Source: Achromobacter ruhlandii
GTDB taxonomy: Bacteria > Pseudomonadota > Gammaproteobacteria > Burkholderiales > Burkholderiaceae_B
Direction: 5' to 3'
NCBI RefSeq assembly: GCF_902859695.1
Contig: NZ_CADIJL010000030.1
Span: 1-64,000 of the forward strand
Length of the DNA stretch: 64,000 bases
Below the pieces are notes generated by a model. That model saw nothing but the letters and a program-made list of their open reading frames with translations. It ran no database searches and was not told where the DNA came from. Shown piece by piece: positions 1-64,000 of this stretch; the first letter of the stretch is position 1, and the number at the start of each line of letters is the position of its first letter. The translations under genes were made by a program, and so were the position numbers.

Positions 1-78
1 TACAATCACCACCGCATCAAGCTCAAGCTAAAAGGCCTGAGCCCGGTTCAGTACCGGACCCAGGCCTTCGGACCTTAG
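1..78 (+). CDS. IS3-family transposase OrfB, C-terminal fragment (cut by window edge)
   Basis: The first 25 codons read in frame from base 1 and end at TAG (76-78). They give a short basic tail containing the segment LKGLSPVQYRTQ, which is the usual end of the IS3/IS150-group OrfB (DDE, rve-type) transposase. The catalytic domain lies outside the window, so activity cannot be judged. A terminal repeat ending in GGGGTCAGTTCA follows directly (88-111), as expected at the right end of such an element. Identification rests on the short C-terminal signature and the terminal repeat together. Confidence 0.75.
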   Translation, partial: YNHHRIKLKLKGLSPVQYRTQAFGP

Positions 79-87
79 CTTTTTACC

Positions 88-111
88 GTCCAACTTCTTG
101 GGGTCAGTTCA
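88..111 (+). mobile_element. Right terminal inverted repeat of an IS3-family element
   Basis: The last bases of the element run to GGGGTCAGTTCA and stop 18 bases before the stop codon of the ABC exporter gene. The inverse complement, beginning TGAACTGACCCC and followed by GTTGGAC, fits IS150-group ends. The same end sequence recurs twice, head to head, at 60208-60258. Confidence 0.65.
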
Positions 112-129
112 TCGCGTCAGGCCCTTGCC

Positions 130-2028
130 TTATTTGCCGAAGGCGAAAGACGTTTCGTCCTCGTCCTGATCCTCGTCGTCGGCACGCGGCGGCAAGGCGC
201 GCGCGCCGTCGGCCAGCATCTCCGCCTGCGTCAGGCCCTTGGTCAGCTCCAGGGCCTGGCGCTCGAACAGGCGTCGGTACAGGCCGCCCTTCAAGCGGAT
301 CAGCTGGTCATGGCTGCCTTCCTCGATGATGCGGCCGCGGTCCATCACCAGCAGGCGGTCCAGCGCGCGCACCGTCGACAGGCGGTGCGCCACCACCAGC
401 GTGGTGCGGCCCACCATCAGGCGTTCCATGGCCTGCTGGATCAGCACCTCGCTTTCGCTGTCCAGACTCGACGTGGCCTCGTCCAGGATCAGGATCGGCG
501 CATCGGCCAGGAAGGCGCGGGCGATCGCCACGCGCTGGCGCTCGCCGCCCGACAGCTTCACGCCGCGCTCGCCCACCAGCGTCTCGTAGCCCTTGGGCAG
601 CGCCATGATGAAGTCGTGCGCGCTGGCCAGCCGCGCCGCCTGCTCGATCTCGGCCTGCGTCGCGCCGGGGCGGGCGTAGGCGATGTTCTCGGCCAGCGTG
701 CGGTGAAACAGCACCGGCTCCTGCTGCACGATCGCGATCTGGCTGCGCAGCGACGCCTGCTTGACCTGGGCGATGTCCTGCCCGTCGATGGTGATGCGGC
801 CGCCGTTGACGTCATACAGGCGCTGGATCAGCTTGATGAACGTGGTCTTGCCCGAGCCCGAATGCCCGACCAGGCCGACCCGCTCGCCCGGCGCGATGCG
901 CGCCGAGAAGCGGTCATACAGCGCCGCCTCGTGTCGGCCATAACGGAAGGTCACGTCCTCGAAGCGGATCTCGCCGGCCGTGACGCGGATTGCGCCCGCG
1001 CCAGCGCGATCGTCCACGCCCAGCGGCTGTTTCTCCAGCGCCACCAGTTCCTCCATGTCGTTGACCGAGCGCTGCAGGTTGCGGATATGCATGCCCACGT
1101 CGCGCAGGTGGCCCTGCAGCATGAAGAACATCGTCAGCGCGAAGGTGATGTCGCCGACGCTGGCCTGGTTGCGCGACCACAGCAGCAGCGACGCGCCCAG
1201 GATGCCGGCCTGCATCGCCACCAGCATCGCGCCCTGGATGCCGCCGTTGATCGTGGCGCGGATCCAGGTGCGGCGCGTGCGGCGGCGCCACTTGTCGACC
1301 ACGCGCCCCAGGCGCGCTTCCTCGCGCGTCTCGGCGCCGAAGGCCTTGACGACCGGGTTACAGCTGACCGCGTCGGCCAGCGCGCCGCCCATGCGCGTAT
1401 CCCAGGCGTTGCCCAGCCGCGCCGCCGGGGCCACGTAGCCCAGCGACAGCGCCGCCGTCACCGCGATGTACAGCACCGAACCCAGGCCCACCACCAGGCC
1501 CATCACCGGCCAGTACACGCCCAGCAGCACGGTGGCGCCGACCAGCATCACCACCGAGGGCAGCAGCGCCACCAACAGCGTGTCGTTCAGCACGTCCACC
1601 GCCCACATGCCGCGCGTGATCTTGCGCACGGTCGAGCCGGCAAAGCTGTTGGCATGCCAATCGGTGGAAAAGCGCTGCACCCGGTAGAAGGCGTTGGAGA
1701 CCATGCCGTTCATCATCTTCAGGGTGAAGACGATGATGTTCTGGAACACGCCCTGGCGCAGCAGCGTGCTGCCGATGCCCAGTGCGATCAGCAGCCAGAA
1801 CGCGGTGACGGCCGCGCCCCAGACCTGGGCGTCGGACGAGGCGCCGGAGGCCACCGCGTCGACCAGCCGGCCCGCGTACAGCGGTGTCAGCACGTCGGCC
1901 ACGGCCGACAGCAGGGCCAGCGCGACGATAAGAGCGGTGCGCCAGCGCTGGGCGCGCCAATAGCGGAAGGTAAAGCCGAGGACGTCCTTGAAGGCTTGTC
2001 CTCGCAGATCGATTTTTGTTCGATTCAT
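130..2028 (-). CDS. ABC exporter, fused permease and ATPase (MsbA/LmrA type)
   Basis: A half-transporter of 632 residues that should dimerise in the inner membrane and drive ATP-dependent export; the substrate cannot be told. About six membrane segments occupy residues 30-320 and the nucleotide-binding domain 350-590. Walker A (GHSGSGKTT, about 385), signature LSGGERQR (about 491) and Walker B LILDEATSSLD (about 510) are intact, so it should be active. The C-terminus is a very acidic tail (DDEDQDEDE) of unknown role. I chose ATG at 2028 because the protein family starts about there; an in-frame ATG 23 codons upstream gives a non-family, Arg-rich extension. No strong ribosome site precedes 2028. 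An IS3-family end lies 18 bases beyond the stop. The leader upstream is unusually long and contains a small ORF. Confidence 0.88.
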   Translation of the reverse strand: MNRTKIDLRGQAFKDVLGFTFRYWRAQRWRTALIVALALLSAVADVLTPLYAGRLVDAVASGASSDAQVWGAAVTAFWLLIALGIGSTLLRQGVFQNIIVFTLKMMNGMVSNAFYRVQRFSTDWHANSFAGSTVRKITRGMWAVDVLNDTLLVALLPSVVMLVGATVLLGVYWPVMGLVVGLGSVLYIAVTAALSLGYVAPAARLGNAWDTRMGGALADAVSCNPVVKAFGAETREEARLGRVVDKWRRRTRRTWIRATINGGIQGAMLVAMQAGILGASLLLWSRNQASVGDITFALTMFFMLQGHLRDVGMHIRNLQRSVNDMEELVALEKQPLGVDDRAGAGAIRVTAGEIRFEDVTFRYGRHEAALYDRFSARIAPGERVGLVGHSGSGKTTFIKLIQRLYDVNGGRITIDGQDIAQVKQASLRSQIAIVQQEPVLFHRTLAENIAYARPGATQAEIEQAARLASAHDFIMALPKGYETLVGERGVKLSGGERQRVAIARAFLADAPILILDEATSSLDSESEVLIQQAMERLMVGRTTLVVAHRLSTVRALDRLLVMDRGRIIEEGSHDQLIRLKGGLYRRLFERQALELTKGLTQAEMLADGARALPPRADDEDQDEDETSFAFGK

Positions 2029-2184
2029 TGCGATCGCCCGGCAACGCGAAGGCGCCGGTTTCCTTGTGGGAAGAAGGTGATACGACCTGCGCCTCACGGC
2101 GCGGGCATTGCGTTCAGGGGTTTGGGGCGGGCACGGCGGACCAGTCGCCAGGTAGTCTGGCGATGGGGCCGCGCGGGCGACGAC

Positions 2185-2235
2185 TTAATGGCGTCGCGGA
2201 GATACGCGCGGGATGGCGGTATGCGGATTCATCAT
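2185..2235 (-). CDS. Candidate 16-residue leader peptide upstream of the ABC exporter
   Basis: On the minus strand a good ribosome site (GGGAGG, 7 bases before) precedes ATG ATG and a 16-codon frame, MMNPHTAIPRVSPRRH, ending in TAA. It lies about 157 bases before the exporter start and on the same strand. A perfect 7-bp hairpin (2145-2163, arms TCGCCAG/CTGGCGA) sits between the two. This is the layout of translation-attenuation leaders of some resistance genes. There is no family evidence, so it could be chance. Confidence 0.3.
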   Translation of the reverse strand: MMNPHTAIPRVSPRRH

Positions 2236-2515
2236 CTTGCGCCTCCCAGGTGTAGGTGAAGGGAAAAAAGAATGGGCACAGGCCCGAATTGAAGATTCTA
2301 TAGAAGTGGTGTAGGTGGATCAACCGCGCGGGCGGTGGGGGATTGCGGGCGTGTGGGTTTTTCCCCACGGCGATGATGCGGCGCGCGTGGCGGGCGGCGC
2401 GGCCGTCGTGGGGAGCACGGGCGGCGCGCCGGTTGGCGGCGGAGCGCGGGCCGTCCGCCTTGAAGGAAGGAGGTAAAGGGAGGGGTAGAGAAAGGGGGAT
2501 ATAGGAAGGGGGAAT

Positions 2516-2548
2516 GGCCGGCGCGCCACGAAGGCGCGGCGGCCGGCC
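2516..2548 (-). terminator. Probable terminator after the TRAP transporter genes
   Basis: Just beyond the DctM stop (2555) is a GC-rich hairpin with arms GGCCGGCCGCCGCGCC and GGCGCGCCGGCC around TTCGT (minus-strand reading). It is followed by a pyrimidine-rich, not purely T, tract, so termination may be partial. Confidence 0.5.
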
Positions 2549-2554
2549 ACGTGG

Positions 2555-4447
2555 TTACTTCAGGAACCCTGTCGAGATCCACGGCACCGCGGCGATGACC
2601 ACGATGCCGACCGCCATCGAACCCAGGTAGCCCAGGATGGGCCGGATGCCGGCTTCGGGCGCGACCCGGCCGATGGCGCAGGCGGCGTAGTAACCCACCC
2701 CGAACGGCGGCGCGAACAGGCCCAGGCCCATCGACAGGATCACCACCATCGCGTAGTGCACCTCGTGGATGCCCATCTGGTGCGCGATGGGGAACAGCAG
2801 CGGCCCGAACAGCACGATGGCGGGGATGCCCTCCAGCACGCTGCCCAGGATGACGAACGCGACGATCGACACCGCCATGAAGGTGGCGGCGCCGCCGGGC
2901 AGGCCCGCCATGGCCTGCGCGAGCTGGGTCGAGAAGCCCGATTGCGTCAGGGCCCAGGCCATGGCGGTGGCGGTGCCGATGATCAGCAGGATCGAGCCCG
3001 ACAGGCAGGCCGTGTCGACCAGCATGGGCTTGAGCCGCTTGACGTCAAAGCAGCGGTAGACCAGCAGTCCGATCAGCGCGGCGTAGACGATGCCGATGGT
3101 CGAGACCTCGGTGGCGGTGGCCACGCCCTCGACCACCGCCGCCCGGATCACGAACGGCAGCGCCAGCGCCGGCAGCGCCACCAGCAGGGCGCGGCCGATC
3201 TGGCGGCCGCTGGCCTTGCGCACCGCGCTCAGGTCTTCGCGGCGGTTGCGCCACCAGACCACCAGGCACAGCATCACGCCCAGCACCAGCCCGGGCAGCA
3301 GGCCGCCCGTGAACAGCGCCGTGATCGACACGCCGGTGACCGAGCCGATGGTGATCAGCACCAGGCTGGGCGGCACGGTCTCGGTCTGCGCGCCGGTGGC
3401 CGACAGCAGCGCCACCAGGTCGCCCTCGTCGGCGCCGCGCTCGCGCATTTCCGGGAACAGCACCGGCGCCACCGCCGCCATGTCGGCGGCCTTGGCGCCC
3501 GAGATGCCCGAGACCACGTACATGGCGCCGATCAGCACGTACGACAGGCCGCCGCGCACGTGCCCCAGCAGGCTGGCCAGGAACGCCACCATGCGCTTGG
3601 CCATGCCGGTCATCTCGATCAGCACGCCCAGGAACACGAACAGCGGCACCGCCAGCAGGATCAGGTGCGACATGCCTTCGTCCATGCGCCCGACCACCAC
3701 CATCATCGGCACGTCGGTGGTCAGCGACAGATAGCCGAAGGTGGCCAGCCCGAACGAGAAGGCGATCGGCACGCCCGCGAACACCGTGGCCGCCACCACG
3801 CCGACGAAGAAGATCAGCAGGTTGAGGTTGCCCAGTCCCGCCAGCACCGGCTGCAGCGCCGTCAGGGCGGCCACCACGCCGCCGACCAGCAGCAGCGCCA
3901 GGCCGGTGACGCGCCACTGCGCGCGTTCGACCAGCCGCAGCAGCGCGATCAGCAGCATCAGCGCGGTGCCCACTGGCAAGGCCGCGGCGCGCCAGGCGTT
4001 GGGGATTTCCAGCGCGGCGGTGGTGACGTACTGTTCCTCCGAGGCGTACTCGTAGCCCGGCGCCTGCAGCAGCAGCAGGAACGCCAGCGCCGCCGCCACG
4101 GCCACCATGTCCAGCAGCGCGCGGGTGCCAGGCGAGGCGCGGTTGACCAGCGCGCCCATGCGCATATGCTCGCCACGGCGAAAGGCGATCACCGCGCCCA
4201 GCATGGCCAGCCACAGGAACAGGATCGAGGCCAGTTCGTCGGACCATACCAGCGGCGTGTGCAGCACGTAGCGCGCCACGATGCCCGAGAACAGGATGAC
4301 GATTTCCGCGACCACCAGGATGGCCGCCGGAATCTCCACCAGGTGACCCAGGGCGTTGTCCAGCGTGATGGCCCAGGGGCGGCGCGCGCCGGGCGCCGGG
4401 CCCGCCTCGGCCCGCAGCGCCGCCGGATGCGTCAGCGCAGCCCTCAT
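2555..4447 (-). CDS. TRAP transporter permease, fused DctQ-DctM
   Basis: Inner-membrane part of a tripartite ATP-independent periplasmic transporter, which uses a sodium or proton gradient to import an organic acid delivered by the binding protein. The 630 residues comprise a small-subunit DctQ domain (about 30-180, four membrane segments, with the DctQ-like stretch around LVWSDELASILFLWLAMLG) joined to a DctM domain of about 420 residues with repeated hydrophobic helices. Fusion of the two subunits is known in the family. The ATG at 4447 overlaps the dctP stop as ATGA, so the genes are translationally coupled. The open frame continues upstream without a family match, which is why that extension is rejected. 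Confidence 0.9.
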   Translation of the reverse strand: MRAALTHPAALRAEAGPAPGARRPWAITLDNALGHLVEIPAAILVVAEIVILFSGIVARYVLHTPLVWSDELASILFLWLAMLGAVIAFRRGEHMRMGALVNRASPGTRALLDMVAVAAALAFLLLLQAPGYEYASEEQYVTTAALEIPNAWRAAALPVGTALMLLIALLRLVERAQWRVTGLALLLVGGVVAALTALQPVLAGLGNLNLLIFFVGVVAATVFAGVPIAFSFGLATFGYLSLTTDVPMMVVVGRMDEGMSHLILLAVPLFVFLGVLIEMTGMAKRMVAFLASLLGHVRGGLSYVLIGAMYVVSGISGAKAADMAAVAPVLFPEMRERGADEGDLVALLSATGAQTETVPPSLVLITIGSVTGVSITALFTGGLLPGLVLGVMLCLVVWWRNRREDLSAVRKASGRQIGRALLVALPALALPFVIRAAVVEGVATATEVSTIGIVYAALIGLLVYRCFDVKRLKPMLVDTACLSGSILLIIGTATAMAWALTQSGFSTQLAQAMAGLPGGAATFMAVSIVAFVILGSVLEGIPAIVLFGPLLFPIAHQMGIHEVHYAMVVILSMGLGLFAPPFGVGYYAACAIGRVAPEAGIRPILGYLGSMAVGIVVIAAVPWISTGFLK

Positions 4448-5457
4448 GACAGACTCCCGGCCGCCTGCTCCAGCAGGCCCCAGGCCTTGTCGCCGTACTT
4501 TTCCTTCCAGCTGGCGTAGAAGCCGGCGCGGCGCAGCGCGTCGCGGATGGGGGCGGGGTCGGGGGTGTTGAAGGCCAGGCCCTGCTCGGCCAGCTTGGTC
4601 TGCAGCTGATTGTTGAGTGCCAGCACGTCGGCGCGCTCGGCCATGCCGGCGGCGTTGATGTGTTTGGCGACGACCTCGCGGATGTCGGCCGGCAGCTTTT
4701 CCCAGGCGCGGCGGTTGCCCAGGAACCAGAAGCCGTCCCACATGTGGTTGGTCATCGAGCAGTATTTCTGCACTTCGTACAGCTTGGCGGTCTGGATGAT
4801 GGCCAGCGGGTTTTCCTGCGCGTCCACCACGCGGGTCTGCAGGGCGGAATAGGTTTCGTTGAAGTTGATGCTGGCCGGCGACGAGCCCAGCGCCTTGAAC
4901 ATCGAGGTCCACAGCGGGCTGACCGGCACGCGGATCTTCAGGTCGCGGAAGTCGTCCGGGCCGCTGATGGCGCGCGAGCTGGTGGTGACCTGGCGAAAGC
5001 CGTTGTCCCAGATGCGGTCCATGACGAACAGGCCCTTGCCATTGATGTCGGCGCGGATGTGGGCGCCCAGGTCGCCGTCCATGGCCTTCCAGACCGAGGC
5101 GTAGTCGGGAAAGGCGAAGCCGACGCCGCTGATCGACGCGCTGGGCACCAGGGTCGACAGGATCAGCCCCGACAGGGTGAAAAACTCGACGGCGCCGGCG
5201 CGCAGCTGGCTCAGGGTGTCGGTGTCGGAGCCCAGCTGGCTGCTGGGGAACACCGCCAGTTCGAAGCGGCCGCCGGTGTCCTTGAGGATGTTCTGCGCGG
5301 CCTCGTTGGCGCGCAGGTTCATCGGGTGCGAGGGCGGCAGGTTGTTGGCGTACTTGTAACGGAACTGGGGCGCCGCCAGCGTGCGCTGGAACGGGGCCAG
5401 GGCGAGCAGCGCGCCGCCTCCCGCGGCGCGCATGAGGTTGCGTCGAGTCGTGTTCAT
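4444..5457 (-). CDS. TRAP transporter substrate-binding protein (DctP family)
   Basis: Periplasmic solute receptor of 337 residues. The N-terminus has twin arginines (TTRRNLMRAAGGGALLALA) and an Ala-rich cleavage region near residue 28, suggesting Tat or Sec export. The body follows the DctP family: YKYANNLPPSHPMN near the start, SQLGSDTDTLSQLRAG, and the arginine-containing helix DLKIRVP that normally binds the ligand carboxylate. It is the first gene of the dctP-dctQM operon and is divergent from the IclR regulator. The substrate is probably a carboxylate used by the CoA-dependent enzymes downstream of that regulator, which is an inference from context. Confidence 0.9.
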   Translation of the reverse strand: MNTTRRNLMRAAGGGALLALAPFQRTLAAPQFRYKYANNLPPSHPMNLRANEAAQNILKDTGGRFELAVFPSSQLGSDTDTLSQLRAGAVEFFTLSGLILSTLVPSASISGVGFAFPDYASVWKAMDGDLGAHIRADINGKGLFVMDRIWDNGFRQVTTSSRAISGPDDFRDLKIRVPVSPLWTSMFKALGSSPASINFNETYSALQTRVVDAQENPLAIIQTAKLYEVQKYCSMTNHMWDGFWFLGNRRAWEKLPADIREVVAKHINAAGMAERADVLALNNQLQTKLAEQGLAFNTPDPAPIRDALRRAGFYASWKEKYGDKAWGLLEQAAGSLS

Positions 5458-5544
5458 GCTGTCTCCTTGGTTATGAGATCCGGCCGCCGTCGAGGACGGC
5501 CGGATAAAGCGCCTTGCCAGGCCTGTTGCTTTATCTTTGCATGA

Positions 5545-5561
5545 GGTCCATTATATGGACC
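5545..5561. promoter_or_regulatory. Palindromic operator GGTCCA-N5-TGGACC, copy 1
   Basis: Perfect dyad AGGTCCA TTATA TGGACCT in the divergent region between dctP and the IclR gene. The same dyad occurs at 5654-5670, 40328-40344 and 40422-40438. The likely binder is the adjacent IclR protein, which is an inference. Confidence 0.7.
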
Positions 5562-5592
5562 TACTTACTACCCTTAAATTTATTTAATCACA

Positions 5593-5620
5593 TTGATTCA
5601 CTAGCGTAAATCAATAAAAC
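5593..5620 (+). promoter_or_regulatory. Possible promoter of the IclR-family gene
   Basis: TTGATT (5593-5598), a 16-base spacer, then TAAAAC (5615-5620). Transcription would start near 5627, between the two operators. With that start the ATG at 5630 would be almost leaderless, which raises doubt about the chosen translation start. Confidence 0.4.
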
Positions 5621-5629
5621 TGGTGCAGA

Positions 5630-6520
5630 ATGAAAAAACAAAATCAGGTTAATGGTCCACAAAATGGACCTGATGAAAACACAGGCGGAGACGTGACGGA
5701 GACCTCATCCCAGGTCGGTGGCGCCCAGGCGATATCCCGCGCCATGCTGGTGCTGCGCGCGGTGTCGCGCACCCGCGGCGAAGGCGCGGGCCTGCTGGCG
5801 TTGACGCGCGACACGGGCATGAGCAAGCCCACCGTGCACCGCATCCTGGCCGCCCTGGCCGCCGAAGGCATGGTCGAACAGGACCTGGCCAGCCGCCGCT
5901 ACTTTCTGGGCCCCGAATGCCACGTGCTGGGCAACATCGCCAGCGAGCGCTTCGGCATCAACCGCCTGGCCGCGCCGGTGGTGGCGCGACTGGCGCACGA
6001 ATGCGGCGATTCCGCCTTCTTTTCACTGCGCCGCGACGTGTTCGCGGTCTGCGTGCTGCGCGAGGACGGCGACTATCCGCTCAAGACCCACGTGCTGCTG
6101 CCGGGCGACCGGCATCCGCTGGGCATCGGCGCCGGCAGCCTGGCGATCCTGGCGGCGTTGCCCGACGACGAGGTCGACGCCTGCCTGCAGGCCAATGCGG
6201 CCCTGATCGAGCGGCGCTATCCGCATTACTCCGTGGCGCTGATCCGCACCCTGGTCGATGAGGTGCGCGAGCAGGGCTATGCCGTCAACCGCGGCCTGGT
6301 GGTGCCGGGCTCGTGGGGCATCGGCATGCCGCTGCGCGATGAGCAGGGCCACGTGCTGGGCGCCCTGAGCATCGCCGCGGTCGAATCGCGCATGGACGAG
6401 GAAAGACAGTTCCAGCTGGCCAAGCTGTTGTCACGCGAGGCCAAACGCCTGCTTGCGCAGGCCAACCCGGCAGGCCGCGAGGCGCGGGCGCGCCCGCAGG
6501 CCGCCAAGCCCAAGCCCTGA
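5630..6520 (+). CDS. IclR-family transcriptional regulator
   Basis: DNA-binding regulator of 296 residues with an N-terminal winged helix (about 35-100, including SRAMLVLRAVS and GMSKPTVHRILAALAAEGMVEQD) and a C-terminal effector-binding domain of GAF-like fold (about 110-280). It is divergent from the TRAP operon and upstream of thiolase, ligase and SDR genes, so it probably controls carboxylate uptake and breakdown. One GGTCCA dyad lies upstream of the gene and another at 5654-5670, inside the reading frame if ATG 5630 is used. There is no ribosome site before 5630; a GTG at about 5692, still ahead of the helix-turn-helix, would put both operators upstream. The start is therefore uncertain, the family is not. 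Confidence 0.88.
   Translation: MKKQNQVNGPQNGPDENTGGDVTETSSQVGGAQAISRAMLVLRAVSRTRGEGAGLLALTRDTGMSKPTVHRILAALAAEGMVEQDLASRRYFLGPECHVLGNIASERFGINRLAAPVVARLAHECGDSAFFSLRRDVFAVCVLREDGDYPLKTHVLLPGDRHPLGIGAGSLAILAALPDDEVDACLQANAALIERRYPHYSVALIRTLVDEVREQGYAVNRGLVVPGSWGIGMPLRDEQGHVLGALSIAAVESRMDEERQFQLAKLLSREAKRLLAQANPAGREARARPQAAKPKP
5654..5670. promoter_or_regulatory. Palindromic operator GGTCCA-N5-TGGACC, copy 2
   Basis: GGTCCA CAAAA TGGACC, 109 bp centre to centre from copy 1. It overlaps the first codons of the IclR gene if ATG 5630 is the start. This fits autoregulation by a repressor bound at two sites. Confidence 0.65.
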
Positions 6521-6564
6521 TCCGCCGTGCCGGCGGGGCGGGGCTGCCAACAGAGGAGACAGCA

Positions 6565-7737
6565 ATGAGCAAGCGTGCCGTCATCGTGGGGTGGTCGCAC
6601 ACCCCGTTCGGCAAACTCGACGACCCCGACACCGAAAGCCTGATGGCGCGGGTATCCGGCGCCGCGCTGGAGCATGCGGGCATCAGCCCGGAGGCGGTGG
6701 ACGGCATCTATGCCGGCGTCATGAACAGCGGTTTCCAGAAACAGGATTTCCAGGCCGCGCTGGTGGCGCTGGCCGACCCGGCGCTGGCGTATGTGCCGGC
6801 GACGCGGCTGGAGAATGCCTGCGCCACCGGCTCGGCCGCGCTGTACGCGGCCATGGATTTCATCGAGGCCGGACGCGGCCGCGTGGCGCTGGTGGTGGGG
6901 GCCGAGAAGATGACCGCGCGTTCCACCGAGGACACCGGCGACATCCTGCTCAATGCCAGCTACCGCAAGGAAGAGGCCAACCTGCCGGGCGGCTTTGCCG
7001 GCGTGTTCAGCCGCATCGCCACCGCCTATTTCGAGCGCCATGGCGACCACGGCGAGGCGCTGGCCCGCATCGCGGCCAAGAACCACGCCAATGCGCTGGA
7101 CAACCCTTACGCGCAGATCCGCAAGGACCTGGGCTTCGCGTTCTGCAATACCGTCTCCGAGAAAAACCCTTATGTGTCGGCGCCGTTGCGCCGCACCGAT
7201 TGCTCGCCCATTTCCGACGGCGCGGCGGCGCTGGTGCTGGCCGACGCGGAAACCGCGGCGGGCCTGCGCCGCGCCATCGGCTTTCGCGCCCGGCGCCACG
7301 TCAATGACTTCCTGCCGCTGAGCCGGCGCGATCCGATCGCGTTCGAGGGCGCGGCGCGCGCCTGGCGCGAGGCGCTGGCCGATGCCGGCGCGACCCTGGA
7401 CGACCTGAGCCTGGTGGAGACGCATGACTGCTTCACCATCGCCGAACTGATCGAGTACGAGGCCATGGGCCTGGCGCCGCGCGGCCACGGCGTGCGGGCG
7501 CTGCGGGAGGGCTGGGTGCAGAAGGGCGGACGCCTGCCGGTCAACCCGTCGGGCGGACTCAAGGCCAAGGGCCATCCGGTGGGCGCCACCGGGGTGTCGC
7601 TGCACGTCATGGCGTGTCTGCAACTGGCCGGCGAGGCCGGCGCCATGCAGGTGCCGGACGCGACGCTGGCCGGCGTCTTCAACATGGGCGGCGCGGCCGT
7701 GGCCAATTACGTCAGCATCCTGGAGCGCGTCAAATGA
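6565..7737 (+). CDS. Thiolase-family acetyl-CoA acyltransferase (SCP2/lipid-transfer type)
   Basis: Enzyme of 390 residues expected to catalyse thiolytic cleavage or condensation of a 3-oxoacyl-CoA in the cytoplasm. The nucleophile region ENACATGSAA places the catalytic cysteine at about residue 86, and GGLKAKGHPVGATG carries the active-site histidine near 337. There is a good ribosome site (GAGGAGAC) before the ATG. It is followed by an acyl-CoA synthetase with an ATGA stop/start overlap, so the two are co-translated. It resembles the non-canonical thiolases found in catabolic clusters for branched or unusual acids. The substrate is unknown. Confidence 0.88.
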   Translation: MSKRAVIVGWSHTPFGKLDDPDTESLMARVSGAALEHAGISPEAVDGIYAGVMNSGFQKQDFQAALVALADPALAYVPATRLENACATGSAALYAAMDFIEAGRGRVALVVGAEKMTARSTEDTGDILLNASYRKEEANLPGGFAGVFSRIATAYFERHGDHGEALARIAAKNHANALDNPYAQIRKDLGFAFCNTVSEKNPYVSAPLRRTDCSPISDGAAALVLADAETAAGLRRAIGFRARRHVNDFLPLSRRDPIAFEGAARAWREALADAGATLDDLSLVETHDCFTIAELIEYEAMGLAPRGHGVRALREGWVQKGGRLPVNPSGGLKAKGHPVGATGVSLHVMACLQLAGEAGAMQVPDATLAGVFNMGGAAVANYVSILERVK

Positions 7738-9365
7738 GCGGCCCGCTGGAGCAGGCCCTGGTGCCGCCGGGCGGGGTGGCGCCGGTGTCGCGCCGGGCCA
7801 TGAACCTGGCGCATTTCCTGGTGCAGGCGGCGCGCCGCCACCCCACGCGCGCAGCGCTGGTCTGCGGCGAGGCCCGTCTGAACTGGCGCGAGCTGGACAC
7901 GCGCACGGCCGCCCTGGCGCGGGCGCTGGCCGAGCGCGGCGTGAGCAAGGGCGACCGGGTGCTGGTGCACGCGCGCAACAGCTTCGCGTTCGCCGAAACC
8001 CTGTTCGCCGTGCTGCGGCTGGGCGCGGTCTGGGTGCCGACCAATTGCCGCATCTCGCCGGACGAGGCGGTCTATCTGGCGCGGGCGGCCGGGATCAAGG
8101 CCTTCCTGTGCGAAGGCCAGTCTCCCGGGCACGCGGCGGCCGTGGCGCAGGCCATGCCCGACCTGGCCTTGCTGGCGCGGCTGGGCCCCGGCGAGTTCGG
8201 CGAGGCCGACACCGCTTCCCTGATCGCGGCGCATCTGGATGACGCGCCGGCGGCCTGCGCCGACGTGGACTATGACGATCCCTGCTGGTTCTTCTTTACT
8301 TCCGGCACCACCGGGCATCCGAAGGCGGCGGTGCTGACGCATGGCCAGATGGCGTTCGTGCTGACCAACCACCTGTGCGACCTGATGCCGGGCACCACCG
8401 AGCACGACGTCAGCCTGGTGGTGGCGCCGTTGTCGCATGGCGCGGGCATCCATTTCCTGACCCAGGTGGCGCGCGCCGCCGCCACCGTGCTGCCCGAGGG
8501 CGAGCGCTTCGACCCGGAAGAGGCCTGGCGCCTGGTGCAGGCGCACCGGGTGACCAACATGTTCACCGTGCCGACCATCGTCAAGCTGCTGGTCGAGCAC
8601 CCGGCGGTGGACGCCTTTGACCACTCCAGCCTGCGCTACGTGATCTACGCCGGCGCGCCCATGTACCGCGAAGACCAGAAGCGCGCGCTGGCCAAGCTGG
8701 GCCGGGTGCTGGTGCAGTACTTCGGGCTGGGCGAGGTCACGGGCAACATCACTGTGCTGCCGCCGCAACAGCACCATGACGGCGACGGCCCCGAGGCGCG
8801 CGTGGGCACCTGCGGCTACGAGCGCATCGGCATGCAGGTCAGCATCCAGGACGAGGCCGGCAATCCGCTGCCGGCGGGCCGGACGGGCGAGATCTGCGTC
8901 TGCGGGCCGGCGGTGTTCGCCGGCTATTACGACAACCCGGGCGCCAATGCCAAGGCCTTCCGCAACGGCTGGTTCCGCACAGGCGACCTGGGCTACCTGG
9001 ACGACGCGGGCTACCTCTACATCACCGGCCGCGAATCCGATATGTACATCTCGGGCGGCTCCAATATCTATCCGCGCGAGGTCGAGGAAAAGGTGCTGGC
9101 GCATCCGGCGATCGCGGAGGCGGCCGTGCTGGGGGTACCGGACCCGGTGTGGGGCGAGGTGGGGGTGATGGTGTGCGTGCTGCGACCCGGCGAGACACTG
9201 GAAGAGGAGGCCCTGCTGGCCTGGCTCGGATCGCGCATGGCGCGCTACAAGCTGCCGCGCCAGGTGTTCTTCTGGGATGCGCTGCCGCGGTCGGGCTACG
9301 GCAAGATCACCAAGAAGCTGGTGCGCGAGGCCCTGCGCGAGCGGGGCTGCCTGGCGCCCGCCTAG
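7734..9365 (+). CDS. Acyl-CoA synthetase (AMP-binding, ANL superfamily)
   Basis: Activates a carboxylic acid to its CoA thioester through an acyl-adenylate (543 residues). The P-loop-like motif FTSGTTGHPKAAVLTHG is at about 187-203, the adenylate motif YFGLGEVTGN near 330, the hinge RTGDLGYLDDAGYLYITGR near 420 and the catalytic lysine in GYGKITKK near 521. The ATG overlaps the thiolase stop (ATGA). With the thiolase and the SDR it forms an acid activation and beta-oxidation-like unit, probably fed by the TRAP transporter across the IclR gene. Confidence 0.9.
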   Translation: MSGPLEQALVPPGGVAPVSRRAMNLAHFLVQAARRHPTRAALVCGEARLNWRELDTRTAALARALAERGVSKGDRVLVHARNSFAFAETLFAVLRLGAVWVPTNCRISPDEAVYLARAAGIKAFLCEGQSPGHAAAVAQAMPDLALLARLGPGEFGEADTASLIAAHLDDAPAACADVDYDDPCWFFFTSGTTGHPKAAVLTHGQMAFVLTNHLCDLMPGTTEHDVSLVVAPLSHGAGIHFLTQVARAAATVLPEGERFDPEEAWRLVQAHRVTNMFTVPTIVKLLVEHPAVDAFDHSSLRYVIYAGAPMYREDQKRALAKLGRVLVQYFGLGEVTGNITVLPPQQHHDGDGPEARVGTCGYERIGMQVSIQDEAGNPLPAGRTGEICVCGPAVFAGYYDNPGANAKAFRNGWFRTGDLGYLDDAGYLYITGRESDMYISGGSNIYPREVEEKVLAHPAIAEAAVLGVPDPVWGEVGVMVCVLRPGETLEEEALLAWLGSRMARYKLPRQVFFWDALPRSGYGKITKKLVREALRERGCLAPA

Positions 9366-9449
9366 GAAACGGGGCCGCCGCGCGGCGGCCGCCCAAGAGG
9401 GTGCGGACATCGCGAACACATCGCGAGCACACAATGAGGAGACCGAATC

Positions 9450-10214
9450 ATGGATGGAGCGCAGGAAGCGGTGCTGGTCACGGGGGGCGCGTCGGGCATT
9501 GGCCTGGCCGTCGCGCGTGGCCTGCTGGGCGCGGGACGCCGGGTGCTGGTGGCCGACGTGTCGCAGGAACGGCTGGACGAGGTGCGAGGCCTGGCGCCGG
9601 CGGATCGGTTGGGCTGCGTGCGGATGGATGTGTCCGACGAGGCGCAGGTGAGCGAGGCGATCGCGAGGCTGGAGTCCGACTTCGGGCCGATCGCCGGGCT
9701 GGTCAATTCGGCGGGTATCGGCCGCGACGTGCCGTTCCTGGAGACGGACACGGCGTTGCTGCGGCGGATCCTGGAAGTTAACCTGGTGGGGTCGTTCGTG
9801 GTGGCGCGCGAGGCGGCCCGGCGCATGCGCGATCGCGGCCGCGGGTCGATCGTGAACATCGCGTCCGTGTCGGGCATCCGCGGCAACGCGGGCCGGGCGG
9901 CGTACGGCGCTTCCAAGGGAGGCGTGGTGACGCTGACCCGGGTGATGGCGGTGGAGCTGGCCGCCTACGGCATCCGCGTGAACGCGGTTGCGCCCGGGCC
10001 GATCGAGACGCCGCTGGTGAGCCAGATGCACACGGATGAGGCGCGCGCGGCCTGGCGCCGGGTGGTGCCGCAGCATCGCTACGCGGCGCCGGAGGAACTG
10101 AACGGCACCATCGGCTGGCTGCTGGACGAGTCGCAGTCCAGCTACGTGACCGGGCAGGTGATTTGTGTGGACGGCGGCTTCACCGCGGCGGGCATGCTGC
10201 CGGCGGTGCATTGA
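9450..10214 (+). CDS. Short-chain dehydrogenase/reductase
   Basis: NAD(P)-dependent oxidoreductase of 254 residues. The cofactor motif TGGASGIG is at residues 11-18, NSAG near 88, NIASVSG contains the active serine, and YGASK has Tyr152 and Lys156. The C-terminus has the usual VTGQVICVDGGF. A ribosome site (GAGGAGA) precedes the ATG. It probably oxidises a hydroxyacyl-CoA or alcohol in the same pathway as the neighbouring thiolase and ligase. A perfect 18-bp GC palindrome (9373-9390) lies in the gap before it. Confidence 0.9.
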   Translation: MDGAQEAVLVTGGASGIGLAVARGLLGAGRRVLVADVSQERLDEVRGLAPADRLGCVRMDVSDEAQVSEAIARLESDFGPIAGLVNSAGIGRDVPFLETDTALLRRILEVNLVGSFVVAREAARRMRDRGRGSIVNIASVSGIRGNAGRAAYGASKGGVVTLTRVMAVELAAYGIRVNAVAPGPIETPLVSQMHTDEARAAWRRVVPQHRYAAPEELNGTIGWLLDESQSSYVTGQVICVDGGFTAAGMLPAVH

Positions 10215-10272
10215 CGCCCGCGTTTTCAGCTTTCATTCCCATCTTGCGCCACAAGCGCACGGAGTGCACATC

Positions 10273-10836
10273 ATGCGAACCACCACCGTGGATCGTTCGT
10301 TGCGGGGATCACCGGTATTGCCCCGCCCCAGGACGCTGATACACCCGGGAGCCTTCAACCCGGTCCGGATACACAGCCGCTGCGCGCGGCGCGGCCGCCA
10401 TGTCCGGCTGGCGCTGCAGCCCGGCGCCAGTCTGTTCGAGGCGCTGGTCAATGGCCTGGCGCCGCTGGGCGTGGAGAACGCCTCGATGACGCTGCTGAGC
10501 GGCGAATTCAGCCATCTCGACTACTGCACCGCGCCGCCGGACCCGGCGCATCTGCGGGTGGTGGCGTACACCGCGCCGATCGCGGCGGGCGCGGCCACGC
10601 TGATCTTCGGCAACGCCACGCTGGGCAAGGGCGACAACGGCGAGCCGCTGGTGCACTGTCACGCGGCGTTCTGCGATCAGGGCGGGGCGTTGCTGGGCGG
10701 GCACCTGATTCCGCAGACATCGATCGTGGGCGCGGGGCCGGTGACGGTACTGGTGACGGCGCTGGAAGGCTTCGAACTGCGCGCCACTTATGACGCCGAA
10801 ACCAATTTGCGGCTACTGCAGCCGCGGGAGATCTGA
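10273..10836 (+). CDS. PPC/DUF296-domain protein, first of a tandem pair
   Basis: Cytoplasmic protein of 187 residues. The segment from about 55 to 180 (ASLFEALVNGLAPLGVENASM..., GEPLVHCHAAFCDQGGALLGGHLI) matches the PPC (plant and prokaryote conserved, DUF296) fold, which forms trimers and is found in AT-hook plant proteins and in small bacterial proteins of unclear role. The HCHAAF and GGHL histidines are those thought to bind metal in the family. The basic N-terminal 45 residues are atypical. The gene lies 58 bases after the SDR and 2 bases before a second PPC gene. Confidence 0.65.
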   Translation: MRTTTVDRSLRGSPVLPRPRTLIHPGAFNPVRIHSRCARRGRHVRLALQPGASLFEALVNGLAPLGVENASMTLLSGEFSHLDYCTAPPDPAHLRVVAYTAPIAAGAATLIFGNATLGKGDNGEPLVHCHAAFCDQGGALLGGHLIPQTSIVGAGPVTVLVTALEGFELRATYDAETNLRLLQPREI

Positions 10837-10838
10837 CG

Positions 10839-11228
10839 ATGATGCCGGCCGAGGTCGAAAGCGGAAGCATGGGGCGGGTGGCGTATGCGCGCATCGGGCC
10901 CAACGAGGATCTGGTGCAGGGGGTCGAGAAGCTGTGCCTGGCGGAGGGGTTTCGCAACGCCTTCGTGCGCGGCGCGCTTGGGAGCCTGGTGGATGCCTGC
11001 CTGTATGCGCGGGGCGGGGAGGTGCGGCAGCTGGAGGGGCCGGCGGTGGAGATCGTGAGCCTGGCGGGAGAGGTGCGCGCGCAGGCGGACGGGTCGGTGG
11101 TGGCCTCGTTGTCGGGGGTGGTGGCGGACCCGGCGGGGCGGGTGCACGGCGGGGTGTTCGTCCCGGGGGCGAACCCTGTCTGCATGACGTTCGAGGTGAC
11201 GTTGGAGGAGTGGCTGCCGGACGGGTGA
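10839..11228 (+). CDS. PPC/DUF296-domain protein, second of a tandem pair
   Basis: A 129-residue single-domain PPC protein: EDLVQGVEKLCLAEGFRNAFVRGALGSL, then GVVADPAGRVHGGVFVPGANPVCMTFEVTLEEW. It starts 2 bases after the preceding PPC gene, so the two are co-translated and may form a mixed oligomer. Two adjacent ATG codons (10839 and 10842) are possible starts. In bacteria such proteins are often placed beside CoA or carboxylate catabolism genes, as here. No reaction can be assigned. Confidence 0.7.
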   Translation: MMPAEVESGSMGRVAYARIGPNEDLVQGVEKLCLAEGFRNAFVRGALGSLVDACLYARGGEVRQLEGPAVEIVSLAGEVRAQADGSVVASLSGVVADPAGRVHGGVFVPGANPVCMTFEVTLEEWLPDG

Positions 11229-11289
11229 TTTGCGCGCGGGGTTGTCGCCGCCATTGGTCTTGTTGGCCGCGAGACGAGGGGGAGACGGG

Positions 11290-12726
11290 CTATGCCGACC
11301 ATCCCAGCAGATGGATGGCGATACCCGCCACGCAACACACGCCTAGCGTGGCCATCATTCCCGCCTTGAAGCGAAAGAGCATGAACATGGCGACGGCGGC
11401 CAGCAGCAAGGACCACGGGTCCAGGCTTGCCAGGACGGGAATCTGCAGCGTGAAGCCATGCGCGTGCCTGACCTCGACCTGCCCGAACAAGGTGTGCAGG
11501 GCGAACCAGATCGCCAGGTTCAGGATGACGCCGACCACGGCGGCGGTGATGGTCGAGAGCGCCGCGCTTAGCGCCTTGTTGTTGCGCAGCGACTCCATGT
11601 ACGGGGCGCCAACGAAGACCAGCAGGAAGGAGGGGGCGAACGTCGTCCATTTGGCGAGCACCCCTCCCAGCGTGCCCGCGAGGGCCGGATCGAGGGCGCC
11701 GGGCTGGCGGTAGGCGGCCATGAAGCCCACGAACTGCACCACGCTGATCAGCGGGCCGGGCGTGGTTTCGGCCATGCCCAGGCCGGCCAGCATTTCGCCG
11801 GGCGCGAGCCAGTGATAGTGCTCGACCGCCTGTTGCGCCACGTAGGAGAGAATCGCATAGGCGCCGCCGAACGTGACCACCGCCATCTTGCTGAAGAACT
11901 CGGCGATTCGCGTATAGACGTTGTCGGTTCCCAGCAGCGTCACCAGGACGGCCAACGGAGCCAGCCAGGCGACCAGGTTGATGGCGAGGATCTTGATCGC
12001 CCGGGCCAGAGAGGGCTTTACGTGTTCCGGAACTTCGATGGCGAAGGCGGCGTCGATGGCGGCCGTCTGTCCTTCGTCCTTCGCGGCGGCGCCGTGGCCA
12101 GCCCCCGCCTTGATGCCCTGCCATCCCAGCGCGTTGCCGGCCAGGCCTGTCGCCGCGGCGGCGGCGATGATGAGGGGGAAGGGCGCGGCCAGGAAGAAAA
12201 TGGCAATGAACGAGAGCCCCGCGACGCCCACCATCGTCCGCGTCTTGAGGGCTCGACGCCCCACCCGCTGGACGGCTTCCAGCACCACCGCCAGCACGGC
12301 CGCCTTCAAGCCGAAGAACAGCGCCTGGACCACACCCACATCGCCGTAGCTCGCATAGATCCAGCTCAGGACGCCCAGGGCGATCAGGCCCGGAAAGATG
12401 AACAGAATGCCCGCGACCAACCCACCGCGGGTGCGGTGCAGCAGCCAGCCGATGTATACCGCCAGCTTGTGCGCTTCAGGGCCGGGAAGCAGCGTGCAGT
12501 AGTTCAGGGCGTGCAGGAATCGCGTTTCGCTGATCCAGCGCTTTTCCTCGACGAGAATCCGGTGCATCACCGCGATCTGTCCGGCAGGGCCGCCAAAGCT
12601 CAGGGCCGCGACGCGGCACCAGACCCAGAACGCCTCGCGGAAAGACACGCCGTGACGCTCGTGCGCCGGAACCCGTGGTTTTGTGGAATCGCCTGCGTGG
12701 AGCGGCTCGGCCGTTTTGGCTTGCAT
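11290..12726 (-). CDS. chrA: Chromate efflux transporter ChrA
   Basis: Inner-membrane CHR-family protein of 478 residues with two homologous halves, exporting chromate. The first half has the family signature SFGGPAGQIAVMH (about 43) and LPGPEAHKLAVYIGW. The second has VVTFGGAYAILSYV and the PGPLISVVQFVGF stretch. Between the halves is a hydrophilic linker (about 205-240). It follows chrB on the same strand with 120 bases between, the usual chrBA order. A ribosome site (AGGTG) precedes the ATG at 12726. Confidence 0.93.
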   Translation of the reverse strand: MQAKTAEPLHAGDSTKPRVPAHERHGVSFREAFWVWCRVAALSFGGPAGQIAVMHRILVEEKRWISETRFLHALNYCTLLPGPEAHKLAVYIGWLLHRTRGGLVAGILFIFPGLIALGVLSWIYASYGDVGVVQALFFGLKAAVLAVVLEAVQRVGRRALKTRTMVGVAGLSFIAIFFLAAPFPLIIAAAAATGLAGNALGWQGIKAGAGHGAAAKDEGQTAAIDAAFAIEVPEHVKPSLARAIKILAINLVAWLAPLAVLVTLLGTDNVYTRIAEFFSKMAVVTFGGAYAILSYVAQQAVEHYHWLAPGEMLAGLGMAETTPGPLISVVQFVGFMAAYRQPGALDPALAGTLGGVLAKWTTFAPSFLLVFVGAPYMESLRNNKALSAALSTITAAVVGVILNLAIWFALHTLFGQVEVRHAHGFTLQIPVLASLDPWSLLLAAVAMFMLFRFKAGMMATLGVCCVAGIAIHLLGWSA

Positions 12727-12846
12727 CTTTTCACCTGCTTGTTCTGTTCGTTGCCCGGTTTTTTCGGTGGGTCGTTGACTATGGGATATCGGCCAGGCGG
12801 TTCATGGCGGTTTCCGGCAGATAGCCCGCCGCGCCGATCGGTCGCG

Positions 12847-13815
12847 CTAGGTCTTGTGGCCGGTGGCGAAGTGGGCATAGAGGGAGTCCAGCACCGCGCC
12901 GATTTCGGCCAGCAGGGCATCATCGTCATCCTGAATGCGCTTGCGGGCGCCGGCCAGCATGGCTTCGAACCCGGCCGCTTCCGGCACCGGCGTGCCGCCG
13001 ACGTCCAGGGCGTGCACCAGCGCGCCCAGGCGCGCCAGGCCGCGGTTCCCGTCCAGCCCAAAACTGGCGAGCAGGACCTCAAAGGAGACCCGATCGCCCA
13101 CGTGGGTGAATGTCGCTCCATCGAAATCGAAGCCCAGCGCGTCGGGCGGGCAGTCGGAGGGCGTTTCCAGCCACAGGAAGCGAGCGGCCGGATCGATGAA
13201 CCGCTGGATCAGCCACGCGGACGCGACACGGTCAACCCAGAGATGACGCCGGGTCGCCCATAGGCGCCCTCGGTAATGGGTCGGATCGCGGCGCGCAATG
13301 CTTGCATCGACGGCGCGAGGTTCGCTGGGCGACAGGAGGGACTCGATGGCGTGGGCGAAGTCACGCCACTGCGCTTGCGCGCGCAGGGAGGCTTCGTTGG
13401 GGAAGAAATCCATCCGCCGCAGCGCCTGGAAACTGCGCTCGTGCCGGCGCGCCAGCCGATTCAATTCGGCGGGCTGCAGGGCAGGCAAGGTGGTGCGGCC
13501 CTCCGACAGTTCGGCCAGCCAGCTTTCGTAGTCCTGGGTTCGGTCAAAACGTGAGACGAACGCCTCGGATTCCTCGGCATCTTTCGGCTGGACCTTCAGA
13601 AGCCAGGCTTGCCCGCCTTCATCTCGGGCCTCGGCGGCCAGGTCGGAAAGCTGGAAGGCCTGCTCGGCATGGGCGGGCAACAGGTAGGCCCCATCCCGCA
13701 ACGCGGCGCAGCCCAGGGCTTTGACGGCTCGCCAGATCCGCATGCGCGCGGTGGCGCTGTCGGTCGGCAGGCTGACAATGAGGAGAAGCCAGGCAGGGGT
13801 GTGCGGCGCGTTCAT
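12847..13815 (-). CDS. chrB: Chromate resistance regulator ChrB
   Basis: Protein of 322 residues with the ChrB N-terminal domain (WLLLIVSLPTDSATARMRIWRAVKALGCAALRDGAYLLP) and the ChrB C-terminal domain (WATRRHLWVDRVASAWLIQRFIDP, DFDGATFTHVGDRVSFE). ChrB acts as a chromate-responsive regulator of chrA. It lies upstream of chrA on the same strand, and a perfect 9-bp inverted repeat sits 23 bases before its start, fitting autoregulation. Confidence 0.93.
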   Translation of the reverse strand: MNAPHTPAWLLLIVSLPTDSATARMRIWRAVKALGCAALRDGAYLLPAHAEQAFQLSDLAAEARDEGGQAWLLKVQPKDAEESEAFVSRFDRTQDYESWLAELSEGRTTLPALQPAELNRLARRHERSFQALRRMDFFPNEASLRAQAQWRDFAHAIESLLSPSEPRAVDASIARRDPTHYRGRLWATRRHLWVDRVASAWLIQRFIDPAARFLWLETPSDCPPDALGFDFDGATFTHVGDRVSFEVLLASFGLDGNRGLARLGALVHALDVGGTPVPEAAGFEAMLAGARKRIQDDDDALLAEIGAVLDSLYAHFATGHKT

Positions 13816-13837
13816 GACGGCAGAATATGGCCGGATC

Positions 13838-13865
13838 GCGATCTCTGCAATGATGTAGAGATCGC
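13838..13865. promoter_or_regulatory. Inverted repeat upstream of chrB (probable ChrB operator)
   Basis: Arms GCGATCTCT and AGAGATCGC, perfectly complementary, separated by 10 bases. The position, just upstream of the chrB start at 13815, fits an operator of the chrBA operon. Confidence 0.55.
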
Positions 13866-13928
13866 TACAAAGACTGCGTCGTTCGCCGGCATCGCCGCCC
13901 GGCTACCGGCCGGGCTTGCACGCTTGCG

Positions 13929-14897
13929 CTAGGGCCTTGCGCCCCTGGCCGCTGTTTCCGTTTTCGCCAATGCCGGCTGTTTGGGGCGGAAGCTGGCGAA
14001 ATCCGCCCAGCATTGCTGTGTGTAGCTGTAGAGCGCGTCCTGGGCCTTCAGCGGGCTGCGGCCGGCGAGGCGGGCGAGAACGTAGTGGCCCTGGCGCTGG
14101 GGGTCGGCAGGAAGAGGAACTTCGACCAGGTCGCCGGCCTGCTGCTCCTGGCGGGTGACGCAGATGACGCCCAGCAGCAGGGTGTCGGTGGCGAGGGCCA
14201 GGTGGACCAGGGGAGCCAGGCTTTCGCAGCGCACGCTGACCATCTGCTCGGGGGCGCCGGCGGGGCCGAGGGTTTCGGCCAGGCGCAGGGCGACCTCGGG
14301 GCTGAGGGTGCTGGAGGCGACGGGGTACTGGCGGATGTGATCGATGGTGGGGCGGCGGTGGGCCAGGATGGGGTGATCCTTGCGACAGACCATGCCGGCG
14401 CGCAGGGGCGCGAGGGGCCGGGTCTCGATGTCGGCGGCGCCGTACAGCATGCGGGCGTCGCAGACCATGGCGTCGATGCGTTCGGCGCGCAGCAGATCGA
14501 GCAGGGTGGCGGTGGTGCCGAGTTCGGCCGCCACGCGCACCTGCGGATGGCGAGCGGCCATGTGCGCCAGGAACGGCGTCAGCAACAGTGAGGCGGGGGT
14601 AGGACTGAGTCCGATAGACAGGGTGCCCGATTCGCCGCCGGCCAGCGTCTTGAGCTCGCGCCGCAGCTCGGCTTCTTCGTAGCGCATGCGGCGGGCGCGT
14701 TCCGCGACGCAGGCGCCGTAGGGCGTGAGGCGCACCTGGCGGGTGCCGCGGTCCAGCAGCGGCAGGCCAAGCTCGGCCTCCAGCGCCTGGATGCTGCGGC
14801 TGAGCGCGGGCTGGGACAGGTTGACCTTGTCGGCGGCGCGCGAAAAGGTGCCGTGTTCGACCACGGCGAGCAGATGCTTGAGTTTCTGGAAGTCCAT
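13929..14897 (-). CDS. LysR-family transcriptional regulator
   Basis: A 322-residue LTTR. The winged helix is at residues 1-60 (FSRAADKVNLSQPALSRSIQALEAELGLPLLDR) and the effector-binding domain at about 90-300. It is divergent from the penicillin acylase gene, 150 bases away, and probably controls it. The C-terminal tail is Ala/Lys-rich and variable. The inducer is unknown. Confidence 0.9.
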   Translation of the reverse strand: MDFQKLKHLLAVVEHGTFSRAADKVNLSQPALSRSIQALEAELGLPLLDRGTRQVRLTPYGACVAERARRMRYEEAELRRELKTLAGGESGTLSIGLSPTPASLLLTPFLAHMAARHPQVRVAAELGTTATLLDLLRAERIDAMVCDARMLYGAADIETRPLAPLRAGMVCRKDHPILAHRRPTIDHIRQYPVASSTLSPEVALRLAETLGPAGAPEQMVSVRCESLAPLVHLALATDTLLLGVICVTRQEQQAGDLVEVPLPADPQRQGHYVLARLAGRSPLKAQDALYSYTQQCWADFASFRPKQPALAKTETAARGARP

Positions 14898-17616
14898 GTT
14901 CCAACCGCATGAATCATATGAATCAAATGCATTGGAATTATAGATTGGGCCTCCGTATCATGGTCCGCGGACGGCGCCCGGCAGAGGCGCCGCCATCGCC
15001 CGCGGCCGGCTCGCGGCGCGGTCCCATTCGATACGGAGACAGATTCAATGAAGCAGCATGTGTTGTCGGCCGCCCTGTTGGCGGCCAGTTCGTGCCTGCC
15101 CGCGATGGCGGCGCAGGCCGTGGCGCAACCCGTGGCGCCCGCCGCCGGACAGGCCGCCGAGGCCGTCGCGGCGGCGCCGCGGGGCGCCGATGGCAAGGTC
15201 ACGATCCGGCGTGACGCCTATGGCATGCCGCACATCTATGCGGACACGGTGTACGGCATCTTCTATGGCTACGGCTACGCGGTGGCGCAGGACCGGCTGT
15301 TCCAGATGGAGATGGCGCGCCGCAGCACCCAGGGCCGGGTGGCCGAGGTGCTGGGCGCGTCGATGGTGGGGTTCGACAAGTCGATCCGCGCCAATTTCTC
15401 GCCCGAGCGCATCCAACGCCAATTGGCGGCGCTGCCGGCCTCGGACCGCCAGGTGCTGGACGGCTACGCGGCCGGCATGAACGCCTGGCTGGCGCGGGTG
15501 CGGGCCGAGCCCGGCACGTTGATGCCCAAGGAGTTCAACGACCTGGGCTTCGCGCCGGCCGACTGGACCGCCTACGACGTGGCGATGATCTTCATCGGCA
15601 CGATGGCCAACCGCTTCTCGGACGCCAATAGCGAAATCGACAACCTGGCGCTGCTGACGGCGCTCAAGGACAGGCACGGCGACGCCGAGGCCATGCGCAT
15701 CTTCAACCAGCTGCGCTGGCTGACCGACAGCCGCGCGCCGACCACGGTGCCGCCCGAAGCGGGTAGCTACCAGCCGGCCGTGTTCCAGCCTGAAAGCGCG
15801 GACAAGCTGGCCTACGCGCTGCCGCGCTATGACGGCACGCCGCCGATGCTCGAACGCGTGGTGCGCGATCCGGCCACGCGCGGCGTGGTCGATGGCGCGC
15901 CCGCCACGCTGCGGGCTCGGCTGGCCGAGCAGTACGCGCAATCCGGCCAGCCGGGCATCGCCGGCTTTCCCACGACCAGCAACATGTGGATCGTGGGGCG
16001 CGACCATGCCAAGGACGCCCGTTCGATCCTGCTGAACGGCCCGCAGTTCGGCTGGTGGAACCCGGCCTACACCTACGGCATCGGCCTGCACGGCGCCGGC
16101 TTCGACGTGGTCGGCAACACGCCGTTCGCTTATCCCGGCATCCTGTTCGGCCACAATGCGCACGTGGCCTGGGGCTCGACCGCCGGTTTCGGCGATGACG
16201 TCGACATCTTCGCGGAAAAGCTCGATCCAGCCGACCGCACTCGTTATTTCCACGACGGGCAATGGAAGACGCTGGAAAAACGCACCGACCTGATCCTGGT
16301 GAAGGACGCGGCGCCGGTGACGCTGGACGTGTACCGCAGCGTGCACGGCCTGATCGTCAAGTTCGACGACGCGCAGCACGTGGCCTACGCCAAGGCGCGC
16401 GCCTGGGAAGGCTTCGAATTGCAGTCGCTGATGGCCTGGACCCGCAAGACGCAGTCGGCCAACTGGGAACAATGGAAGGCGCAGGCGGCGCGCCACGCGC
16501 TGACCATCAACTGGTACTACGCCGACGACCGCGGCAACATCGGCTACGCCCATACCGGCTTCTATCCCAGGCGCCGCCCCGGCCACGACCCGCGCCTGCC
16601 GGTGCCGGGCACGGGCGAGATGGACTGGCAGGGCCTGCTGCCGTTCTCGACCAATCCGCAGGTCTACAACCCGCGCCAGGGCTTCATCGCCAACTGGAAC
16701 AACCAGCCGATGCGCGGCTACCCGTCCACCGACCTGTTCGCCATCGTGTGGGGCCAGGCCGACCGCTACGCCGAGATCGAGACGCGCCTGAAGGCCATGA
16801 CCGCCAACGGCGGCAAGGTCAGCGCGCAGCAGATGTGGGACCTGATCCGCACCACCAGCTACGCCGACGTCAACCGCCGCCACTTCCTGCCGTTCCTGCA
16901 GCGCGCGGTGCAAGGGCTGCCGGCCGACGATCCGCGCGCGCGGCTGGTGGCGGGGCTGGCGGCGTGGGACGGCATGGCGACCAGCGAGCGCCAGCCGGGC
17001 TACTTCGACAACGCCGGTCCGGCGGTGATGGACGCCTGGCTGCGCGCCATGCTCAAGCGCACGCTGGCCGACGAGATGCCGGCTGACTTCTTCAAGTGGT
17101 ACAGCGCCACCGGCTACCCGACGCCGCAGGCGCCGGCCACCGGTTCGCTCAACCTGACCGCCGGCGTCAAGGTGCTGTTCAACGCCCTGGCCGGCCCCGA
17201 GGCCGGGGTGCCGCAGCGCTATGACTTCTTCAACGGCGCGCGCGCCGATGACGTGATCCTGGCGGCGCTGGACGATGCGCTGGCGGCGTTGCGCCAGGCC
17301 TATGGGCAGGATCCGGCCGCGTGGAAGATCCCGGCGCCGCCGATGGTGTTCGCGCCCAAGAACTTCCTGGGCGTGCCGCAGGCCGACGCCAAGGCGGTGC
17401 TGAGCTACCCGGCCACGCAGAACCGCGGCACCGAGAACAACATGACGGTGTTCGACGGCAAGTCGGTGCGGGCGGTGGACGTGGTGGCGCCGGGGCAAAG
17501 CGGTTTCGTCGCCCCGGACGGGACCCCGTCGCCGCACACCCGCGACCAGTTCGACCTGTACAACACCTTCGGCAGCAAGCGGGTGTGGTTCACGGCGGAC
17601 GAGGTGCGGCGCAACG

Positions 17617-21237
<3,621 letters not shown>

Positions 21238-21307
21238 ATCAATGCTCCCTCCAGAGCCTGCATGGTCACGCATCCGGCGCGCTGGCGATAGCGATAGTTA
21301 TTCAATC

Positions 21308-21332
21308 ATGGGTTGAGATAAACTCAACCCAT
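21308..21332. promoter_or_regulatory. Perfect inverted repeat overlapping the LysR start codon
   Basis: Arms ATGGGTTGAG and CTCAACCCAT around ATAAA, 10 bp each. The right arm runs into the annotated ATG at 21331. It lies between the LysR gene and the divergent double ABC exporter, about 70 bases from the exporter start, so binding could affect both. Confidence 0.6.
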
Positions 21333-22341
21333 GCCGACCCTGCCCACCCATATGCCGCCGCTGGCGGCGCTGCGCGCCTTCGAGGCGGTCGCCCGCCTGG
21401 GCAGCCTCAGCCGCGCCGCGGCCGAACTCAATGTCACCAAGAGCGCCGTCAGCCACCAGTTGCGCGCGCTGGAGGCCGACCTGGGCGTGAGCCTGCTGCG
21501 CCGGGGCGGCACGGTGCGCCGCGCGGAAACCACCGAGGCCGGCGCCGCCTTGCTGGCTTCCGTACAACAGGCCTTGACCCTGCTGGAGACCGCCTGCCGC
21601 AACGCGCGGGCCAGCGCGCGCGGCACGCGGCGCTACAACCTGAACGTGTCGGCCAACCCGTCGCTGGCGGCGCTGTGGCTGGCGCCGCGCATCGGCCGCT
21701 TCATCGAATTGCACCCGGACATCGACATCCAGGTGTTCCTGCACGCCAGCCAGGACCCGGCCTGGAAGGCCCAGGACATCGACCTGGCGTTCCTGCACGT
21801 GCGCGCCCTGGGGCCGCACCTGGCCGCGCCCGGCGACATTCCGCTGATGACGGAAACCGTGGTGCCGGTGTGCAGCCCGGCGCTGGTCGCGCCTGACGAG
21901 CGCGACGATCCCGCCGTCTTCACGCGCCACCGCTGGCTCGAGGAAAAGCACATCGACAGCCCCGAGACCGACTGGCGCACCTGGCGTCCACGCCTGGGCC
22001 TGGCGGAAAGCGCCGGCCAGGATCCGCTGGTGCTGAGCGGCCTGAGCACGGTCGTGGCGGCCGCCGCAGCCGGCGTCGGCATCGCGCTGGGACGCGCGCC
22101 GCTGATCGACGAGGAACTGGCCAGCGGCCGGCTGGTGGCGCTGACGCCCGGCCTGCGCATGCCGGGCTCGTGGGGCTACGTGATGCGCATCCACGCCAAT
22201 CGGCCGATGGACGCGTCGCTGCCGGCGCTGGTGGAATTCCTGGCGGAAGAAGGGCGTGGCGCGACGCTGTCTTGGCGCCAGCCGGCCGCGGCGCCGGCCC
22301 GTGGGGCGGCGAATGCCGAGGAGCCTGGCGCGCGCGGTTGA
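21331..22341 (+). CDS. LysR-family transcriptional regulator (GcvA-like)
   Basis: An LTTR of up to 336 residues. The N-terminus PPLAALRAFEAVARLGSLSRAAAELNVTKSAVSHQLRALEADLG is typical of the GcvA/AmpR-like branch, followed by an effector domain (about 95-305) and a Pro/Ala-rich tail. The first ATG (21331) lies in the right arm of a palindrome; the second, at 21352, directly precedes the family-conserved PPLAALRAFEAV and may be the real start. Neither has a strong ribosome site. Being divergent from the double ABC exporter, it probably regulates it. Confidence 0.88.
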   Translation: MPTLPTHMPPLAALRAFEAVARLGSLSRAAAELNVTKSAVSHQLRALEADLGVSLLRRGGTVRRAETTEAGAALLASVQQALTLLETACRNARASARGTRRYNLNVSANPSLAALWLAPRIGRFIELHPDIDIQVFLHASQDPAWKAQDIDLAFLHVRALGPHLAAPGDIPLMTETVVPVCSPALVAPDERDDPAVFTRHRWLEEKHIDSPETDWRTWRPRLGLAESAGQDPLVLSGLSTVVAAAAAGVGIALGRAPLIDEELASGRLVALTPGLRMPGSWGYVMRIHANRPMDASLPALVEFLAEEGRGATLSWRQPAAAPARGAANAEEPGARG

Positions 22342-22503
22342 GCGGCCGCCGGTCGGACGCGGCCGGCGTTCACCGCAGGCTTGAGGGATCGCGCGCCGGC
22401 TGCCATACTCCGATGGCCGCGACGCGGCGACACCACAAAGGAAAGCGATGGGCGCGACGAATTCGGATGGATCGGCGGGTGTCATCGCCATGATGGAGCG
22501 CCC

Positions 22504-22956
22504 ATGATGTCCCTGGCCCGCCGTGCGCGCCTCCTGCTGTTGCCGCTGCTCCTGCCCCTGATCATGCTGTTGCCCGCCGCCGCGCTGGCGCAGGCCGCGC
22601 CCACGCCGGGCTGCGAGGATTTCCTGGCCGCATGGGGCGACAAGCCGGCCGCCATCGAATACCAGGGGTGCCGCCAGGAGTTCGGCCAGGGCAGGCCGTT
22701 GGTGGCGCGCTACCGGCTGGACGGCGCCGCGGCGGCCGAGGTCGAGCGCTACCTGCAACGGCGCTTCGGCATCGAGGCCCTGCGGTTCCGCTGCTGTGGC
22801 TGGGAGGCGCCGCCCCATTCGTGGCGCGACCCGCGTACCGGGCACAACTACCTGATCGGCTTCGGCTCCGAGGAAACGCTGGTGTCCTCGCGGGCGCAGT
22901 GGGATCGCATCGACAACTTCCACATCCGCGTCGAACGGTTCACCGAGGATAGCTAA
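22504..22956 (+). CDS. Small exported protein, DUF4952-like
   Basis: A 150-residue protein with a clear signal peptide (long Leu-rich core, AAALAQA cleavage near residue 32), so periplasmic or outer-surface. The mature part begins GCEDFLAAWGDKPAAIEYQGC, which resembles DUF4952 proteins. It has four cysteines (the first pair plus a CC near 100), suggesting disulfides. I chose ATG 22504 because GGAG lies 8 bases before and the signal peptide starts there; an upstream in-frame ATG at 22381 adds an unlikely hydrophilic leader. Function unknown. It stands alone between the LysR and oxidoreductase genes. Confidence 0.7.
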   Translation: MMSLARRARLLLLPLLLPLIMLLPAAALAQAAPTPGCEDFLAAWGDKPAAIEYQGCRQEFGQGRPLVARYRLDGAAAAEVERYLQRRFGIEALRFRCCGWEAPPHSWRDPRTGHNYLIGFGSEETLVSSRAQWDRIDNFHIRVERFTEDS

Positions 22957-23109
22957 GGGCGCGCCGCCGCCCGCTGGACGGCGCCATGGCGTCGTTTTCC
23001 TTCCGTCGCCACCACGCTAGCGCTTCTACTCAATATTCGCCGCGCTGATATACCGCGCGCCGGGTCGCGCCCGCGCCACACTGCCGCCATTCCCATCTGG
23101 AGCATGGCC

Positions 23110-24297
23110 ATGAAAAGTTATGACGTGATCGTGATCGGCGCGGGCGTGGTCGGCAGCTCGGTCGCCTTCCACCTGGCCGCCCTGGGCGCCCGCGATGTGC
23201 TGGTGCTGGACCGCGCCGCCATCGGCGCCGGCACCACGGCGCAATCGTCGGGCATCCTGCGCACCCATTACTCGGTGCGCGAGAACGTGGAACTGGCGCG
23301 GCGTTCATGGAGCGCCTTCAACGACTTCGCCGCCTATGTGGGCGATGACGACGCCGCCAGCGGCCTGGTCCGTTGCGGCTACCTGATCGCCGCGGCCGAT
23401 GACGACAAGCGCGCGCCGCTGGCCGATGCGCTGGCGCAGCAGCGCGCGCTGGGCATCCCGGTGCACGAACTGGACGCGGCGCAGGCCCGCGAACTGCTGC
23501 CCATCGCCGACTTCGGCGACGCCGCGCTGATCGGTTTCGAGCCCGAGGCCGGCTTCGCCGATGCCTATCTGGTCGCCACCAGTTTCGCGCGCGCCGCGCG
23601 CCGGCGCGGCGTGACGATCCGCGAGAACGTCGCCGTGCGCGGCCTGCTGATGCGCAACGGACGCGTGGCCGGCGTGGCCACGTCGGAAGGCGATTACGCC
23701 AGCGCGGTGGTTGTCAGCACGCAAAACATCTGGACCGCCGAGCTGGCGGCCTGGACCGGGGTGGCGATGCCGCTGGCGCCCGAGCGCCACGCGGTGCTGG
23801 CGCTGGCGTGCGCCGCCGCGCCCTATGCCTACGCCATGCCGGTCTTCAAGGACCTGGCCTCGCCCGGCATGCTCTATTGCCGCAGCTATGGCGGCAACCA
23901 GATGCTGGCCAGCGAAGGCACGTCGGGCGAAACGCTGGCGCCGGGGGAGGCCGAGCAGGGCGACGTGCCGCTGGACTACGTGGCCGACGTCGGCGCGCAG
24001 GTGGCGGCGCGCTTTCCGGCCTATGCCGAGGCCGGCCTGGCCGCGTCATGGACCGGCGTGTACGACGTCACGCCCGACTGGAATCCCGTGCTGGGGCGCA
24101 TCGCGCAGGTGGAGGGGCTGGTGGCCGGCTTCGGATTTTCCGGACACGGCTTCAAGCTGTCGCCGGCGGTGGGACGGGTGCTGGCGCAGGAAGCCCTGGG
24201 GCTGGCGCCCGATGTGTCGTTGGCGCCCTATGCGCTGTCGCGTTTCGAGCGCGGCGCGCTGCTGACGGGACGCTATGGGCGCGGCGCGGTGTCGTGA
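23110..24297 (+). CDS. FAD-dependent oxidoreductase (DAO/glycine oxidase-like)
   Basis: Flavoprotein of 395 residues of the D-amino-acid oxidase/sarcosine oxidase superfamily. The FAD motif VIGAGVVGSSVAFHLAALGA is at the N-terminus, and the C-terminal GFGFSGHGFKLSPAVG is the usual FAD-closing segment. It probably oxidises a secondary or D-amino acid or a methylated amine. I chose ATG 23110 because GGAG ends 7 bases before it; an ATG two codons upstream is too close to that site. It is convergent with a LysR gene that follows an N-formylglutamate deformylase gene, so amino-acid catabolism is a fair guess. Confidence 0.85.
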   Translation: MKSYDVIVIGAGVVGSSVAFHLAALGARDVLVLDRAAIGAGTTAQSSGILRTHYSVRENVELARRSWSAFNDFAAYVGDDDAASGLVRCGYLIAAADDDKRAPLADALAQQRALGIPVHELDAAQARELLPIADFGDAALIGFEPEAGFADAYLVATSFARAARRRGVTIRENVAVRGLLMRNGRVAGVATSEGDYASAVVVSTQNIWTAELAAWTGVAMPLAPERHAVLALACAAAPYAYAMPVFKDLASPGMLYCRSYGGNQMLASEGTSGETLAPGEAEQGDVPLDYVADVGAQVAARFPAYAEAGLAASWTGVYDVTPDWNPVLGRIAQVEGLVAGFGFSGHGFKLSPAVGRVLAQEALGLAPDVSLAPYALSRFERGALLTGRYGRGAVS

Positions 24298-24334
24298 TGG
24301 CGGTGGCGCGCGCGACCAGGTCGCTCCGACGGCG

Positions 24335-25348
24335 TCAGCGGCGCAGGCTGCGCCACAGGGTGGCCGCTGGCAGGCCCAGCGCGGGCGCCACCTCGTGCTG
24401 CATCAGTCGTTCGACCGCCATCAGGATCACGTTGCGCGCCTCGGCCGGCAGCTTGCCGGCCTCGTGGGGCCGCGACGCGAGGTAGAAGGCGCGGGCCAGG
24501 TCGGGCGCGTCGGCGCGGGTCTTGTCCAGGCAGGACGCCAGCGGCAGCACCCGCAGCTGGTCGACGAAATGGCGCGATTGCCAGATGCACAGCGGCGTGC
24601 TGATCGCAAAGCCCAGGCCTGCGGTCACCAGGCTGAGCAGCGGATCGGTGTTGTCGAATTCGAAGGTGCGCTCGATGAAGATGCCGCGCGATTCCAGCAG
24701 CCGGTCGATGGCGGCGCCGATGTGCGAACGCGCGCTGTAGCGGATGAACGGGCTGCGGCGGGCCAATTCCGCCAGCTGGCCCGCCTGCGGCGGCGGCGTG
24801 GCGCGTGGCAGCACCAGCAGGTAGGGTTCGCTGAACAGCCCGAGCTTGCGGATGGCGGGAGGATCGGCGGCGGCGCTGGTGCTGATGACCAGGTCCAGCT
24901 GGCGTTCCTCCAGCTGTTTGTCCAGGACCGGGGTGATGCCGGACCACAGCCGGATCTGGCGCGAGGCGCCGGACAGGCCGTGGATCAGCGTCGGCCCCAG
25001 CGTGCCGGCGAACGAATCGACGCAGCCGAAGCGCACGATGTTGCGCCGCGCGCGACTCAGGTTGCGCACGCTTTCGGTCATGTCGCCGGCCTGGGCCAGG
25101 AGGCGCGAGGCATGGTCGAACAGCAGCTCGCCGGCCGGCGTTGGACGCGCCGGACGGGTGCTGCGGTCCAGCAGTTCGGTCGACAGCGCGGCCTCCAGCT
25201 GCTTGACCCGCTGCGACACCGCCGCCTGCGACAGTCCCAGCAACCGGGCCGCGCCCGACACCGAGGCGGCCTGCACCACCGCGACCCAGGTCAGCAGCAG
25301 GCTCCACTCGGGATAGGCATCCGCGTCGCGGTGGGGCAGGCGGTTCAT
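24335..25348 (-). CDS. LysR-family transcriptional regulator
   Basis: A 337-residue LTTR with winged helix at about 15-75 (VSGAARLLGLSQAAVSQRVKQLEAALSTELLDR) and effector domain after 100. It starts 25 bases after the hutG-like gene on the same strand, so the two probably form one transcript. The frame is open further upstream but only the ATG at 25348 gives a normal family length. Confidence 0.87.
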   Translation of the reverse strand: MNRLPHRDADAYPEWSLLLTWVAVVQAASVSGAARLLGLSQAAVSQRVKQLEAALSTELLDRSTRPARPTPAGELLFDHASRLLAQAGDMTESVRNLSRARRNIVRFGCVDSFAGTLGPTLIHGLSGASRQIRLWSGITPVLDKQLEERQLDLVISTSAAADPPAIRKLGLFSEPYLLVLPRATPPPQAGQLAELARRSPFIRYSARSHIGAAIDRLLESRGIFIERTFEFDNTDPLLSLVTAGLGFAISTPLCIWQSRHFVDQLRVLPLASCLDKTRADAPDLARAFYLASRPHEAGKLPAEARNVILMAVERLMQHEVAPALGLPAATLWRSLRR

Positions 25349-25373
25349 CGGGCGGCCCGGGGCGGCGGCCGGA

Positions 25374-26174
25374 TCAGCGCTTGCGCGCCAGCGTCTGCGC
25401 CAGCGCGGCGCGCACCATGCTTTCGACCACCGGGATGGCCTTGGCGGCCGCGTCGGTTTGGTAGGCGTAGGGATAGGTCTCGTCCATATAGGTGGACTGG
25501 CACATCTCCAACTGCACCGCATGGATGTCTTCGGCCGGCGATCCGTAGTGGCGCGTGATGTAGCCGCCTTTGAAGCGGCCGTTCACGGCGCTGGTGTAGC
25601 CGCAGCCGGGCAGGCGTTCGGCCAGCGCGTCCAGGATGTCGGGCGCGCAGCTGGCGCCGTCGGCGGTGCCCAGGTTCAGGTCGGGCAGCTTGCCTTCGAA
25701 CAGGCGCGGCAGCACGCTGGCGATCGAATGGGCTTCCCACAGCAGTACCGTGCCGTGTTCGGCGCGGATGCGGTCGAGTTCCTCGCGCAGCTTGGCGTGG
25801 TACGGCTGCCAATAGGTCTGCAGGCGGTGCTCGCGTTCGTCGTCGGTCAGCGGCGCGTCGTTCAGGTACAGCGCCTCGCCCCGAAAGGTGTGGGTCGGGC
25901 ACAGGCCGGTCTTGGTCTGGCCGGGGTACAGGCTTTCGTCGTTGGGCGGGCGGTTCAGGTCGACCACATAGCGCGAGTAGCGCGCGCCCAGCACGGACGC
26001 GCCCAGCGCGTCGGCGAACTGGTACAGGGTGTCCAGGTGCCAATCGGTGTCACCGGACTGCTGGCCGACGGCCGTCATGCGGGCGCGCTGCGTGTCGGGC
26101 AGCTGGCTGCCCAGGTGGGGTATGGAGATCAGCAGCGGCGCGGTGCCGCGGCTGAAGTGATAGATGTCGCTCAA
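25374..26174 (-). CDS. hutG: N-formylglutamate deformylase (HutG family)
   Basis: Amidohydrolase of 266 residues expected to release formate from N-formyl-L-glutamate, the last step of one histidine degradation route. The family marks are LISIPHLGSQLP, TDWHLDTLYQFA, RYVVDLNRPPN and LLWEAHSI with metal- and substrate-binding His/Asp/Glu. No hutH, hutU or hutI lies in the window, so it may serve another N-formyl or N-acyl amino acid here. It is co-directional with a LysR gene 25 bases downstream. Confidence 0.87.
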   Translation of the reverse strand: MSDIYHFSRGTAPLLISIPHLGSQLPDTQRARMTAVGQQSGDTDWHLDTLYQFADALGASVLGARYSRYVVDLNRPPNDESLYPGQTKTGLCPTHTFRGEALYLNDAPLTDDEREHRLQTYWQPYHAKLREELDRIRAEHGTVLLWEAHSIASVLPRLFEGKLPDLNLGTADGASCAPDILDALAERLPGCGYTSAVNGRFKGGYITRHYGSPAEDIHAVQLEMCQSTYMDETYPYAYQTDAAAKAIPVVESMVRAALAQTLARKR

Positions 26175-26293
26175 GAAAAACTCCGGGGTAAGGCGGGCCA
26201 GACAGGCGCGGCGCGCGGGCTGGCTCAGTGCCGCGCTATGCTAGGCAGGCGGCCGGGCGCGGACATTTGCATCGAAAGTCACGATGCTGATCA

Positions 26294-27253
26294 TCATGAT
26301 ATCTGATTCAAGTTGCGTGCCGGCCCGGCCTTGTCCCAGGGCGCCCCGTGTTGCCAGCGCGCGGCGATGTCGTCAATCAGCCGGCGCACCTTGGGAGCCA
26401 GGTGACGCCGGTGCGGATACACCGCGCAGACCGGCGCGCCGGGCGGCGCGTAGGCTTCCAACAGCGGCACCAGGCGGCCTTCCCGCAGGTCCGCGCCAAC
26501 CAGGAAGGCGCCCAGCTGCACGATGCCGGCGCCATCGAGCGCGGCGTCGCGCAGCGCTTCGGTGTTGCCCAGCCGCAGCCGGCCGGCCACGGCGACGCCG
26601 CGGTCCTGGCCGTGGCTGGCGTAGCGCCAGGGCACCGGCGTGCCCATGTGGGTGTAGGCCAGCGTCTGGTGGCGCGCCAGTTCGTCGGGCGAGGCCGGCG
26701 CGCCATGGCGTGCCAGGTAGGCAGGCGCGGCGCAGGTGACGAGCCGGTGCGGCGCCAGCACGCGCCGCACCAGCCGGCTGTCTGCCTCGCCGCCGATGCG
26801 GATGGCGACGTCGATGCCGTCGCGCACCAGGTCGCTGTAGTCGTCGGTGAAGCTGATGTCGGCCTCGACCTCGGGCCATTGCCGCAGGTAGTCGGCCACC
26901 AGCGGCATGATGTGCAGCCGGCCCAAGGCCACCGGCAGGTCGATGCGCAGGCGGCCGCGCGGCGCCTCCTGGCGGCTGGCCATGGCGCCGGTGGCGTTAT
27001 CGACCTCGGCCAGGATGCGTTGCGCGTGTTCGTAGAACAGGCGGCCTTCGTCGCTGAGGCTGACACTGCGCGTACTGCGATGCAGCAGCCGCGCGCCCAG
27101 GCCGTGTTCGAGCCGCGCGATGCACTTGCCGATGGCCGAACGCGACAGGCCCAGCCGTTCCGAAGCCAGGGTGAAGCTTTGCGCGTCGGCGACGCGGACG
27201 AAGGCGATGACGTCGCCGATATGGTCGATGCCGGCGGCGGAGAGAGGCGTCAT
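26294..27253 (-). CDS. LysR-family transcriptional regulator (CrgA/AaeR-like branch)
   Basis: A 319-residue LTTR: winged helix at about 15-75 (FTLASERLGLSRSAIGKCIARLEHGLGARLLHRSTRSVSLSDEG), effector domain 100-300 with DDYSDLVRDGIDVAIRIG, typical of this branch. It is divergent from an MFS exporter gene 195 bases away and probably controls it. Confidence 0.88.
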   Translation of the reverse strand: MTPLSAAGIDHIGDVIAFVRVADAQSFTLASERLGLSRSAIGKCIARLEHGLGARLLHRSTRSVSLSDEGRLFYEHAQRILAEVDNATGAMASRQEAPRGRLRIDLPVALGRLHIMPLVADYLRQWPEVEADISFTDDYSDLVRDGIDVAIRIGGEADSRLVRRVLAPHRLVTCAAPAYLARHGAPASPDELARHQTLAYTHMGTPVPWRYASHGQDRGVAVAGRLRLGNTEALRDAALDGAGIVQLGAFLVGADLREGRLVPLLEAYAPPGAPVCAVYPHRRHLAPKVRRLIDDIAARWQHGAPWDKAGPARNLNQIS

Positions 27254-27448
27254 GGGGCGATTTCCACAGCAGCGGGGGATGCACGTCGGATTGGCGACGA
27301 TTTGTCCCTTTTGTTTGTCTGATCGCCTACTTTATCAGCGAATTGGAAACAGTAGACTGGCCAGCACTGACACCCCCCAAGCTTCGATCACGCCGGGCGG
27401 CATGCCTCCGAGGGTGTTTTCCTTGTTCCTTCAGGCGAGAGACCTTCC

Positions 27449-28642
27449 ATGACCCGCAGTATTGCCCTCGATCCGCGGCCCCCCACGGCCGCCGGCCATC
27501 CTCCCGCTGCCTGGGCCGGCGTGTCGGCCGCCGGCCTGGCGACGTTCTGCGTCGTTACCACCGAAATGCTGCCGGTGGGCTTGCTGCCGCCCATCGCCGC
27601 CAGCCTGGGCGTGTCGACGGGCCGCGTCGGCTGGCTGATGGTGGTGCCCGGCATCCTGGCCGCCCTGTGCGCGCCGCTGGTGGTAATGGGCGCGCGCGGC
27701 GTCGACCGGCGCCGCATCCTGTGCGGCCTGTTGCTGCTGCTGGCCGGCGCCAACCTGGGCAGCGCGCTGGCGCCGCACCTGTGGGGGTTCCTGGCCGCGC
27801 GGGTGCTGGTCGGCGTCTGCATCGGCGGCATCTGGGCGGTGGCCGGCGGCCTGGCCGGCCGGCTGGTGCCGCCCGCCGCCGTCGGCCTGGCCACGGCCGT
27901 GATCTTCGGCGGGGTGGCGGTGGCGTCGGTGCTGGGGGTGCCGCTGGGCGCCTGGATCGGCGACGCGGCGGGCTGGCGCAGCGCGTTCGGCGCCCTGGCG
28001 GCGCTGAGCGCGGCGGCGCTGCTGTTCGCCGCGCTGGCCTTGCCACCGCTGCCGGTGGCGCAGTCGGTCACGGCGCGCGAATTGGGCCGGCAGCTGCGCA
28101 ATCCGGGCGTGCGGCGCGGTCTGTTCATCACGCTGTTCCTGGTGGCCGGGCATTTCATGGCCTACACCTTCGTGCGGCCTGTCCTGCAGACCATGGCGGG
28201 GTTCGCGCCCGGCTGGATCGGCCCGCTGCTGTTTGCCTATGGCGTGGCCGGCATCGCCGGCAATTTCCTGGCCGGCGGCGCGGCGGGGCGGCACCCGCGC
28301 GCGACCCTGCTGGGCATCGTGCTGGGCCTGCTGGCGACGCTGGCGTCGCTGCCATGGCTGGGCGACATGCGCGGCGCCGTGGTGGCGCTGCTGTTGCTGT
28401 GGGGGCTGTCGTACGGCGGTGTGTCGGTGGCGCTGCAGACCTGGGTGATGCAGGCGGCGCGCGGCGCCGTCGAGGCGGCGACGTCCTGGTTCGTCGGGGT
28501 GTTCAACCTGGCGATCGCGTTGGGGGCGCTGGCGGGCGGCGTCAGCGTCGATCACCGGGGCCTGCCCGCCAGCTTGCTGGCCGCCGCGGCGTGCATGCTG
28601 GCGCCGCTGGCGGCGATTGCCTGGCGCGGCGGCCGCGGGTAG
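27449..28642 (+). CDS. MFS transporter (drug/sugar efflux type)
   Basis: Inner-membrane protein of 397 residues with 12 predicted helices. The start TFCVVTTEMLPVGLLPPIAASLGVS is typical of the AraJ/YdhP-like DHA1 exporters, with the conserved acidic residue in helix 1. GARGVDRRRILCG is the loop 2-3 signature. It is divergent from a LysR gene and convergent with a second MFS gene of the same subfamily, so the two may be ancient duplicates under different control. Confidence 0.87.
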   Translation: MTRSIALDPRPPTAAGHPPAAWAGVSAAGLATFCVVTTEMLPVGLLPPIAASLGVSTGRVGWLMVVPGILAALCAPLVVMGARGVDRRRILCGLLLLLAGANLGSALAPHLWGFLAARVLVGVCIGGIWAVAGGLAGRLVPPAAVGLATAVIFGGVAVASVLGVPLGAWIGDAAGWRSAFGALAALSAAALLFAALALPPLPVAQSVTARELGRQLRNPGVRRGLFITLFLVAGHFMAYTFVRPVLQTMAGFAPGWIGPLLFAYGVAGIAGNFLAGGAAGRHPRATLLGIVLGLLATLASLPWLGDMRGAVVALLLLWGLSYGGVSVALQTWVMQAARGAVEAATSWFVGVFNLAIALGALAGGVSVDHRGLPASLLAAAACMLAPLAAIAWRGGRG

Positions 28643-28686
28643 GGCGGGTTGCCAAACGGCGCCCGGCGTCGCGCCGGTTCATGGCG

Positions 28687-29895
28687 CTAGCGCCGGCGTC
28701 CCGGCCGGAAAGCGTGGCCGCGTGCGCTCCAGGCTGCCAGCAGCGCAATCACGGCCAGCGCGGTCACCGTCCAGGCGAACGAGCCCGCGCCGGCGGTGTC
28801 GAGCAACGCGCCGCCCAGCACGCCGCCGCTGGCGATGCCCAAGTTGAAGATGGTGACCAGCATCGATTGCGCCACGTCGGAATGCTCGCCGGCGGTGTCG
28901 GCCAGGGCGGTCTGCAGCAGCGTCGGCGCACCGCCGAAGCTCAGGCCCCACAGCGCCACGCCGGCCATCAGGACGGCGGGGTGGGCGCCCGCCAGGCCCA
29001 GCGCGCTGGCGGTCAGGGCGAACAGCGCCAGCGACAGCAGCGTCAGCAGGCGCAGGCAGCGATCCACCAGCATGCCCGTCAGCAACAGGCCGGCGACCGC
29101 GCTGGCGCCGAACACCAGCAGCACCGTATCGACGGAGGCCGGGCGGCCCAGGTGGATCAGGTAGGGCGCGATGTAGGTGTAGAGCACGTTGTGCGCCAGG
29201 ATCCAGGTGAACAGCACGAACAGGATCGGCCGGATGCCGGGCAGCATCAGCGTCCGCGCGATCGGCAGGCGCCGGCGCGCGGTCTGGCCGGCAAAGTCCG
29301 GCACGGCGGCGCGCACCCAGATCACCAGCGTCAGCGACACCGCGGCCATCAACCAGAACACGCCGCGCCAGTCCATCAGGCTGCCCAGCCACGCGCCGGC
29401 CGGCACGCCCAGGCACAGCGCCAGTGGCTGGCCCGCGCCCACCACCGCCAGGGCCCGGCCCTGTTGGCGCGTCGCCACCATGCGGCGCGCGTAGCCGGCC
29501 AGCAGGCCCCACAGCAGGCCGGCCGCCATGCCGCCTCCAAAGCGCGCCGCCAGCGTCAGCACGTAGTCGGTGGACAGCGCGGTGATCACGTTGAACAGGC
29601 ACAGGCCGCCGATGGCCAGCAGCAGCAGGGGACGACGATTCCATCCGCGGGTGGCGGCGATGATTGGAATCGCCGCCAGCACCGAGCCGGCCGCGAACAG
29701 GGTGACCAGTTGCCCGGCCAGCGCCTCGGACACGCCCATGCCCTGGCCGATCTGCGGCAGCAGGCCGGCGGGCACGGTCTCGGTCATGATGGTGATGAAG
29801 CCTGCCAGCGCCAGGGCCAGCAGCTTGCCCAGCGGCAAACCTTCGGTGTGGTCCAGGGGACAGGCGCCGGCGGGCAGGGGTGGGGTGCAGCTCAT
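28687..29895 (-). CDS. MFS transporter (drug/sugar efflux type)
   Basis: A 402-residue exporter of the same subfamily as its convergent neighbour: FITIMTETVPAGLLPQIGQGMGVSEALAGQLV, then 11 further helices. I start at ATG 29895; the frame is open to 29961 but that stretch includes the operator. A perfect 18-bp palindrome (29920-29937) lies 25 bases upstream and a matching site precedes the TetR gene, so the TetR protein probably represses both. Confidence 0.87.
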   Translation of the reverse strand: MSCTPPLPAGACPLDHTEGLPLGKLLALALAGFITIMTETVPAGLLPQIGQGMGVSEALAGQLVTLFAAGSVLAAIPIIAATRGWNRRPLLLLAIGGLCLFNVITALSTDYVLTLAARFGGGMAAGLLWGLLAGYARRMVATRQQGRALAVVGAGQPLALCLGVPAGAWLGSLMDWRGVFWLMAAVSLTLVIWVRAAVPDFAGQTARRRLPIARTLMLPGIRPILFVLFTWILAHNVLYTYIAPYLIHLGRPASVDTVLLVFGASAVAGLLLTGMLVDRCLRLLTLLSLALFALTASALGLAGAHPAVLMAGVALWGLSFGGAPTLLQTALADTAGEHSDVAQSMLVTIFNLGIASGGVLGGALLDTAGAGSFAWTVTALAVIALLAAWSARGHAFRPGRRR

Positions 29896-29919
29896 GCGGA
29901 AACTCCGATTGCGATTGAA

Positions 29920-29937
29920 TTGGAACGATCGTTCCAA
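29920..29937. promoter_or_regulatory. TetR-type operator before the MFS gene
   Basis: Perfect palindrome TTGGAACGATCGTTCCAA. A closely related imperfect copy, TTGGAATGATCGTTCAA, lies at 30582-30598 before the TetR gene. Confidence 0.7.
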
Positions 29938-29980
29938 AAAAGAACAAAAAAAACGCGGCATGGACAGGCCGCGGCATGCC

Positions 29981-30571
29981 TCATGTCTTCTGGATCGAGC
30001 CCAGCGCCACCGAGATCACGTCACCCAGCCACTGGCGGCGTTCACGGGCATTGCTGCCCTTGGCGACCACCCGCAGGCCCTGGATGGTGGTGACGATGAA
30101 GCGGGCCAGCGCGCGCGGCGACTTGCCGCTGTCGATCTCGCCGTTGGCCTGGCCTTCGGCCAGGATCTTCTCCAGCGCCTTTTCCAGGCGTTGGAAGTTA
30201 CGTCGCACCAGTTCGGCCACCACGTCATCCTGACCCGCCATTTCCAGCGAGGCGTTGGCCACCAGGCAGCCGCGCCGGCTGGCCTCGCGCAGTTCGTCGT
30301 CGGCGATGAAGTCGAGCAGCCGGCCGATGCGCTCGCGCGCATTGCCGGGGCGGGCGAGCAGGTCGAGGTTGGCGGCCGTCAGTTCGTGATAGCGCCGCAG
30401 CGCGGCTTCGTACAGGCCCTGCTTGCTGCCGAAGGCGTTGTAGAGACTGCCGCGTCCCAGCCCGGTGCCGTCCACCAGGTCCTGCACGGAGGTCGCGGCG
30501 TAGCCGCGCCGCCAGAACACCTGCATGGCGGCGTCGGCGACGTCGTCGGGTTCGAAATCCTTGGTACGCAT
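29981..30571 (-). CDS. TetR-family transcriptional regulator
   Basis: Repressor of 196 residues. The helix-turn-helix is at about 10-55 (AAMQVFWRRGYAATSVQDLVDGTGLGRGSLYNAFGSKQGLYEAAL) and the ligand-binding domain follows, with the TetR_C-type CLVANASLEMAGQD. It lies upstream of, and on the same strand as, the MFS exporter. A dyad before each gene suggests autoregulation and exporter control. The ATG at 30571 gives the normal length; the longer frame to 30736 would cover the operator. Confidence 0.9.
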   Translation of the reverse strand: MRTKDFEPDDVADAAMQVFWRRGYAATSVQDLVDGTGLGRGSLYNAFGSKQGLYEAALRRYHELTAANLDLLARPGNARERIGRLLDFIADDELREASRRGCLVANASLEMAGQDDVVAELVRRNFQRLEKALEKILAEGQANGEIDSGKSPRALARFIVTTIQGLRVVAKGSNARERRQWLGDVISVALGSIQKT

Positions 30572-30581
30572 GGCGTGGTTT

Positions 30582-30598
30582 TTGGAATGATCGTTCAA
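30582..30598. promoter_or_regulatory. TetR-type operator before the tetR gene
   Basis: TTGGAATGATCGTTCAA, a two-mismatch relative of the palindrome at 29920-29937, 11 bases before the TetR start. Confidence 0.6.
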
Positions 30599-30783
30599 AT
30601 AAAGATACGGTCCGCGGCGGCGCGGCGTCAAGCAAGACCGTTCGCCCCGAAGGGGCTTTGCGCATTGGGCGGGTCTTGGCGGCTTTCCTTGAACTTCCGC
30701 TTTATCCATGCCAGTCATAACCGTTAGCCGCGTCACGGGCTCGCCGGCCGGGGGCCACGCCAGACAGCCGGCCTATGACCCGT

Positions 30784-31164
30784 TCAGCCCTGGCTTGCCG
30801 TCAATCGCGCGGTCAACGCCGCCATGTCATCCAGCATCCAGAACACGCGGCCGCGGTTGGTCTCGTAGGCGAAGTCGCGCAGCGACTTGCTGTCCGCCAG
30901 ATAGGCCGAGATATCGCCTACCACCGCGCAATGCAGGCGGTAGTTGACGAACTTCTGGATCAGCTCGCCGGCGATGCGCGTTTCCAGGCGGAAGAAATCG
31001 GGATGCACGCGCGCGGCGGGCAGCGCCAGCCATTCGGCCTCGTGCTCCCAGGCGGCGCTGATCAGGTCGTTGGTGTCCTGGCCGGTGGCCAGGGCGGGGC
31101 CGGTCGCGTCGAATTGCAGGACGCGCTTGCCGCCGATGTCGACGAGCGTGGAAGAATTGATCAT
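30784..31164 (-). CDS. DUF4180-domain protein
   Basis: A 126-residue soluble protein. The pattern fits DUF4180: GGKRVLQFDATGPALATGQDTNDLISAAWE, then DFFRLETRIAGELIQKFVNYRLHCAVVGDISAYLADSKSLRDFAYETNRG. The fold is thought to be STAS-like; no enzymatic residues are known. It follows the LacI gene on the same strand with 133 bases between, so co-transcription is uncertain. Confidence 0.75.
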   Translation of the reverse strand: MINSSTLVDIGGKRVLQFDATGPALATGQDTNDLISAAWEHEAEWLALPAARVHPDFFRLETRIAGELIQKFVNYRLHCAVVGDISAYLADSKSLRDFAYETNRGRVFWMLDDMAALTARLTASQG

Positions 31165-31297
31165 GGCGTGGATGGCAGTATCGGCATGTGTTGTCTTGGG
31201 GCGAACATGATATCCCTGGTGCCCACGAAGACCGCCAGCCACGGTCTCCCGGGGCCGAACCGCGGCCACGGTCGGGGCCTCTGCCCGCAGGCGCGGT

Positions 31298-32338
31298 TCA
31301 GCCCGGTATCGGCCGATCGCTGCTGCCGCGCACCACCAGCGACGGCGCCAGCCGCACGCTGCGCGGGGCGCCGCCGTCGATCTTCTGCAGCAGCAGTTCC
31401 AGCCCCAGCCGCCCCATCTCGTGCATGGGTGAATGGATGGTGGTCAGGCCGATCGGCAGGGCGCCCGCCAGCGGCGTGTCGTTGTAGCCCACCACGGCCA
31501 CGTCGCGGCCGGCCTCCAGGCCGTGCTCGCGCGCCGCGCCCATCACCCCCACCGCCAGGAAATCGTTGACCGCGAAGATGGCGGTGGGGCGGTCGGGACC
31601 GGCCAGCAGGCGGGCGCCGACCAGGCGGCCGGCGTCGGTATCGAACGGGCTCTCGATGCGCCATTGGGCGGGCACCTGAACCCCGTGCCGCGCGCAGGCC
31701 GCGAAAAAGCCCGCCGAGCGGTCGCGGCCCGTGCTGGTGAAGGGTTCGCCCACCATCACCGCGATGCGCCGATGGCCCATCGCCAACAGATGCTCCGCCG
31801 CCAGCCGTCCGCCTTCGAGATCATCGCAGGTCACGGCGCAATGGTCATCGGCGTGGCGGCTGACCAGCACGAACGGCACGTCGCGTTGCGCCAGGTCGGC
31901 CAGCAGCGGATTGGGCGCCGCGCCCTCGTGGCTGTGGGCGTCGCCCAGGACCAGGCCGTCCACGCGCCGCGCCAGCGCCATGTCGATCAGCTTGCGCTGC
32001 TTGTCGGGCGCATCCTGGGTGTTGGAAACGAAGGTCAGGTAGCCGTGTTCGGCGGCGGCTTCGTCGATGCCTTCGTAGATGGTGGCCAGCACCATGTCCG
32101 ACAGTCTCGGCACCAGGACGCCGATGGTGCGGCTGCGGCGCGTCTTGAGGCTGGCTGCGTGCGGATTGGTCCGATATTGCAACTCGGCGGCGAGCGCCCG
32201 GACCCGTTTGACCGTGTCGGGCGCGGCGGCGGCGCGCGCGTCATCCTCGGAACCGTTGAGGACGCGGGAGACGGTCGACACGTTCAGACCGAGCTGCCGC
32301 GCCAGGCTTTGCAGCGTGACAGGGCGGGATTTGTTCAT
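31298..32338 (-). CDS. LacI-family transcriptional regulator
   Basis: A 346-residue regulator: helix-turn-helix and hinge at 8-65 (VTLQSLARQLGLNVSTVSRVLNGSEDDAR), then a periplasmic-binding-protein-like sensor domain. It is divergent from an MFS importer and amidase, and a perfect palindrome ACCCAAACGTTTGGGT with a central CG, the LacI-family hallmark, lies before the importer. It probably represses that operon. Confidence 0.9.
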   Translation of the reverse strand: MNKSRPVTLQSLARQLGLNVSTVSRVLNGSEDDARAAAAPDTVKRVRALAAELQYRTNPHAASLKTRRSRTIGVLVPRLSDMVLATIYEGIDEAAAEHGYLTFVSNTQDAPDKQRKLIDMALARRVDGLVLGDAHSHEGAAPNPLLADLAQRDVPFVLVSRHADDHCAVTCDDLEGGRLAAEHLLAMGHRRIAVMVGEPFTSTGRDRSAGFFAACARHGVQVPAQWRIESPFDTDAGRLVGARLLAGPDRPTAIFAVNDFLAVGVMGAAREHGLEAGRDVAVVGYNDTPLAGALPIGLTTIHSPMHEMGRLGLELLLQKIDGGAPRSVRLAPSLVVRGSSDRPIPG

Positions 32339-32441
32339 GGGGCTGGAGGATACACGCACGAATACCGTCTCAGGGCCTTTGGCGGCAACCTAGGGTTTAC
32401 ACGGTGTCGATTTTTGTTTTCCGACCCCTTAGCATTGCGCA

Positions 32442-32457
32442 ACCCAAACGTTTGGGT
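32442..32457. promoter_or_regulatory. LacI-type operator
   Basis: Perfect 16-bp palindrome ACCCAAACGTTTGGGT, 22 bases before the MFS start at 32479 and about 100 bases from the divergent lacI-type gene. Confidence 0.7.
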
Positions 32458-32478
32458 AAATCGACTGGATGGATCGCA

Positions 32479-33819
32479 ATGACGCTTGAATCCCGGAACT
32501 CGCGGTTCCGTTACCGAATTTTCACCATGGTCGTGCTGCTGGCACTGATCAACTACATCGACCGCGGCGCCATGTCCTATGCCGCCGCCCACATCACCGG
32601 CGAATACGGCCTGGATCGTGGCGACTGGGGCGCCGTGCTGGGCTACTTCGGCTACGGCTACATGGTCGGCGCGCTGTTTGGCGGCATGCTGGCCGACCGT
32701 TTCGGCCCGCGCAAGGTCTGGATCGTGGCCGGCGTGACCTGGTCGATCTTCGAGATCGCCACCGCCTGGGCCGGCGACTTCGGCCTGGCCTTCCTGGGCG
32801 GCTCGGCGCTGGCGGGCTTTGCCACCATCCGCATCCTGTTCGGCGCGGCCGAGGGCCCGGCGTACTCCATCATCAACAAGACCATCGCCAACTGGGCCAC
32901 TCCGCGCGAACGCGGCTTCGTGGTCGGCTTCGGCCTGCTCAGCACGCCGCTGGGCGCGCTGCTGACGGCGCCGGTGGCGGTGGGCCTGCTGAGCCTGACC
33001 GGCAGCTGGCGCGCCATGTTCTACATCCTGGGCGCGGCCGGCCTGATCGTGCTGGTGCTGTTCATGCGCATCTTCACCGACCGCCCCGACACCAACCCGC
33101 GCGTGTCCCCGGCCGAACTGCGCGAGATCCAGGCGGCGCGCGCCGAGCAGGCGGCGGCCGGGCAGGGCGGCGACGCGCCGGCGCTGCCGTGGTGGAGCTT
33201 CTTTCGCAGCAAGACCCTGCTGCTGAACACGCTGGGCTATTTTTCGTTCAACTACGTCAACTTCCTCTTGCTGACCTGGACCCCCAAGTACCTGCAGGAC
33301 ACCTTCGGCTACAGCCTGTCCTCGCTCTGGTACATGGGCATGATCCCCTGGACCGGCGCCTGCGTCACGGTGCTGCTGGGCGGCCGCATTTCCGACATGC
33401 TGGCCAGGCGCACCGGCAACCTGAAGATCGCCCGCAGCTGGTTCGCCGCCGGCTGCCTGCTGGCCACCACGCTGTGCTTCCTGATGGTGTCGCAGGCGCA
33501 GTCGGTGTTCGCCGTGATCGCGCTGATGACGCTGGCCAATGCCCTGAACGCCATGCCGAATTCGGTCTATTGGGCCGTGGTGATCGACACCGCCCCGGCC
33601 AGCCGCGTCGGCACCTTCAGCGGCCTGATGCACTTCTTCGCCAATATCGCTTCGATCCTGGCGCCGACGCTCACCGGCTATCTGGCGGCGCGCCATGGTT
33701 ATTCCGTGATGTTCGTGGCCGCCTCGGTCGCCACCGCCGTCGGCATGATCGCCATGCTGCAGGTGCGTCCGGGCGTCGGCCCGCGCCTGCCCGCCAATTA
33801 CCAGGGAGCCACCCGATGA
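32479..33819 (+). CDS. MFS transporter, anion:cation symporter family
   Basis: Importer of 446 residues, of the glucarate/phthalate/4-hydroxyphenylacetate-type ACS branch: LINYIDRGAMSYAAAHITGEYGLDRGDWGAVLGYFGYGYMVG and GGMLADRFGPRKVW. Twelve helices are visible. Its stop overlaps the amidase start (ATGA), so transporter and amidase are translated together. The cargo is likely an amide or organic anion that the amidase then hydrolyses. I use ATG 32479 rather than 32404 because the earlier codons include the operator. Confidence 0.88.
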   Translation: MTLESRNSRFRYRIFTMVVLLALINYIDRGAMSYAAAHITGEYGLDRGDWGAVLGYFGYGYMVGALFGGMLADRFGPRKVWIVAGVTWSIFEIATAWAGDFGLAFLGGSALAGFATIRILFGAAEGPAYSIINKTIANWATPRERGFVVGFGLLSTPLGALLTAPVAVGLLSLTGSWRAMFYILGAAGLIVLVLFMRIFTDRPDTNPRVSPAELREIQAARAEQAAAGQGGDAPALPWWSFFRSKTLLLNTLGYFSFNYVNFLLLTWTPKYLQDTFGYSLSSLWYMGMIPWTGACVTVLLGGRISDMLARRTGNLKIARSWFAAGCLLATTLCFLMVSQAQSVFAVIALMTLANALNAMPNSVYWAVVIDTAPASRVGTFSGLMHFFANIASILAPTLTGYLAARHGYSVMFVAASVATAVGMIAMLQVRPGVGPRLPANYQGATR

Positions 33820-35198
33820 ATCCGCAATCGAACCCCATTCCGGCGCTGGCCGTCGTACCCGGCTTTTTCGCGGGCCGCACCGTCGCCGAGCTGCAGGACG
33901 CCATGCGCCAGGGCGCGCTCGACGCCGAAGCGCTGGTGCGGCACGCGGCGGCGGCCATCGAGCGCCTGAACCCGCAACTGAACGCCTTCGTGCACGTGGA
34001 CGTAGACGCCGCCCTGGCCGCCGCCCGCGCGCTGGACGCCGAGCGGGCCCGTGGCCAGCTGCGAGGGCCGCTGCATGGCATCCCGGTCGCCATCAAGGAC
34101 AACGTCGACACCGGCGACATGCCCACCACCATGGGCGCGGCGCATTTCCTGGGGCACCGGCCGGCGGCCGATGCCGAGTGCGTGGCCTTGCTGCGCGCGG
34201 CCGGCGCCATCGTCATCGGCAAGACGCTCACGCACGAATTTGCCTACGGCCCCACTGGCGACCGCAGCGTCCAGGGCGCGGCGCGCAATCCGTGGCGCAC
34301 CACCCAGATCACCGGCGGTTCCAGCGCGGGCAGCGGCGCCGCGGTGGCCGCCGGCATGGTGCCGCTGGCGCTGGGCACCGATACCGGCGGCTCGGTGCGG
34401 GTGCCCGCCGCGCTGTGCGGCGTGGTCGGTTTCAAGCCGACCCACGGCCGCGTGTCGGCGCGCGGCGTGTTCCCGCTGGCGCCCAGCATCGAGGATGTCG
34501 GTGTGCTGGCCAACAGCGTCGAGGACGCGCAGGCGTTCATGCAGGCGGTGTCCGGCGGCGCCATCGGCGCTTATGCCGACGCGGCCGATCCCGGCCTGGA
34601 CGCGCCGCGCATGATGTGGGTGCCGAACGTGCCGTTCGCGATCGACGAGGCGGCCGTCACGGCGCGCGTCCGCGCCGCCGCCGAAGGCTTTGGCGGCGAG
34701 CTGGTGGATGGCGCCGAGGTCACGCGCCACGCCCGCGCGCTGCAGGCGGCGCTGGGCGCCATCCAGCGTTCGGAAGCCTATGCGGTGCATGCCGAGCGGG
34801 TGGAGGACGAGCCCGGCAAGTTCGATCCCGAAGTGCTGGAGCGCCTGCGCGCCTCGCGTCCGGTACAGGGCTGGGAATACGTCCGGGCGCGCAATACGCG
34901 CGAGCAATTGCGGGGCGTGTTCGCGGGCCTGTTCGAGCGGGTCGACGTGCTGGCGTTGCCGGCGGTGGCCATCACCGCGCCGGCGCTGCAACAGCGCAGC
35001 GTGGCCGGCCCGGGCAGCGCCGCCGTGCGCGAGACGCTGCTGGGCTTGACCAATCCGTGGAACCTGCTGGGACTGCCGGCCATCGCCTTGCCGGCCGGCT
35101 TCGTCGACGGCCTGCCGGTGGCGCTGCAACTGGTGGCCGCCGAAGGCGCCGACGCGCGCCTGCTGGCGCTGGCGGCGCGGCACTGGCGCCGGCCCTAG
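33816..35198 (+). CDS. Amidase (amidase signature family)
   Basis: Cytoplasmic hydrolase of 460 residues. The Ser-cisSer-Lys triad is visible: Lys in GIPVAIKDN, the Gly/Ser-rich stretch GGSSAGSGAAVAAGMVPLALGTDTGGS, and the nucleophile serine in TGGSVRVPAA. It cleaves an amide to acid and ammonia. ATGA coupling to the upstream MFS importer suggests that its substrate is the imported compound. Its end overlaps the convergent LprI-like gene by 4 bases. Confidence 0.9.
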   Translation: MNPQSNPIPALAVVPGFFAGRTVAELQDAMRQGALDAEALVRHAAAAIERLNPQLNAFVHVDVDAALAAARALDAERARGQLRGPLHGIPVAIKDNVDTGDMPTTMGAAHFLGHRPAADAECVALLRAAGAIVIGKTLTHEFAYGPTGDRSVQGAARNPWRTTQITGGSSAGSGAAVAAGMVPLALGTDTGGSVRVPAALCGVVGFKPTHGRVSARGVFPLAPSIEDVGVLANSVEDAQAFMQAVSGGAIGAYADAADPGLDAPRMMWVPNVPFAIDEAAVTARVRAAAEGFGGELVDGAEVTRHARALQAALGAIQRSEAYAVHAERVEDEPGKFDPEVLERLRASRPVQGWEYVRARNTREQLRGVFAGLFERVDVLALPAVAITAPALQQRSVAGPGSAAVRETLLGLTNPWNLLGLPAIALPAGFVDGLPVALQLVAAEGADARLLALAARHWRRP

Positions 35199-36592
35199 AC
35201 GCCGTTGTCGCCCTGCACCGGGCCGATCGACGTCTCGATATCGACCGCGCGGCGTTTGCCGCGCAGGTCGAACGCGTCCTGCTTGCCGGCGGGATCGTCC
35301 GGATCGCGGATCCACAACTGGGCGGACAGGCCGTTCTTGGCGCTGTAGTCGCCGAACCAGTCCACCACCCGGCCCACATAGCAGCGCGCGCCGATCCGCA
35401 CCGTCAGGTCGCCGACCGTTTCGTAGCTATAGTGGCCGGGTCCGTAGCCGTTGTAGGTCTCGCGCTGGTCCAGGCTGGTGCCGGCCGGCACCGGGCACAG
35501 GGGCTGGTCGCCCGGGGCGTCGCCCTTGGCGGGGCCCGCCGGCAGGCCGGCCAGCGCATGCGACAACGCCGCGTGCAGCGTGTCGTCCAGCGTCCTCGGC
35601 GCATTCGTATCCGGCCGCTTCTGCTGCCGGGGCACCGACAGGTCGTAGTGGTAGCGCACGGTCAGCGTCGGCACATCGCCCGCGCGGTATAGCGGCCGCA
35701 ATAGATACAGGCGGTCCTCGCCGTACGCGCCCACCCGGTAGGTGGCGTAGATGCGGCCGCGCAGGCGGATCCAGTCGCCCGACTGATTGGCGCCCCGGCC
35801 GTTGATGGTGTAAAGCGAGCCGCCCGCGTCGGGCGCTCCATTGGCATCGGCCGGGGCGAAACGCGCGCCGTCGCGGCGCAGGACGCCGATGTCGGAAAAC
35901 AGGCCGGTGCCTCCGATGTACGTGTCGACCACCAGGTCGCGCCGGCCGTCGCCGTCCAGGTCCAGCAAGGTGTAGGAGACGTTGCCGCCTTCGGCGTCGC
36001 TGTCGCCGTCCAGGCCGGACGCCAGCACGGCGCGCCATTCGTCCTCGGTCACGCCCGGCGGCCGCTCGGCGGGCAGGCGGGCCGGGTCATCGCCATCGGC
36101 GGCGCGCACATTGGCGAACGTGGTCGCTTCCGCCTTGACCGAAAGCGCCGCCAGGGCGGTTTCCAGCGGCATTTCGGGATCCATCAGGCGGGCCGCGGCC
36201 ACCGCCTGGCGCAGGTCTTCCAGCGCCAGCCTGTCGGTGGCGTCCGGCTGGTAGCCCTGGGCCCGCCGCAGTTGCCCCTGCAATTCGGCCGCCCGCGCCT
36301 CGTAGCGCTGGCGCAGGCAGTCGCCATCGGCGCCGCACAGGTCGCGCTGTTTCAGCCAGTCGCGCTGCGACTGGCGCAACGCATCGCGCTGCCCGGGCAG
36401 GGCCGCGCGCAGCCGGGCATAGGTCGCGCCCAGTTCCTCGTCCAGCCGGTACAAGGCGGGATCGGCGCACAGGGTTTTTTCGGTTGGCGTGCGCGCCAGC
36501 TTGCAGTCCATGCCGGCCTGGGCGGGCGCGGTTGGCAGCGCAAGCAGCAGGGGCAGGGCGGCGAACCAGGCTCGCGGGCGAAGGACAGTCAC
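35195..36592 (-). CDS. Exported protein with N-terminal LprI/DUF1311 domain
   Basis: About 465 residues. A signal peptide ends near AQAGMDC; the first mature domain (about 28-110: MDCKLARTPTEKTLCADPALYRLDEELGATYARL, then DWLKQRDLCGADGDCLRQRYEARAAEL) is the LprI/DUF1311 type with conserved cysteines, known for lysozyme inhibition in one mycobacterial member. The C-terminal two thirds are unassigned and contain LLDLDGDGRRDLVVDTYIGG, like FG-GAP/EF-hand-type repeats. I choose GTG at 36592 because AAAGGAAA lies upstream and it starts the signal peptide exactly; an upstream ATG at 36640 is possible. Confidence 0.7.
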   Translation of the reverse strand: MTVLRPRAWFAALPLLLALPTAPAQAGMDCKLARTPTEKTLCADPALYRLDEELGATYARLRAALPGQRDALRQSQRDWLKQRDLCGADGDCLRQRYEARAAELQGQLRRAQGYQPDATDRLALEDLRQAVAAARLMDPEMPLETALAALSVKAEATTFANVRAADGDDPARLPAERPPGVTEDEWRAVLASGLDGDSDAEGGNVSYTLLDLDGDGRRDLVVDTYIGGTGLFSDIGVLRRDGARFAPADANGAPDAGGSLYTINGRGANQSGDWIRLRGRIYATYRVGAYGEDRLYLLRPLYRAGDVPTLTVRYHYDLSVPRQQKRPDTNAPRTLDDTLHAALSHALAGLPAGPAKGDAPGDQPLCPVPAGTSLDQRETYNGYGPGHYSYETVGDLTVRIGARCYVGRVVDWFGDYSAKNGLSAQLWIRDPDDPAGKQDAFDLRGKRRAVDIETSIGPVQGDNGV

Positions 36593-36775
36593 TGCGCATT
36601 TCCTTTCTGGTGTCGTGGCCAGCGGCCACTCGGACGGCATGGTAACGGAGCGGGGGACAGGGTAAATACGGAGGTTTTCCTTTGCTTACATTACACTGTG
36701 CGGTGTAGCGCAGTCGACGACCCTGGACGAATGCGTTGCACGTCCATCCCGACCCGCCGCTTTTCCTCCACCGCG

Positions 36776-37474
36776 ATGATTGATGATCTGGTTCAACTGG
36801 GCAAGCTGGTCAGCCTGGGCCTGGCGCTGATGCTGCCGCTGGCCAATCCCCTGACCTCCATGACCATGCTGCTGTCCCTGGGGCAGCACATTCCCTATAA
36901 AGAGCGCGAACGCCAGATCCGGCAGGCCGCCTGTTATGTCGTGGGCATCATGCTGGTGACGTACTACGCCGGCGCCTGGATCATGGCCACGTTCGGTATC
37001 TCGATCCCGGGTCTGCGCATCGCCGGCGGGCTGATCGTGGTCAGCATCGGCTTCACCATGCTGTTTCCGGCGGCGGCCAGCGCCGCCAGCGACGAGCGCG
37101 AGGCTGACGTGGCCGCCGATGTCGCGATCCATCGCCAGGTGCCGAACATCGCTTTCGTGCCCTTGGCGCTGCCGGGCACGGCGGGCCCGGGCACCATCGC
37201 CATGATCATCAGCGCCGCCTCGACGGTCGGCAGCCAGGCCGCCAGCGAGTATCCCGCCTGGACCATCGCGGTCACGCCGATCATTGTCTTTTCGCTGCTG
37301 GGCCTGTTGTTCTGGATCTGCCTGCGTTCGGCCGGCCGCATTGTCGCCCTGATCGGCAACGGCGGGGTCGAGGCCATCTCGCGCATCATGGGGTTCCTGC
37401 TGGTGTGCATGGGCGTGCAGTTCGTCATCAATGGCGTGCTGGAAATCGTGAGTCAACATGGCGCCGGGGCCTGA
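36776..37474 (+). CDS. MarC-family integral membrane protein
   Basis: A 232-residue inner-membrane protein with six helices, matching MarC/UPF0056: NPLTSMTMLLSLGQH near the start and LPLALPGTAGPGTIAMII in the middle. The family name refers to the mar locus, but no drug transport has been shown for it. I start at ATG 36776; an in-frame ATG at 36731 is possible and neither has a clear ribosome site. The 3' end overlaps the DUF4105 gene by 17 bases. Confidence 0.83.
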   Translation: MIDDLVQLGKLVSLGLALMLPLANPLTSMTMLLSLGQHIPYKERERQIRQAACYVVGIMLVTYYAGAWIMATFGISIPGLRIAGGLIVVSIGFTMLFPAAASAASDEREADVAADVAIHRQVPNIAFVPLALPGTAGPGTIAMIISAASTVGSQAASEYPAWTIAVTPIIVFSLLGLLFWICLRSAGRIVALIGNGGVEAISRIMGFLLVCMGVQFVINGVLEIVSQHGAGA

Positions 37475-38522
37475 CCGCGAACGCGCCGGCTGGGCCTGGC
37501 GCTGCCTGCGCTTGCTGGGGCGCCTGGCGCTCAGCCTGCTGATGCTGTTCTCGATGGCATGGGCCTGCCTGGCGTTCTGGTATCAGGGGCCGGGGGCCGT
37601 CTGGGCCAAGGCGGTGCTGATGCTGGCCTGGGTCGCCCTGGGGCTGTATGCGCTGCTGCGCCTGTGGCATGGCGTTGGCCGTCTGCGGCGCCGGCCGGCG
37701 CTGTGGGCCTATCTGTTGGCAGTGATCGCGCTGGCGGCGTGGTGGCAGGGCATCGCGCCCTCCAACGACCGGGTCTGGGCCGACGATGTGGCCCGCACCC
37801 TGCGCGGCAGGGTCGCGGGCAGCATCGTCACGCTGGACAATGTGCGCGACTTCAAATGGCGTTCAGACAGCGACTACACGCCGCGTTGGGAAACCCGGGT
37901 CTACGACCTGAACGACCTGCGCTCGGTGGACATGGTGTTGTCGTACTGGGACGGTCCGGCCATCGCCCACACCCTGGTCTCGTTCGGCTTCGCCGATGGC
38001 CGCCATGTGGTGTTCTCGGTCGAGATCCGCAAGGAACGCGGCGAACAGTTCTCCGAGCTGGGCGGCTTCTTCAAGAAATTCGAACTGAGCGTGGTTGCCG
38101 CCGACGAGCGTGACGTGCTCTACGTGCGCGCCGGCCCGCGCGCGGAGAATGTCTACATCTACCCGGTGCAGATGCCGGTCGATGCCATGCGCGCGTTGTT
38201 CCTGTCCTACGTGCGGACCGCCAATGAACTGGCCGACACGCCGCGCTTCTACCATACGGTTACCGCCAACTGCACCACGCTGGTCTATCGCATGGTGCGG
38301 GCCATCGTGCCCGGGTTGCCGCTGGACTACCGCATCCTGTTGTCGGGCTACCTGCCCGAATACCTTTACGAGCAGGGCGGACTCGATACCCGACAGCCCC
38401 TGCAGACGCTGCGCGAACGCGGCTTTGTCGGCATTCCGCCGATCCTGGGCGAAGACTCGATCGGCTTCTCGCGGTCGATCCGGCGGCACCTGCGCGCCGA
38501 ACCGGCGGGAGGCACGCCATGA
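37458..38522 (+). CDS. DUF4105-domain membrane-anchored protein
   Basis: A 354-residue protein with two or three N-terminal helices (about 20-95) and a periplasmic DUF4105 domain. The stretch FYHTVTANCTTLVYRMV carries the conserved cysteine, and FGFADGRHVVFSVEIRKERGEQFSELGGFFKKFE the conserved core of this cysteine-protease-like family, which includes the Lnb lipoprotein N-acyltransferases. Its role here may be in envelope lipoprotein or cell wall processing. It overlaps marC at the start and a 67-codon ORF at the end. Confidence 0.8.
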   Translation: MAPGPDRERAGWAWRCLRLLGRLALSLLMLFSMAWACLAFWYQGPGAVWAKAVLMLAWVALGLYALLRLWHGVGRLRRRPALWAYLLAVIALAAWWQGIAPSNDRVWADDVARTLRGRVAGSIVTLDNVRDFKWRSDSDYTPRWETRVYDLNDLRSVDMVLSYWDGPAIAHTLVSFGFADGRHVVFSVEIRKERGEQFSELGGFFKKFELSVVAADERDVLYVRAGPRAENVYIYPVQMPVDAMRALFLSYVRTANELADTPRFYHTVTANCTTLVYRMVRAIVPGLPLDYRILLSGYLPEYLYEQGGLDTRQPLQTLRERGFVGIPPILGEDSIGFSRSIRRHLRAEPAGGTP

Positions 38523-38722
38523 TCTCGCTGCGCGCCGTATTGTGGCTCCTGTTGGCGGGCGTGCTGGTGTTTCTGCTGATGCGCACGCCCGGCGTGCGGC
38601 TCTATGACGCCATTGCCCGCCGCCTGCGCGGCCGGCGGGCCGGCCAGGCGCCACGCGATCCGCGCCCACAGGGCAAGGGCGCCCAGGCCCGGCGCGCCAG
38701 CCAGGCGCGTCAGCCGGGGTAG
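38519..38722 (+). CDS. Small membrane protein, unrecognised
   Basis: A 67-residue frame coupled by ATGA to the DUF4105 gene. It has one hydrophobic helix (about 5-22) and a strongly basic, Arg/Gln-rich tail. The coupling and the helix support a real gene, but there is no family match and its end overlaps the convergent DUF1275 gene by 13 bases. Confidence 0.45.
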   Translation: MISLRAVLWLLLAGVLVFLLMRTPGVRLYDAIARRLRGRRAGQAPRDPRPQGKGAQARRASQARQPG

Positions 38723-39411
38723 GGCCGCGCCAGCGCCTGTCCCGCCAGCGACACCAGCGGCGGCAGCACGAACGCCCACAATCCGATCGACACGTGCAAC
38801 AGCGCCGCCGCGCCGCAACCGATCGCGAACGCCAGCACCGCCCGTCCCATGCGCCCCATGCGGCGCTTGACCGCTTCGTCGGCCTGGCCGCGTGCGGCGT
38901 CCGCCAGGTCCAGCATGATCTGCGTGGTGGTGCCAGTCATCAGCGTCGAGGGCGGCGCCGCGCCCAGGTGGACGCGGTGCACCGCATTCTGGATCGACAT
39001 CGCCAGCACCAGCGTCATGCCGGTGGCGAACAGCCCCCAGCTGTCACCCATGGGAAACGGCCCCAACGCCAGGGCCAGCGCGGCTGCCACGCACAGCAGC
39101 AGCGTCTTGGCCGTGAGCAACCGCATGAACGCCGGCTTGCCCGCGTCGCGTCGCGCCTGGCCATACAGGCGCGCCAGGAACACGCCCAGGCAGAACATGG
39201 GCAGCGCCGCCAGCTTGGTCCAGGCGCCCGAGGCGCCGTTGCCGAGCGCATAGCCGATGGTCACGAAGTTGCCCGTCACGTGGGCGGAAAACAGGCCGTG
39301 CAGGGCGATGAATCCCAGGGTGTCGACGTAGCCCGCGTTCAGGCTCAGCAGCAGCGGCAGGCGTTCGCCAGCGGGGGCGGCAGGGGGAGCGGCGGTGGCG
39401 GGCGCGGGCAT
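38710..39411 (-). CDS. DUF1275 (YoaK-like) membrane protein
   Basis: A 233-residue inner-membrane protein with about six helices. The motifs NAGYVDTLGFIALHGLFSAHVTGNFVTIGYAL and STLMTGTTTQIMLDLADA are typical of DUF1275. Function unknown in the family. It stands alone, convergent with the DUF4105 operon. Confidence 0.87.
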   Translation of the reverse strand: MPAPATAAPPAAPAGERLPLLLSLNAGYVDTLGFIALHGLFSAHVTGNFVTIGYALGNGASGAWTKLAALPMFCLGVFLARLYGQARRDAGKPAFMRLLTAKTLLLCVAAALALALGPFPMGDSWGLFATGMTLVLAMSIQNAVHRVHLGAAPPSTLMTGTTTQIMLDLADAARGQADEAVKRRMGRMGRAVLAFAIGCGAAALLHVSIGLWAFVLPPLVSLAGQALARPYPG

Positions 39412-39533
39412 CGGTGTTCCATCCGGGTGACGGCAGAGTGCCTACCGTTGTATCGCAGTTGCGGCGTTCACGCACGCAGGATGATGTTCCGATGACGCCG
39501 GTGATACGCCCAGGCCGGCGATGGCGCGGGGCG

Positions 39534-40298
39534 TCAGAACCAGTACTTCACCGCATAGATAATGGTCATGGCGGCGCCCGTGACGATCACGAACGCCCGG
39601 ATGGCCGAAGCCGGCAGGACGCGTATCAAGTGGCCGCCCAGGTAGCCGCCCGCCAGCGCGCCGGCCAGCATGCATAGCGTGGCCGGCCAATGCACCGAAC
39701 CCTGCACGATGAAGATGACGATTGCCGCGGCGGTGACAAACGTGGCCAGCAGGTTTTTCAGCGATTTGATGGCGCGCAGGTTTCCGGGATCCGTGATGGA
39801 AATCACCGCGGTCAGGATCACGCCCAGCCCGGCGCCGAAAAAACCGCCATACACGGAGGCCAGCGCGATCGGCAGCACGCCGCGCGCGGGGCCGTCCTGC
39901 GCCTGGCCGCCGCGTCGGCGCGCGCTCCAGGCCTGCACCTGGGGCGCAAAGGCAAACAGCAGGGTGGCAAACGCGATCAGGGCCGGCACGGGCAGGATGA
40001 AATAGGCGGGGGGAATGGCAAGCAGAATGAATGCGCCCAGCGCGCCGCCCGCGGTGGTGGCGATGGATAACAGCCAGAAGCGCCGATCGGGAGCGGGCAG
40101 GTTTTCACGATCCGCCAGCGCCGCGAGGATATGGCCGGGGGATATGGCTACCGCGCTGGAGGCATTGGCGATGACGGGCGGCAGGCCCGCCGCCACCATC
40201 GCGGGAAAAGTAATCAATGTGGCGCCGCCCGCCAGCGCATTGATGACGCCGCCCAGCGTGCCCGCGCCGGCCAGCAGTGCCGCGATGCTCCACTCCAT
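39534..40298 (-). CDS. TauE/SafE (TSUP) family permease
   Basis: A 254-residue membrane protein with about eight helices and two homologous halves: TLGGVINALAGGATLITFPAMVAAGLPPVIANASSAVAISPGH and YGGFFGAGLGVILTAV. The family exports sulfite, sulfoacetate or related small organic anions. A ribosome site (AGAGGTG) precedes the ATG. It is divergent from the biosynthetic cluster and has a GGTCCA dyad 30 bases upstream, so it is probably co-regulated with the cluster and could export its product or a by-product. That link is an inference. Confidence 0.85.
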   Translation of the reverse strand: MEWSIAALLAGAGTLGGVINALAGGATLITFPAMVAAGLPPVIANASSAVAISPGHILAALADRENLPAPDRRFWLLSIATTAGGALGAFILLAIPPAYFILPVPALIAFATLLFAFAPQVQAWSARRRGGQAQDGPARGVLPIALASVYGGFFGAGLGVILTAVISITDPGNLRAIKSLKNLLATFVTAAAIVIFIVQGSVHWPATLCMLAGALAGGYLGGHLIRVLPASAIRAFVIVTGAAMTIIYAVKYWF

Positions 40299-40327
40299 GC
40301 CCACACCTCTTCGGTAAACTGCATTAT

Positions 40328-40344
40328 GGTCCATATATTGGACC
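40328..40344. promoter_or_regulatory. Palindromic operator GGTCCA-N5-TGGACC, copy 3
   Basis: TGGTCCA TATAT TGGACCA, perfect dyad, 30 bases before the TSUP start and 25 bases before the -35 box of the cluster promoter. Same consensus as the two copies around the IclR gene. Confidence 0.75.
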
Positions 40345-40368
40345 AATATATGGGGTGAAAATTTATTA

Positions 40369-40396
40369 TTGCCTATTTTCCTCGCAGGTATAGAAT
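40369..40396 (+). promoter_or_regulatory. Promoter of the biosynthetic cluster
   Basis: TTGCCT (40369-40374), 16-base spacer, TAGAAT (40391-40396); start expected near 40403. It lies between operator copies 3 and 4. Confidence 0.55.
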
Positions 40397-40421
40397 GCTC
40401 GAAAATTAAAGAATAAATAAT

Positions 40422-40438
40422 GGTCCAATATATGGACC
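40422..40438. promoter_or_regulatory. Palindromic operator GGTCCA-N5-TGGACC, copy 4
   Basis: TGGTCCA ATATA TGGACCA, perfect dyad, about 20 bases downstream of the predicted transcription start and 94 bp centre to centre from copy 3, close to nine helical turns. Confidence 0.75.
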
Positions 40439-40493
40439 ATATAAAAACTCCGGCGACGCCTTTTAGCCGCCCCGCAAGATCGCTGTCAACTCC

Positions 40494-40576
40494 CAGGACG
40501 GCGCATGCGGCCGGATCCGCATCGGCTGTGCGTGCCCCGTCCTGATCGCTGGTTTCCAACTCCGTCCCCGGAGTTG
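40494..40576 (+). other. Structured leader of the biosynthetic cluster
   Basis: The leader can form an outer stem CAGGACGG/CCGTCCTG (40494-40501 with 40537-40544) enclosing ATGCGG/CCGCAT, then an 8-bp hairpin CAACTCCG/CGGAGTTG (40557-40576). CAACTCC also occurs at 40487-40493, so GGAGTTG could pair with either copy. The second hairpin lacks a T-run. No known riboswitch class is recognised. Confidence 0.35.
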
Positions 40577-40635
40577 TTGCGTGTTCACCTGTCTGGCCCT
40601 GCGGGCCATCACCGTTGAATCAGGAGGGAATCTCG

Positions 40636-41625
40636 ATGGATGTGAGCTTCATGGCGTTTTCCCGGCTGGCATTCGGGCATTGGGAGGGGCAACCCTTGTA
40701 TGCCCTGGCCGACCTTGGGATTGCCCAGCGTTTGGCCGAACCCCGTACCTGCGCCGAGCTGGCTCGGGAAATCGGTTGCGAATCCGAGCCGCTGGAACGT
40801 TTGCTGGACTGCGCGGTCGCGCAAAAGCTGCTGGCATGCGACGGCGAGCGCTACGCCAATACCGATCTCAGTGCGCGTTTCCTCACCGAGGGCAGCCCCG
40901 AATCCCTGTTGTGCTGGCTGCGCGTCATGGCGCGCTGGAAACAGCCCTGGACGCAGCTGGCCGAGGCGGTGCGGCGAGGCGAGGCGGTGGACAACCAATC
41001 CAAGTGGCTGGGCGAGGATCCCCAGTTCATGCGCGACTTCATCCTGGGCATGCACCAGTTCGCGTCCCGTTCCGGCCCCGCGTTCGCGCAGGCGCTGAAA
41101 GACGTGCCCATTCGCCACCTGGTGGATGTGGGCGGGGGCGCGGGTACGTATTCGATTGCCTTGTGCGCGGCGCGGCCCGAGATAACCGCGCAGATTCTCG
41201 ATCTGGCGCCGGTTGTCGAGATCACGCGCGAAACCGTGCGAGCGGCCGGCCTGGCGGACCGCGTCAGCGCCAGTGTGGCCGATTATCGACAGGACGGTTT
41301 TGGCGAGGCGGCTGACGCACTGCTTTTTTCAAACGTGCTGCATCAGGAAAGCGCGCAGGTTTGCCGATCGATGCTGGATCGCGCCAGGCAGGCCTTGAGG
41401 CCGGGCGGCGTCTTGCTGGTACAGGGTTACTTCCTTGCCGAGGACCGGCGCGCGCCGTTGTTCACCACCTTGCACAACCTGTCCGCGCTGGCGCTGTGGG
41501 ACGGCGGGCGCAGTTGGACGGTGGGCGACATGCAGGCGCAGATCGCGGGTGCGGGGTTTGAGCGCCAGGCCGTGCTGCGCCAGGAGAGCAGCGGGTTCTG
41601 CCTGCTGTCGGCCGTCAAGGTCTGA
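40636..41625 (+). CDS. SAM-dependent methyltransferase, O-methyltransferase type
   Basis: First gene of the cluster; 329 residues. An N-terminal winged-helix dimerisation domain (about 15-95: LGIAQRLAEPRTCAELAREIGCESEPLERLLD) precedes the SAM-binding domain, with motif I VDVGGGAGTYSIAL near 163 and RARQALRPGGVLLVQGYF later. This is the acetylserotonin/polyketide O-methyltransferase architecture of secondary metabolism. AGGAGGG stands 6 bases before ATG 40636, so the TTG at 40615 is rejected. It may methylate a carboxyl, hydroxyl or N-hydroxyl of the cluster's product. Confidence 0.88.
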   Translation: MDVSFMAFSRLAFGHWEGQPLYALADLGIAQRLAEPRTCAELAREIGCESEPLERLLDCAVAQKLLACDGERYANTDLSARFLTEGSPESLLCWLRVMARWKQPWTQLAEAVRRGEAVDNQSKWLGEDPQFMRDFILGMHQFASRSGPAFAQALKDVPIRHLVDVGGGAGTYSIALCAARPEITAQILDLAPVVEITRETVRAAGLADRVSASVADYRQDGFGEAADALLFSNVLHQESAQVCRSMLDRARQALRPGGVLLVQGYFLAEDRRAPLFTTLHNLSALALWDGGRSWTVGDMQAQIAGAGFERQAVLRQESSGFCLLSAVKV

Positions 41626-41656
41626 CGCGTTATCCACTTATTGAACCGGAGTCCCT

Positions 41657-41911
41657 ATGTCCACACAGACCGTCACCGATACTGATACCGAAGCCGAAGT
41701 GATCGCCTGGCTGAAGGAAAACCGCAATGCGCAGGTGGAAGGCATCAAAGAGAAGAACCTGATCGAAGAGCGCATCCTGGACAGCATGCAGTTCCTGGAT
41801 TTCATCATGTTCCTAGGTGAACTGGTGGGGCGTGATGTCTCGACCGCCATCACCGTCGACGACCTGCGCACGGTGGATGCCATCGTCGGATTCGTCCAGG
41901 CACAACGCTAG
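41657..41911 (+). CDS. Stand-alone acyl/aminoacyl carrier protein
   Basis: An 84-residue four-helix carrier protein. Ser43 in ILDSMQFLDFIMFLGELVGRD is the expected phosphopantetheine site, and IEERILDS is the usual run-in. It is acidic at the N-terminus. It sits between the methyltransferase and the diiron oxygenase and is the only carrier protein here, so it is probably the substrate of both the amino acid:carrier protein ligase and the phosphopantetheinyl transferase in the same cluster. Confidence 0.88.
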   Translation: MSTQTVTDTDTEAEVIAWLKENRNAQVEGIKEKNLIEERILDSMQFLDFIMFLGELVGRDVSTAITVDDLRTVDAIVGFVQAQR

Positions 41912-41930
41912 GCCGGGCGAGGAACGCACC

Positions 41931-42824
41931 ATGACATTCGACTATTCAAGAATCGGCCGTCTGATGACGCTATCCAAAGGGCGCTCGCATGATCCCTACG
42001 AGCGTTTCGAGTGGCCCGCCCGTATCCCGGATGACCAGCCCTGGTGCAGCAATGACTTGCTCACCACCTATGGAACGCCCTTGCAGGAGCAATTGGACGC
42101 CGCCCAGCAGATACGGCTCAGCAAGTGGGAGGCGGTCAATTTCTTCAGCCTGAACGTGCATGGCATCAAAGGGGTGCTGAGCTTCGTCAGCCGCTGCATC
42201 TATGAAGAGCGCTATGCCGATGTCTCCGAATACCTGCATGTCTTCATGGGCGAAGAGAATTTCCATATGTGGTATTTCGCCAAGGCCTGCCTGGATTATG
42301 CGGGAAAGATATATCCATCCATTCAGTTGCAGGGCGATGCGCAGGCCGCCACGCCAGAATTGGACGACTTGTACATGTTCGCCAGCACGCTGATCTTTGA
42401 GGAGTTCGTCGACTACTACAACCATAAGGTCGGCACCACGGACGGCATCACCGAGATCCTCAAGCAGATCAACTACCAGCACCATGTCGATGAGTCCCGC
42501 CACGTGTCCTTCGGCCGGGAAATGGTGCCGCGCCTGTACCAGCTGGCCTTGGAGCGCGGCGGCGATCCCGACGCGACGCGGGCGGAGGTGGCGCGCACGG
42601 TAACGAATATGTTCCGGTACTTCATCAGCCTGATGTACAACCCCGCCGTCTATGACGACGCCAAGGTCTACGAGCCGCTGGGGTTTCGCAATGGCAACGC
42701 CATGCGCAACGCGCTGCGCTCGCATCCGGCGCGCAAGGCTATCCACGAGCAATGGTTCAAGCGCAGCGCCGCCTTCTTCACCAAACAGGGGCTGGTGACG
42801 GACTTGAATCTGGCTGCGCTATAG
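41931..42824 (+). CDS. Ferritin-like diiron oxygenase, AurF-like
   Basis: An all-helical protein of 297 residues with a set of likely iron ligands in AurF order: Glu67, Glu109-x2-His112 (GEENFH), Glu157 (FEEFVDYY), and His184-x3-Glu188-x2-His191 (HHVDESRH). The extra His184 separates AurF-type N-oxygenases from acyl-ACP desaturases, which otherwise share the two ExxH motifs. AurF and CmlI oxidise amines to nitro or hydroxylamine groups. Here the substrate may be an aminoacyl group on the adjacent carrier protein. Ligand assignment is by eye; C-hydroxylation or desaturation remains possible. Confidence 0.75.
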   Translation: MTFDYSRIGRLMTLSKGRSHDPYERFEWPARIPDDQPWCSNDLLTTYGTPLQEQLDAAQQIRLSKWEAVNFFSLNVHGIKGVLSFVSRCIYEERYADVSEYLHVFMGEENFHMWYFAKACLDYAGKIYPSIQLQGDAQAATPELDDLYMFASTLIFEEFVDYYNHKVGTTDGITEILKQINYQHHVDESRHVSFGREMVPRLYQLALERGGDPDATRAEVARTVTNMFRYFISLMYNPAVYDDAKVYEPLGFRNGNAMRNALRSHPARKAIHEQWFKRSAAFFTKQGLVTDLNLAAL

Positions 42825-42837
42825 GCGGAGGTTCACC

Positions 42838-43794
42838 ATGGCGCGGATTGCCAGCAGTCCCGAGGTGGAGGCGTTTTTTGGCGCGTGCTTGCCTGTCCTG
42901 CAGGCCGGCATGGGCGGCGTGGCGCAGCCGGAACTGGCGGCCGCCGTGTGCGAGGCGGGCGCGTTCGGCATGATAGGGCTGTATCGCCACACGCTTGACG
43001 AGATCGGCGCGTTGCTTGCGCGGACGGCCCAACTGACCCGCGCGCGCTTCGGCGTGAATCTGGTGCCCTTCGTCCTGGACGCGGACGCGTTGCTGGAGCG
43101 GCTCGCCTTTCTGGCGGACCGTCCGGAGCGGCCGGTCGTGACCTTCTTCGGCCTGCCGGATGCGTCCGTGCTGCGGGCCTTGCCGGCCGGCATGGAATAT
43201 GGCGTGCAAGGCGGGACCTGGGACGAGCTGGAAGCGGGGTTCGATGCCGGCGCGCGTTTTGGCGTGTTGCAGACGACGGAGGCGGGCGGCCATCACCTGG
43301 GCTCGACGCCGCGCGGACAGGCGCTGGACCAGGCCGGCCGCCATGGCGTCGACAGGCGCATGGTGTTCCTAAGCGGCGGCATCAGCAACGCGGCGGAGTT
43401 GCGCCAGGTGGTGCAGGCCGGATTTTCCGGCGCGCTGTGCGGCACCGTATTCGCGGCCACCCGGGAGTCCGCCGCGCACGAGCGCTACAAGCAGGCGATC
43501 GTGAACGCCACGCCCGGCGATACCGTGGTCACCGACCGCTTCAGCATCGGCTGGCATACCCATCGCCACCGGGTTATCCGCAATGCCAGCTGCGAGCAGT
43601 CGCTGCCGGCAAGTGTCATCGGTTCCGCGCATTACTTTGGCAAGCGTTATCCCATCCTGCGTTACAGCGTTGCGGTACCCACCGTGCACACCGAGGGTTT
43701 GATCGAGGAAATGGCGTTGTATTGCGGCACGTCCTGCAAGGACACGCATTCCATCCGAACCGTCCGCCAGGTGCTGGCTGACCTGACGGCGTAG
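42838..43794 (+). CDS. FMN oxidoreductase, nitronate monooxygenase/FabK family
   Basis: TIM-barrel flavoprotein of 318 residues. It keeps the family marks LQAGMGGVAQPELAAAVCEAGAFGMIG, TTEAGGHH with the active histidine region, and the phosphate-binding GGISNAAELRQVVQAGFSGALCGTVF. Family members oxidise nitronates or reduce enoyl thioesters (FabK). Next to an AurF-like N-oxygenase, a role on a nitro or N-oxidised intermediate is attractive but unproved. GGAGG lies 6 bases before the ATG; it starts 13 bases after the oxygenase gene. Confidence 0.83.
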   Translation: MARIASSPEVEAFFGACLPVLQAGMGGVAQPELAAAVCEAGAFGMIGLYRHTLDEIGALLARTAQLTRARFGVNLVPFVLDADALLERLAFLADRPERPVVTFFGLPDASVLRALPAGMEYGVQGGTWDELEAGFDAGARFGVLQTTEAGGHHLGSTPRGQALDQAGRHGVDRRMVFLSGGISNAAELRQVVQAGFSGALCGTVFAATRESAAHERYKQAIVNATPGDTVVTDRFSIGWHTHRHRVIRNASCEQSLPASVIGSAHYFGKRYPILRYSVAVPTVHTEGLIEEMALYCGTSCKDTHSIRTVRQVLADLTA

Positions 43795-43852
43795 GGCCGG
43801 GTCGTGCATGCATTCACTCAAGTGCTTTCAGGGATTTTCAGGAGATTGAATC

Positions 43853-44638
43853 GTGATTATCGAAAAGCAATGGCACCAGGTAAAGAACGTGCTGCAGGCC
43901 AAACTGGACGACATATTCTCGATTGCGCCCGACGCCACCACCGAGTTCGACAGCTTGCTGGCCCATGAAGAGATCAATGCGCTGGGCTACGTGCGCAATT
44001 TCCCGCACCTGACCTGCGTCATGTGCTCGATAGAACAGGGGGAGTTGCTGGGGTTCGCGCGCGGCCAGCGCAAGCTGGACCAGGATTTCAAGGCGCTTCG
44101 CGCCGACGTGGCGCTGTTGCCGGCCACTTGCTACAAGGTCTACCTGGGGCTGCAAGGGCAGCACCTGGAAGACGCGCGGGTGGAGTCCTGCATCGCGCGC
44201 TGCTTCCGGCACGAGGACAAGGCGCTGGATCGTTACCGCGCTTTCAACTTCACCATGAAGGAATACGTGTACCTGGGCACCGCGCAGGGCGCGCAGGCGC
44301 ACCTGGAAGCGGGGTACGACCGCCTGTTCTCCCTGTTCGCTCAGCTGGGAATCAGCGCGGGTTGTGAAGAAGCCAACGATCCCTTCTTTGATTCAGGCAG
44401 CGCCGTGGCGCGCCTGTCGGCGCTGACGCCCACCAAGCGTGAGCTGGTGTTCGACGGCCATGCCGTGTCTTCGCTGAACTATCACCGCAACTACTTCGGT
44501 GAAAAGTTCGATATCCGCCTGGCCGACAGCTTCGTGCATACCAGTTGTGTCGCGTTTGGATTGGAGCGTTGGATCTCCATGTTCAAGGATCGTTTCGGCA
44601 ATGCGGCGGATGCGCTCGCCGCGCTGGAGCGCGCCTAG
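43853..44638 (+). CDS. Amino acid:carrier protein ligase (class II aaRS-like)
   Basis: A 261-residue homologue of the catalytic core of class II (atypical seryl-type) tRNA synthetases without a tRNA-binding arm. Visible: LLPATCYKVYLG, motif 2 RCFRHEDKALDRYRAFNFTMKEYVYLG, and motif 3 TSCVAFGLERW. Cys93, Glu137 and Cys232 are placed as the zinc ligands of the Bradyrhizobium amino acid:[carrier protein] ligases, which adenylate glycine or alanine and transfer it to phosphopantetheine. The GTG start has AGGAGA 8 bases upstream. With the carrier protein and PPTase present it should load a small amino acid. Specificity cannot be read from sequence. Confidence 0.85.
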   Translation: MIIEKQWHQVKNVLQAKLDDIFSIAPDATTEFDSLLAHEEINALGYVRNFPHLTCVMCSIEQGELLGFARGQRKLDQDFKALRADVALLPATCYKVYLGLQGQHLEDARVESCIARCFRHEDKALDRYRAFNFTMKEYVYLGTAQGAQAHLEAGYDRLFSLFAQLGISAGCEEANDPFFDSGSAVARLSALTPTKRELVFDGHAVSSLNYHRNYFGEKFDIRLADSFVHTSCVAFGLERWISMFKDRFGNAADALAALERA

Positions 44639-45022
44639 ATGGATGGCCCGACGCTACAGGCGCAGGCGCTGTTCGAGACGGGGCAGCAGTTCACGAAGAC
44701 CTGCGTGGTCGATGCCGCCGCGAGCGCATTGAACTATGGGGGCGATCTGGACGTGCTGGCCACCCCGGTGATTGTCTATTGGATCGAGTCTTATGCGACC
44801 GAGTGCATCCGGCTGGCAGGCGACGGGCGCTGCGGGTCGGTCGGGCATGCGATCAGCGTGCGGCACGTGGCGCCCGCGCATCCGGGCAGCGCGGTGCGGC
44901 TGACGATCACGGTGGCGGCGATGTTCGGCAATTCCCTGCGGTTCAGTGCCCGCGCCGTGGCGGGCGAGGCCGACACCCTGATCGCGACCGGCACGCATGA
45001 CCGCACCCTCGTCGACCTTTGA
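44639..45022 (+). CDS. Hotdog thioesterase, FlK-like
   Basis: A 127-residue hotdog-fold protein. Thr42, Glu50 and His76 (ATPVIVYWIE and SVRHVAP) coincide with the catalytic triad of the fluoroacetyl-CoA thioesterase FlK, and Gly69 with the FlK substrate-pocket glycine. FlK relatives hydrolyse short alpha-substituted acetyl thioesters. In this cluster it would release a small acid from the carrier protein or CoA. The ATG directly follows the ligase stop (TAGATG), so the genes are coupled. Confidence 0.83.
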   Translation: MDGPTLQAQALFETGQQFTKTCVVDAAASALNYGGDLDVLATPVIVYWIESYATECIRLAGDGRCGSVGHAISVRHVAPAHPGSAVRLTITVAAMFGNSLRFSARAVAGEADTLIATGTHDRTLVDL

Positions 45023-45641
45023 CGTCACAGTAGTGCTGGGCCCTCCCGACCCGGTGCTGGCCGGGCGGACCGCGCGAGCCCCCACCCTGCGCACCCGGTT
45101 GGGCAAGCCGTACCTTCCCGGCCTTGCCGGTTTCGGCGTGAGCCACAGTGCCGGCGTGCAGGCGCGGCTATATGCCAATCGCAAGTACGTGGGCATTGAT
45201 ATCGAGCATCTGGACCGGCCCGACCTGGCCGCCCGCCAGCGCCGCCTGGCGGCCTGGCTGGCGCGGCGCGACCTCGTCGCCGTGGACTTCCTGGCCGGCT
45301 GGGTGGCCCGCGAGGCTTGCGCAAAAAGCGTGGGGCTGGGGCTGCTGCACGCGCTGCCGCGCTTGTCCATCGCCTGGGTCCGGCCTTGCGGCCAGGACGG
45401 GGCGCAAGAAATCGGCCTGGTATTGAGCCGCTGGCGATTCGTCGCGCGGTGTGAGCGGGTCGGCAGGGTGCTGCTATGCGTGTGTTATCGGCAGGACTAT
45501 GGCCAGCCCGCCCTATCCTTGCTGCGGCCCGGCCTTGGCGCGGCCGGCGCCGTGGCCGCCAGCCCCGTGGCCGCCAGCCTTTCAGTCGCCAGCCTTTCCG
45601 TCTGGGGTACGGGCCGGCTCTTGGGGGCCGGCCGGAAATAG
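44997..45641 (+). CDS. 4'-phosphopantetheinyl transferase (Sfp type)
   Basis: A 214-residue enzyme that would prime the cluster's carrier protein with phosphopantetheine from CoA. Motifs: FGVSHSAG (about 46-53), VGIDIE with the metal ligands Asp68 and Glu70, and WVAREACAKSVGLG with Glu106 and Lys110. The arginine in place of the usual first lysine of WxxKEAxxK is conservative. It overlaps the thioesterase gene by 26 bases. After about residue 165 the sequence is low-complexity (Ala/Ser/Val/Leu repeats), possibly decayed or extended by repeat expansion. Confidence 0.85.
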   Translation: MTAPSSTFDVTVVLGPPDPVLAGRTARAPTLRTRLGKPYLPGLAGFGVSHSAGVQARLYANRKYVGIDIEHLDRPDLAARQRRLAAWLARRDLVAVDFLAGWVAREACAKSVGLGLLHALPRLSIAWVRPCGQDGAQEIGLVLSRWRFVARCERVGRVLLCVCYRQDYGQPALSLLRPGLGAAGAVAASPVAASLSVASLSVWGTGRLLGAGRK

Positions 45642-45653
45642 TCAGGCCAAACG

Positions 45654-45787
45654 ACCAGGCAAAACAACCCGGCAAAAACAGTGTCCAGACAAAAACAGCG
45701 CCCAAACAAAAACAGCGCCCAAACAAAAACAGCGCCCAAACAAAAACAGCGCCCAAACAAAAACAGCGCCCAAACAAAAACAGCGCC
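45654..45787. repeat. 17-bp tandem repeat array
   Basis: Unit CAAACAAAAACAGCGCC, with CAGCG recurring exactly every 17 bases at 45696, 45713, 45730, 45747, 45764 and 45781, and degenerate copies before (45679 and about 45660). On the minus strand each unit is the 3' arm plus T-tract of the tRNA-Ala terminator. It lies between the PPTase stop and the tRNA gene. Confidence 0.9.
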
Positions 45788-45801
45788 TTTTAAGGCGCTG
45801 T
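45771..45801 (-). terminator. Terminator of the tRNA-Ala gene
   Basis: Minus-strand hairpin ACAGCGCCTT/AAGGCGCTGT (45780-45801, 10-bp perfect stem, tiny loop) followed by TTTTTGTTTG. It is 35 bases beyond the tRNA 3' end. Confidence 0.8.
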
Positions 45802-45835
45802 CCTGGACTTGCCCAGATCACTCTGGAGCTTGAAG

Positions 45836-45911
<76 letters not shown>

Positions 45912-45981
45912 AAATCAAGCAAGAACGCAACTATACAGGAATTTGCGCGCGCCGTGCAAGCTGGCGAACAAGATTCTTCGC

Positions 45982-46764
45982 TCAATCGAACGTCAGCGTG
46001 GCCACCACCGGCGCGTGGTCGGACGGCTGCTCGTTGCGGCGCGGTTCCTTGTCGATGACGCAGGCGGTGCAGCGCTTGACCAGCGGCGCCGACAGCAGGA
46101 TGTGGTCGATGCGCAGGCCGGCGTTGCGGCGGAACGCGAATTGGCGGTAATCCCACCACGAAAACGATTTCTCGGGCTGCTCGAACAGGCGGAAGGAGTC
46201 GGCCAGACCCAGGTCGATCAGGTCGCGCAGCGCCTGGCGCTCGGGTTCGGAGACCAGCACCTGGCCTTCCCATTTCTCGGGGTTGTGCACGTCCTCGTCG
46301 GCCGGCGCGACGTTGTAGTCGCCCAGCACCGCCAGGCGCGGGAACTGCTTGATCTCGTCGGCCAGCCAGGCGCGCATGGCGGCGAACCATTCGAGCTTAT
46401 AGGCATACTTGTCGGAACCGACCGATTGGCCATTCGGGCAATAGGCGCAGACCACGCGCACGTCGCCGTCGGCGCTGGGGAAGGTCAGGGCCAGCACGCG
46501 CTGCTGCGGATCCTCGTAGGTGGGCAGGTTGCGCACCATGGACGTGCCCGGCACGCGCGACACGATGGCGACGCCGTTGTAGGTTTTCTGACCGGCCCAG
46601 GCGGCGTGGTAGCCGGCTTCCTTGAAGGCATCCTCGGGAAACTTGTCGTCGGTCAGCTTCAGTTCCTGGATGCACAGCACGTCGACGGGATTGGCGGCCA
46701 GCCAGTCCAGCACTTGCGGCAGGCGCACGTTCAGGGAGTTGACGTTCCAGGTGGCGAGTTTCAT
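45982..46764 (-). CDS. xthA: Exodeoxyribonuclease III
   Basis: A DNA repair enzyme of 260 residues (AP endonuclease and 3' exonuclease). It follows the family from end to end: MKLATWNVNSLNVRLPQVLDWL, IQELKLTDDKFP with the metal-binding Glu, GDYNVAPADEDVHNP, and C-terminal GLRIDHILLS and SDHAPV with the catalytic Asp-His. The start is the conserved MKLATWN at 46764; the frame runs open upstream to 46959 without family similarity. Confidence 0.95.
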   Translation of the reverse strand: MKLATWNVNSLNVRLPQVLDWLAANPVDVLCIQELKLTDDKFPEDAFKEAGYHAAWAGQKTYNGVAIVSRVPGTSMVRNLPTYEDPQQRVLALTFPSADGDVRVVCAYCPNGQSVGSDKYAYKLEWFAAMRAWLADEIKQFPRLAVLGDYNVAPADEDVHNPEKWEGQVLVSEPERQALRDLIDLGLADSFRLFEQPEKSFSWWDYRQFAFRRNAGLRIDHILLSAPLVKRCTACVIDKEPRRNEQPSDHAPVVATLTFD

Positions 46765-46930
46765 GTTGCGGGTCCGACCGAATATTGTTGCGGCTGGCCG
46801 TGCCGGACGCCTGGCGGCGCGCTGGCGGACGGCGCGTGACGGCGTCCCATAAAAGTCTGATACGGGGGGAGCCGCCGTTATCTGGGCCAGATGATACCGT
46901 GCCCGGCGGGCGCACCGCGCGGCGCCGGCA

Positions 46931-47707
46931 TCACCCCTTGACCAGCCCCCCATCCACAATCAAATTCTGCCCCGTCACCGCGCGCGACCACGGGCTGGCG
47001 AAAAACAGCACCGCGTCGGCGAACTGTTCGGGCGTGGTCACTTCGCGCAGCGGCGTGCTGGCGGCAATCAGGTCGAACACCGCCGCCGGCGTGGCGGCCG
47101 AGGCGTCGGTGGTGCGCAGCAGCCCGCCGGACACCATGTTGACGGTGATGCCGTCCGCGCCCAACTCGTGCGACAGCGTGCGCGTGAACGCCAGCAGCGC
47201 GGCCTTGGCGGCGGTGTAGTCGTGGTACGGCACCACCGGGTTCTGGACCAGGTTGGTGCCGACGTTGATGATGCGGCCGCCGCCGGCGGCGCGCATCGAC
47301 GGCAGCACGGCCTGGGTGGTGTTCAGGGCGGCGCGCACGCTGCCTTCCAGTTGCGCGTTCATGCGCGCCCAGTCGAGCGTGTCGGCGTGGGGACGGGCGT
47401 CGCCGTCGAATTGGAAGGCGGGCAGGGCGTTGTTGACCACGGTGCCGACCGGCCGGCCGAAATGCTCGCTGGCGCGCGCCACCATGGCGGCAACGGCCTC
47501 GGCATCGCGCACATCGGCCCGCACGGCCAGCGCGCGGTCCGGGGCGGTGGCGGCCAGTTCGCGCGCCGCGGCGTCGCTGTTCAGATAATTGATGACCACC
47601 CGCGCGCCTTCGCGCAGAAAGGCGCGGGCAATGGCCGCGCCCAGGCCGCGGCTGGCGCCGGTGACGATGACGAGTTGCTGGTCCAGGGGGAGGGGAAGGC
47701 TGGGCAT
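46931..47707 (-). CDS. Short-chain dehydrogenase/reductase (3-oxoacyl-ACP reductase-like)
   Basis: A 258-residue SDR: TGASRGLGAAIA at 16-27, NNALPA in the NNAG position, INVGTN near 150, and YHDYTAAKAALLAFTR with catalytic Tyr and Lys. The C-terminal SRAVTGQNLIVDGGLVKG is typical. It is downstream of a GntR regulator on the same strand (108 bases apart) and may act with the divergent aldehyde dehydrogenase. Confidence 0.88.
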   Translation of the reverse strand: MPSLPLPLDQQLVIVTGASRGLGAAIARAFLREGARVVINYLNSDAAARELAATAPDRALAVRADVRDAEAVAAMVARASEHFGRPVGTVVNNALPAFQFDGDARPHADTLDWARMNAQLEGSVRAALNTTQAVLPSMRAAGGGRIINVGTNLVQNPVVPYHDYTAAKAALLAFTRTLSHELGADGITVNMVSGGLLRTTDASAATPAAVFDLIAASTPLREVTTPEQFADAVLFFASPWSRAVTGQNLIVDGGLVKG

Positions 47708-47815
47708 GGTGGGGAATCAGGCGGAAATCAGGCAGTGAATCGGGTCAGGAAAAATGCGGTGGCGCCGGACGGGCCGCGTGAGCCGCCGCGCGGACGGGGC
47801 AGCGCCGGCGCCGCC

Positions 47816-48619
47816 TCAATGTTCCGAGCCGCTGTTGAGCATGCGGCTGCGGGCTTTTTCGATATGCGCGCGCATGATGTTGCGGGCGCCCTCCGCATCC
47901 TGTTCGCGGATCAGGCGGTAGATCTGGCGGTGTTCGTCGATGGCGGCGCGGGTGCGCTTCCAGGGTTCGCTGTGGACGAGGTGGCGCATCATGTTGACGG
48001 CGTGGCTGACGTCGTACTCCAGCGATTTGAGCACCTGCACAAAGCGCTGGTTGCCGGTGGCCGCCGCGATCGCGCGGTGAAAGCCATAGTCGTGATGGTG
48101 GGCGATGGCGCCGGCGGCGTCGGCGGCTTCGTAGCCGGCCAGCATGCGGTCCATTTCCAGCAGGTCGTCGTCGGTGCGGCGCAACGCGGCCAGGTAGGCG
48201 CATTCCGGTTCGATCACCATGCGCAATTCCAGCCCTTCCAGGATGTGGCCGACGCGGCGCGCGGGGTCAACCGCGGGCATGCCGCCCATCAGGTCGGGCT
48301 TGGCGCGCACGTAGCTGCCCGAACCGCGCACCGACTCGACCAATTGGTCTTCACGCAGGCGGTCCAGCGCCTGGCGCACCACCGGACGCGATACTTCGAA
48401 CAGCGCGGCCAGTTCCAGCTCGGTCGGCAGCTTGGCGCCCGGCGCGATCTTGCCCGTGGCGATGGCGTAGAACAGGCTTTCGTAGACCCGTTCGGCGAAG
48501 CGTTCGGCGCGCACGTAGCCCAGGCCCGAGGCCACTTCGGCCAGCACGTCCAGCTCCGGCCGCGGCCGGCTAGCCGCGGTAAGCAGCTTGTCCAGCTGCG
48601 GATCGCGCAGTTTGCTCAT
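47816..48619 (-). CDS. GntR-family transcriptional regulator (FadR/FCD subfamily)
   Basis: A 267-residue regulator: winged helix at about 38-105 (ERVYESLFYAIATGKIAPGAKLPTELELAALFEVSRPVVRQALDRLREDQLVES) and FCD ligand domain after 110 with the metal-binding histidines (DYGFHRAIAAATGN, HRQIYRLI). Divergent from an aldehyde dehydrogenase, with TGTCA-type palindromes in the interval, so it probably controls both sides. Confidence 0.9.
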   Translation of the reverse strand: MSKLRDPQLDKLLTAASRPRPELDVLAEVASGLGYVRAERFAERVYESLFYAIATGKIAPGAKLPTELELAALFEVSRPVVRQALDRLREDQLVESVRGSGSYVRAKPDLMGGMPAVDPARRVGHILEGLELRMVIEPECAYLAALRRTDDDLLEMDRMLAGYEAADAAGAIAHHHDYGFHRAIAAATGNQRFVQVLKSLEYDVSHAVNMMRHLVHSEPWKRTRAAIDEHRQIYRLIREQDAEGARNIMRAHIEKARSRMLNSGSEH

Positions 48620-48657
48620 GGCCTTGCTCCTGTGGCGCGCACGCCAGGTTTGTTCTC

Positions 48658-48667
48658 TGTCATGACA
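48658..48667. promoter_or_regulatory. TGTCATGACA dyad before the GntR gene
   Basis: A perfect 10-bp palindrome, 39 bases before the GntR start. It shares the TGTCA half-site with the dyad at 48772-48788. Confidence 0.45.
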
Positions 48668-48771
48668 AATCGAGCCGAAGCGTTCCGCGCTGAGCGAACG
48701 CTTCGACGGCCTTGAATTCCTAGGGATAACCCGAATCGGACGAAAAATATCCTGAAGCTTGGGACGAAAGC

Positions 48772-48788
48772 TGTCAATTCAATTGACA
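48772..48788. promoter_or_regulatory. TGTCAATT-C-AATTGACA dyad
   Basis: Perfect 8-bp arms around one base, mid-way in the interval between the divergent GntR and aldehyde dehydrogenase genes. A likely GntR-type operator. Confidence 0.6.
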
Positions 48789-48955
48789 AGTTGTGGAGCG
48801 CTCCCTTACCTTGGCTGAATCCCGTTACGCCCCAAAACCACACCGCGCGCATTCGACGCCGGGCGGCGCGCCGATTCCCCCGGCCGCGCCAGGAGACCCA
48901 GCATCCGCGCGCGTTCCGCAACCGGCCAGCCGGCCGCTACTTTACTCCGCACATC

Positions 48956-50389
48956 GTGACTCAGAAGAACTTTATCGCCAATCAATGGGTGCCCGCCGCC
49001 AGCGGTGAAACCATTCCTGTCCTGAACCCGTCCGATGGCAAGGTATTCGAAGCCATCGCGCGCTCGGGCGAACAGGACGTGGACCGCGCCGTGATCGCCG
49101 CGCGCGCGGCCTTCGAGGGCGAGTGGGGCCAGATGGCCCCGGCCGCCCGCAGCCGCCTGCTGATGCGCATCGCCTTCGCGCTGCTGGACCGCCAGGAGGA
49201 ACTGGCGCAGCTGGAATCGGCCGATACCGGCAAGCCGATCAAGCAGGCCCGCGCCGACGCGGCCGCCGTGGCGCGCTATTTCGAGTTCTATGCCGGCGCG
49301 GTCGACAAGCTGCACGGCGAGACCATTCCCTATACCCCGGGCTTTACCGTGCTGACCGTGCGCGAAGCGCATGGCGTGACCGGCCACATCGTGCCGTGGA
49401 ACTATCCGCTGCAGATCTTCGGCCGCAGCGTCGGCGCCGCGCTGGCCGCGGGCAACGCCTGCGTGGTCAAGCCGGCCGAGGACGCCTGCCTGTCGCTGCT
49501 CAAGGTGGCCGAGATCGCCGCCGAGGCGGGCCTGCCGGCCGGCGCGCTGAACATCTGCACCGGCTACGGCCACGAGGCCGGCGCCGCCTTGTCGGCGCAC
49601 CCGGGCATCGACCACATCTCGTTCACCGGCTCGCCGCAGACCGGCAAGATGGTGGCGCACGCCGCCGCCGAGAACCACGTGCCAGTGACGCTGGAGCTGG
49701 GCGGCAAGTCGCCGCAGATCGTGTTCGACGACGCCGACCTGGACGCCGCCATGCCGGTGCTGCTGGCCGCCATCATCCAGAACGCCGGCCAGACCTGCTC
49801 GGCCGGCAGCCGCGTGCTGATCCAGCGCGGCGTCTACGAGAAAGTGCTGGCGCGCCTGGGCGAGGCGTTCGCGGCCACCGTCACCGGCCCGGCCGCGCAG
49901 GACCTGGACGTCGGCCCGCTGATCAGCGCCCGCCAGCACGACCGCGTGCGCGGTTTCCTGGCCGAGGCCGAAGCCGAGGGCCTGAAGGTCGCGGCGCGCG
50001 GCAAGCTCAAGGACGGCGCGCCGGACAGCGGCTTCTACCAGCCGCCGGTGCTGTTCCGCGACGTGCCGCCCAAGAGCCGGCTGGCGCAGGAAGAAGTGTT
50101 CGGCCCGGTGCTGGCCGCGATGGTGTTCGACACCGAGGAAGAAGCGCTGGAAATCGCCAACGGCACGCTCTATGGCCTGGTGGCCGGCGTCTGGACCCGC
50201 GACGGCGGCCGCCAGCTGCGCCTGGCGCGCAAGCTGCGCGCCGGCCAGGTGTTCGTCAACAACTACGGCGCCGGCGGCGGCGTGGAACTGCCGTTCGGCG
50301 GTTCGCGCCAGTCGGGCTACGGCCGTGAAAAGGGCTTCGAGGCGCTGTACGGCTTCACCACCCTGAAGACCATCGCCATCCGCCACTGA
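48956..50389 (+). CDS. NAD(P)-dependent aldehyde dehydrogenase
   Basis: A 477-residue ALDH superfamily enzyme oxidising an aldehyde to its acid. Key parts: VPWNYPLQIFGRSVGAALAAGNACVVKPAE, SFTGSPQTGK, catalytic Glu in LELGGKSP (about 244), catalytic Cys in NAGQTCSAGSR (about 280), and EEVFGPVL. The start is GTG 48956, where the family-like VTQKNFIANQWV begins. Divergent from a GntR regulator; the SDR beyond may supply the aldehyde. Confidence 0.9.
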   Translation: MTQKNFIANQWVPAASGETIPVLNPSDGKVFEAIARSGEQDVDRAVIAARAAFEGEWGQMAPAARSRLLMRIAFALLDRQEELAQLESADTGKPIKQARADAAAVARYFEFYAGAVDKLHGETIPYTPGFTVLTVREAHGVTGHIVPWNYPLQIFGRSVGAALAAGNACVVKPAEDACLSLLKVAEIAAEAGLPAGALNICTGYGHEAGAALSAHPGIDHISFTGSPQTGKMVAHAAAENHVPVTLELGGKSPQIVFDDADLDAAMPVLLAAIIQNAGQTCSAGSRVLIQRGVYEKVLARLGEAFAATVTGPAAQDLDVGPLISARQHDRVRGFLAEAEAEGLKVAARGKLKDGAPDSGFYQPPVLFRDVPPKSRLAQEEVFGPVLAAMVFDTEEEALEIANGTLYGLVAGVWTRDGGRQLRLARKLRAGQVFVNNYGAGGGVELPFGGSRQSGYGREKGFEALYGFTTLKTIAIRH

Positions 50390-50400
50390 TCCGGCGGCGG

Positions 50401-50484
50401 CCGGGCGTGCCGCCCCGACAGGGGCGGGCGCCCGGTGGCAAAATATCGGTTACCTTTGATGTTTTGCCAGGGGCGCCACGCCCC
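50401..50484 (+). other. Run of three hairpins before the riboflavin synthase gene
   Basis: Hairpin 1: CCGGGCG and CCGCCCC paired with GGGGCGG and CGCCCGG (50401-50435). Hairpin 2: TGGCAAAA/TTTTGCCA (50436-50469). Hairpin 3: GGGGCG/CGCCCC (50470-50484), ending 15 bases before the ATG. The first may act as terminator of the aldehyde dehydrogenase gene. No FMN riboswitch consensus is present. Confidence 0.4.
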
Positions 50485-50499
50485 GTATCCAGGATCAGC

Positions 50500-51204
50500 A
50501 TGTTCACCGGTATTGTCCAAGGCACCGCGAAGATCGCGAAAATCGCGGACCGCGAAGGCCTGCGCACGTTTACGCTGGCGTTTCCCGACGGCTTCTGCAA
50601 GGACCTGGCGATCGGCGCCAGCGTCTCCACCGACGGCGTCTGCCTGACGGTCACCGAAATCCTCGACGCCAACCAGGCCACCTTCGATGTCATGCTGCAA
50701 AGCCTGGCCATCACCACGCTGGGCAGCTACCAGGAAGGCGACCGCGCCAACGTCGAGCGCGCCGCCAAGGATGGCGCCGAGATCGGCGGGCATCCGCTCT
50801 CCGGCCACGTCGATTTCACCTCGGAAGTGGTGATGGTGAAGTCCTCGGACACCAACCGCCTGATGCGCTTCAGCATCCCCGAGGCCTTCCGCAAGTACGT
50901 GTTCGCCAAGGGCTACATCGCCATCAACGGCGCCAGCCTGACCGTGTCCGAGGTCAACCGCGCCGAAGGCTGGTTCGAAGTCTGGCTGATCCCCGAGACC
51001 CGCCGCATGACGGTGTTCGAGGACAAGCAGGTGGGCGACCACGTCAACATCGAGATCGAGCGCAGCACCCAGGTGGTGGTGGACACCGTGCGCGAGACGG
51101 TCCAGGAAAGCCTGGGCAAGCTGCAGCCGCTGCTGGAAGCCATCCTCAAGGAAAAAGGGCTGACGCTGGAAGATTTCGTCAGCCCGCAGGGCAAGCTCAA
51201 GTAG
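50500..51204 (+). CDS. ribE: Riboflavin synthase, alpha subunit
   Basis: A 234-residue enzyme that dismutates two lumazines to riboflavin. Two homologous lumazine-binding domains: MFTGIVQGTAKI, SVSTDGVCLTVTE and GGHPLSGHVDF in the first; YVFAKGYIAINGASLTVSEVN and VNIEIERSTQVVVDTV in the second. The C-terminal 25 residues (EAILKEKGLTLEDFVSPQ) are an extra tail. The upstream frame to 50407 covers hairpins and is rejected. It is not beside other rib genes. Confidence 0.9.
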   Translation: MFTGIVQGTAKIAKIADREGLRTFTLAFPDGFCKDLAIGASVSTDGVCLTVTEILDANQATFDVMLQSLAITTLGSYQEGDRANVERAAKDGAEIGGHPLSGHVDFTSEVVMVKSSDTNRLMRFSIPEAFRKYVFAKGYIAINGASLTVSEVNRAEGWFEVWLIPETRRMTVFEDKQVGDHVNIEIERSTQVVVDTVRETVQESLGKLQPLLEAILKEKGLTLEDFVSPQGKLK

Positions 51205-51255
51205 GACGCGGCCGTCCGCGTTCCATCCGCTTTCCGTTCAAGACCCGCTCCCGCG

Positions 51256-51283
51256 CGCCGGCCCGCGTTCGCGGGGGCCGGCG
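51256..51283 (+). terminator. Probable terminator after riboflavin synthase
   Basis: Hairpin with arms CGCCGGCCCGCG and CGGGGGCCGGCG (one mismatch) around TTCG, 52 bases after the stop. It is followed by TGTCTGT, not a full T-run. Confidence 0.5.
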
Positions 51284-51331
51284 TGTCTGTATGAGGGCGC
51301 CCGGTCAGGCCTCGAACTCAACGAGCAAACT

Positions 51332-51370
51332 CAAGGCGCGAATTCAAGGCGCGAATTCAAGCCGCGAATG
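51332..51370. repeat. 13-bp tandem repeat at the 3' end of the M81 peptidase gene
   Basis: Three copies of CAAGGCGCGAATT or a two-base variant. The last copy forms the final codons and stop of the peptidase gene; the other two lie beyond it. Confidence 0.7.
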
Positions 51371-52850
51371 CCGGCCCCAGCGGCTTGATGCGGATGCCCG
51401 GTTGCAGCCGGGTCCAGGGCAGGTCGGCGGGATCGGCCTGCATCGGGCCCGGGGCCTTGGCCACCAGCACCTCATGCGCGATCGGCTGGAAGTCGGCGCG
51501 GAAGTGCACCGAGCTTTTCACCACCAGGATCGCCATCTCCTCGGGCTGCACGCCGCCGACGCGGAACAGGTTGCGGTCCAGCATCTGCGACTTGGTGGCG
51601 CTGACCACCACGCGCACGCCGCCCAGGCGCAGCCCGGCCACCGCCTCCAGGTCCACGTCCATGCCGTTCATCATCGGGCCATCGAAGCGCAGCTTGCCCG
51701 GCGACAGCGTCTCGACCACGAATTCACCCTCGAACGGCGCGTCGCCGGCCACGCCGGACTGGCCGCCCAGGCGCAGCTTCACCTTGCTGCCGATGCCGGC
51801 GGCGGTCGCCTGGCGCACGGCCTCGGGATCGTAGAACAGGCCCAGCGCGGCGTTCTGCGCGTCGGCCTCGACCAGCGCGCGCAGCATGCCGGTGGTGTTG
51901 GCGTCGCCGCCCGCGCCCGGATTGTCCTGGGTGTCGGCGATGACCACGGGGCGCGACGCGCCCGCCGCCAGCGCCTGGGCCCGCTTGACGGCGTCGGCCG
52001 GCGCCAGGAAGTCGGGCGACCATTGCGGTTCCAGTTCCAGCACGCGCTGGTACAGCGCCTCGGTCACGCGTTCGACCGCGTCGGCGTCGGTGCCGTAGGC
52101 CCACACCACCGGGCCGCATTCGGGAAAGTCGGCCGCCGGAAAGCCCGGCGCGAACGAAATCGAGGCCACGCCCGGCGTCCGCTCCAGGCGTTCGAGTTCT
52201 TCGTACACGCCCTGTGACGGCTGCAGCATCGTGCACATGCCGTTGATGGGAATCAGGAAGGGCAGGCGGCGTTCGGCGCGCACCCACTTGTCGCCAGCCG
52301 CGACGCGCGCGGCCAGCAGGCGCGCGGCATGCTCGCCGGTCACCGCCATGTCCACGTGCGGGTAGGTGCGGAAGGCGGCCAGGCCGTCGGCCTCGCGCAG
52401 CATCCGCGCGGTGACGTTGGCGTGCAGGTCCAGGCTGCCGACCACCGGCACGCCGGGGCCGACCAGCGCGCGCACCCGCGCCAGCAGTTCGCCTTCGCCG
52501 TCGTCCAGGTGCTCGGCCACCATGGCGCCGTGCAGGTCCAGGTAGATGGCGTCGAAGCCGCCGGCGCGCGCCGCGTCGACGATCTCGCCGGCGATGCGTT
52601 CGTAGGCATCGCGGGTGACGTGGGCCGACGGGCTGGCGCCGGCCCAGATCACCGTGCGCACGGTGTGGCCCTGCGCCAGCGCGGCGTTGATGAAGCCGCC
52701 GGCGGGGATGTTGACCTCGCGCAGCGCCAGCATGTCCTCGCCGCGCACCATGGCGGGAAAGCCCTCGCCGCGCACGAAGTTCTCATAGGCCGCCTTGGAC
52801 GGCGCGAAGGTATTGGTCTCGTGCTGGAAGCCAGCCACCAGAATGTGCAT
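51357..52850 (-). CDS. M81-family metallopeptidase (MlrC-like)
   Basis: A 497-residue putative zinc peptidase of the microcystin LR degradation protein MlrC type. The N-terminal domain has FQHETNTFAPSKAAYENFV with the metal-binding His, YLDLHGAMVAEHLDDGEGELL and SLDLHANVT; the C-terminal MlrC domain has VIADTQDNPGAGGDANTTGMLRALVEA. It is the second gene after an MFS transporter (18-base gap), so it probably hydrolyses an imported amide or peptide. AAGGA precedes the ATG. Confidence 0.88.
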   Translation of the reverse strand: MHILVAGFQHETNTFAPSKAAYENFVRGEGFPAMVRGEDMLALREVNIPAGGFINAALAQGHTVRTVIWAGASPSAHVTRDAYERIAGEIVDAARAGGFDAIYLDLHGAMVAEHLDDGEGELLARVRALVGPGVPVVGSLDLHANVTARMLREADGLAAFRTYPHVDMAVTGEHAARLLAARVAAGDKWVRAERRLPFLIPINGMCTMLQPSQGVYEELERLERTPGVASISFAPGFPAADFPECGPVVWAYGTDADAVERVTEALYQRVLELEPQWSPDFLAPADAVKRAQALAAGASRPVVIADTQDNPGAGGDANTTGMLRALVEADAQNAALGLFYDPEAVRQATAAGIGSKVKLRLGGQSGVAGDAPFEGEFVVETLSPGKLRFDGPMMNGMDVDLEAVAGLRLGGVRVVVSATKSQMLDRNLFRVGGVQPEEMAILVVKSSVHFRADFQPIAHEVLVAKAPGPMQADPADLPWTRLQPGIRIKPLGPAFAA

Positions 52851-52868
52851 GATCGATTCCTTTGAGCG

Positions 52869-54170
52869 TCAGGCGCGCACGGGCGCGGATTGGGCGGGAC
52901 GATTCACCAGCAGCAGCAGGGCGCCGGCCACCAGCAGGGCGGAGATCGCATACAGGCCGCCAGCCAGGCTGCCGGTGGATTCCTTGACCCAGCCGATGAT
53001 GGACGGGCTGAGAAAGCCGCCCAGCAAGCCGATGCTGTTGATCAGCGCGATGCCGCCCGCCGCGGCTTCCCCTTGCAGGTACTGCGACGGAATCGCCCAG
53101 AATACCGTGTAGGCGGCCCACATGAAGCCCGTGGCCAGCGTGATGGCCGTCAGGGATAGCGCGAATTGCGTCGGCGCCGCGGTGGCGATGCACAGCGCCA
53201 CGCCGGCCAGCAGGGCGGGCACCAGCGTGTGCCAGCGGCGTTCGCGCATGCGGTCGGAACTGCGCGCGAACCACAGCATGAAGACCGCCGCGGCCACGTA
53301 GGGGATCGCCGAGTACAGGCCGATCTGCATGGTGTCCTGCACCCCGGCCAGCTTGAGCAGCGTCGGCAGCCAGAAGCTGACCGCATAGATGCCGCAGATC
53401 AGGCAGAAGTAGGTCAGCGCCATGCCGTAGATGGCGGGATCGCGCAGCACCTGGGCGAAGGCGTGCTTCTTGTGCGCGCCGCGGCTGTCCAGGTCGGCGG
53501 CCAGCAGCGCCTTTTCCTCGGCGCTGAGCCAGCGCGCCTCGGCCGGCTTGTCGTCCAGGTAGCGGAAGGCGATGACGCCCAGCAGCACACAGGGCAGGCC
53601 TTCGAGCAGGAACATCCATTGCCAGCCATCCAGCCCGTGCGCGCCGGAGAAGGCCGTCATGATCCAGGCCGAGACCGGCCCGCCGACGATGCCGCCGATC
53701 GGGCCGGCCAGCATCACCACCGCCATGACGCCGGCCATGCGCGACTGCGAGTACCAGTAGGTCAGGTAGAAGATCATGCCGGGGGCGAAGCCGGCCTCGA
53801 ACACGCCCAGCATGAAGCGCAGGACGTAGAAGCTCCATTCGCCCTGCACGAACAGCATCGAGGCCGAGGTCAGGCCCCACAGCACCATGATGCGGCTGAT
53901 GGTGCGGCGCGCGCCGATGCGCGTCAGCAGCAGGTTGCTGGGCACCTCGAACATCACGTAGCCAAGAAAGAAGATGCCCGCGCCCAGGCCGTAGACGGCA
54001 TCCGAGATGCCGATGTCCTGCTGCATCTGCAGCTTGGCGAAACCGATGTTGATGCGGTCCAGGTAGGCGAACACATAACAGAGCAGCAGGAACGGCAGCA
54101 GCCGCCAGGTGATCTTGCGATAGAGCGGAGCCAGGCGCGGATCGGCGCCTGGCGTGGCCTGATGGGGCAT
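52869..54170 (-). CDS. MFS transporter, anion:cation symporter family
   Basis: A 433-residue importer with 12 helices: ITWRLLPFLLLCYVFAYLDRINIGFAKLQMQQDIGIS and GYVMFEVPSNLLLTRIGARR are typical ACS marks. Upstream of and operonic with the M81 peptidase gene; divergent from a LysR gene 257 bases away. The frame is open up to 54416, outside family similarity. Confidence 0.9.
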   Translation of the reverse strand: MPHQATPGADPRLAPLYRKITWRLLPFLLLCYVFAYLDRINIGFAKLQMQQDIGISDAVYGLGAGIFFLGYVMFEVPSNLLLTRIGARRTISRIMVLWGLTSASMLFVQGEWSFYVLRFMLGVFEAGFAPGMIFYLTYWYSQSRMAGVMAVVMLAGPIGGIVGGPVSAWIMTAFSGAHGLDGWQWMFLLEGLPCVLLGVIAFRYLDDKPAEARWLSAEEKALLAADLDSRGAHKKHAFAQVLRDPAIYGMALTYFCLICGIYAVSFWLPTLLKLAGVQDTMQIGLYSAIPYVAAAVFMLWFARSSDRMRERRWHTLVPALLAGVALCIATAAPTQFALSLTAITLATGFMWAAYTVFWAIPSQYLQGEAAAGGIALINSIGLLGGFLSPSIIGWVKESTGSLAGGLYAISALLVAGALLLLVNRPAQSAPVRA

Positions 54171-54427
54171 TGCGTGTCTCCTCGCGGGCGGGTCTGCGCC
54201 CGCCGCGGTGGTTGGGATGGCGGCGGTTCCCGGGGCGGGTCCGCGCGGCGTCCATATTGCGAGCACGCAGTGTTCGAAACAATGACCTGAGTGATAAATT
54301 ATCGTTGCCTTCAGAGCAACATACGGGCAACGGAAAAAGACGCCGGCCATGTCCCGGCCTCCATGACAAACCATGGCGGGCGGCGGGTTCCTGGCGCCGG
54401 ACGTCCATAACCACAAAAGGGGAAACC

Positions 54428-55342
54428 ATGGCGGAAATCAGCCAGACGCGGCTGAGGTATTTCAACGAGGTGGTGGCCTGTGGCTCCATCCGCGGCGCGG
54501 CCGACAAGCTCGGCACCGCGCCGTCGGTCATCAGCCGCCAGATCCAGTTGCTGGAAAAGGAACTGGGCGTGGCGCTGTTCGAGCGCCGCGCGCGCGGACT
54601 GACGCCGACCGAGGCCGCCGACATGCTGCTGGAATACCATCGCGCCTGCCGCGCGCAACAGGAACACCTGAACACGCGCCTGCAGGAACTGCGCGGCATG
54701 CGGCGCGGCAACGTCCACCTGATGATCAGCGAAGGCTTCATCGACAGCCTGATGGAGCACGTGGTGGGGCCGTTCTGCATCGAACACCCGCGCATCAACG
54801 TCAGCGTCAACGTCGGCTCGGTCAACGAGGTGGTCGAGGCGGTGGCCTCGGATGCCGCGCACATCGGCCTGGCCTACAACCCGCCGGTCGATCCGCGGCT
54901 GCGCTGCCGCGCCAGCCGCAAGCATCCGGTCTGCCTGCTGGCGGTGCCCGGCCATGCGCTGGCGCGGCGCCGCGCGCCGCTCACCATCGCCGACATCCTG
55001 CCGTATCCATTCGCGCTGATGTCCGCGCCGTATGGCTTGCGCCAGGCGGTCGACCTGCTGGAGTTCACGGAACGCATCCACCTGACGCCGAGCCTGACCA
55101 CCAATTCGCTGCGCGTGCTCAAGCAGTACGCGATCAGCGGCGCCGGGGTGACGCTGATGCCGAACCTGGGCGTGCACCACGAATTGGCCAGCGGCGAACT
55201 GGTGGCGCTGCCGATCGCGCATCCGATCCTGAGCGCGCCCGAGTGCCAGATGCTGCTGCGTCTGGGGCGGCCGCTGTCATCGGCCGCCAACGAGGTGGTG
55301 CGTCGCATCGAACAGCGCCTGCCGGCATTCGCGGCGCCGTAA
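54428..55342 (+). CDS. LysR-family transcriptional regulator
   Basis: A 304-residue LTTR: winged helix at 5-65 (LRYFNEVVACGSIRGAADKLGTAPSVISRQIQLLEKELGVALFER) and effector domain 90-295. Divergent from the MFS/M81 operon and likely its regulator. The ATG at 54428 begins the family-like MAEISQTRLRYF. The 257-base interval contains an AT-rich stretch near 54290-54305 that could hold its site. Confidence 0.9.
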   Translation: MAEISQTRLRYFNEVVACGSIRGAADKLGTAPSVISRQIQLLEKELGVALFERRARGLTPTEAADMLLEYHRACRAQQEHLNTRLQELRGMRRGNVHLMISEGFIDSLMEHVVGPFCIEHPRINVSVNVGSVNEVVEAVASDAAHIGLAYNPPVDPRLRCRASRKHPVCLLAVPGHALARRRAPLTIADILPYPFALMSAPYGLRQAVDLLEFTERIHLTPSLTTNSLRVLKQYAISGAGVTLMPNLGVHHELASGELVALPIAHPILSAPECQMLLRLGRPLSSAANEVVRRIEQRLPAFAAP

Positions 55343-55567
55343 TGGCGGCATGTGTGCCGAGGGTAGGGGGCAATGCCCGGCCCGGGCCGCGGGTGGATTT
55401 CGTTACGGATGGCGGCGCGTGAATATTGAAAGTTCCAGTATTCATGCGCTTTTTCAGCCATTTTTCTGCTGTAGGTCAATAAACAAGCCATTCTTCTGGT
55501 GAAATCGCCATGCAATGGGCTTTTCAGGGCGATGTCAGCTACAATGGCAGCACTTTCGGAGGTTTCT

Positions 55568-56152
55568 ATGTCGGTAATATCCGATATCAAAATACGCCCC
55601 CTGGAGCGCGGCGACCTGCACTTCGTGCACAAGATCAACAATAACGACGTCATCATGCGTTATTGGTTCGAAGAGCCCTACGAGGCCTACGACGAACTGG
55701 TCGCCCTCTATGACCGCCACTTGCATGACCAGAACGAGCGGCGCTTCATCATCGAGCACGACACCGGCCAGCCGGCCGGCCTGGTGGAACTGGTGGAAAT
55801 CGACTACATCCACCGCCGCGCTGAATTCCAGATCATCATCGCGCCCAGCTACCAGGGGCGCGGCTACGCCAAGGCCGCCACCCGCATCGCGGTGGGCTAC
55901 GCCTTCCGCGTGCTGAACCTGCACAAGGTCTACCTGGTGGTGGACAAGGACAACCGCGCCGCCGTGCACATCTACGAGCGCTGCGGCTTCCAGATCGAAG
56001 GGCTGCTCAAGGAAGAGTTCTTTTCCAACGGCGCCTACCGCGACGCCTACCGCATGGCGCTGCTGCAGCACGATCACCTGCGCGAGGTCGGGCCGGGCGC
56101 GCCGGATGCGCCGGTGCTGCGCGACTGGCCGCAGGAAGAACAGACGGGCTGA
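55568..56152 (+). CDS. speG: Spermidine N1-acetyltransferase
   Basis: A 194-residue GNAT enzyme acetylating spermidine and spermine with acetyl-CoA. It follows E. coli SpeG closely: [68 protein letters not shown] with the CoA-binding loop, and [22 protein letters not shown] stands 5 bases before ATG 55568. It is monocistronic, followed by a hairpin terminator. Confidence 0.95.
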
Positions 56153-56269
56153 CACGCGGCACGATCGGCGTTGCATCCCGCATGATCGAGGCGGCCCCGG
56201 CCGCCTTCCCGGGCAGTGCGCCTTGAACGATCGGACGGCGCGGGAGCGCGGCGCCGCGCCGATGTGGAA

Positions 56270-56304
56270 AAACGCCCCGGCAGGAGATTCCTGCCGGGGC
56301 GTTT
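56270..56304. terminator. Terminator between speG and the P-type ATPase gene
   Basis: A perfect 16-bp stem, arms AAACGCCCCGGCAGGA and TCCTGCCGGGGCGTTT, 3-base loop. Minus-strand reading continues with T5, so it serves best the ATPase gene ending at 56322; it may also stop speG transcripts. Confidence 0.85.
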
Positions 56305-56321
56305 CGCATCAGGGCGCCGCT

Positions 56322-58919
56322 TCAGTTCGCCGCCGGGGCGGCCCGCAGCAGCCGCAAGCCGTTGGCCACCACCAGCAGGCTGGCGCCGACGTCGGCGAAT
56401 ACCGCCATCCACAGCGTGGCGTTGCCGGTCATCGCCAGCGCCAGGAACACCACCTTGATGCCGAGCGCCAGCGCGATGTTCTGCACCAGCACGCGGTGGG
56501 TGGCGCGCGACAGGCGCAGGAAGGTGCCGATCTTGCGCAGGTCGTCGTCCATCAGCGCCACGTCGGCCGTTTCGATGGCGGTGCCGGTGCCGGCCGCGCC
56601 CATGGCGAAGCCGATATCGGCGCGGGCCAGGGCCGGGGCGTCGTTGATGCCGTCGCCGACCATGCCGACCTTGCCGGCGGGCGCCAGCTTGCTTTCGATG
56701 GCGGCCAGCTTGTCCTCCGGCAGCTGGTCGCCGCGCGCTTCGTCGATGCCGACCTGGCGCGCGATGGCTTGCGCCGTGGGCGTGTTGTCGCCCGTCAGCA
56801 TCAGGGTGCGCACGCCCAGCGCGTGCAGGTCGGCGATGGCGGCCGCGCTGGTGGGCTTGACCGTGTCGGCCACCGCCGCCAGCGCCAGCACGCGCTGGCC
56901 ATCGCTGAGCGCGATGGCGCTCTTGCCCTGCTGTTCCAGTTCGTCGAAACGGGCTTCCAGCCTGGCGTCCGACACGCCCAGCTCGCGCATCAGGCGGCGG
57001 TTGCCCAACTGGAACAGCACGCCGTCCACCTTGCCGCTGACGCCGCGGCCGGGCAGGGCGGTGAAGTCGTCCACGTCCAGCAGCGTCTTGCCGGCGTCGC
57101 GCGCGGCGTTGGCCACGGCCAGCGAGACCGGGTGGTCCGAGCGCGCCGCCAGGCTGGCGGCAATCCGCGCAGCGGGCTGGCGCGTCAGGTCGGAGACGTC
57201 CCAGTCCTGCAGGTCGGTCTGCACCGGCTTGCCATGGGTCAGCGTGCCGGTCTTGTCCAGCGCCAGCCACTGCAGGTTGCGGCCTTCTTCCAGGTACACG
57301 CCGCCCTTGACCAGGATGCCGCGGCGCGAGGCCGCCGTCAGGCCGCTGACGATGCTGACCGGCGTGGAGATCACCAGGGCGCAGGGGCAGGCGATGATCA
57401 GCAGCGCCAGGGCGCGATAGATCGCGTCGAACCAGGGCTGCGCCCACAGCAGCGGCGGCAGCACCGCCACCAGCACCGCCACGCCCACCACGGCGGGCGT
57501 GTAGATGCGCGAGAAACGGTCGATGAAGCGCTGGGTCGGCGCGCGCGCGCCCTGGGCCTGTTCGACCGCGTGGATGATGCGCGCCAGCGTGGTGTTGCCC
57601 GCCGCCGCGGTGACGCGGTAGTCGAACGAGCCGGCCGTGTTGACGGTGGCCGCATACACCTGATCGCCCTCGGCCTTTTCCACCGGCAGGCTTTCGCCCG
57701 TGATGGGGGACTGGTCCACCGCCGAGCGGCCGCTGACGATGATGCCGTCGGCGGCGATGCGTTCGCCCGGTCGCACGCGCACCACGTCGTCGATCCGCAG
57801 TTGCGCCGCCGGCACCGATTGCCAGCTGCCGTCGGCCTGGCGCACGGTGGCGGTTTCGGGCGCCAGGTCCAGCAGGCCGCGGATGGCGTTGCGGGCGCGG
57901 TCGAGCGAACGGGCCTCGATCAGTTCAGCCACATTGAACAGGAACATCACCATGGCCGCTTCCGGCCACTGGCCGATCAGCACCGCGCCGGTGACGGCAA
58001 TGCTCATGAGCGCGTTGATGTTCAGGTTGCCATTGCGCACGGCGATCCAGCCCTTGCGGTAGGTGCTGATGCCGCAGGCCAGGATGGCGGCGACCGCCAG
58101 CGCGGCGGTGACGCCCCAGTGCATGCCGGCGAAGTGCGAGGCTTCGGACAGCGCGGCAAGCACGCCGGCGCCGCCGATGGCCCACCAGTTCACGCGCGCG
58201 GCGGCCGGGGCCGGCGTGCGCGGCGCGTCGTCGGCCAGCGGTTCAGGCGTCATGCCCAGCGACTTGATGGCCGCCGTGATGCGCTCCAGCGCGCCCTCGG
58301 CGTGCACCACCGTCAGGATGCGCTGCATCAGGTTGAAGTCCAGCGCGTGCACGCCGTCGACGCTGTCGAGCTTCTTGCGGATCAGCGTTTCCTCGGTCGG
58401 GCAGTCCATCTGGCCGATGCGCAGGCGCGCCAGCAACTGGCCCGGGCCGGCCTGCAGCACGGCCGCGCCGCCGGCGGACATCTGGATGTTGCCGGCATCG
58501 TGGCCGCAGCAGGCCGAGGCGCCGTGGTCATGCGCCCGCGCATGGGCATGGCCGTGATCGCGGTCGTGGCTGTGATTGTGATCGTGATCGTGGCCGTGAT
58601 TGTGATCGTGATCGTGGCCGTGATTGTGATCGTGATCGTGGCCGTGATTGTGATCGTGATCGTGGCCGTGATTGTGATCGTGATCGTGGCCGTGATTGTG
58701 GCCGTGATTGTGGCCGTGATCGTGGCCGTGATTGTGGGCATGGCCGGCGCCTTCGTGGCGATGGCCGTCGGCCGCGGCGGCCTTGCCTTGCGCGGGGCCG
58801 CAGCATCCGCCGGCGGCGTGGTCATGCCCGCCGGACGCAGCCGGGGCCTTCGTGCCGCAGCAGGCGTCCGGCCGTCCGGAAGCGGTGGGATCGGTATGTT
58901 TGTTCGTTGCGCAAGACAT
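56322..58919 (-). CDS. Zinc/cadmium-exporting P-type ATPase with long His-rich N-terminus
   Basis: A P1B-type metal pump of 865 residues (ZntA/CadA type). An N-terminal tail with two Cys pairs and a long His/Asp/Asn repeat (about 55-125) precedes an HMA-like domain ([16 protein letters not shown]), the transmembrane CPC (ACPCALV, about 510), the phosphorylation site DKTGTLTHG (about 554), the HP motif SDHPVSLA and [12 protein letters not shown]. These fit Zn/Cd/Pb selectivity. It is divergent from a CadR-type gene with the matching promoter. I choose ATG 58919 (AAAAGG upstream); the ATG at 58943 coincides with the predicted transcript start. Confidence 0.92.
58572..58739 (-). repeat. 24-bp tandem repeat coding the His-rich region of the ATPase
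   Basis: Five near-identical 24-bp units (58572-58691) followed by four 12-bp half-units. Each full unit codes the octapeptide GHDHDHNH. Copy number is likely to vary between strains. Confidence 0.9.
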
Positions 58920-58950
58920 TCGCGTTGCCTTTTCGTTATCCATTGGCGGT

Positions 58951-58981
58951 ATTCCACACCTTGGAGTTACTATAGGGTCAA
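58951..58981 (-). promoter_or_regulatory. MerR/CadR-type promoter of the P-type ATPase gene
   Basis: Minus strand: TTGACC (-35, 58981-58976), 19-base spacer, TGGAAT (-10, 58956-58951). The spacer holds the dyad ACCCTATAGTAACTCCAAGGT-like site (58958-58978), very close to PbrR/CadR operators. The long spacer is the hallmark of MerR activation by DNA distortion. Confidence 0.8.
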
Positions 58982-59016
58982 CCCCTTGAATCCATCGGAT
59001 GCGTCCGGGAGGCACG

Positions 59017-59451
59017 ATGCGTATCGGCGAATTGGCCACGGCGGCCGGCACCACGGTCGAAACCGTCAGGTATTACGAGAAGGAAGGGCTGCTGCCCGCC
59101 CCGGAACGGGGCCTGAACAACTACCGCAGCTACGGCCAGCCCCACCTGGAGCGCCTGCGGCTGATCCGCAACTGCCGCGCGCTGGACATGACGCAGGACG
59201 AGATCCGCGCCATCCTGTCGCTGGCCGACAATCACCAGGCAGGATGTGGCCCCATTAATGAACTGTTCGATGAGCACATCTCCCACGTGGACGAGCGCAT
59301 CGCCGAGCTGACCCAGTTGAAGACGCAATTGACCGATCTGCGCCAGCGCTGCCTGTCGGCGCGGCCCGACGCGGAAGACTGCGGCATCCTGCACGGCCTG
59401 TCGGAAATGCAGGTCGAGGAACGCCAGGAACGCCATACCCACCTGGGTTGA
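59017..59451 (+). CDS. cadR: MerR-family metal-responsive regulator, CadR/PbrR type
   Basis: A 144-residue activator: [31 protein letters not shown] is the MerR DNA-binding domain, followed by the dimer helix. Cys77, Cys112 and Cys122 match the three metal-binding cysteines of the Cd/Pb/Zn branch, and the tail ends HTH. GGGAGG precedes the ATG. Divergent from the ATPase gene it should activate. Confidence 0.9.
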
Positions 59452-59576
59452 ATCCGCCAGTCGCCATGCGCCGGGCAGGGGGATAGCCGTCCCCCGCGCG
59501 GCCATGGCGTAATATGAGAACCCTTCTCTTTCCCATTTGGGAAACCGCCAGAATTCCGTAACTTGTGCCTGACTCC

Positions 59577-60170
59577 ATGACCCAGACCGCCACCGCCACG
59601 CCCCTGCATGCCATCACCTCGCGCCGTTCCGTGAAGTTCCTGCGGGGTCCGGCGCCCAAACCCGCCGAGCTCGAACAGATCCTGCAGGCCGCCATGTCGG
59701 CCCCCGACCACGGCGCGCTGCGCCCGTGGCGTTTCGTGGTGATCCAGGGCGAGGCCATCGGCAAGCTGGCCGACGTGGCGCTGGAAGCCGTCAAGCGCAG
59801 CGGCGATCCGCGCATGACGCCGGAAAAGGAAAAGTCGGTGCGCGAGTGGATGGCCGGCGTGCCGCTATTCGTCGCCGTGGCGCAGAAGATCGCCCACGAC
59901 AACACCAAGATCCCCGAGGCCGAGCAACTGCTGGCCACCGGCTGCGCCACCATGAACATCCTGAACGCCGCCCACATGCTGGGCTACGGCGCGTTCTGGA
60001 GCACCGGCATCGGCACCTACGTTGAAGACGTGCAGGCGGCGCTGGGCCTGGATTCGCTCGACTACCGTTTCCTCGGCTTCCTGGCCATTGGCACCCCGGC
60101 GTGCGCGGTGCCGCCGGCCAACCGCCCGGACTACCGCGAGTTCGTCACCGAGTGGACCGGTCCGGCCTGA
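59577..60170 (+). CDS. Nitroreductase-family protein (YdjA-like)
   Basis: A 197-residue FMN-dependent oxidoreductase of the small nitroreductase type: SRRSVKFLRGPAPKPAELEQILQAAMSAPDHGALRPWRFVVIQG with FMN-binding Arg/Ser residues, GCATMNILNAAHMLGYGAFWSTG, and FLGFLAIGTP. A GTG four codons upstream (59565) is an alternative start. Physiological substrate unknown. Confidence 0.88.
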   Translation: MTQTATATPLHAITSRRSVKFLRGPAPKPAELEQILQAAMSAPDHGALRPWRFVVIQGEAIGKLADVALEAVKRSGDPRMTPEKEKSVREWMAGVPLFVAVAQKIAHDNTKIPEAEQLLATGCATMNILNAAHMLGYGAFWSTGIGTYVEDVQAALGLDSLDYRFLGFLAIGTPACAVPPANRPDYREFVTEWTGPA

Positions 60171-60207
60171 GGCGCGTCGCGCTTCGAAAAAAGAACTGGG
60201 CCCTCAA

Positions 60208-60258
60208 TGAACTGACCCCCGAAGGTTGGATCAAGTCCAACACTCGGGGGTCAGTTCA
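60208..60258. repeat. 51-bp palindromic mini-element made of two IS3-type ends
   Basis: Arms TGAACTGACCCCCGA and TCGGGGGTCAGTTCA, perfect 15 bp, then a 2-bp mismatch, inner arms GTTGGA/TCCAAC and a 5-base loop. Each half nearly repeats the IS right end at 88-111. It lies between the nitroreductase and a convergent gene and may also work as a terminator (T6 tracts lie a little farther out on both sides). No target duplication seen. Confidence 0.7.
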
Positions 60259-60293
60259 CGCTGGCCGGTTTTTTGCTTTGCGGGTGCCGTTGC

Positions 60294-60620
60294 CTACCGT
60301 TGCGACGCGATGGGCCGGAAGGCCGCGCGCACCAGTTTCTCCAGGCCCCAGCCCACGAAATAGAAGAGGGCCAGCGTGGGCAGCCCGATCAGCAGGTAGC
60401 CGCCGGTCCACGACAGGTCGCCCAGCAGCCGGTCCAGGTTCAGGTCGTGCAGCAGCGCAAGCTGAAAGGCCAAGGGCAGTTGCAGCAGAATGAAGCGGCC
60501 CTTGTCGTCGCCGTCGGCCGACAGCGCGCCGGCGATGCAGAGGATGACGATGGCGAGGTAAAGCGCGGCAAACACAATGCCGGTCCAGCTGAACCATTTC
60601 GAGGTGGTCAATCGAGGCAC
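60294..60620 (-). CDS. Small membrane protein, unrecognised
   Basis: About 108 residues with three hydrophobic helices (WTGIVFAALYLAIVILCIAGAL; an amphipathic middle; GGYLLIGLPTLALFYFVGWGLE) and a basic end. No ATG fits; a GTG at 60620 is the only plausible start in frame, after which VPRLTTSKWFSW begins. The frame stays open far upstream, but there it runs through a 13-bp repeat array and looks non-coding. Function unknown. Confidence 0.55.
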   Translation of the reverse strand: MPRLTTSKWFSWTGIVFAALYLAIVILCIAGALSADGDDKGRFILLQLPLAFQLALLHDLNLDRLLGDLSWTGGYLLIGLPTLALFYFVGWGLEKLVRAAFRPIASQR

Positions 60621-60682
60621 ATTGGTTTCCCAGGGGAATCGGATGCCGCAAGTATAGAGGTCGGCCAGATGCGCTCCACCCC

Positions 60683-60773
60683 GCCAAGCCACCGAGCCAA
60701 GCTGCCCCGCCAAGCTGCCCCGCCAAGCCGCCCCGCCAAGCCGCCCAGCCAAGCCGCCCAGCCAAGCCGCCCA
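60683..60773. repeat. 13-bp tandem repeat, seven copies
   Basis: Unit GCCAAGCCGCCCC with small variants, seven exact 13-base steps. It lies 63 bases upstream of the small membrane protein gene and before the FecI-type gene. 13 is not a multiple of 3, so it is unlikely to be coding. Confidence 0.9.
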
Positions 60774-60832
60774 GCCGCGCCGACGTAGCTCGCCGTCCGG
60801 CTGCACCGGGCAGGCTTGCGCGGCCACCAATA

Positions 60833-60857
60833 AATGACAATAATTCTTATTGTTGAT
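60833..60857. promoter_or_regulatory. Fur box before the ECF sigma gene
   Basis: Core ACAATAA-TTC-TTATTGT, a perfect dyad, with flanking AAT and GAT in the Fur consensus. It lies about 30 bases before the sigma factor start, so iron repression is expected. Confidence 0.75.
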
Positions 60858-60881
60858 TAGCCCGCCATCCCATTCCCCGCC

Positions 60882-61394
60882 ATGTCCCATCCCGCGCAGC
60901 CGACGCCGCACCCCGCCGCCCAGCTGTACGAGGCCCATCATCCGTGGCTGCTGGAATGGCTGCGGCGCCGGCTGGGTTGCCGCCATGACGCCGCCGACCT
61001 GGCGCACGACACCTTCGTGCGGGTGCTGGCCGGCCGCCCGACCGAGCCGATCCACGAACCCCGCGCGTTCCTGACCACGCTGGCGCAGCGCACGCTGTAT
61101 ACCTTCTGGCGCCGCCGCGAGCTCGAGCGCGCCTATCTCGACAGCCTCGAATCCCTGCCGCAGGCCTGCGCGCCCAGCGAGGAACAGCGCGCGCTGGTGG
61201 TCGAGGCCCTGATGCAGATCGACCGCGCCCTGCAACGCCTGCCGGCGCGCACCCGCCACATATTCCTCCTGAGCCAGTTGCACGAACTGACCTATCCGCA
61301 GATCGCCGAGCAGCTCGGCGTGTCGGCCATCACCGTCCGGCGCGGCATGAAGCAGGCCATCACGCTGTGCGTGGCCGCGCGCTTGGCCGCATGA
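60882..61394 (+). CDS. ECF sigma factor, FecI type
   Basis: A 170-residue sigma factor: region 2 LYEAHHPWLLEWLRRRLGCRHDAADLAHDTFVRVL and region 4 LQRLPARTRHIFLLSQLHELTYPQIAEQLGVSAITVRRGMKQA. It should direct transcription of the TonB receptor gene downstream. Coupled by ATGA to fecR. A Fur box precedes it. Confidence 0.93.
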   Translation: MSHPAQPTPHPAAQLYEAHHPWLLEWLRRRLGCRHDAADLAHDTFVRVLAGRPTEPIHEPRAFLTTLAQRTLYTFWRRRELERAYLDSLESLPQACAPSEEQRALVVEALMQIDRALQRLPARTRHIFLLSQLHELTYPQIAEQLGVSAITVRRGMKQAITLCVAARLAA

Positions 61395-62362
61395 GCGCGC
61401 CCGCGCTGCCGGCCGCCGTCGAGGCGGCGGTCGACTGGATGGTGCAGCTGTCGTCGGGCGAGGCGAGCGCCGCCGACCGCGCCCGGTTCGAGGCGTGGCA
61501 CCGGACCGACCCGCGCCACGCCGCCGCCTGGGACCTGGTCACCGGCGCCCTGGACAGCACCTTTGCGCCGCTGGGCGAGGGCGCCTCGTCCCGGGCGGCC
61601 GGCGCGGCGCTGCTGGCGCCGACCTCGCGCCGCCGGGCGCTGCGCAATGCCTTGATGCTGGCGCTGGCGGCCGGCGGGCTGGCCGCCCTGGTCGATCGCC
61701 AGACGCCGTTGCGGACCCTGGCCGCCGACCTGCGCACCGGCACCGGCGAACGCCGCGCCTATCCGCTGCCGGACGGCAGCGTGGTCACCCTGAACGCGCG
61801 CTCCGCCGTCGACCTGCAATTCGATGACCGCGTCCGCGTGCTGCGGTTGCGCGAGGGCGCGGTCTACGTGCGGGTGGCGGCGGACGCCGCGCGGCCCTTC
61901 ATCGTCGCCAGTCCCGATGGCGAGGTGCAGGCCTTGGGCACGGTGTTCGGGGTGGCGCGCGATGCGCGGGGGAGTGTCGCCTGTGTGATCGAGCACAGCG
62001 TCGAGATCCGCGCGGCCGGCCAGCGGCGCGTCCTGGCGGCGGGCGAGGGCGCGCGCTTCGGCGCGCACGGCATCGGCGCGCCGGACGCCGCGCTGGCCGA
62101 GGCCGCCGCCTGGCAAGACGGCATGCTGGTGGTGCGCGACCAGCCTTTGGGCGAGGTGGTGGCGGCATTGCGGCCATACCGGCGCGGCTTTTTGCGCATC
62201 TCTCCCGAGGCCGCCCGGCTGCGGGTGCTGGGCGCGTTTCCGCTGGACGACACCGACCGCGTGCTGGAATCCCTGCGCCAGACGCTGCCGATCGAGGTCG
62301 CCACGCTGGGCGGCTGGCTGGTCAGCATCGACCTGCGCGCCGATGCCGCCGAAAAAAAATGA
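61391..62362 (+). CDS. FecR-type sigma regulator
   Basis: A 323-residue inner-membrane anti-sigma/sigma regulator: cytoplasmic domain with AVDWMVQLSSGEASAADRARFEAWHRTDPRHAAAWD, a helix near 95-112, and a periplasmic FecR domain (TGTGERRAYPLPDGSVVTLNARSAVDLQFDDRVRVLRLREGAVYVRV). It passes the signal from the receptor's STN domain to the sigma factor. Its start overlaps the sigma stop. Confidence 0.92.
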   Translation: MSAPALPAAVEAAVDWMVQLSSGEASAADRARFEAWHRTDPRHAAAWDLVTGALDSTFAPLGEGASSRAAGAALLAPTSRRRALRNALMLALAAGGLAALVDRQTPLRTLAADLRTGTGERRAYPLPDGSVVTLNARSAVDLQFDDRVRVLRLREGAVYVRVAADAARPFIVASPDGEVQALGTVFGVARDARGSVACVIEHSVEIRAAGQRRVLAAGEGARFGAHGIGAPDAALAEAAAWQDGMLVVRDQPLGEVVAALRPYRRGFLRISPEAARLRVLGAFPLDDTDRVLESLRQTLPIEVATLGGWLVSIDLRADAAEKK

Positions 62363-62425
62363 TCGCTCGCGGCGGGCTCGCTGGACATACCTCCTGAAGC
62401 ACCCCCCCTTGTCGCAGGAGATTCC

Positions 62426-64000
62426 ATGTTCCCCGTTCGTTCCGCGCCGCAGCTGGCGGCCGCGTTCCTCATCGCCCTGGCCGCGCCGGCCGGTATCGCC
62501 CAGGCCCAGGCGGGCGCGCCCATGGCGCAGCGCTACGATCTGCCCGCCGCGCCGCTGGCCGAGACCCTGACCCGTATCGCGCGCCAGAGCGGCCAGGCGG
62601 TGTCGGTCGATCCGGCGCTGGTGGCGGGCCGCCAGGCCCCGGCCGTGGCCGGCACCTACACCGCCGAGCAGGCCTTGCGCCAGGCGCTGGCGGGCAGCGG
62701 CCTGGAATTGCGTGTTACCGCCAATGGCACCTTCAGCGCGCGGCCCTTGCCGCAGGCGGGCGACGCCACCCTGCTGGAGCCGGTGCGCGTGACCGGCGCG
62801 GCCGAATCGCCCTCCGGCCCGCTGCATGGCTACGCCGCCCGCGTCAGCGCCACCGGCACCAAGACCGACACGCCCATCATCGAGACGCCGCAGTCGATCA
62901 CGGTGGTCGGCGCCGAGGAAATCGAGACGCTCAAGGCGCAGAGCCTGCAGGACGCGCTGGGCTACGTGGCGGGCGTGAGCCGCGCGGAAGGCCTGGACCG
63001 CACCTCCGACAGCGTGTTCCTGCGCGGCTTTCGCGGCAGTCAGGGCAGCTACTATCGCGATGGCACGCTGTACACCGTGAACATCTACAACGGACGGCAG
63101 GAACTGTACGGGCTGGAACGGGTCGAGTTCCTCAAGGGCGCGGCCTCGGTGCTCTACGGCGCGGCGCCGCCGGGCGGGGTCATCAACACGGTCAGCAAGC
63201 GGCCCACGACCGAGCCGCTGCATGAACTGAACGTCGAGGCGGGCAACTTCCGCCGCAAGCAGATCTCCGGCGACTTCGGCGGCGCGCTCGATGACGAGGG
63301 TAAATGGTCTTACCGCCTGACCGCCTTGAAGCGGGACAGCGACACCTTCATCGATCACGTGCCGGACGACCGGACCTACGTGGCCCCGGCCCTCAAATGG
63401 CAACCCAGCGATGCCACTTCGCTGACCCTGCTGGCGGAATACCAGGAGGACCGCACGGCCTACGTCTACGGCCTGCCTGGCCAGGGCACGGTCCTGCCCA
63501 ATCCCAACGGCAGGATTCCCCGCAATCGATTCACCGGGGAACCTGGCTTCGACAAGTTCATCATGAAGCGCTATTCGATCGGCTACCTGTTCGAACACGC
63601 GTTCACGGACCAGCTCAAGCTGCGCAACAGCGTGCGCTACTTCCACGCGGACAGCACCTATTTCTCCACCGACATCTGGCAGCTACAGGCCGACCAGCGC
63701 CACACCGCCGATCGCGGCGCGATGCCGCGCTGGGATCGGTCTTCGGCGGTTGTGGCCGATACATCGCTGCAGTACGACGCCACCACCGGCCCGCTGCGCC
63801 ACACGCTGCTGGCGGGCCTGGACTACTCGCTGCCCAGGCACGAGACCGAGCGCTACCTGCGCAGCAACACCAACATCGATCTCTATGACCCGGTCTATGG
63901 CGTCCCCCTGGGACCGGCCACGCCGTTCCCGTGGTCGTCCTCGAAAACCGACCTGAAGCGCCTGGGGGTGTACCTGCAGGATCAGGTCAAGATCGCCGAT
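62426..64000 (+). CDS. TonB-dependent siderophore receptor with signalling domain (runs off the edge)
   Basis: The first 525 residues of an outer-membrane receptor. A signal peptide (to about residue 28) is followed by an STN domain (about 35-90: YDLPAAPLAETLTRIARQSGQAVSVD), then the TonB region, a plug domain (TDTPIIETPQSITVVGAEEIETLKAQSLQDALGYVAGVSRAEG, VEFLKGAASVLYGAAPPGGVINTVSKRP), and the first barrel strands. The plug sequence is of the FpvA/FoxA ferrisiderophore type. The STN domain fits signalling to the FecR upstream. CAGGAG precedes the ATG. The rest lies outside the window. Confidence 0.93.
   Translation, partial: MFPVRSAPQLAAAFLIALAAPAGIAQAQAGAPMAQRYDLPAAPLAETLTRIARQSGQAVSVDPALVAGRQAPAVAGTYTAEQALRQALAGSGLELRVTANGTFSARPLPQAGDATLLEPVRVTGAAESPSGPLHGYAARVSATGTKTDTPIIETPQSITVVGAEEIETLKAQSLQDALGYVAGVSRAEGLDRTSDSVFLRGFRGSQGSYYRDGTLYTVNIYNGRQELYGLERVEFLKGAASVLYGAAPPGGVINTVSKRPTTEPLHELNVEAGNFRRKQISGDFGGALDDEGKWSYRLTALKRDSDTFIDHVPDDRTYVAPALKWQPSDATSLTLLAEYQEDRTAYVYGLPGQGTVLPNPNGRIPRNRFTGEPGFDKFIMKRYSIGYLFEHAFTDQLKLRNSVRYFHADSTYFSTDIWQLQADQRHTADRGAMPRWDRSSAVVADTSLQYDATTGPLRHTLLAGLDYSLPRHETERYLRSNTNIDLYDPVYGVPLGPATPFPWSSSKTDLKRLGVYLQDQVKIAD

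Follow-up and report, generated by a model that had tools for sequence, protein, structure and literature searches.

A compact Achromobacter gene cassette that probably encodes a self-contained form of the carrier-bound glycine nitronate pathway

The window analysed here is a 64,000-nucleotide stretch of the Achromobacter ruhlandii contig NZ_CADIJL010000030.1. Its ORF list places seven genes, all on the plus strand, within 40636-45641; in operon order the intergenic gaps are 31, 19, 13, 58 and 0 bp, and the final pair overlaps by 26 bp, which agrees with an earlier note on this DNA that had described seven same-strand, mostly coupled genes. The gene families named in that note hold at family level (Pfam, NCBIfam and PDB matches), and so does its statement that NRPS and PKS modules are absent, as judged from the ORF list and Pfam for the operon ORFs. 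The permease at 39534-40298, the palindromes before the operon and the tRNA-Ala boundary had been overlooked. The features are as follows.

5630-6520, plus strand: IclR-family regulator, candidate operon regulator, with an identical palindrome pair
39534-40298, minus strand: TauE/SafE (TSUP) permease, divergent, probable cassette exporter (PF01925, 2.3e-34)
40328-40344, no strand: palindrome GGTCCA-N5-TGGACC, site 1 before the operon
40422-40438, no strand: palindrome GGTCCA-N5-TGGACC, site 2 before the operon
40636-41625, plus strand: Methyltransf_2-type SAM methyltransferase, candidate nitronate O-methyltransferase (PF00891/PF08100)
41657-41911, plus strand: stand-alone carrier protein, with Ser43 as candidate phosphopantetheine site
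41931-42824, plus strand: AurF/CmlI-type ferritin-like diiron N-oxygenase (PF11583)
42838-43794, plus strand: nitronate monooxygenase (NMO)/FabK-like flavoprotein (PF03060; EAGGH motif)
43853-44638, plus strand: class II aaRS-like amino acid:carrier protein ligase (GTG start; C93, E137, C232, Ala234)
44639-45022, plus strand: FlK-like hot-dog thioesterase (PF22636; T42, E50, H76)
44997-45641, plus strand: Sfp-like phosphopantetheinyl transferase (PPTase; motifs GIDIE ... WVAREACAK)
45836-45911, minus strand: tRNA-Ala(CGC), with the cassette boundary at its 3′ end

The seven families co-occur, as the earlier note had proposed to check: an AurF match is present in 5 of 43 Achromobacter genomes, and because all five carry the seven genes together, the set is not due to chance. 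The genes are intact in these five species, with dN/dS values of 0.03-0.30 in 15 comparisons that set the window against three of the four remaining operon species, covering five of the seven genes (all but the carrier and the PPTase). The permease lies 334-350 bp before the methyltransferase in all five operon species, while the outer flanks differ; its dN/dS against other operon species is 0.06-0.11, and a TauE/SafE homologue ends the related cassette of Agrobacterium vitis (phmmer 7.5e-44). It thus seems to be the eighth gene of the unit, and its substrate would be nitrite or nitroacetate.

At its other end, the unit abuts the 3′ end of tRNA-Ala in three species, and the same site is empty in one relative; a search of the window with up to three mismatches for a direct repeat of this 3′ end returned only the tRNA itself. 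The palindromes of the IclR gene lie at 5545-5561 and 5654-5670, and since the second falls inside the listed ORF, the true start of that gene may be later. The palindrome common to both loci suggests that the operon may be under the control of this regulator, 35 kb away.

Beyond Achromobacter, the A. vitis plasmid carries a collinear cassette without the methyltransferase, and a plasmid of Tistrella mobilis carries a rearranged one in which both the methyltransferase and the NMO are present and no PPTase or permease match was found. Among 27 loci retrieved with the ligase as query, AurF is encoded near the ligase in 17, and 16 of those 17 also have a carrier match; AurF, carrier and ligase are a recurrent triad. 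The AurF and ligase distances also correlate (r 0.77 over 13 non-redundant loci; none of 5000 permutations reached this value). An NMO match occurs in only 3 of the 17 AurF-linked loci, all of them from Achromobacter.

The ligase is a remote member of its family. It scores 17.8 bits against Pfam tRNA-synt_2b (cut-off 29.3) and 118.9 bits against the NCBIfam equivalog NF005479, far under the cut-off of 357, and it matches the solved Bradyrhizobium ligases by phmmer (E 3.2e-20). It nevertheless has the features of the broad family: a class II core, the Cys/Glu/Cys set, the motif 2 Arg/Glu and a carrier nearby. With Bll0957 (PDB 3mey/4h2w) it shares the class II aaRS core, a short chain (261 aa in the window ligase), the Cys/Glu/Cys of the Zn site, the CVAF motif and a separate carrier nearby; it differs from ligases of that type in its remoteness and in its linkage to a diiron N-oxygenase. 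We take C93, E137 and C232 to be the Zn-site residues. Ala234, two residues after the Zn-site Cys, aligns with the same residue in Bll0957, which is presumably glycine-specific and in which we assume this position to matter for specificity. Ala occupies the equivalent position in 22 of 23 AurF-linked ligases versus 5 of 18 for which no AurF was seen, counts that leave out the window and the G228 operon and come from loci that are not independent, six of the 18 having only ~1.5 kb of flank. Because Ala234 is as in Bll0957 and is enriched among AurF-linked ligases, glycine is most likely the amino acid loaded. The module is not tied to this marker, since its place is taken by Gly in L007, a paralogous ligase of G228 that is likewise AurF-linked. 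For the ligases reported by Mocibob et al., a note in PMC2922099 gives a neighbourhood made up of ACP, a monooxygenase/dehydrogenase with a Rossmann fold, a glycosidase and genes for liposaccharides; the class I aaRS-like systems of PMC2922099 were set aside as a different class from the window ligase.

The carrier itself matched no carrier-protein family in Pfam, and its acyl-carrier matches in NCBIfam are weak (best 20.1 bits, cut-off 65). Ser43 is nevertheless invariant in 9/9 aligned carriers, 8 of which have a DSM or DSL motif around this candidate attachment site. For the PPTase, the ACPS score (PF01648, 22.9 bits) falls just under the curated cut-off of 25, which the A. vitis counterpart clears with 31.6 bits, and the protein is conserved in 5/5 aligned species.

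The diiron oxygenase exceeds the curated Pfam cut-off for AurF (2.4e-27). Its candidate metal ligands, assigned by spacing (E67, E109, H112, E157, H184, E188 and H191), are invariant in 11/11 relatives, and the spacings E-x2-H and H-x3-E-x2-H equal those given for Dob3 in the accessible portion of PMC12154687. In sequence searches, the AurF-type sequence on its own gave no phmmer match in the PDB at 0.001, and a sequence profile placed an R2-like oxidase first (E 0.00038), with solved AurF at only E 0.28-0.29, so the fold claim is carried by the structure model. That model (pLDDT 91.9) matches six solved folds with E <= 0.001, all of them CmlI or AurF chains (best E 2.5e-05, TM 0.57-0.67). The likeness to these arylamine N-oxygenases thus lies in the fold and in the ligand pattern by spacing, whereas identity is only 13-16% in the six best structural alignments and the present enzyme is clustered with a carrier and a ligase, for which reason an acyl-carrier substrate is expected. 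An FDO with 48.6% identity to it is encoded beside NRPS, PKS and methyltransferase genes in a cluster of Azospirillum.

Of the tailoring enzymes, the flavoprotein is assigned to NMO by Pfam (PF03060, 6.3e-25; 88.7 bits, cut-off 28), and its EAGGH motif is present in 4/4 aligned sequences. Among 77 plasmid records matching it, the top four come from three cassettes (A. vitis twice, Tistrella and Streptomyces NBC_01431), so that this NMO looks cassette-specific. The methyltransferase exceeds the Methyltransf_2 cut-off (3.1e-24), and its best plasmid match is again the Tistrella cassette (52.4%; the next listed of 185 records has 32.3%). The methyltransferases of Azospirillum and Ramlibacter belong to another family (LCM), so nitronate methylation may fall to either family. 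The thioesterase matches FlK (PF22636, 2.2e-19; 69.9 bits, cut-off 27), a family found in the window, A. vitis and Tistrella cassettes. It shares with the fluoroacetyl-CoA thioesterase FlK the aligned G69 and H76, with T42 and E50 at equal numbers; we take T42, E50 and H76 to be the Thr/Glu/His catalytic triad. It differs from FlK in having Asp in place of F36, presumably the fluorine gate of that enzyme, and in that its substrate is expected on a carrier.

An AurF-like diiron enzyme reportedly makes a nitronate from carrier-bound glycine, followed by O-methylation or denitrification (He and Ryan, Nat Chem 2021). Taken with the families above, this precedent suggests that the window probably encodes a stand-alone version of that pathway. 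The PPTase would convert the small carrier into its holo form, and the aaRS-like ligase, as its family supports, would adenylate and then load onto the carrier an amino acid, most likely glycine. Judging from fold, ligands and precedent, the diiron enzyme would then oxidise the carrier-bound amine by up to six electrons to a nitroacetyl-carrier in its nitronate form. From there the methyltransferase may O-methylate the nitronate, or the NMO may denitrify it oxidatively to glyoxylyl-carrier and nitrite, perhaps doubling as a safety valve against free nitronate. The FlK-like thioesterase would hydrolyse the alpha-substituted acetyl thioester, and the permease would export the small anion. A. vitis has the collinear genes but lacks the methyltransferase, which makes denitrification the more likely shared core of these cassettes and O-methylation a branch added to it. 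The prime, load, oxidise and release logic set out in the earlier note is thus borne out as far as family membership goes, and its product, a small oxidised, perhaps methylated amino acid derivative, stands in outline and can be narrowed down: the likely species are a nitronate derived from glycine, the O-methyl ester of that nitronate, or glyoxylate together with nitrite. A methyltransferase and an NMO for one intermediate within a single operon would be an odd pairing if they are alternatives.

That note knew of no described pathway with this set, a claim that fails for the core chemistry, as the available text of PMC9967187 attributes to He and Ryan 2021 the sequence of carrier-bound glycine, diiron oxygenase, nitronate and O-methyltransferase, and a title it cites names denitrification as the other branch. 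The accessible part of the Dob3 preprint likewise credits their work with a nitronate-forming FDO (PMC12154687). Shared with that pathway (enteromycin carboxamide and related gene cassettes) are the predicted carrier-bound amino acid, the AurF-type N-oxygenase, the SAM methyltransferase as a candidate nitronate O-methyltransferase and a putative denitrification branch; the core chemistry is already known, and the loading enzyme and the combination of parts look like a variant. Loading by an aaRS-like ligase without an NRPS seems to set the window apart: in the akazaoxime cluster, as far as PMC9967187 describes it, loading of glycine falls to an NRPS and chain extension to NRPS and PKS, whereas the window has a ligase with a free carrier and both candidate branch enzymes in one operon, and adds an FlK-like thioesterase, a PPTase and a TauE/SafE permease. 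Unlike enteromycin-type NRPS/PKS clusters, the cassette ORFs include neither NRPS loading nor an assembly line. Among the matches listed for open-licence PMC, no title or abstract start reported the aaRS-ligase/AurF/NMO set. Three other models were rejected on the portions of the sources available to us: the Dnf/Dirammox hydroxylamine cluster of Alcaligenes, whose partners are a reductase and an amidotransferase and not a carrier and ligase (PMC9478400, PMC11160463); lipothrenin-type N-oxygenation, with a diiron enzyme and ACP and a gene table without an aaRS-like ligase (PMC10616846); and Dob3 diazo formation, which requires hydrazone-forming genes absent from the seven (PMC13061610).

The same module could act on an amino acid other than glycine (alanine, serine), or oxidation could stop at the hydroxylamine or oxime, with the methyltransferase yielding an O-methyl oxime or N-methoxy compound and the NMO being auxiliary. 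In the available text of the sources, a diiron oxygenase acting on carrier-bound glycine is proposed to give an aldoxime (PMC9967187), and N-hydroxylated lipothrenins are lost when the AurF relative litN is deleted (PMC10616846). The Gly of L007 points the same way. We nevertheless consider this unlikely, given that the window ligase and nearly all AurF-linked ligases have Ala, presumably a marker of glycine specificity, and that an NMO-family enzyme suits a nitronate better than an oxime.

It is quite improbable that the flavoprotein instead works as a reductase of the FabK kind or supplies the diiron enzyme with electrons, the product then being a reduced N-oxidised compound or O-methyl nitronate only. 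Its similarity to NMO and FabK structures is about equal and its best NCBIfam match is FabK; moreover, the diiron enzyme needs electrons, and Pfam revealed no evident donor and no other reductase family in the cassette. The FabK score, however, is 64.8 bits, far under the equivalog cut-off of 453.1, the lack of an NMO match in 14/17 AurF-linked loci argues against a general electron donor, and the published branch point is denitrification, according to a title cited in PMC9967187. Oxidation at carbon by the diiron enzyme, giving a hydroxylated amino acid as the cassette product, is very doubtful: the FDO family performs C-H as well as N-H oxygenation (accessible part of PMC12154687) and the R2-like oxidase outscores AurF by sequence profile, but the solved folds that match best belong to the N-oxygenases CmlI and AurF, His is present where FDO N-oxygenases have an extra His (same source), and glycine has no beta carbon.

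On the nitronate reading, the aaRS-like carrier-protein ligases, so far orphans, would gain a defined chemical role: NRPS-independent formation of a nitronate from glycine bound to a carrier. An active NMO branch would mean that some bacteria produce nitrite from glycine and may export it; to our knowledge, nitrification models do not count this nitrogen route. More tentatively, the cassette could be a dedicated, exportable device for converting glycine to nitrite or to O-methyl-nitronate, its product secreted by the TauE/SafE permease, its IclR control shared with a TRAP transporter and thiolase/acyl-CoA ligase locus, and its spread effected by tRNA-site islands and plasmids; if true, it would amount to heterotrophic nitrification or nitronate signalling by a secreted, organic route. 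As the AurF-carrier-ligase triad is found with differing tailoring genes in Streptomyces, Frankia, an Elusimicrobia MAG, a Candidatus Obscuribacterales MAG and several Proteobacteria, a single enzymatic test would help to annotate many clusters. One 2027-aa ORF in a Streptomyces locus (L022) is a frame artefact; read by eye, the true frame looks like an NRPS.

The earlier note had placed seven genes on one strand at 40636-45641, and this was borne out by ORF coordinates, with spacings, in order, of 31, 19, 13, 58 and 0 bp and an overlap of 26 bp between the last pair. The Methyltransf_2, AurF, NMO and FlK proteins each scored over the curated Pfam cut-off and the PPTase slightly under it (22.9 bits vs 25), while the ligase gave a weak tRNA-synthetase match and the carrier matched no carrier-protein family in Pfam, with weak carrier matches in NCBIfam. 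Against the NCBIfam amino acid--[acyl-carrier-protein] ligase model, the ligase reached 118.9 bits, far under the equivalog cut-off of 357, and it matched the solved Bradyrhizobium ligases at 3.2e-20. G+C content is 62-65% in the 40-46 kb blocks and 66-73% in the other window blocks, except one at 64%.

The unit seems to comprise eight genes, with a TauE/SafE permease added to the seven:
39534-40298, minus strand, TauE/SafE permease, divergent to the operon
40636-45641, plus strand, operon of methyltransferase, carrier, AurF-like diiron oxygenase, NMO-like protein, ligase, FlK-like protein and PPTase

The divergent permease lies 334-350 bp upstream of the operon in all five operon species (the window, A. 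dolens, A. insuavis, A. pulmonis and a further Achromobacter genome, G228), despite differing outer flanks: in the window, A. dolens and A. insuavis a DUF1275 gene and exonuclease III flank the unit, and in G228 and A. pulmonis it is preceded by a PCC-domain gene. The PCC gene and the permease, neighbours in the latter two, are ~28 kb apart in the window (11290-39411). The permease was absent from six of six operon-less Achromobacter loci around the PCC gene, with ~10 kb examined beyond that gene. One genome, G222, has an empty site, its alignment skipping from window position 39463 to 45836, the 3' end of a tRNA-Ala gene, with 89 bp of G222's own between. Four other genomes queried for an empty site lacked a DUF1275 match that would have located it, and a search for a repeat of the tRNA end on the cassette's other side gave nothing. 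A 17-bp tandem repeat (6.8 copies, 45673-45787) lies between the PPTase gene and tRNA-Ala, and a repetitive tail extends the PPTase C-terminus (45530-45641) in the window and A. dolens, being absent from the three other aligned species.

The AurF query matched 5 of 43 Achromobacter genomes, all seven genes occurring together in the four besides the window's own. The ligase query matched 5/250 genomes of the family sample (one only distantly) and 7/369 of the class sample, and the AurF profile at 1e-30 matched 2/398 of the phylum sample, the window's own genome being counted each time. Between the window and three species other than A. dolens, dN/dS was 0.03-0.30 for five of the seven operon genes (all except carrier and PPTase) and 0.06-0.11 for the permease.

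The predicted model of the diiron oxygenase (pLDDT 91.9) found its best structural matches in CmlI and AurF (TM 0.57-0.67 over six matches, E <= 0.001), and the candidate diiron ligands were invariant in 11 of 11 sequences. A sequence-only profile search placed an R2-like oxidase at the top, with AurF at E 0.28-0.29; the enzyme is therefore a remote AurF member. The ligase keeps the Zn-site Cys/Glu/Cys and, in alignment, shares with Bll0957, a solved Bradyrhizobium amino acid:[carrier protein] ligase, an Ala two residues past the last Zn-site Cys. We take Bll0957 to be a glycine enzyme and this residue to control specificity; a literature search on the residue found no paper. Counted outside the window and G228 operon ligases, Ala occupies the position in 22 of 23 AurF-linked ligases (18/19 and 4/4), the lone exception being the Gly-bearing ligase of the second G228 cluster, and in 5 of 18 ligases without a seen AurF (4/17 plus L106, a Streptomyces clavuligerus plasmid locus), although six of these 18 loci (L040-L045) comprise ~1.5 kb of flank only and the loci are not phylogenetically independent. 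In the FlK-like protein, T42, E50 and H76 presumably form the FlK triad, H76 being aligned to FlK and T42 and E50 matched by number.

The set probably maps onto the carrier-bound glycine nitronate pathway. PMC9967187 credits He and Ryan (2021) with this route, in which a diiron oxygenase takes carrier-bound glycine to a nitronate and an O-methyltransferase acts next. He and Ryan, who described that pathway, reportedly also found gene cassettes performing oxidative denitrification. A difference lies in loading, which there involves an NRPS module and in the window would fall to a ligase and carrier. In the order of steps that we infer, these two would replace NRPS loading of what is probably glycine, AurF would take it to the likely oxidation level of a nitronate, the methyltransferase and NMO could form two branches from there, the FlK-like enzyme would suit an electron-poor acetyl thioester, and the permease may export the product as a small anion. 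In PMC12154687, nitronate stands among the products of ferritin-like diiron oxygenases (FDO), with the He and Ryan work cited. The carrier and oxygenase of that pathway were found here, and an NRPS for loading was not among the cassette's ORFs. The earlier note's interpretation stands in part; its view that no described pathway has this set gives way for the core chemistry. The operon probably works like the glycine nitronate pathway, of which the cassette appears to be a variant, with the caution that this variant may already be among the cassettes of He and Ryan.

The core of AurF, carrier and aaRS-like ligase extends beyond Achromobacter. A scan with the ligase yielded 27 loci, 17 of them with AurF close by (Achromobacter, Salinarimonas, Ramlibacter, Streptomyces, Frankia, an Elusimicrobia bacterium and a Candidatus Obscuribacterales bacterium). 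Of these 17, all except Salinarimonas (16) had a carrier match and three, all Achromobacter, an NMO match. AurF and ligase distances correlated across 24 loci (r 0.95; 0/2000 permutations as high) and across 13 non-redundant loci (r 0.77; 0/5000). The second triad of G228 (L007 7840-13235) occurs with enoyl-CoA hydratase, hydrolase, methyltransferase and transporter-like (by eye) genes, and the Ramlibacter locus holds carrier, MaoC, LCM methyltransferase, ligase and AurF. A methyltransferase match lies 7-8 kb downstream in seven Streptomyces loci, and in the one locus tested, L022, it belongs to the Pfam family of the window's methyltransferase. There, the triad is flanked by an acyl-AMP ligase on one side and an NRPS-like frame (by eye) on the other. 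This locus (6673-18812), with its O-methyltransferase, also holds an EamA-like gene (by eye).

Ten of 72,556 plasmid records matched the AurF query, and six regions were examined, namely all but the three weakest matches and one of the two A. vitis records. Agrobacterium vitis F2/5 carries, consecutively, carrier, AurF, NMO, ligase, FlK-like, PPTase and TauE/SafE permease genes, with no methyltransferase match; Tistrella mobilis carries, consecutively, AurF, carrier, ligase, NMO and methyltransferase, with divergent FlK-like and MFS genes close by and neither a PPTase nor a TauE match in the region; and Streptomyces NBC_01431 has AurF, carrier, ligase, NMO, hydrolase, a small gene, PPTase and permease. 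The remaining regions gave no NMO match: Azospirillum has NRPS/PKS and LCM methyltransferase genes, Nostoc an adenylation-domain protein, and Streptomyces NBC_00335 a type II PKS-like region. The best four of 77 NMO matches in plasmid records came from the three cassettes that carry an NMO, two of the four being A. vitis, and the best of 185 methyltransferase matches was Tistrella at 52.4%, the next among the matches listed being 32.3%. The NMO and the methyltransferase thus both appear to form subfamilies specific to the cassettes, of which the latter enzyme is an optional part.

A TRAP transporter adjoins the Tistrella cassette (L103 14190-16840), as at the window's IclR locus, which may be coincidence. 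Another A. vitis plasmid (NZ_AP023274.1 407045-407769) has a 53% ligase match in two pieces and no AurF match, which may reflect decay of a cassette or the end of the record. On Streptomyces plasmids, L107 (1878-11699) holds the triad within a type II PKS-like cluster, and L106 (7836-10020) holds ligase, carrier and PPTase with no AurF seen, close to genes for a condensation-domain protein and a phytanoyl-CoA dioxygenase.

The 6.86-Mb genome has four sites of the palindrome GGTCCA-N5-TGGACC. Two precede the operon, and the other two lie at the promoter region that an IclR gene shares with a divergent TRAP transporter, at ~5.5 kb of the window. A reversed control pattern occurs 13 times, so the count itself is not high, and it is the clustering of the palindromes, rather than their number, that is notable. 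An exact match exists somewhere in 34/43 Achromobacter genomes, and at least 12/43 contain two sites spaced by 109-110 bp, as the IclR locus does. Aligning the five operon species shows the operon-side sites, with two exact copies each in the window and A. dolens, one each in A. insuavis and G228, and none in A. pulmonis. On this pattern, the operon was probably added to an older IclR regulon. The window's locus at 2555-11228 comprises IclR regulator, TRAP transporter, thiolase, acyl-CoA ligase, SDR and PCC-domain genes, and this locus, with the same palindrome pair, occurs in Achromobacter both with and without the operon.
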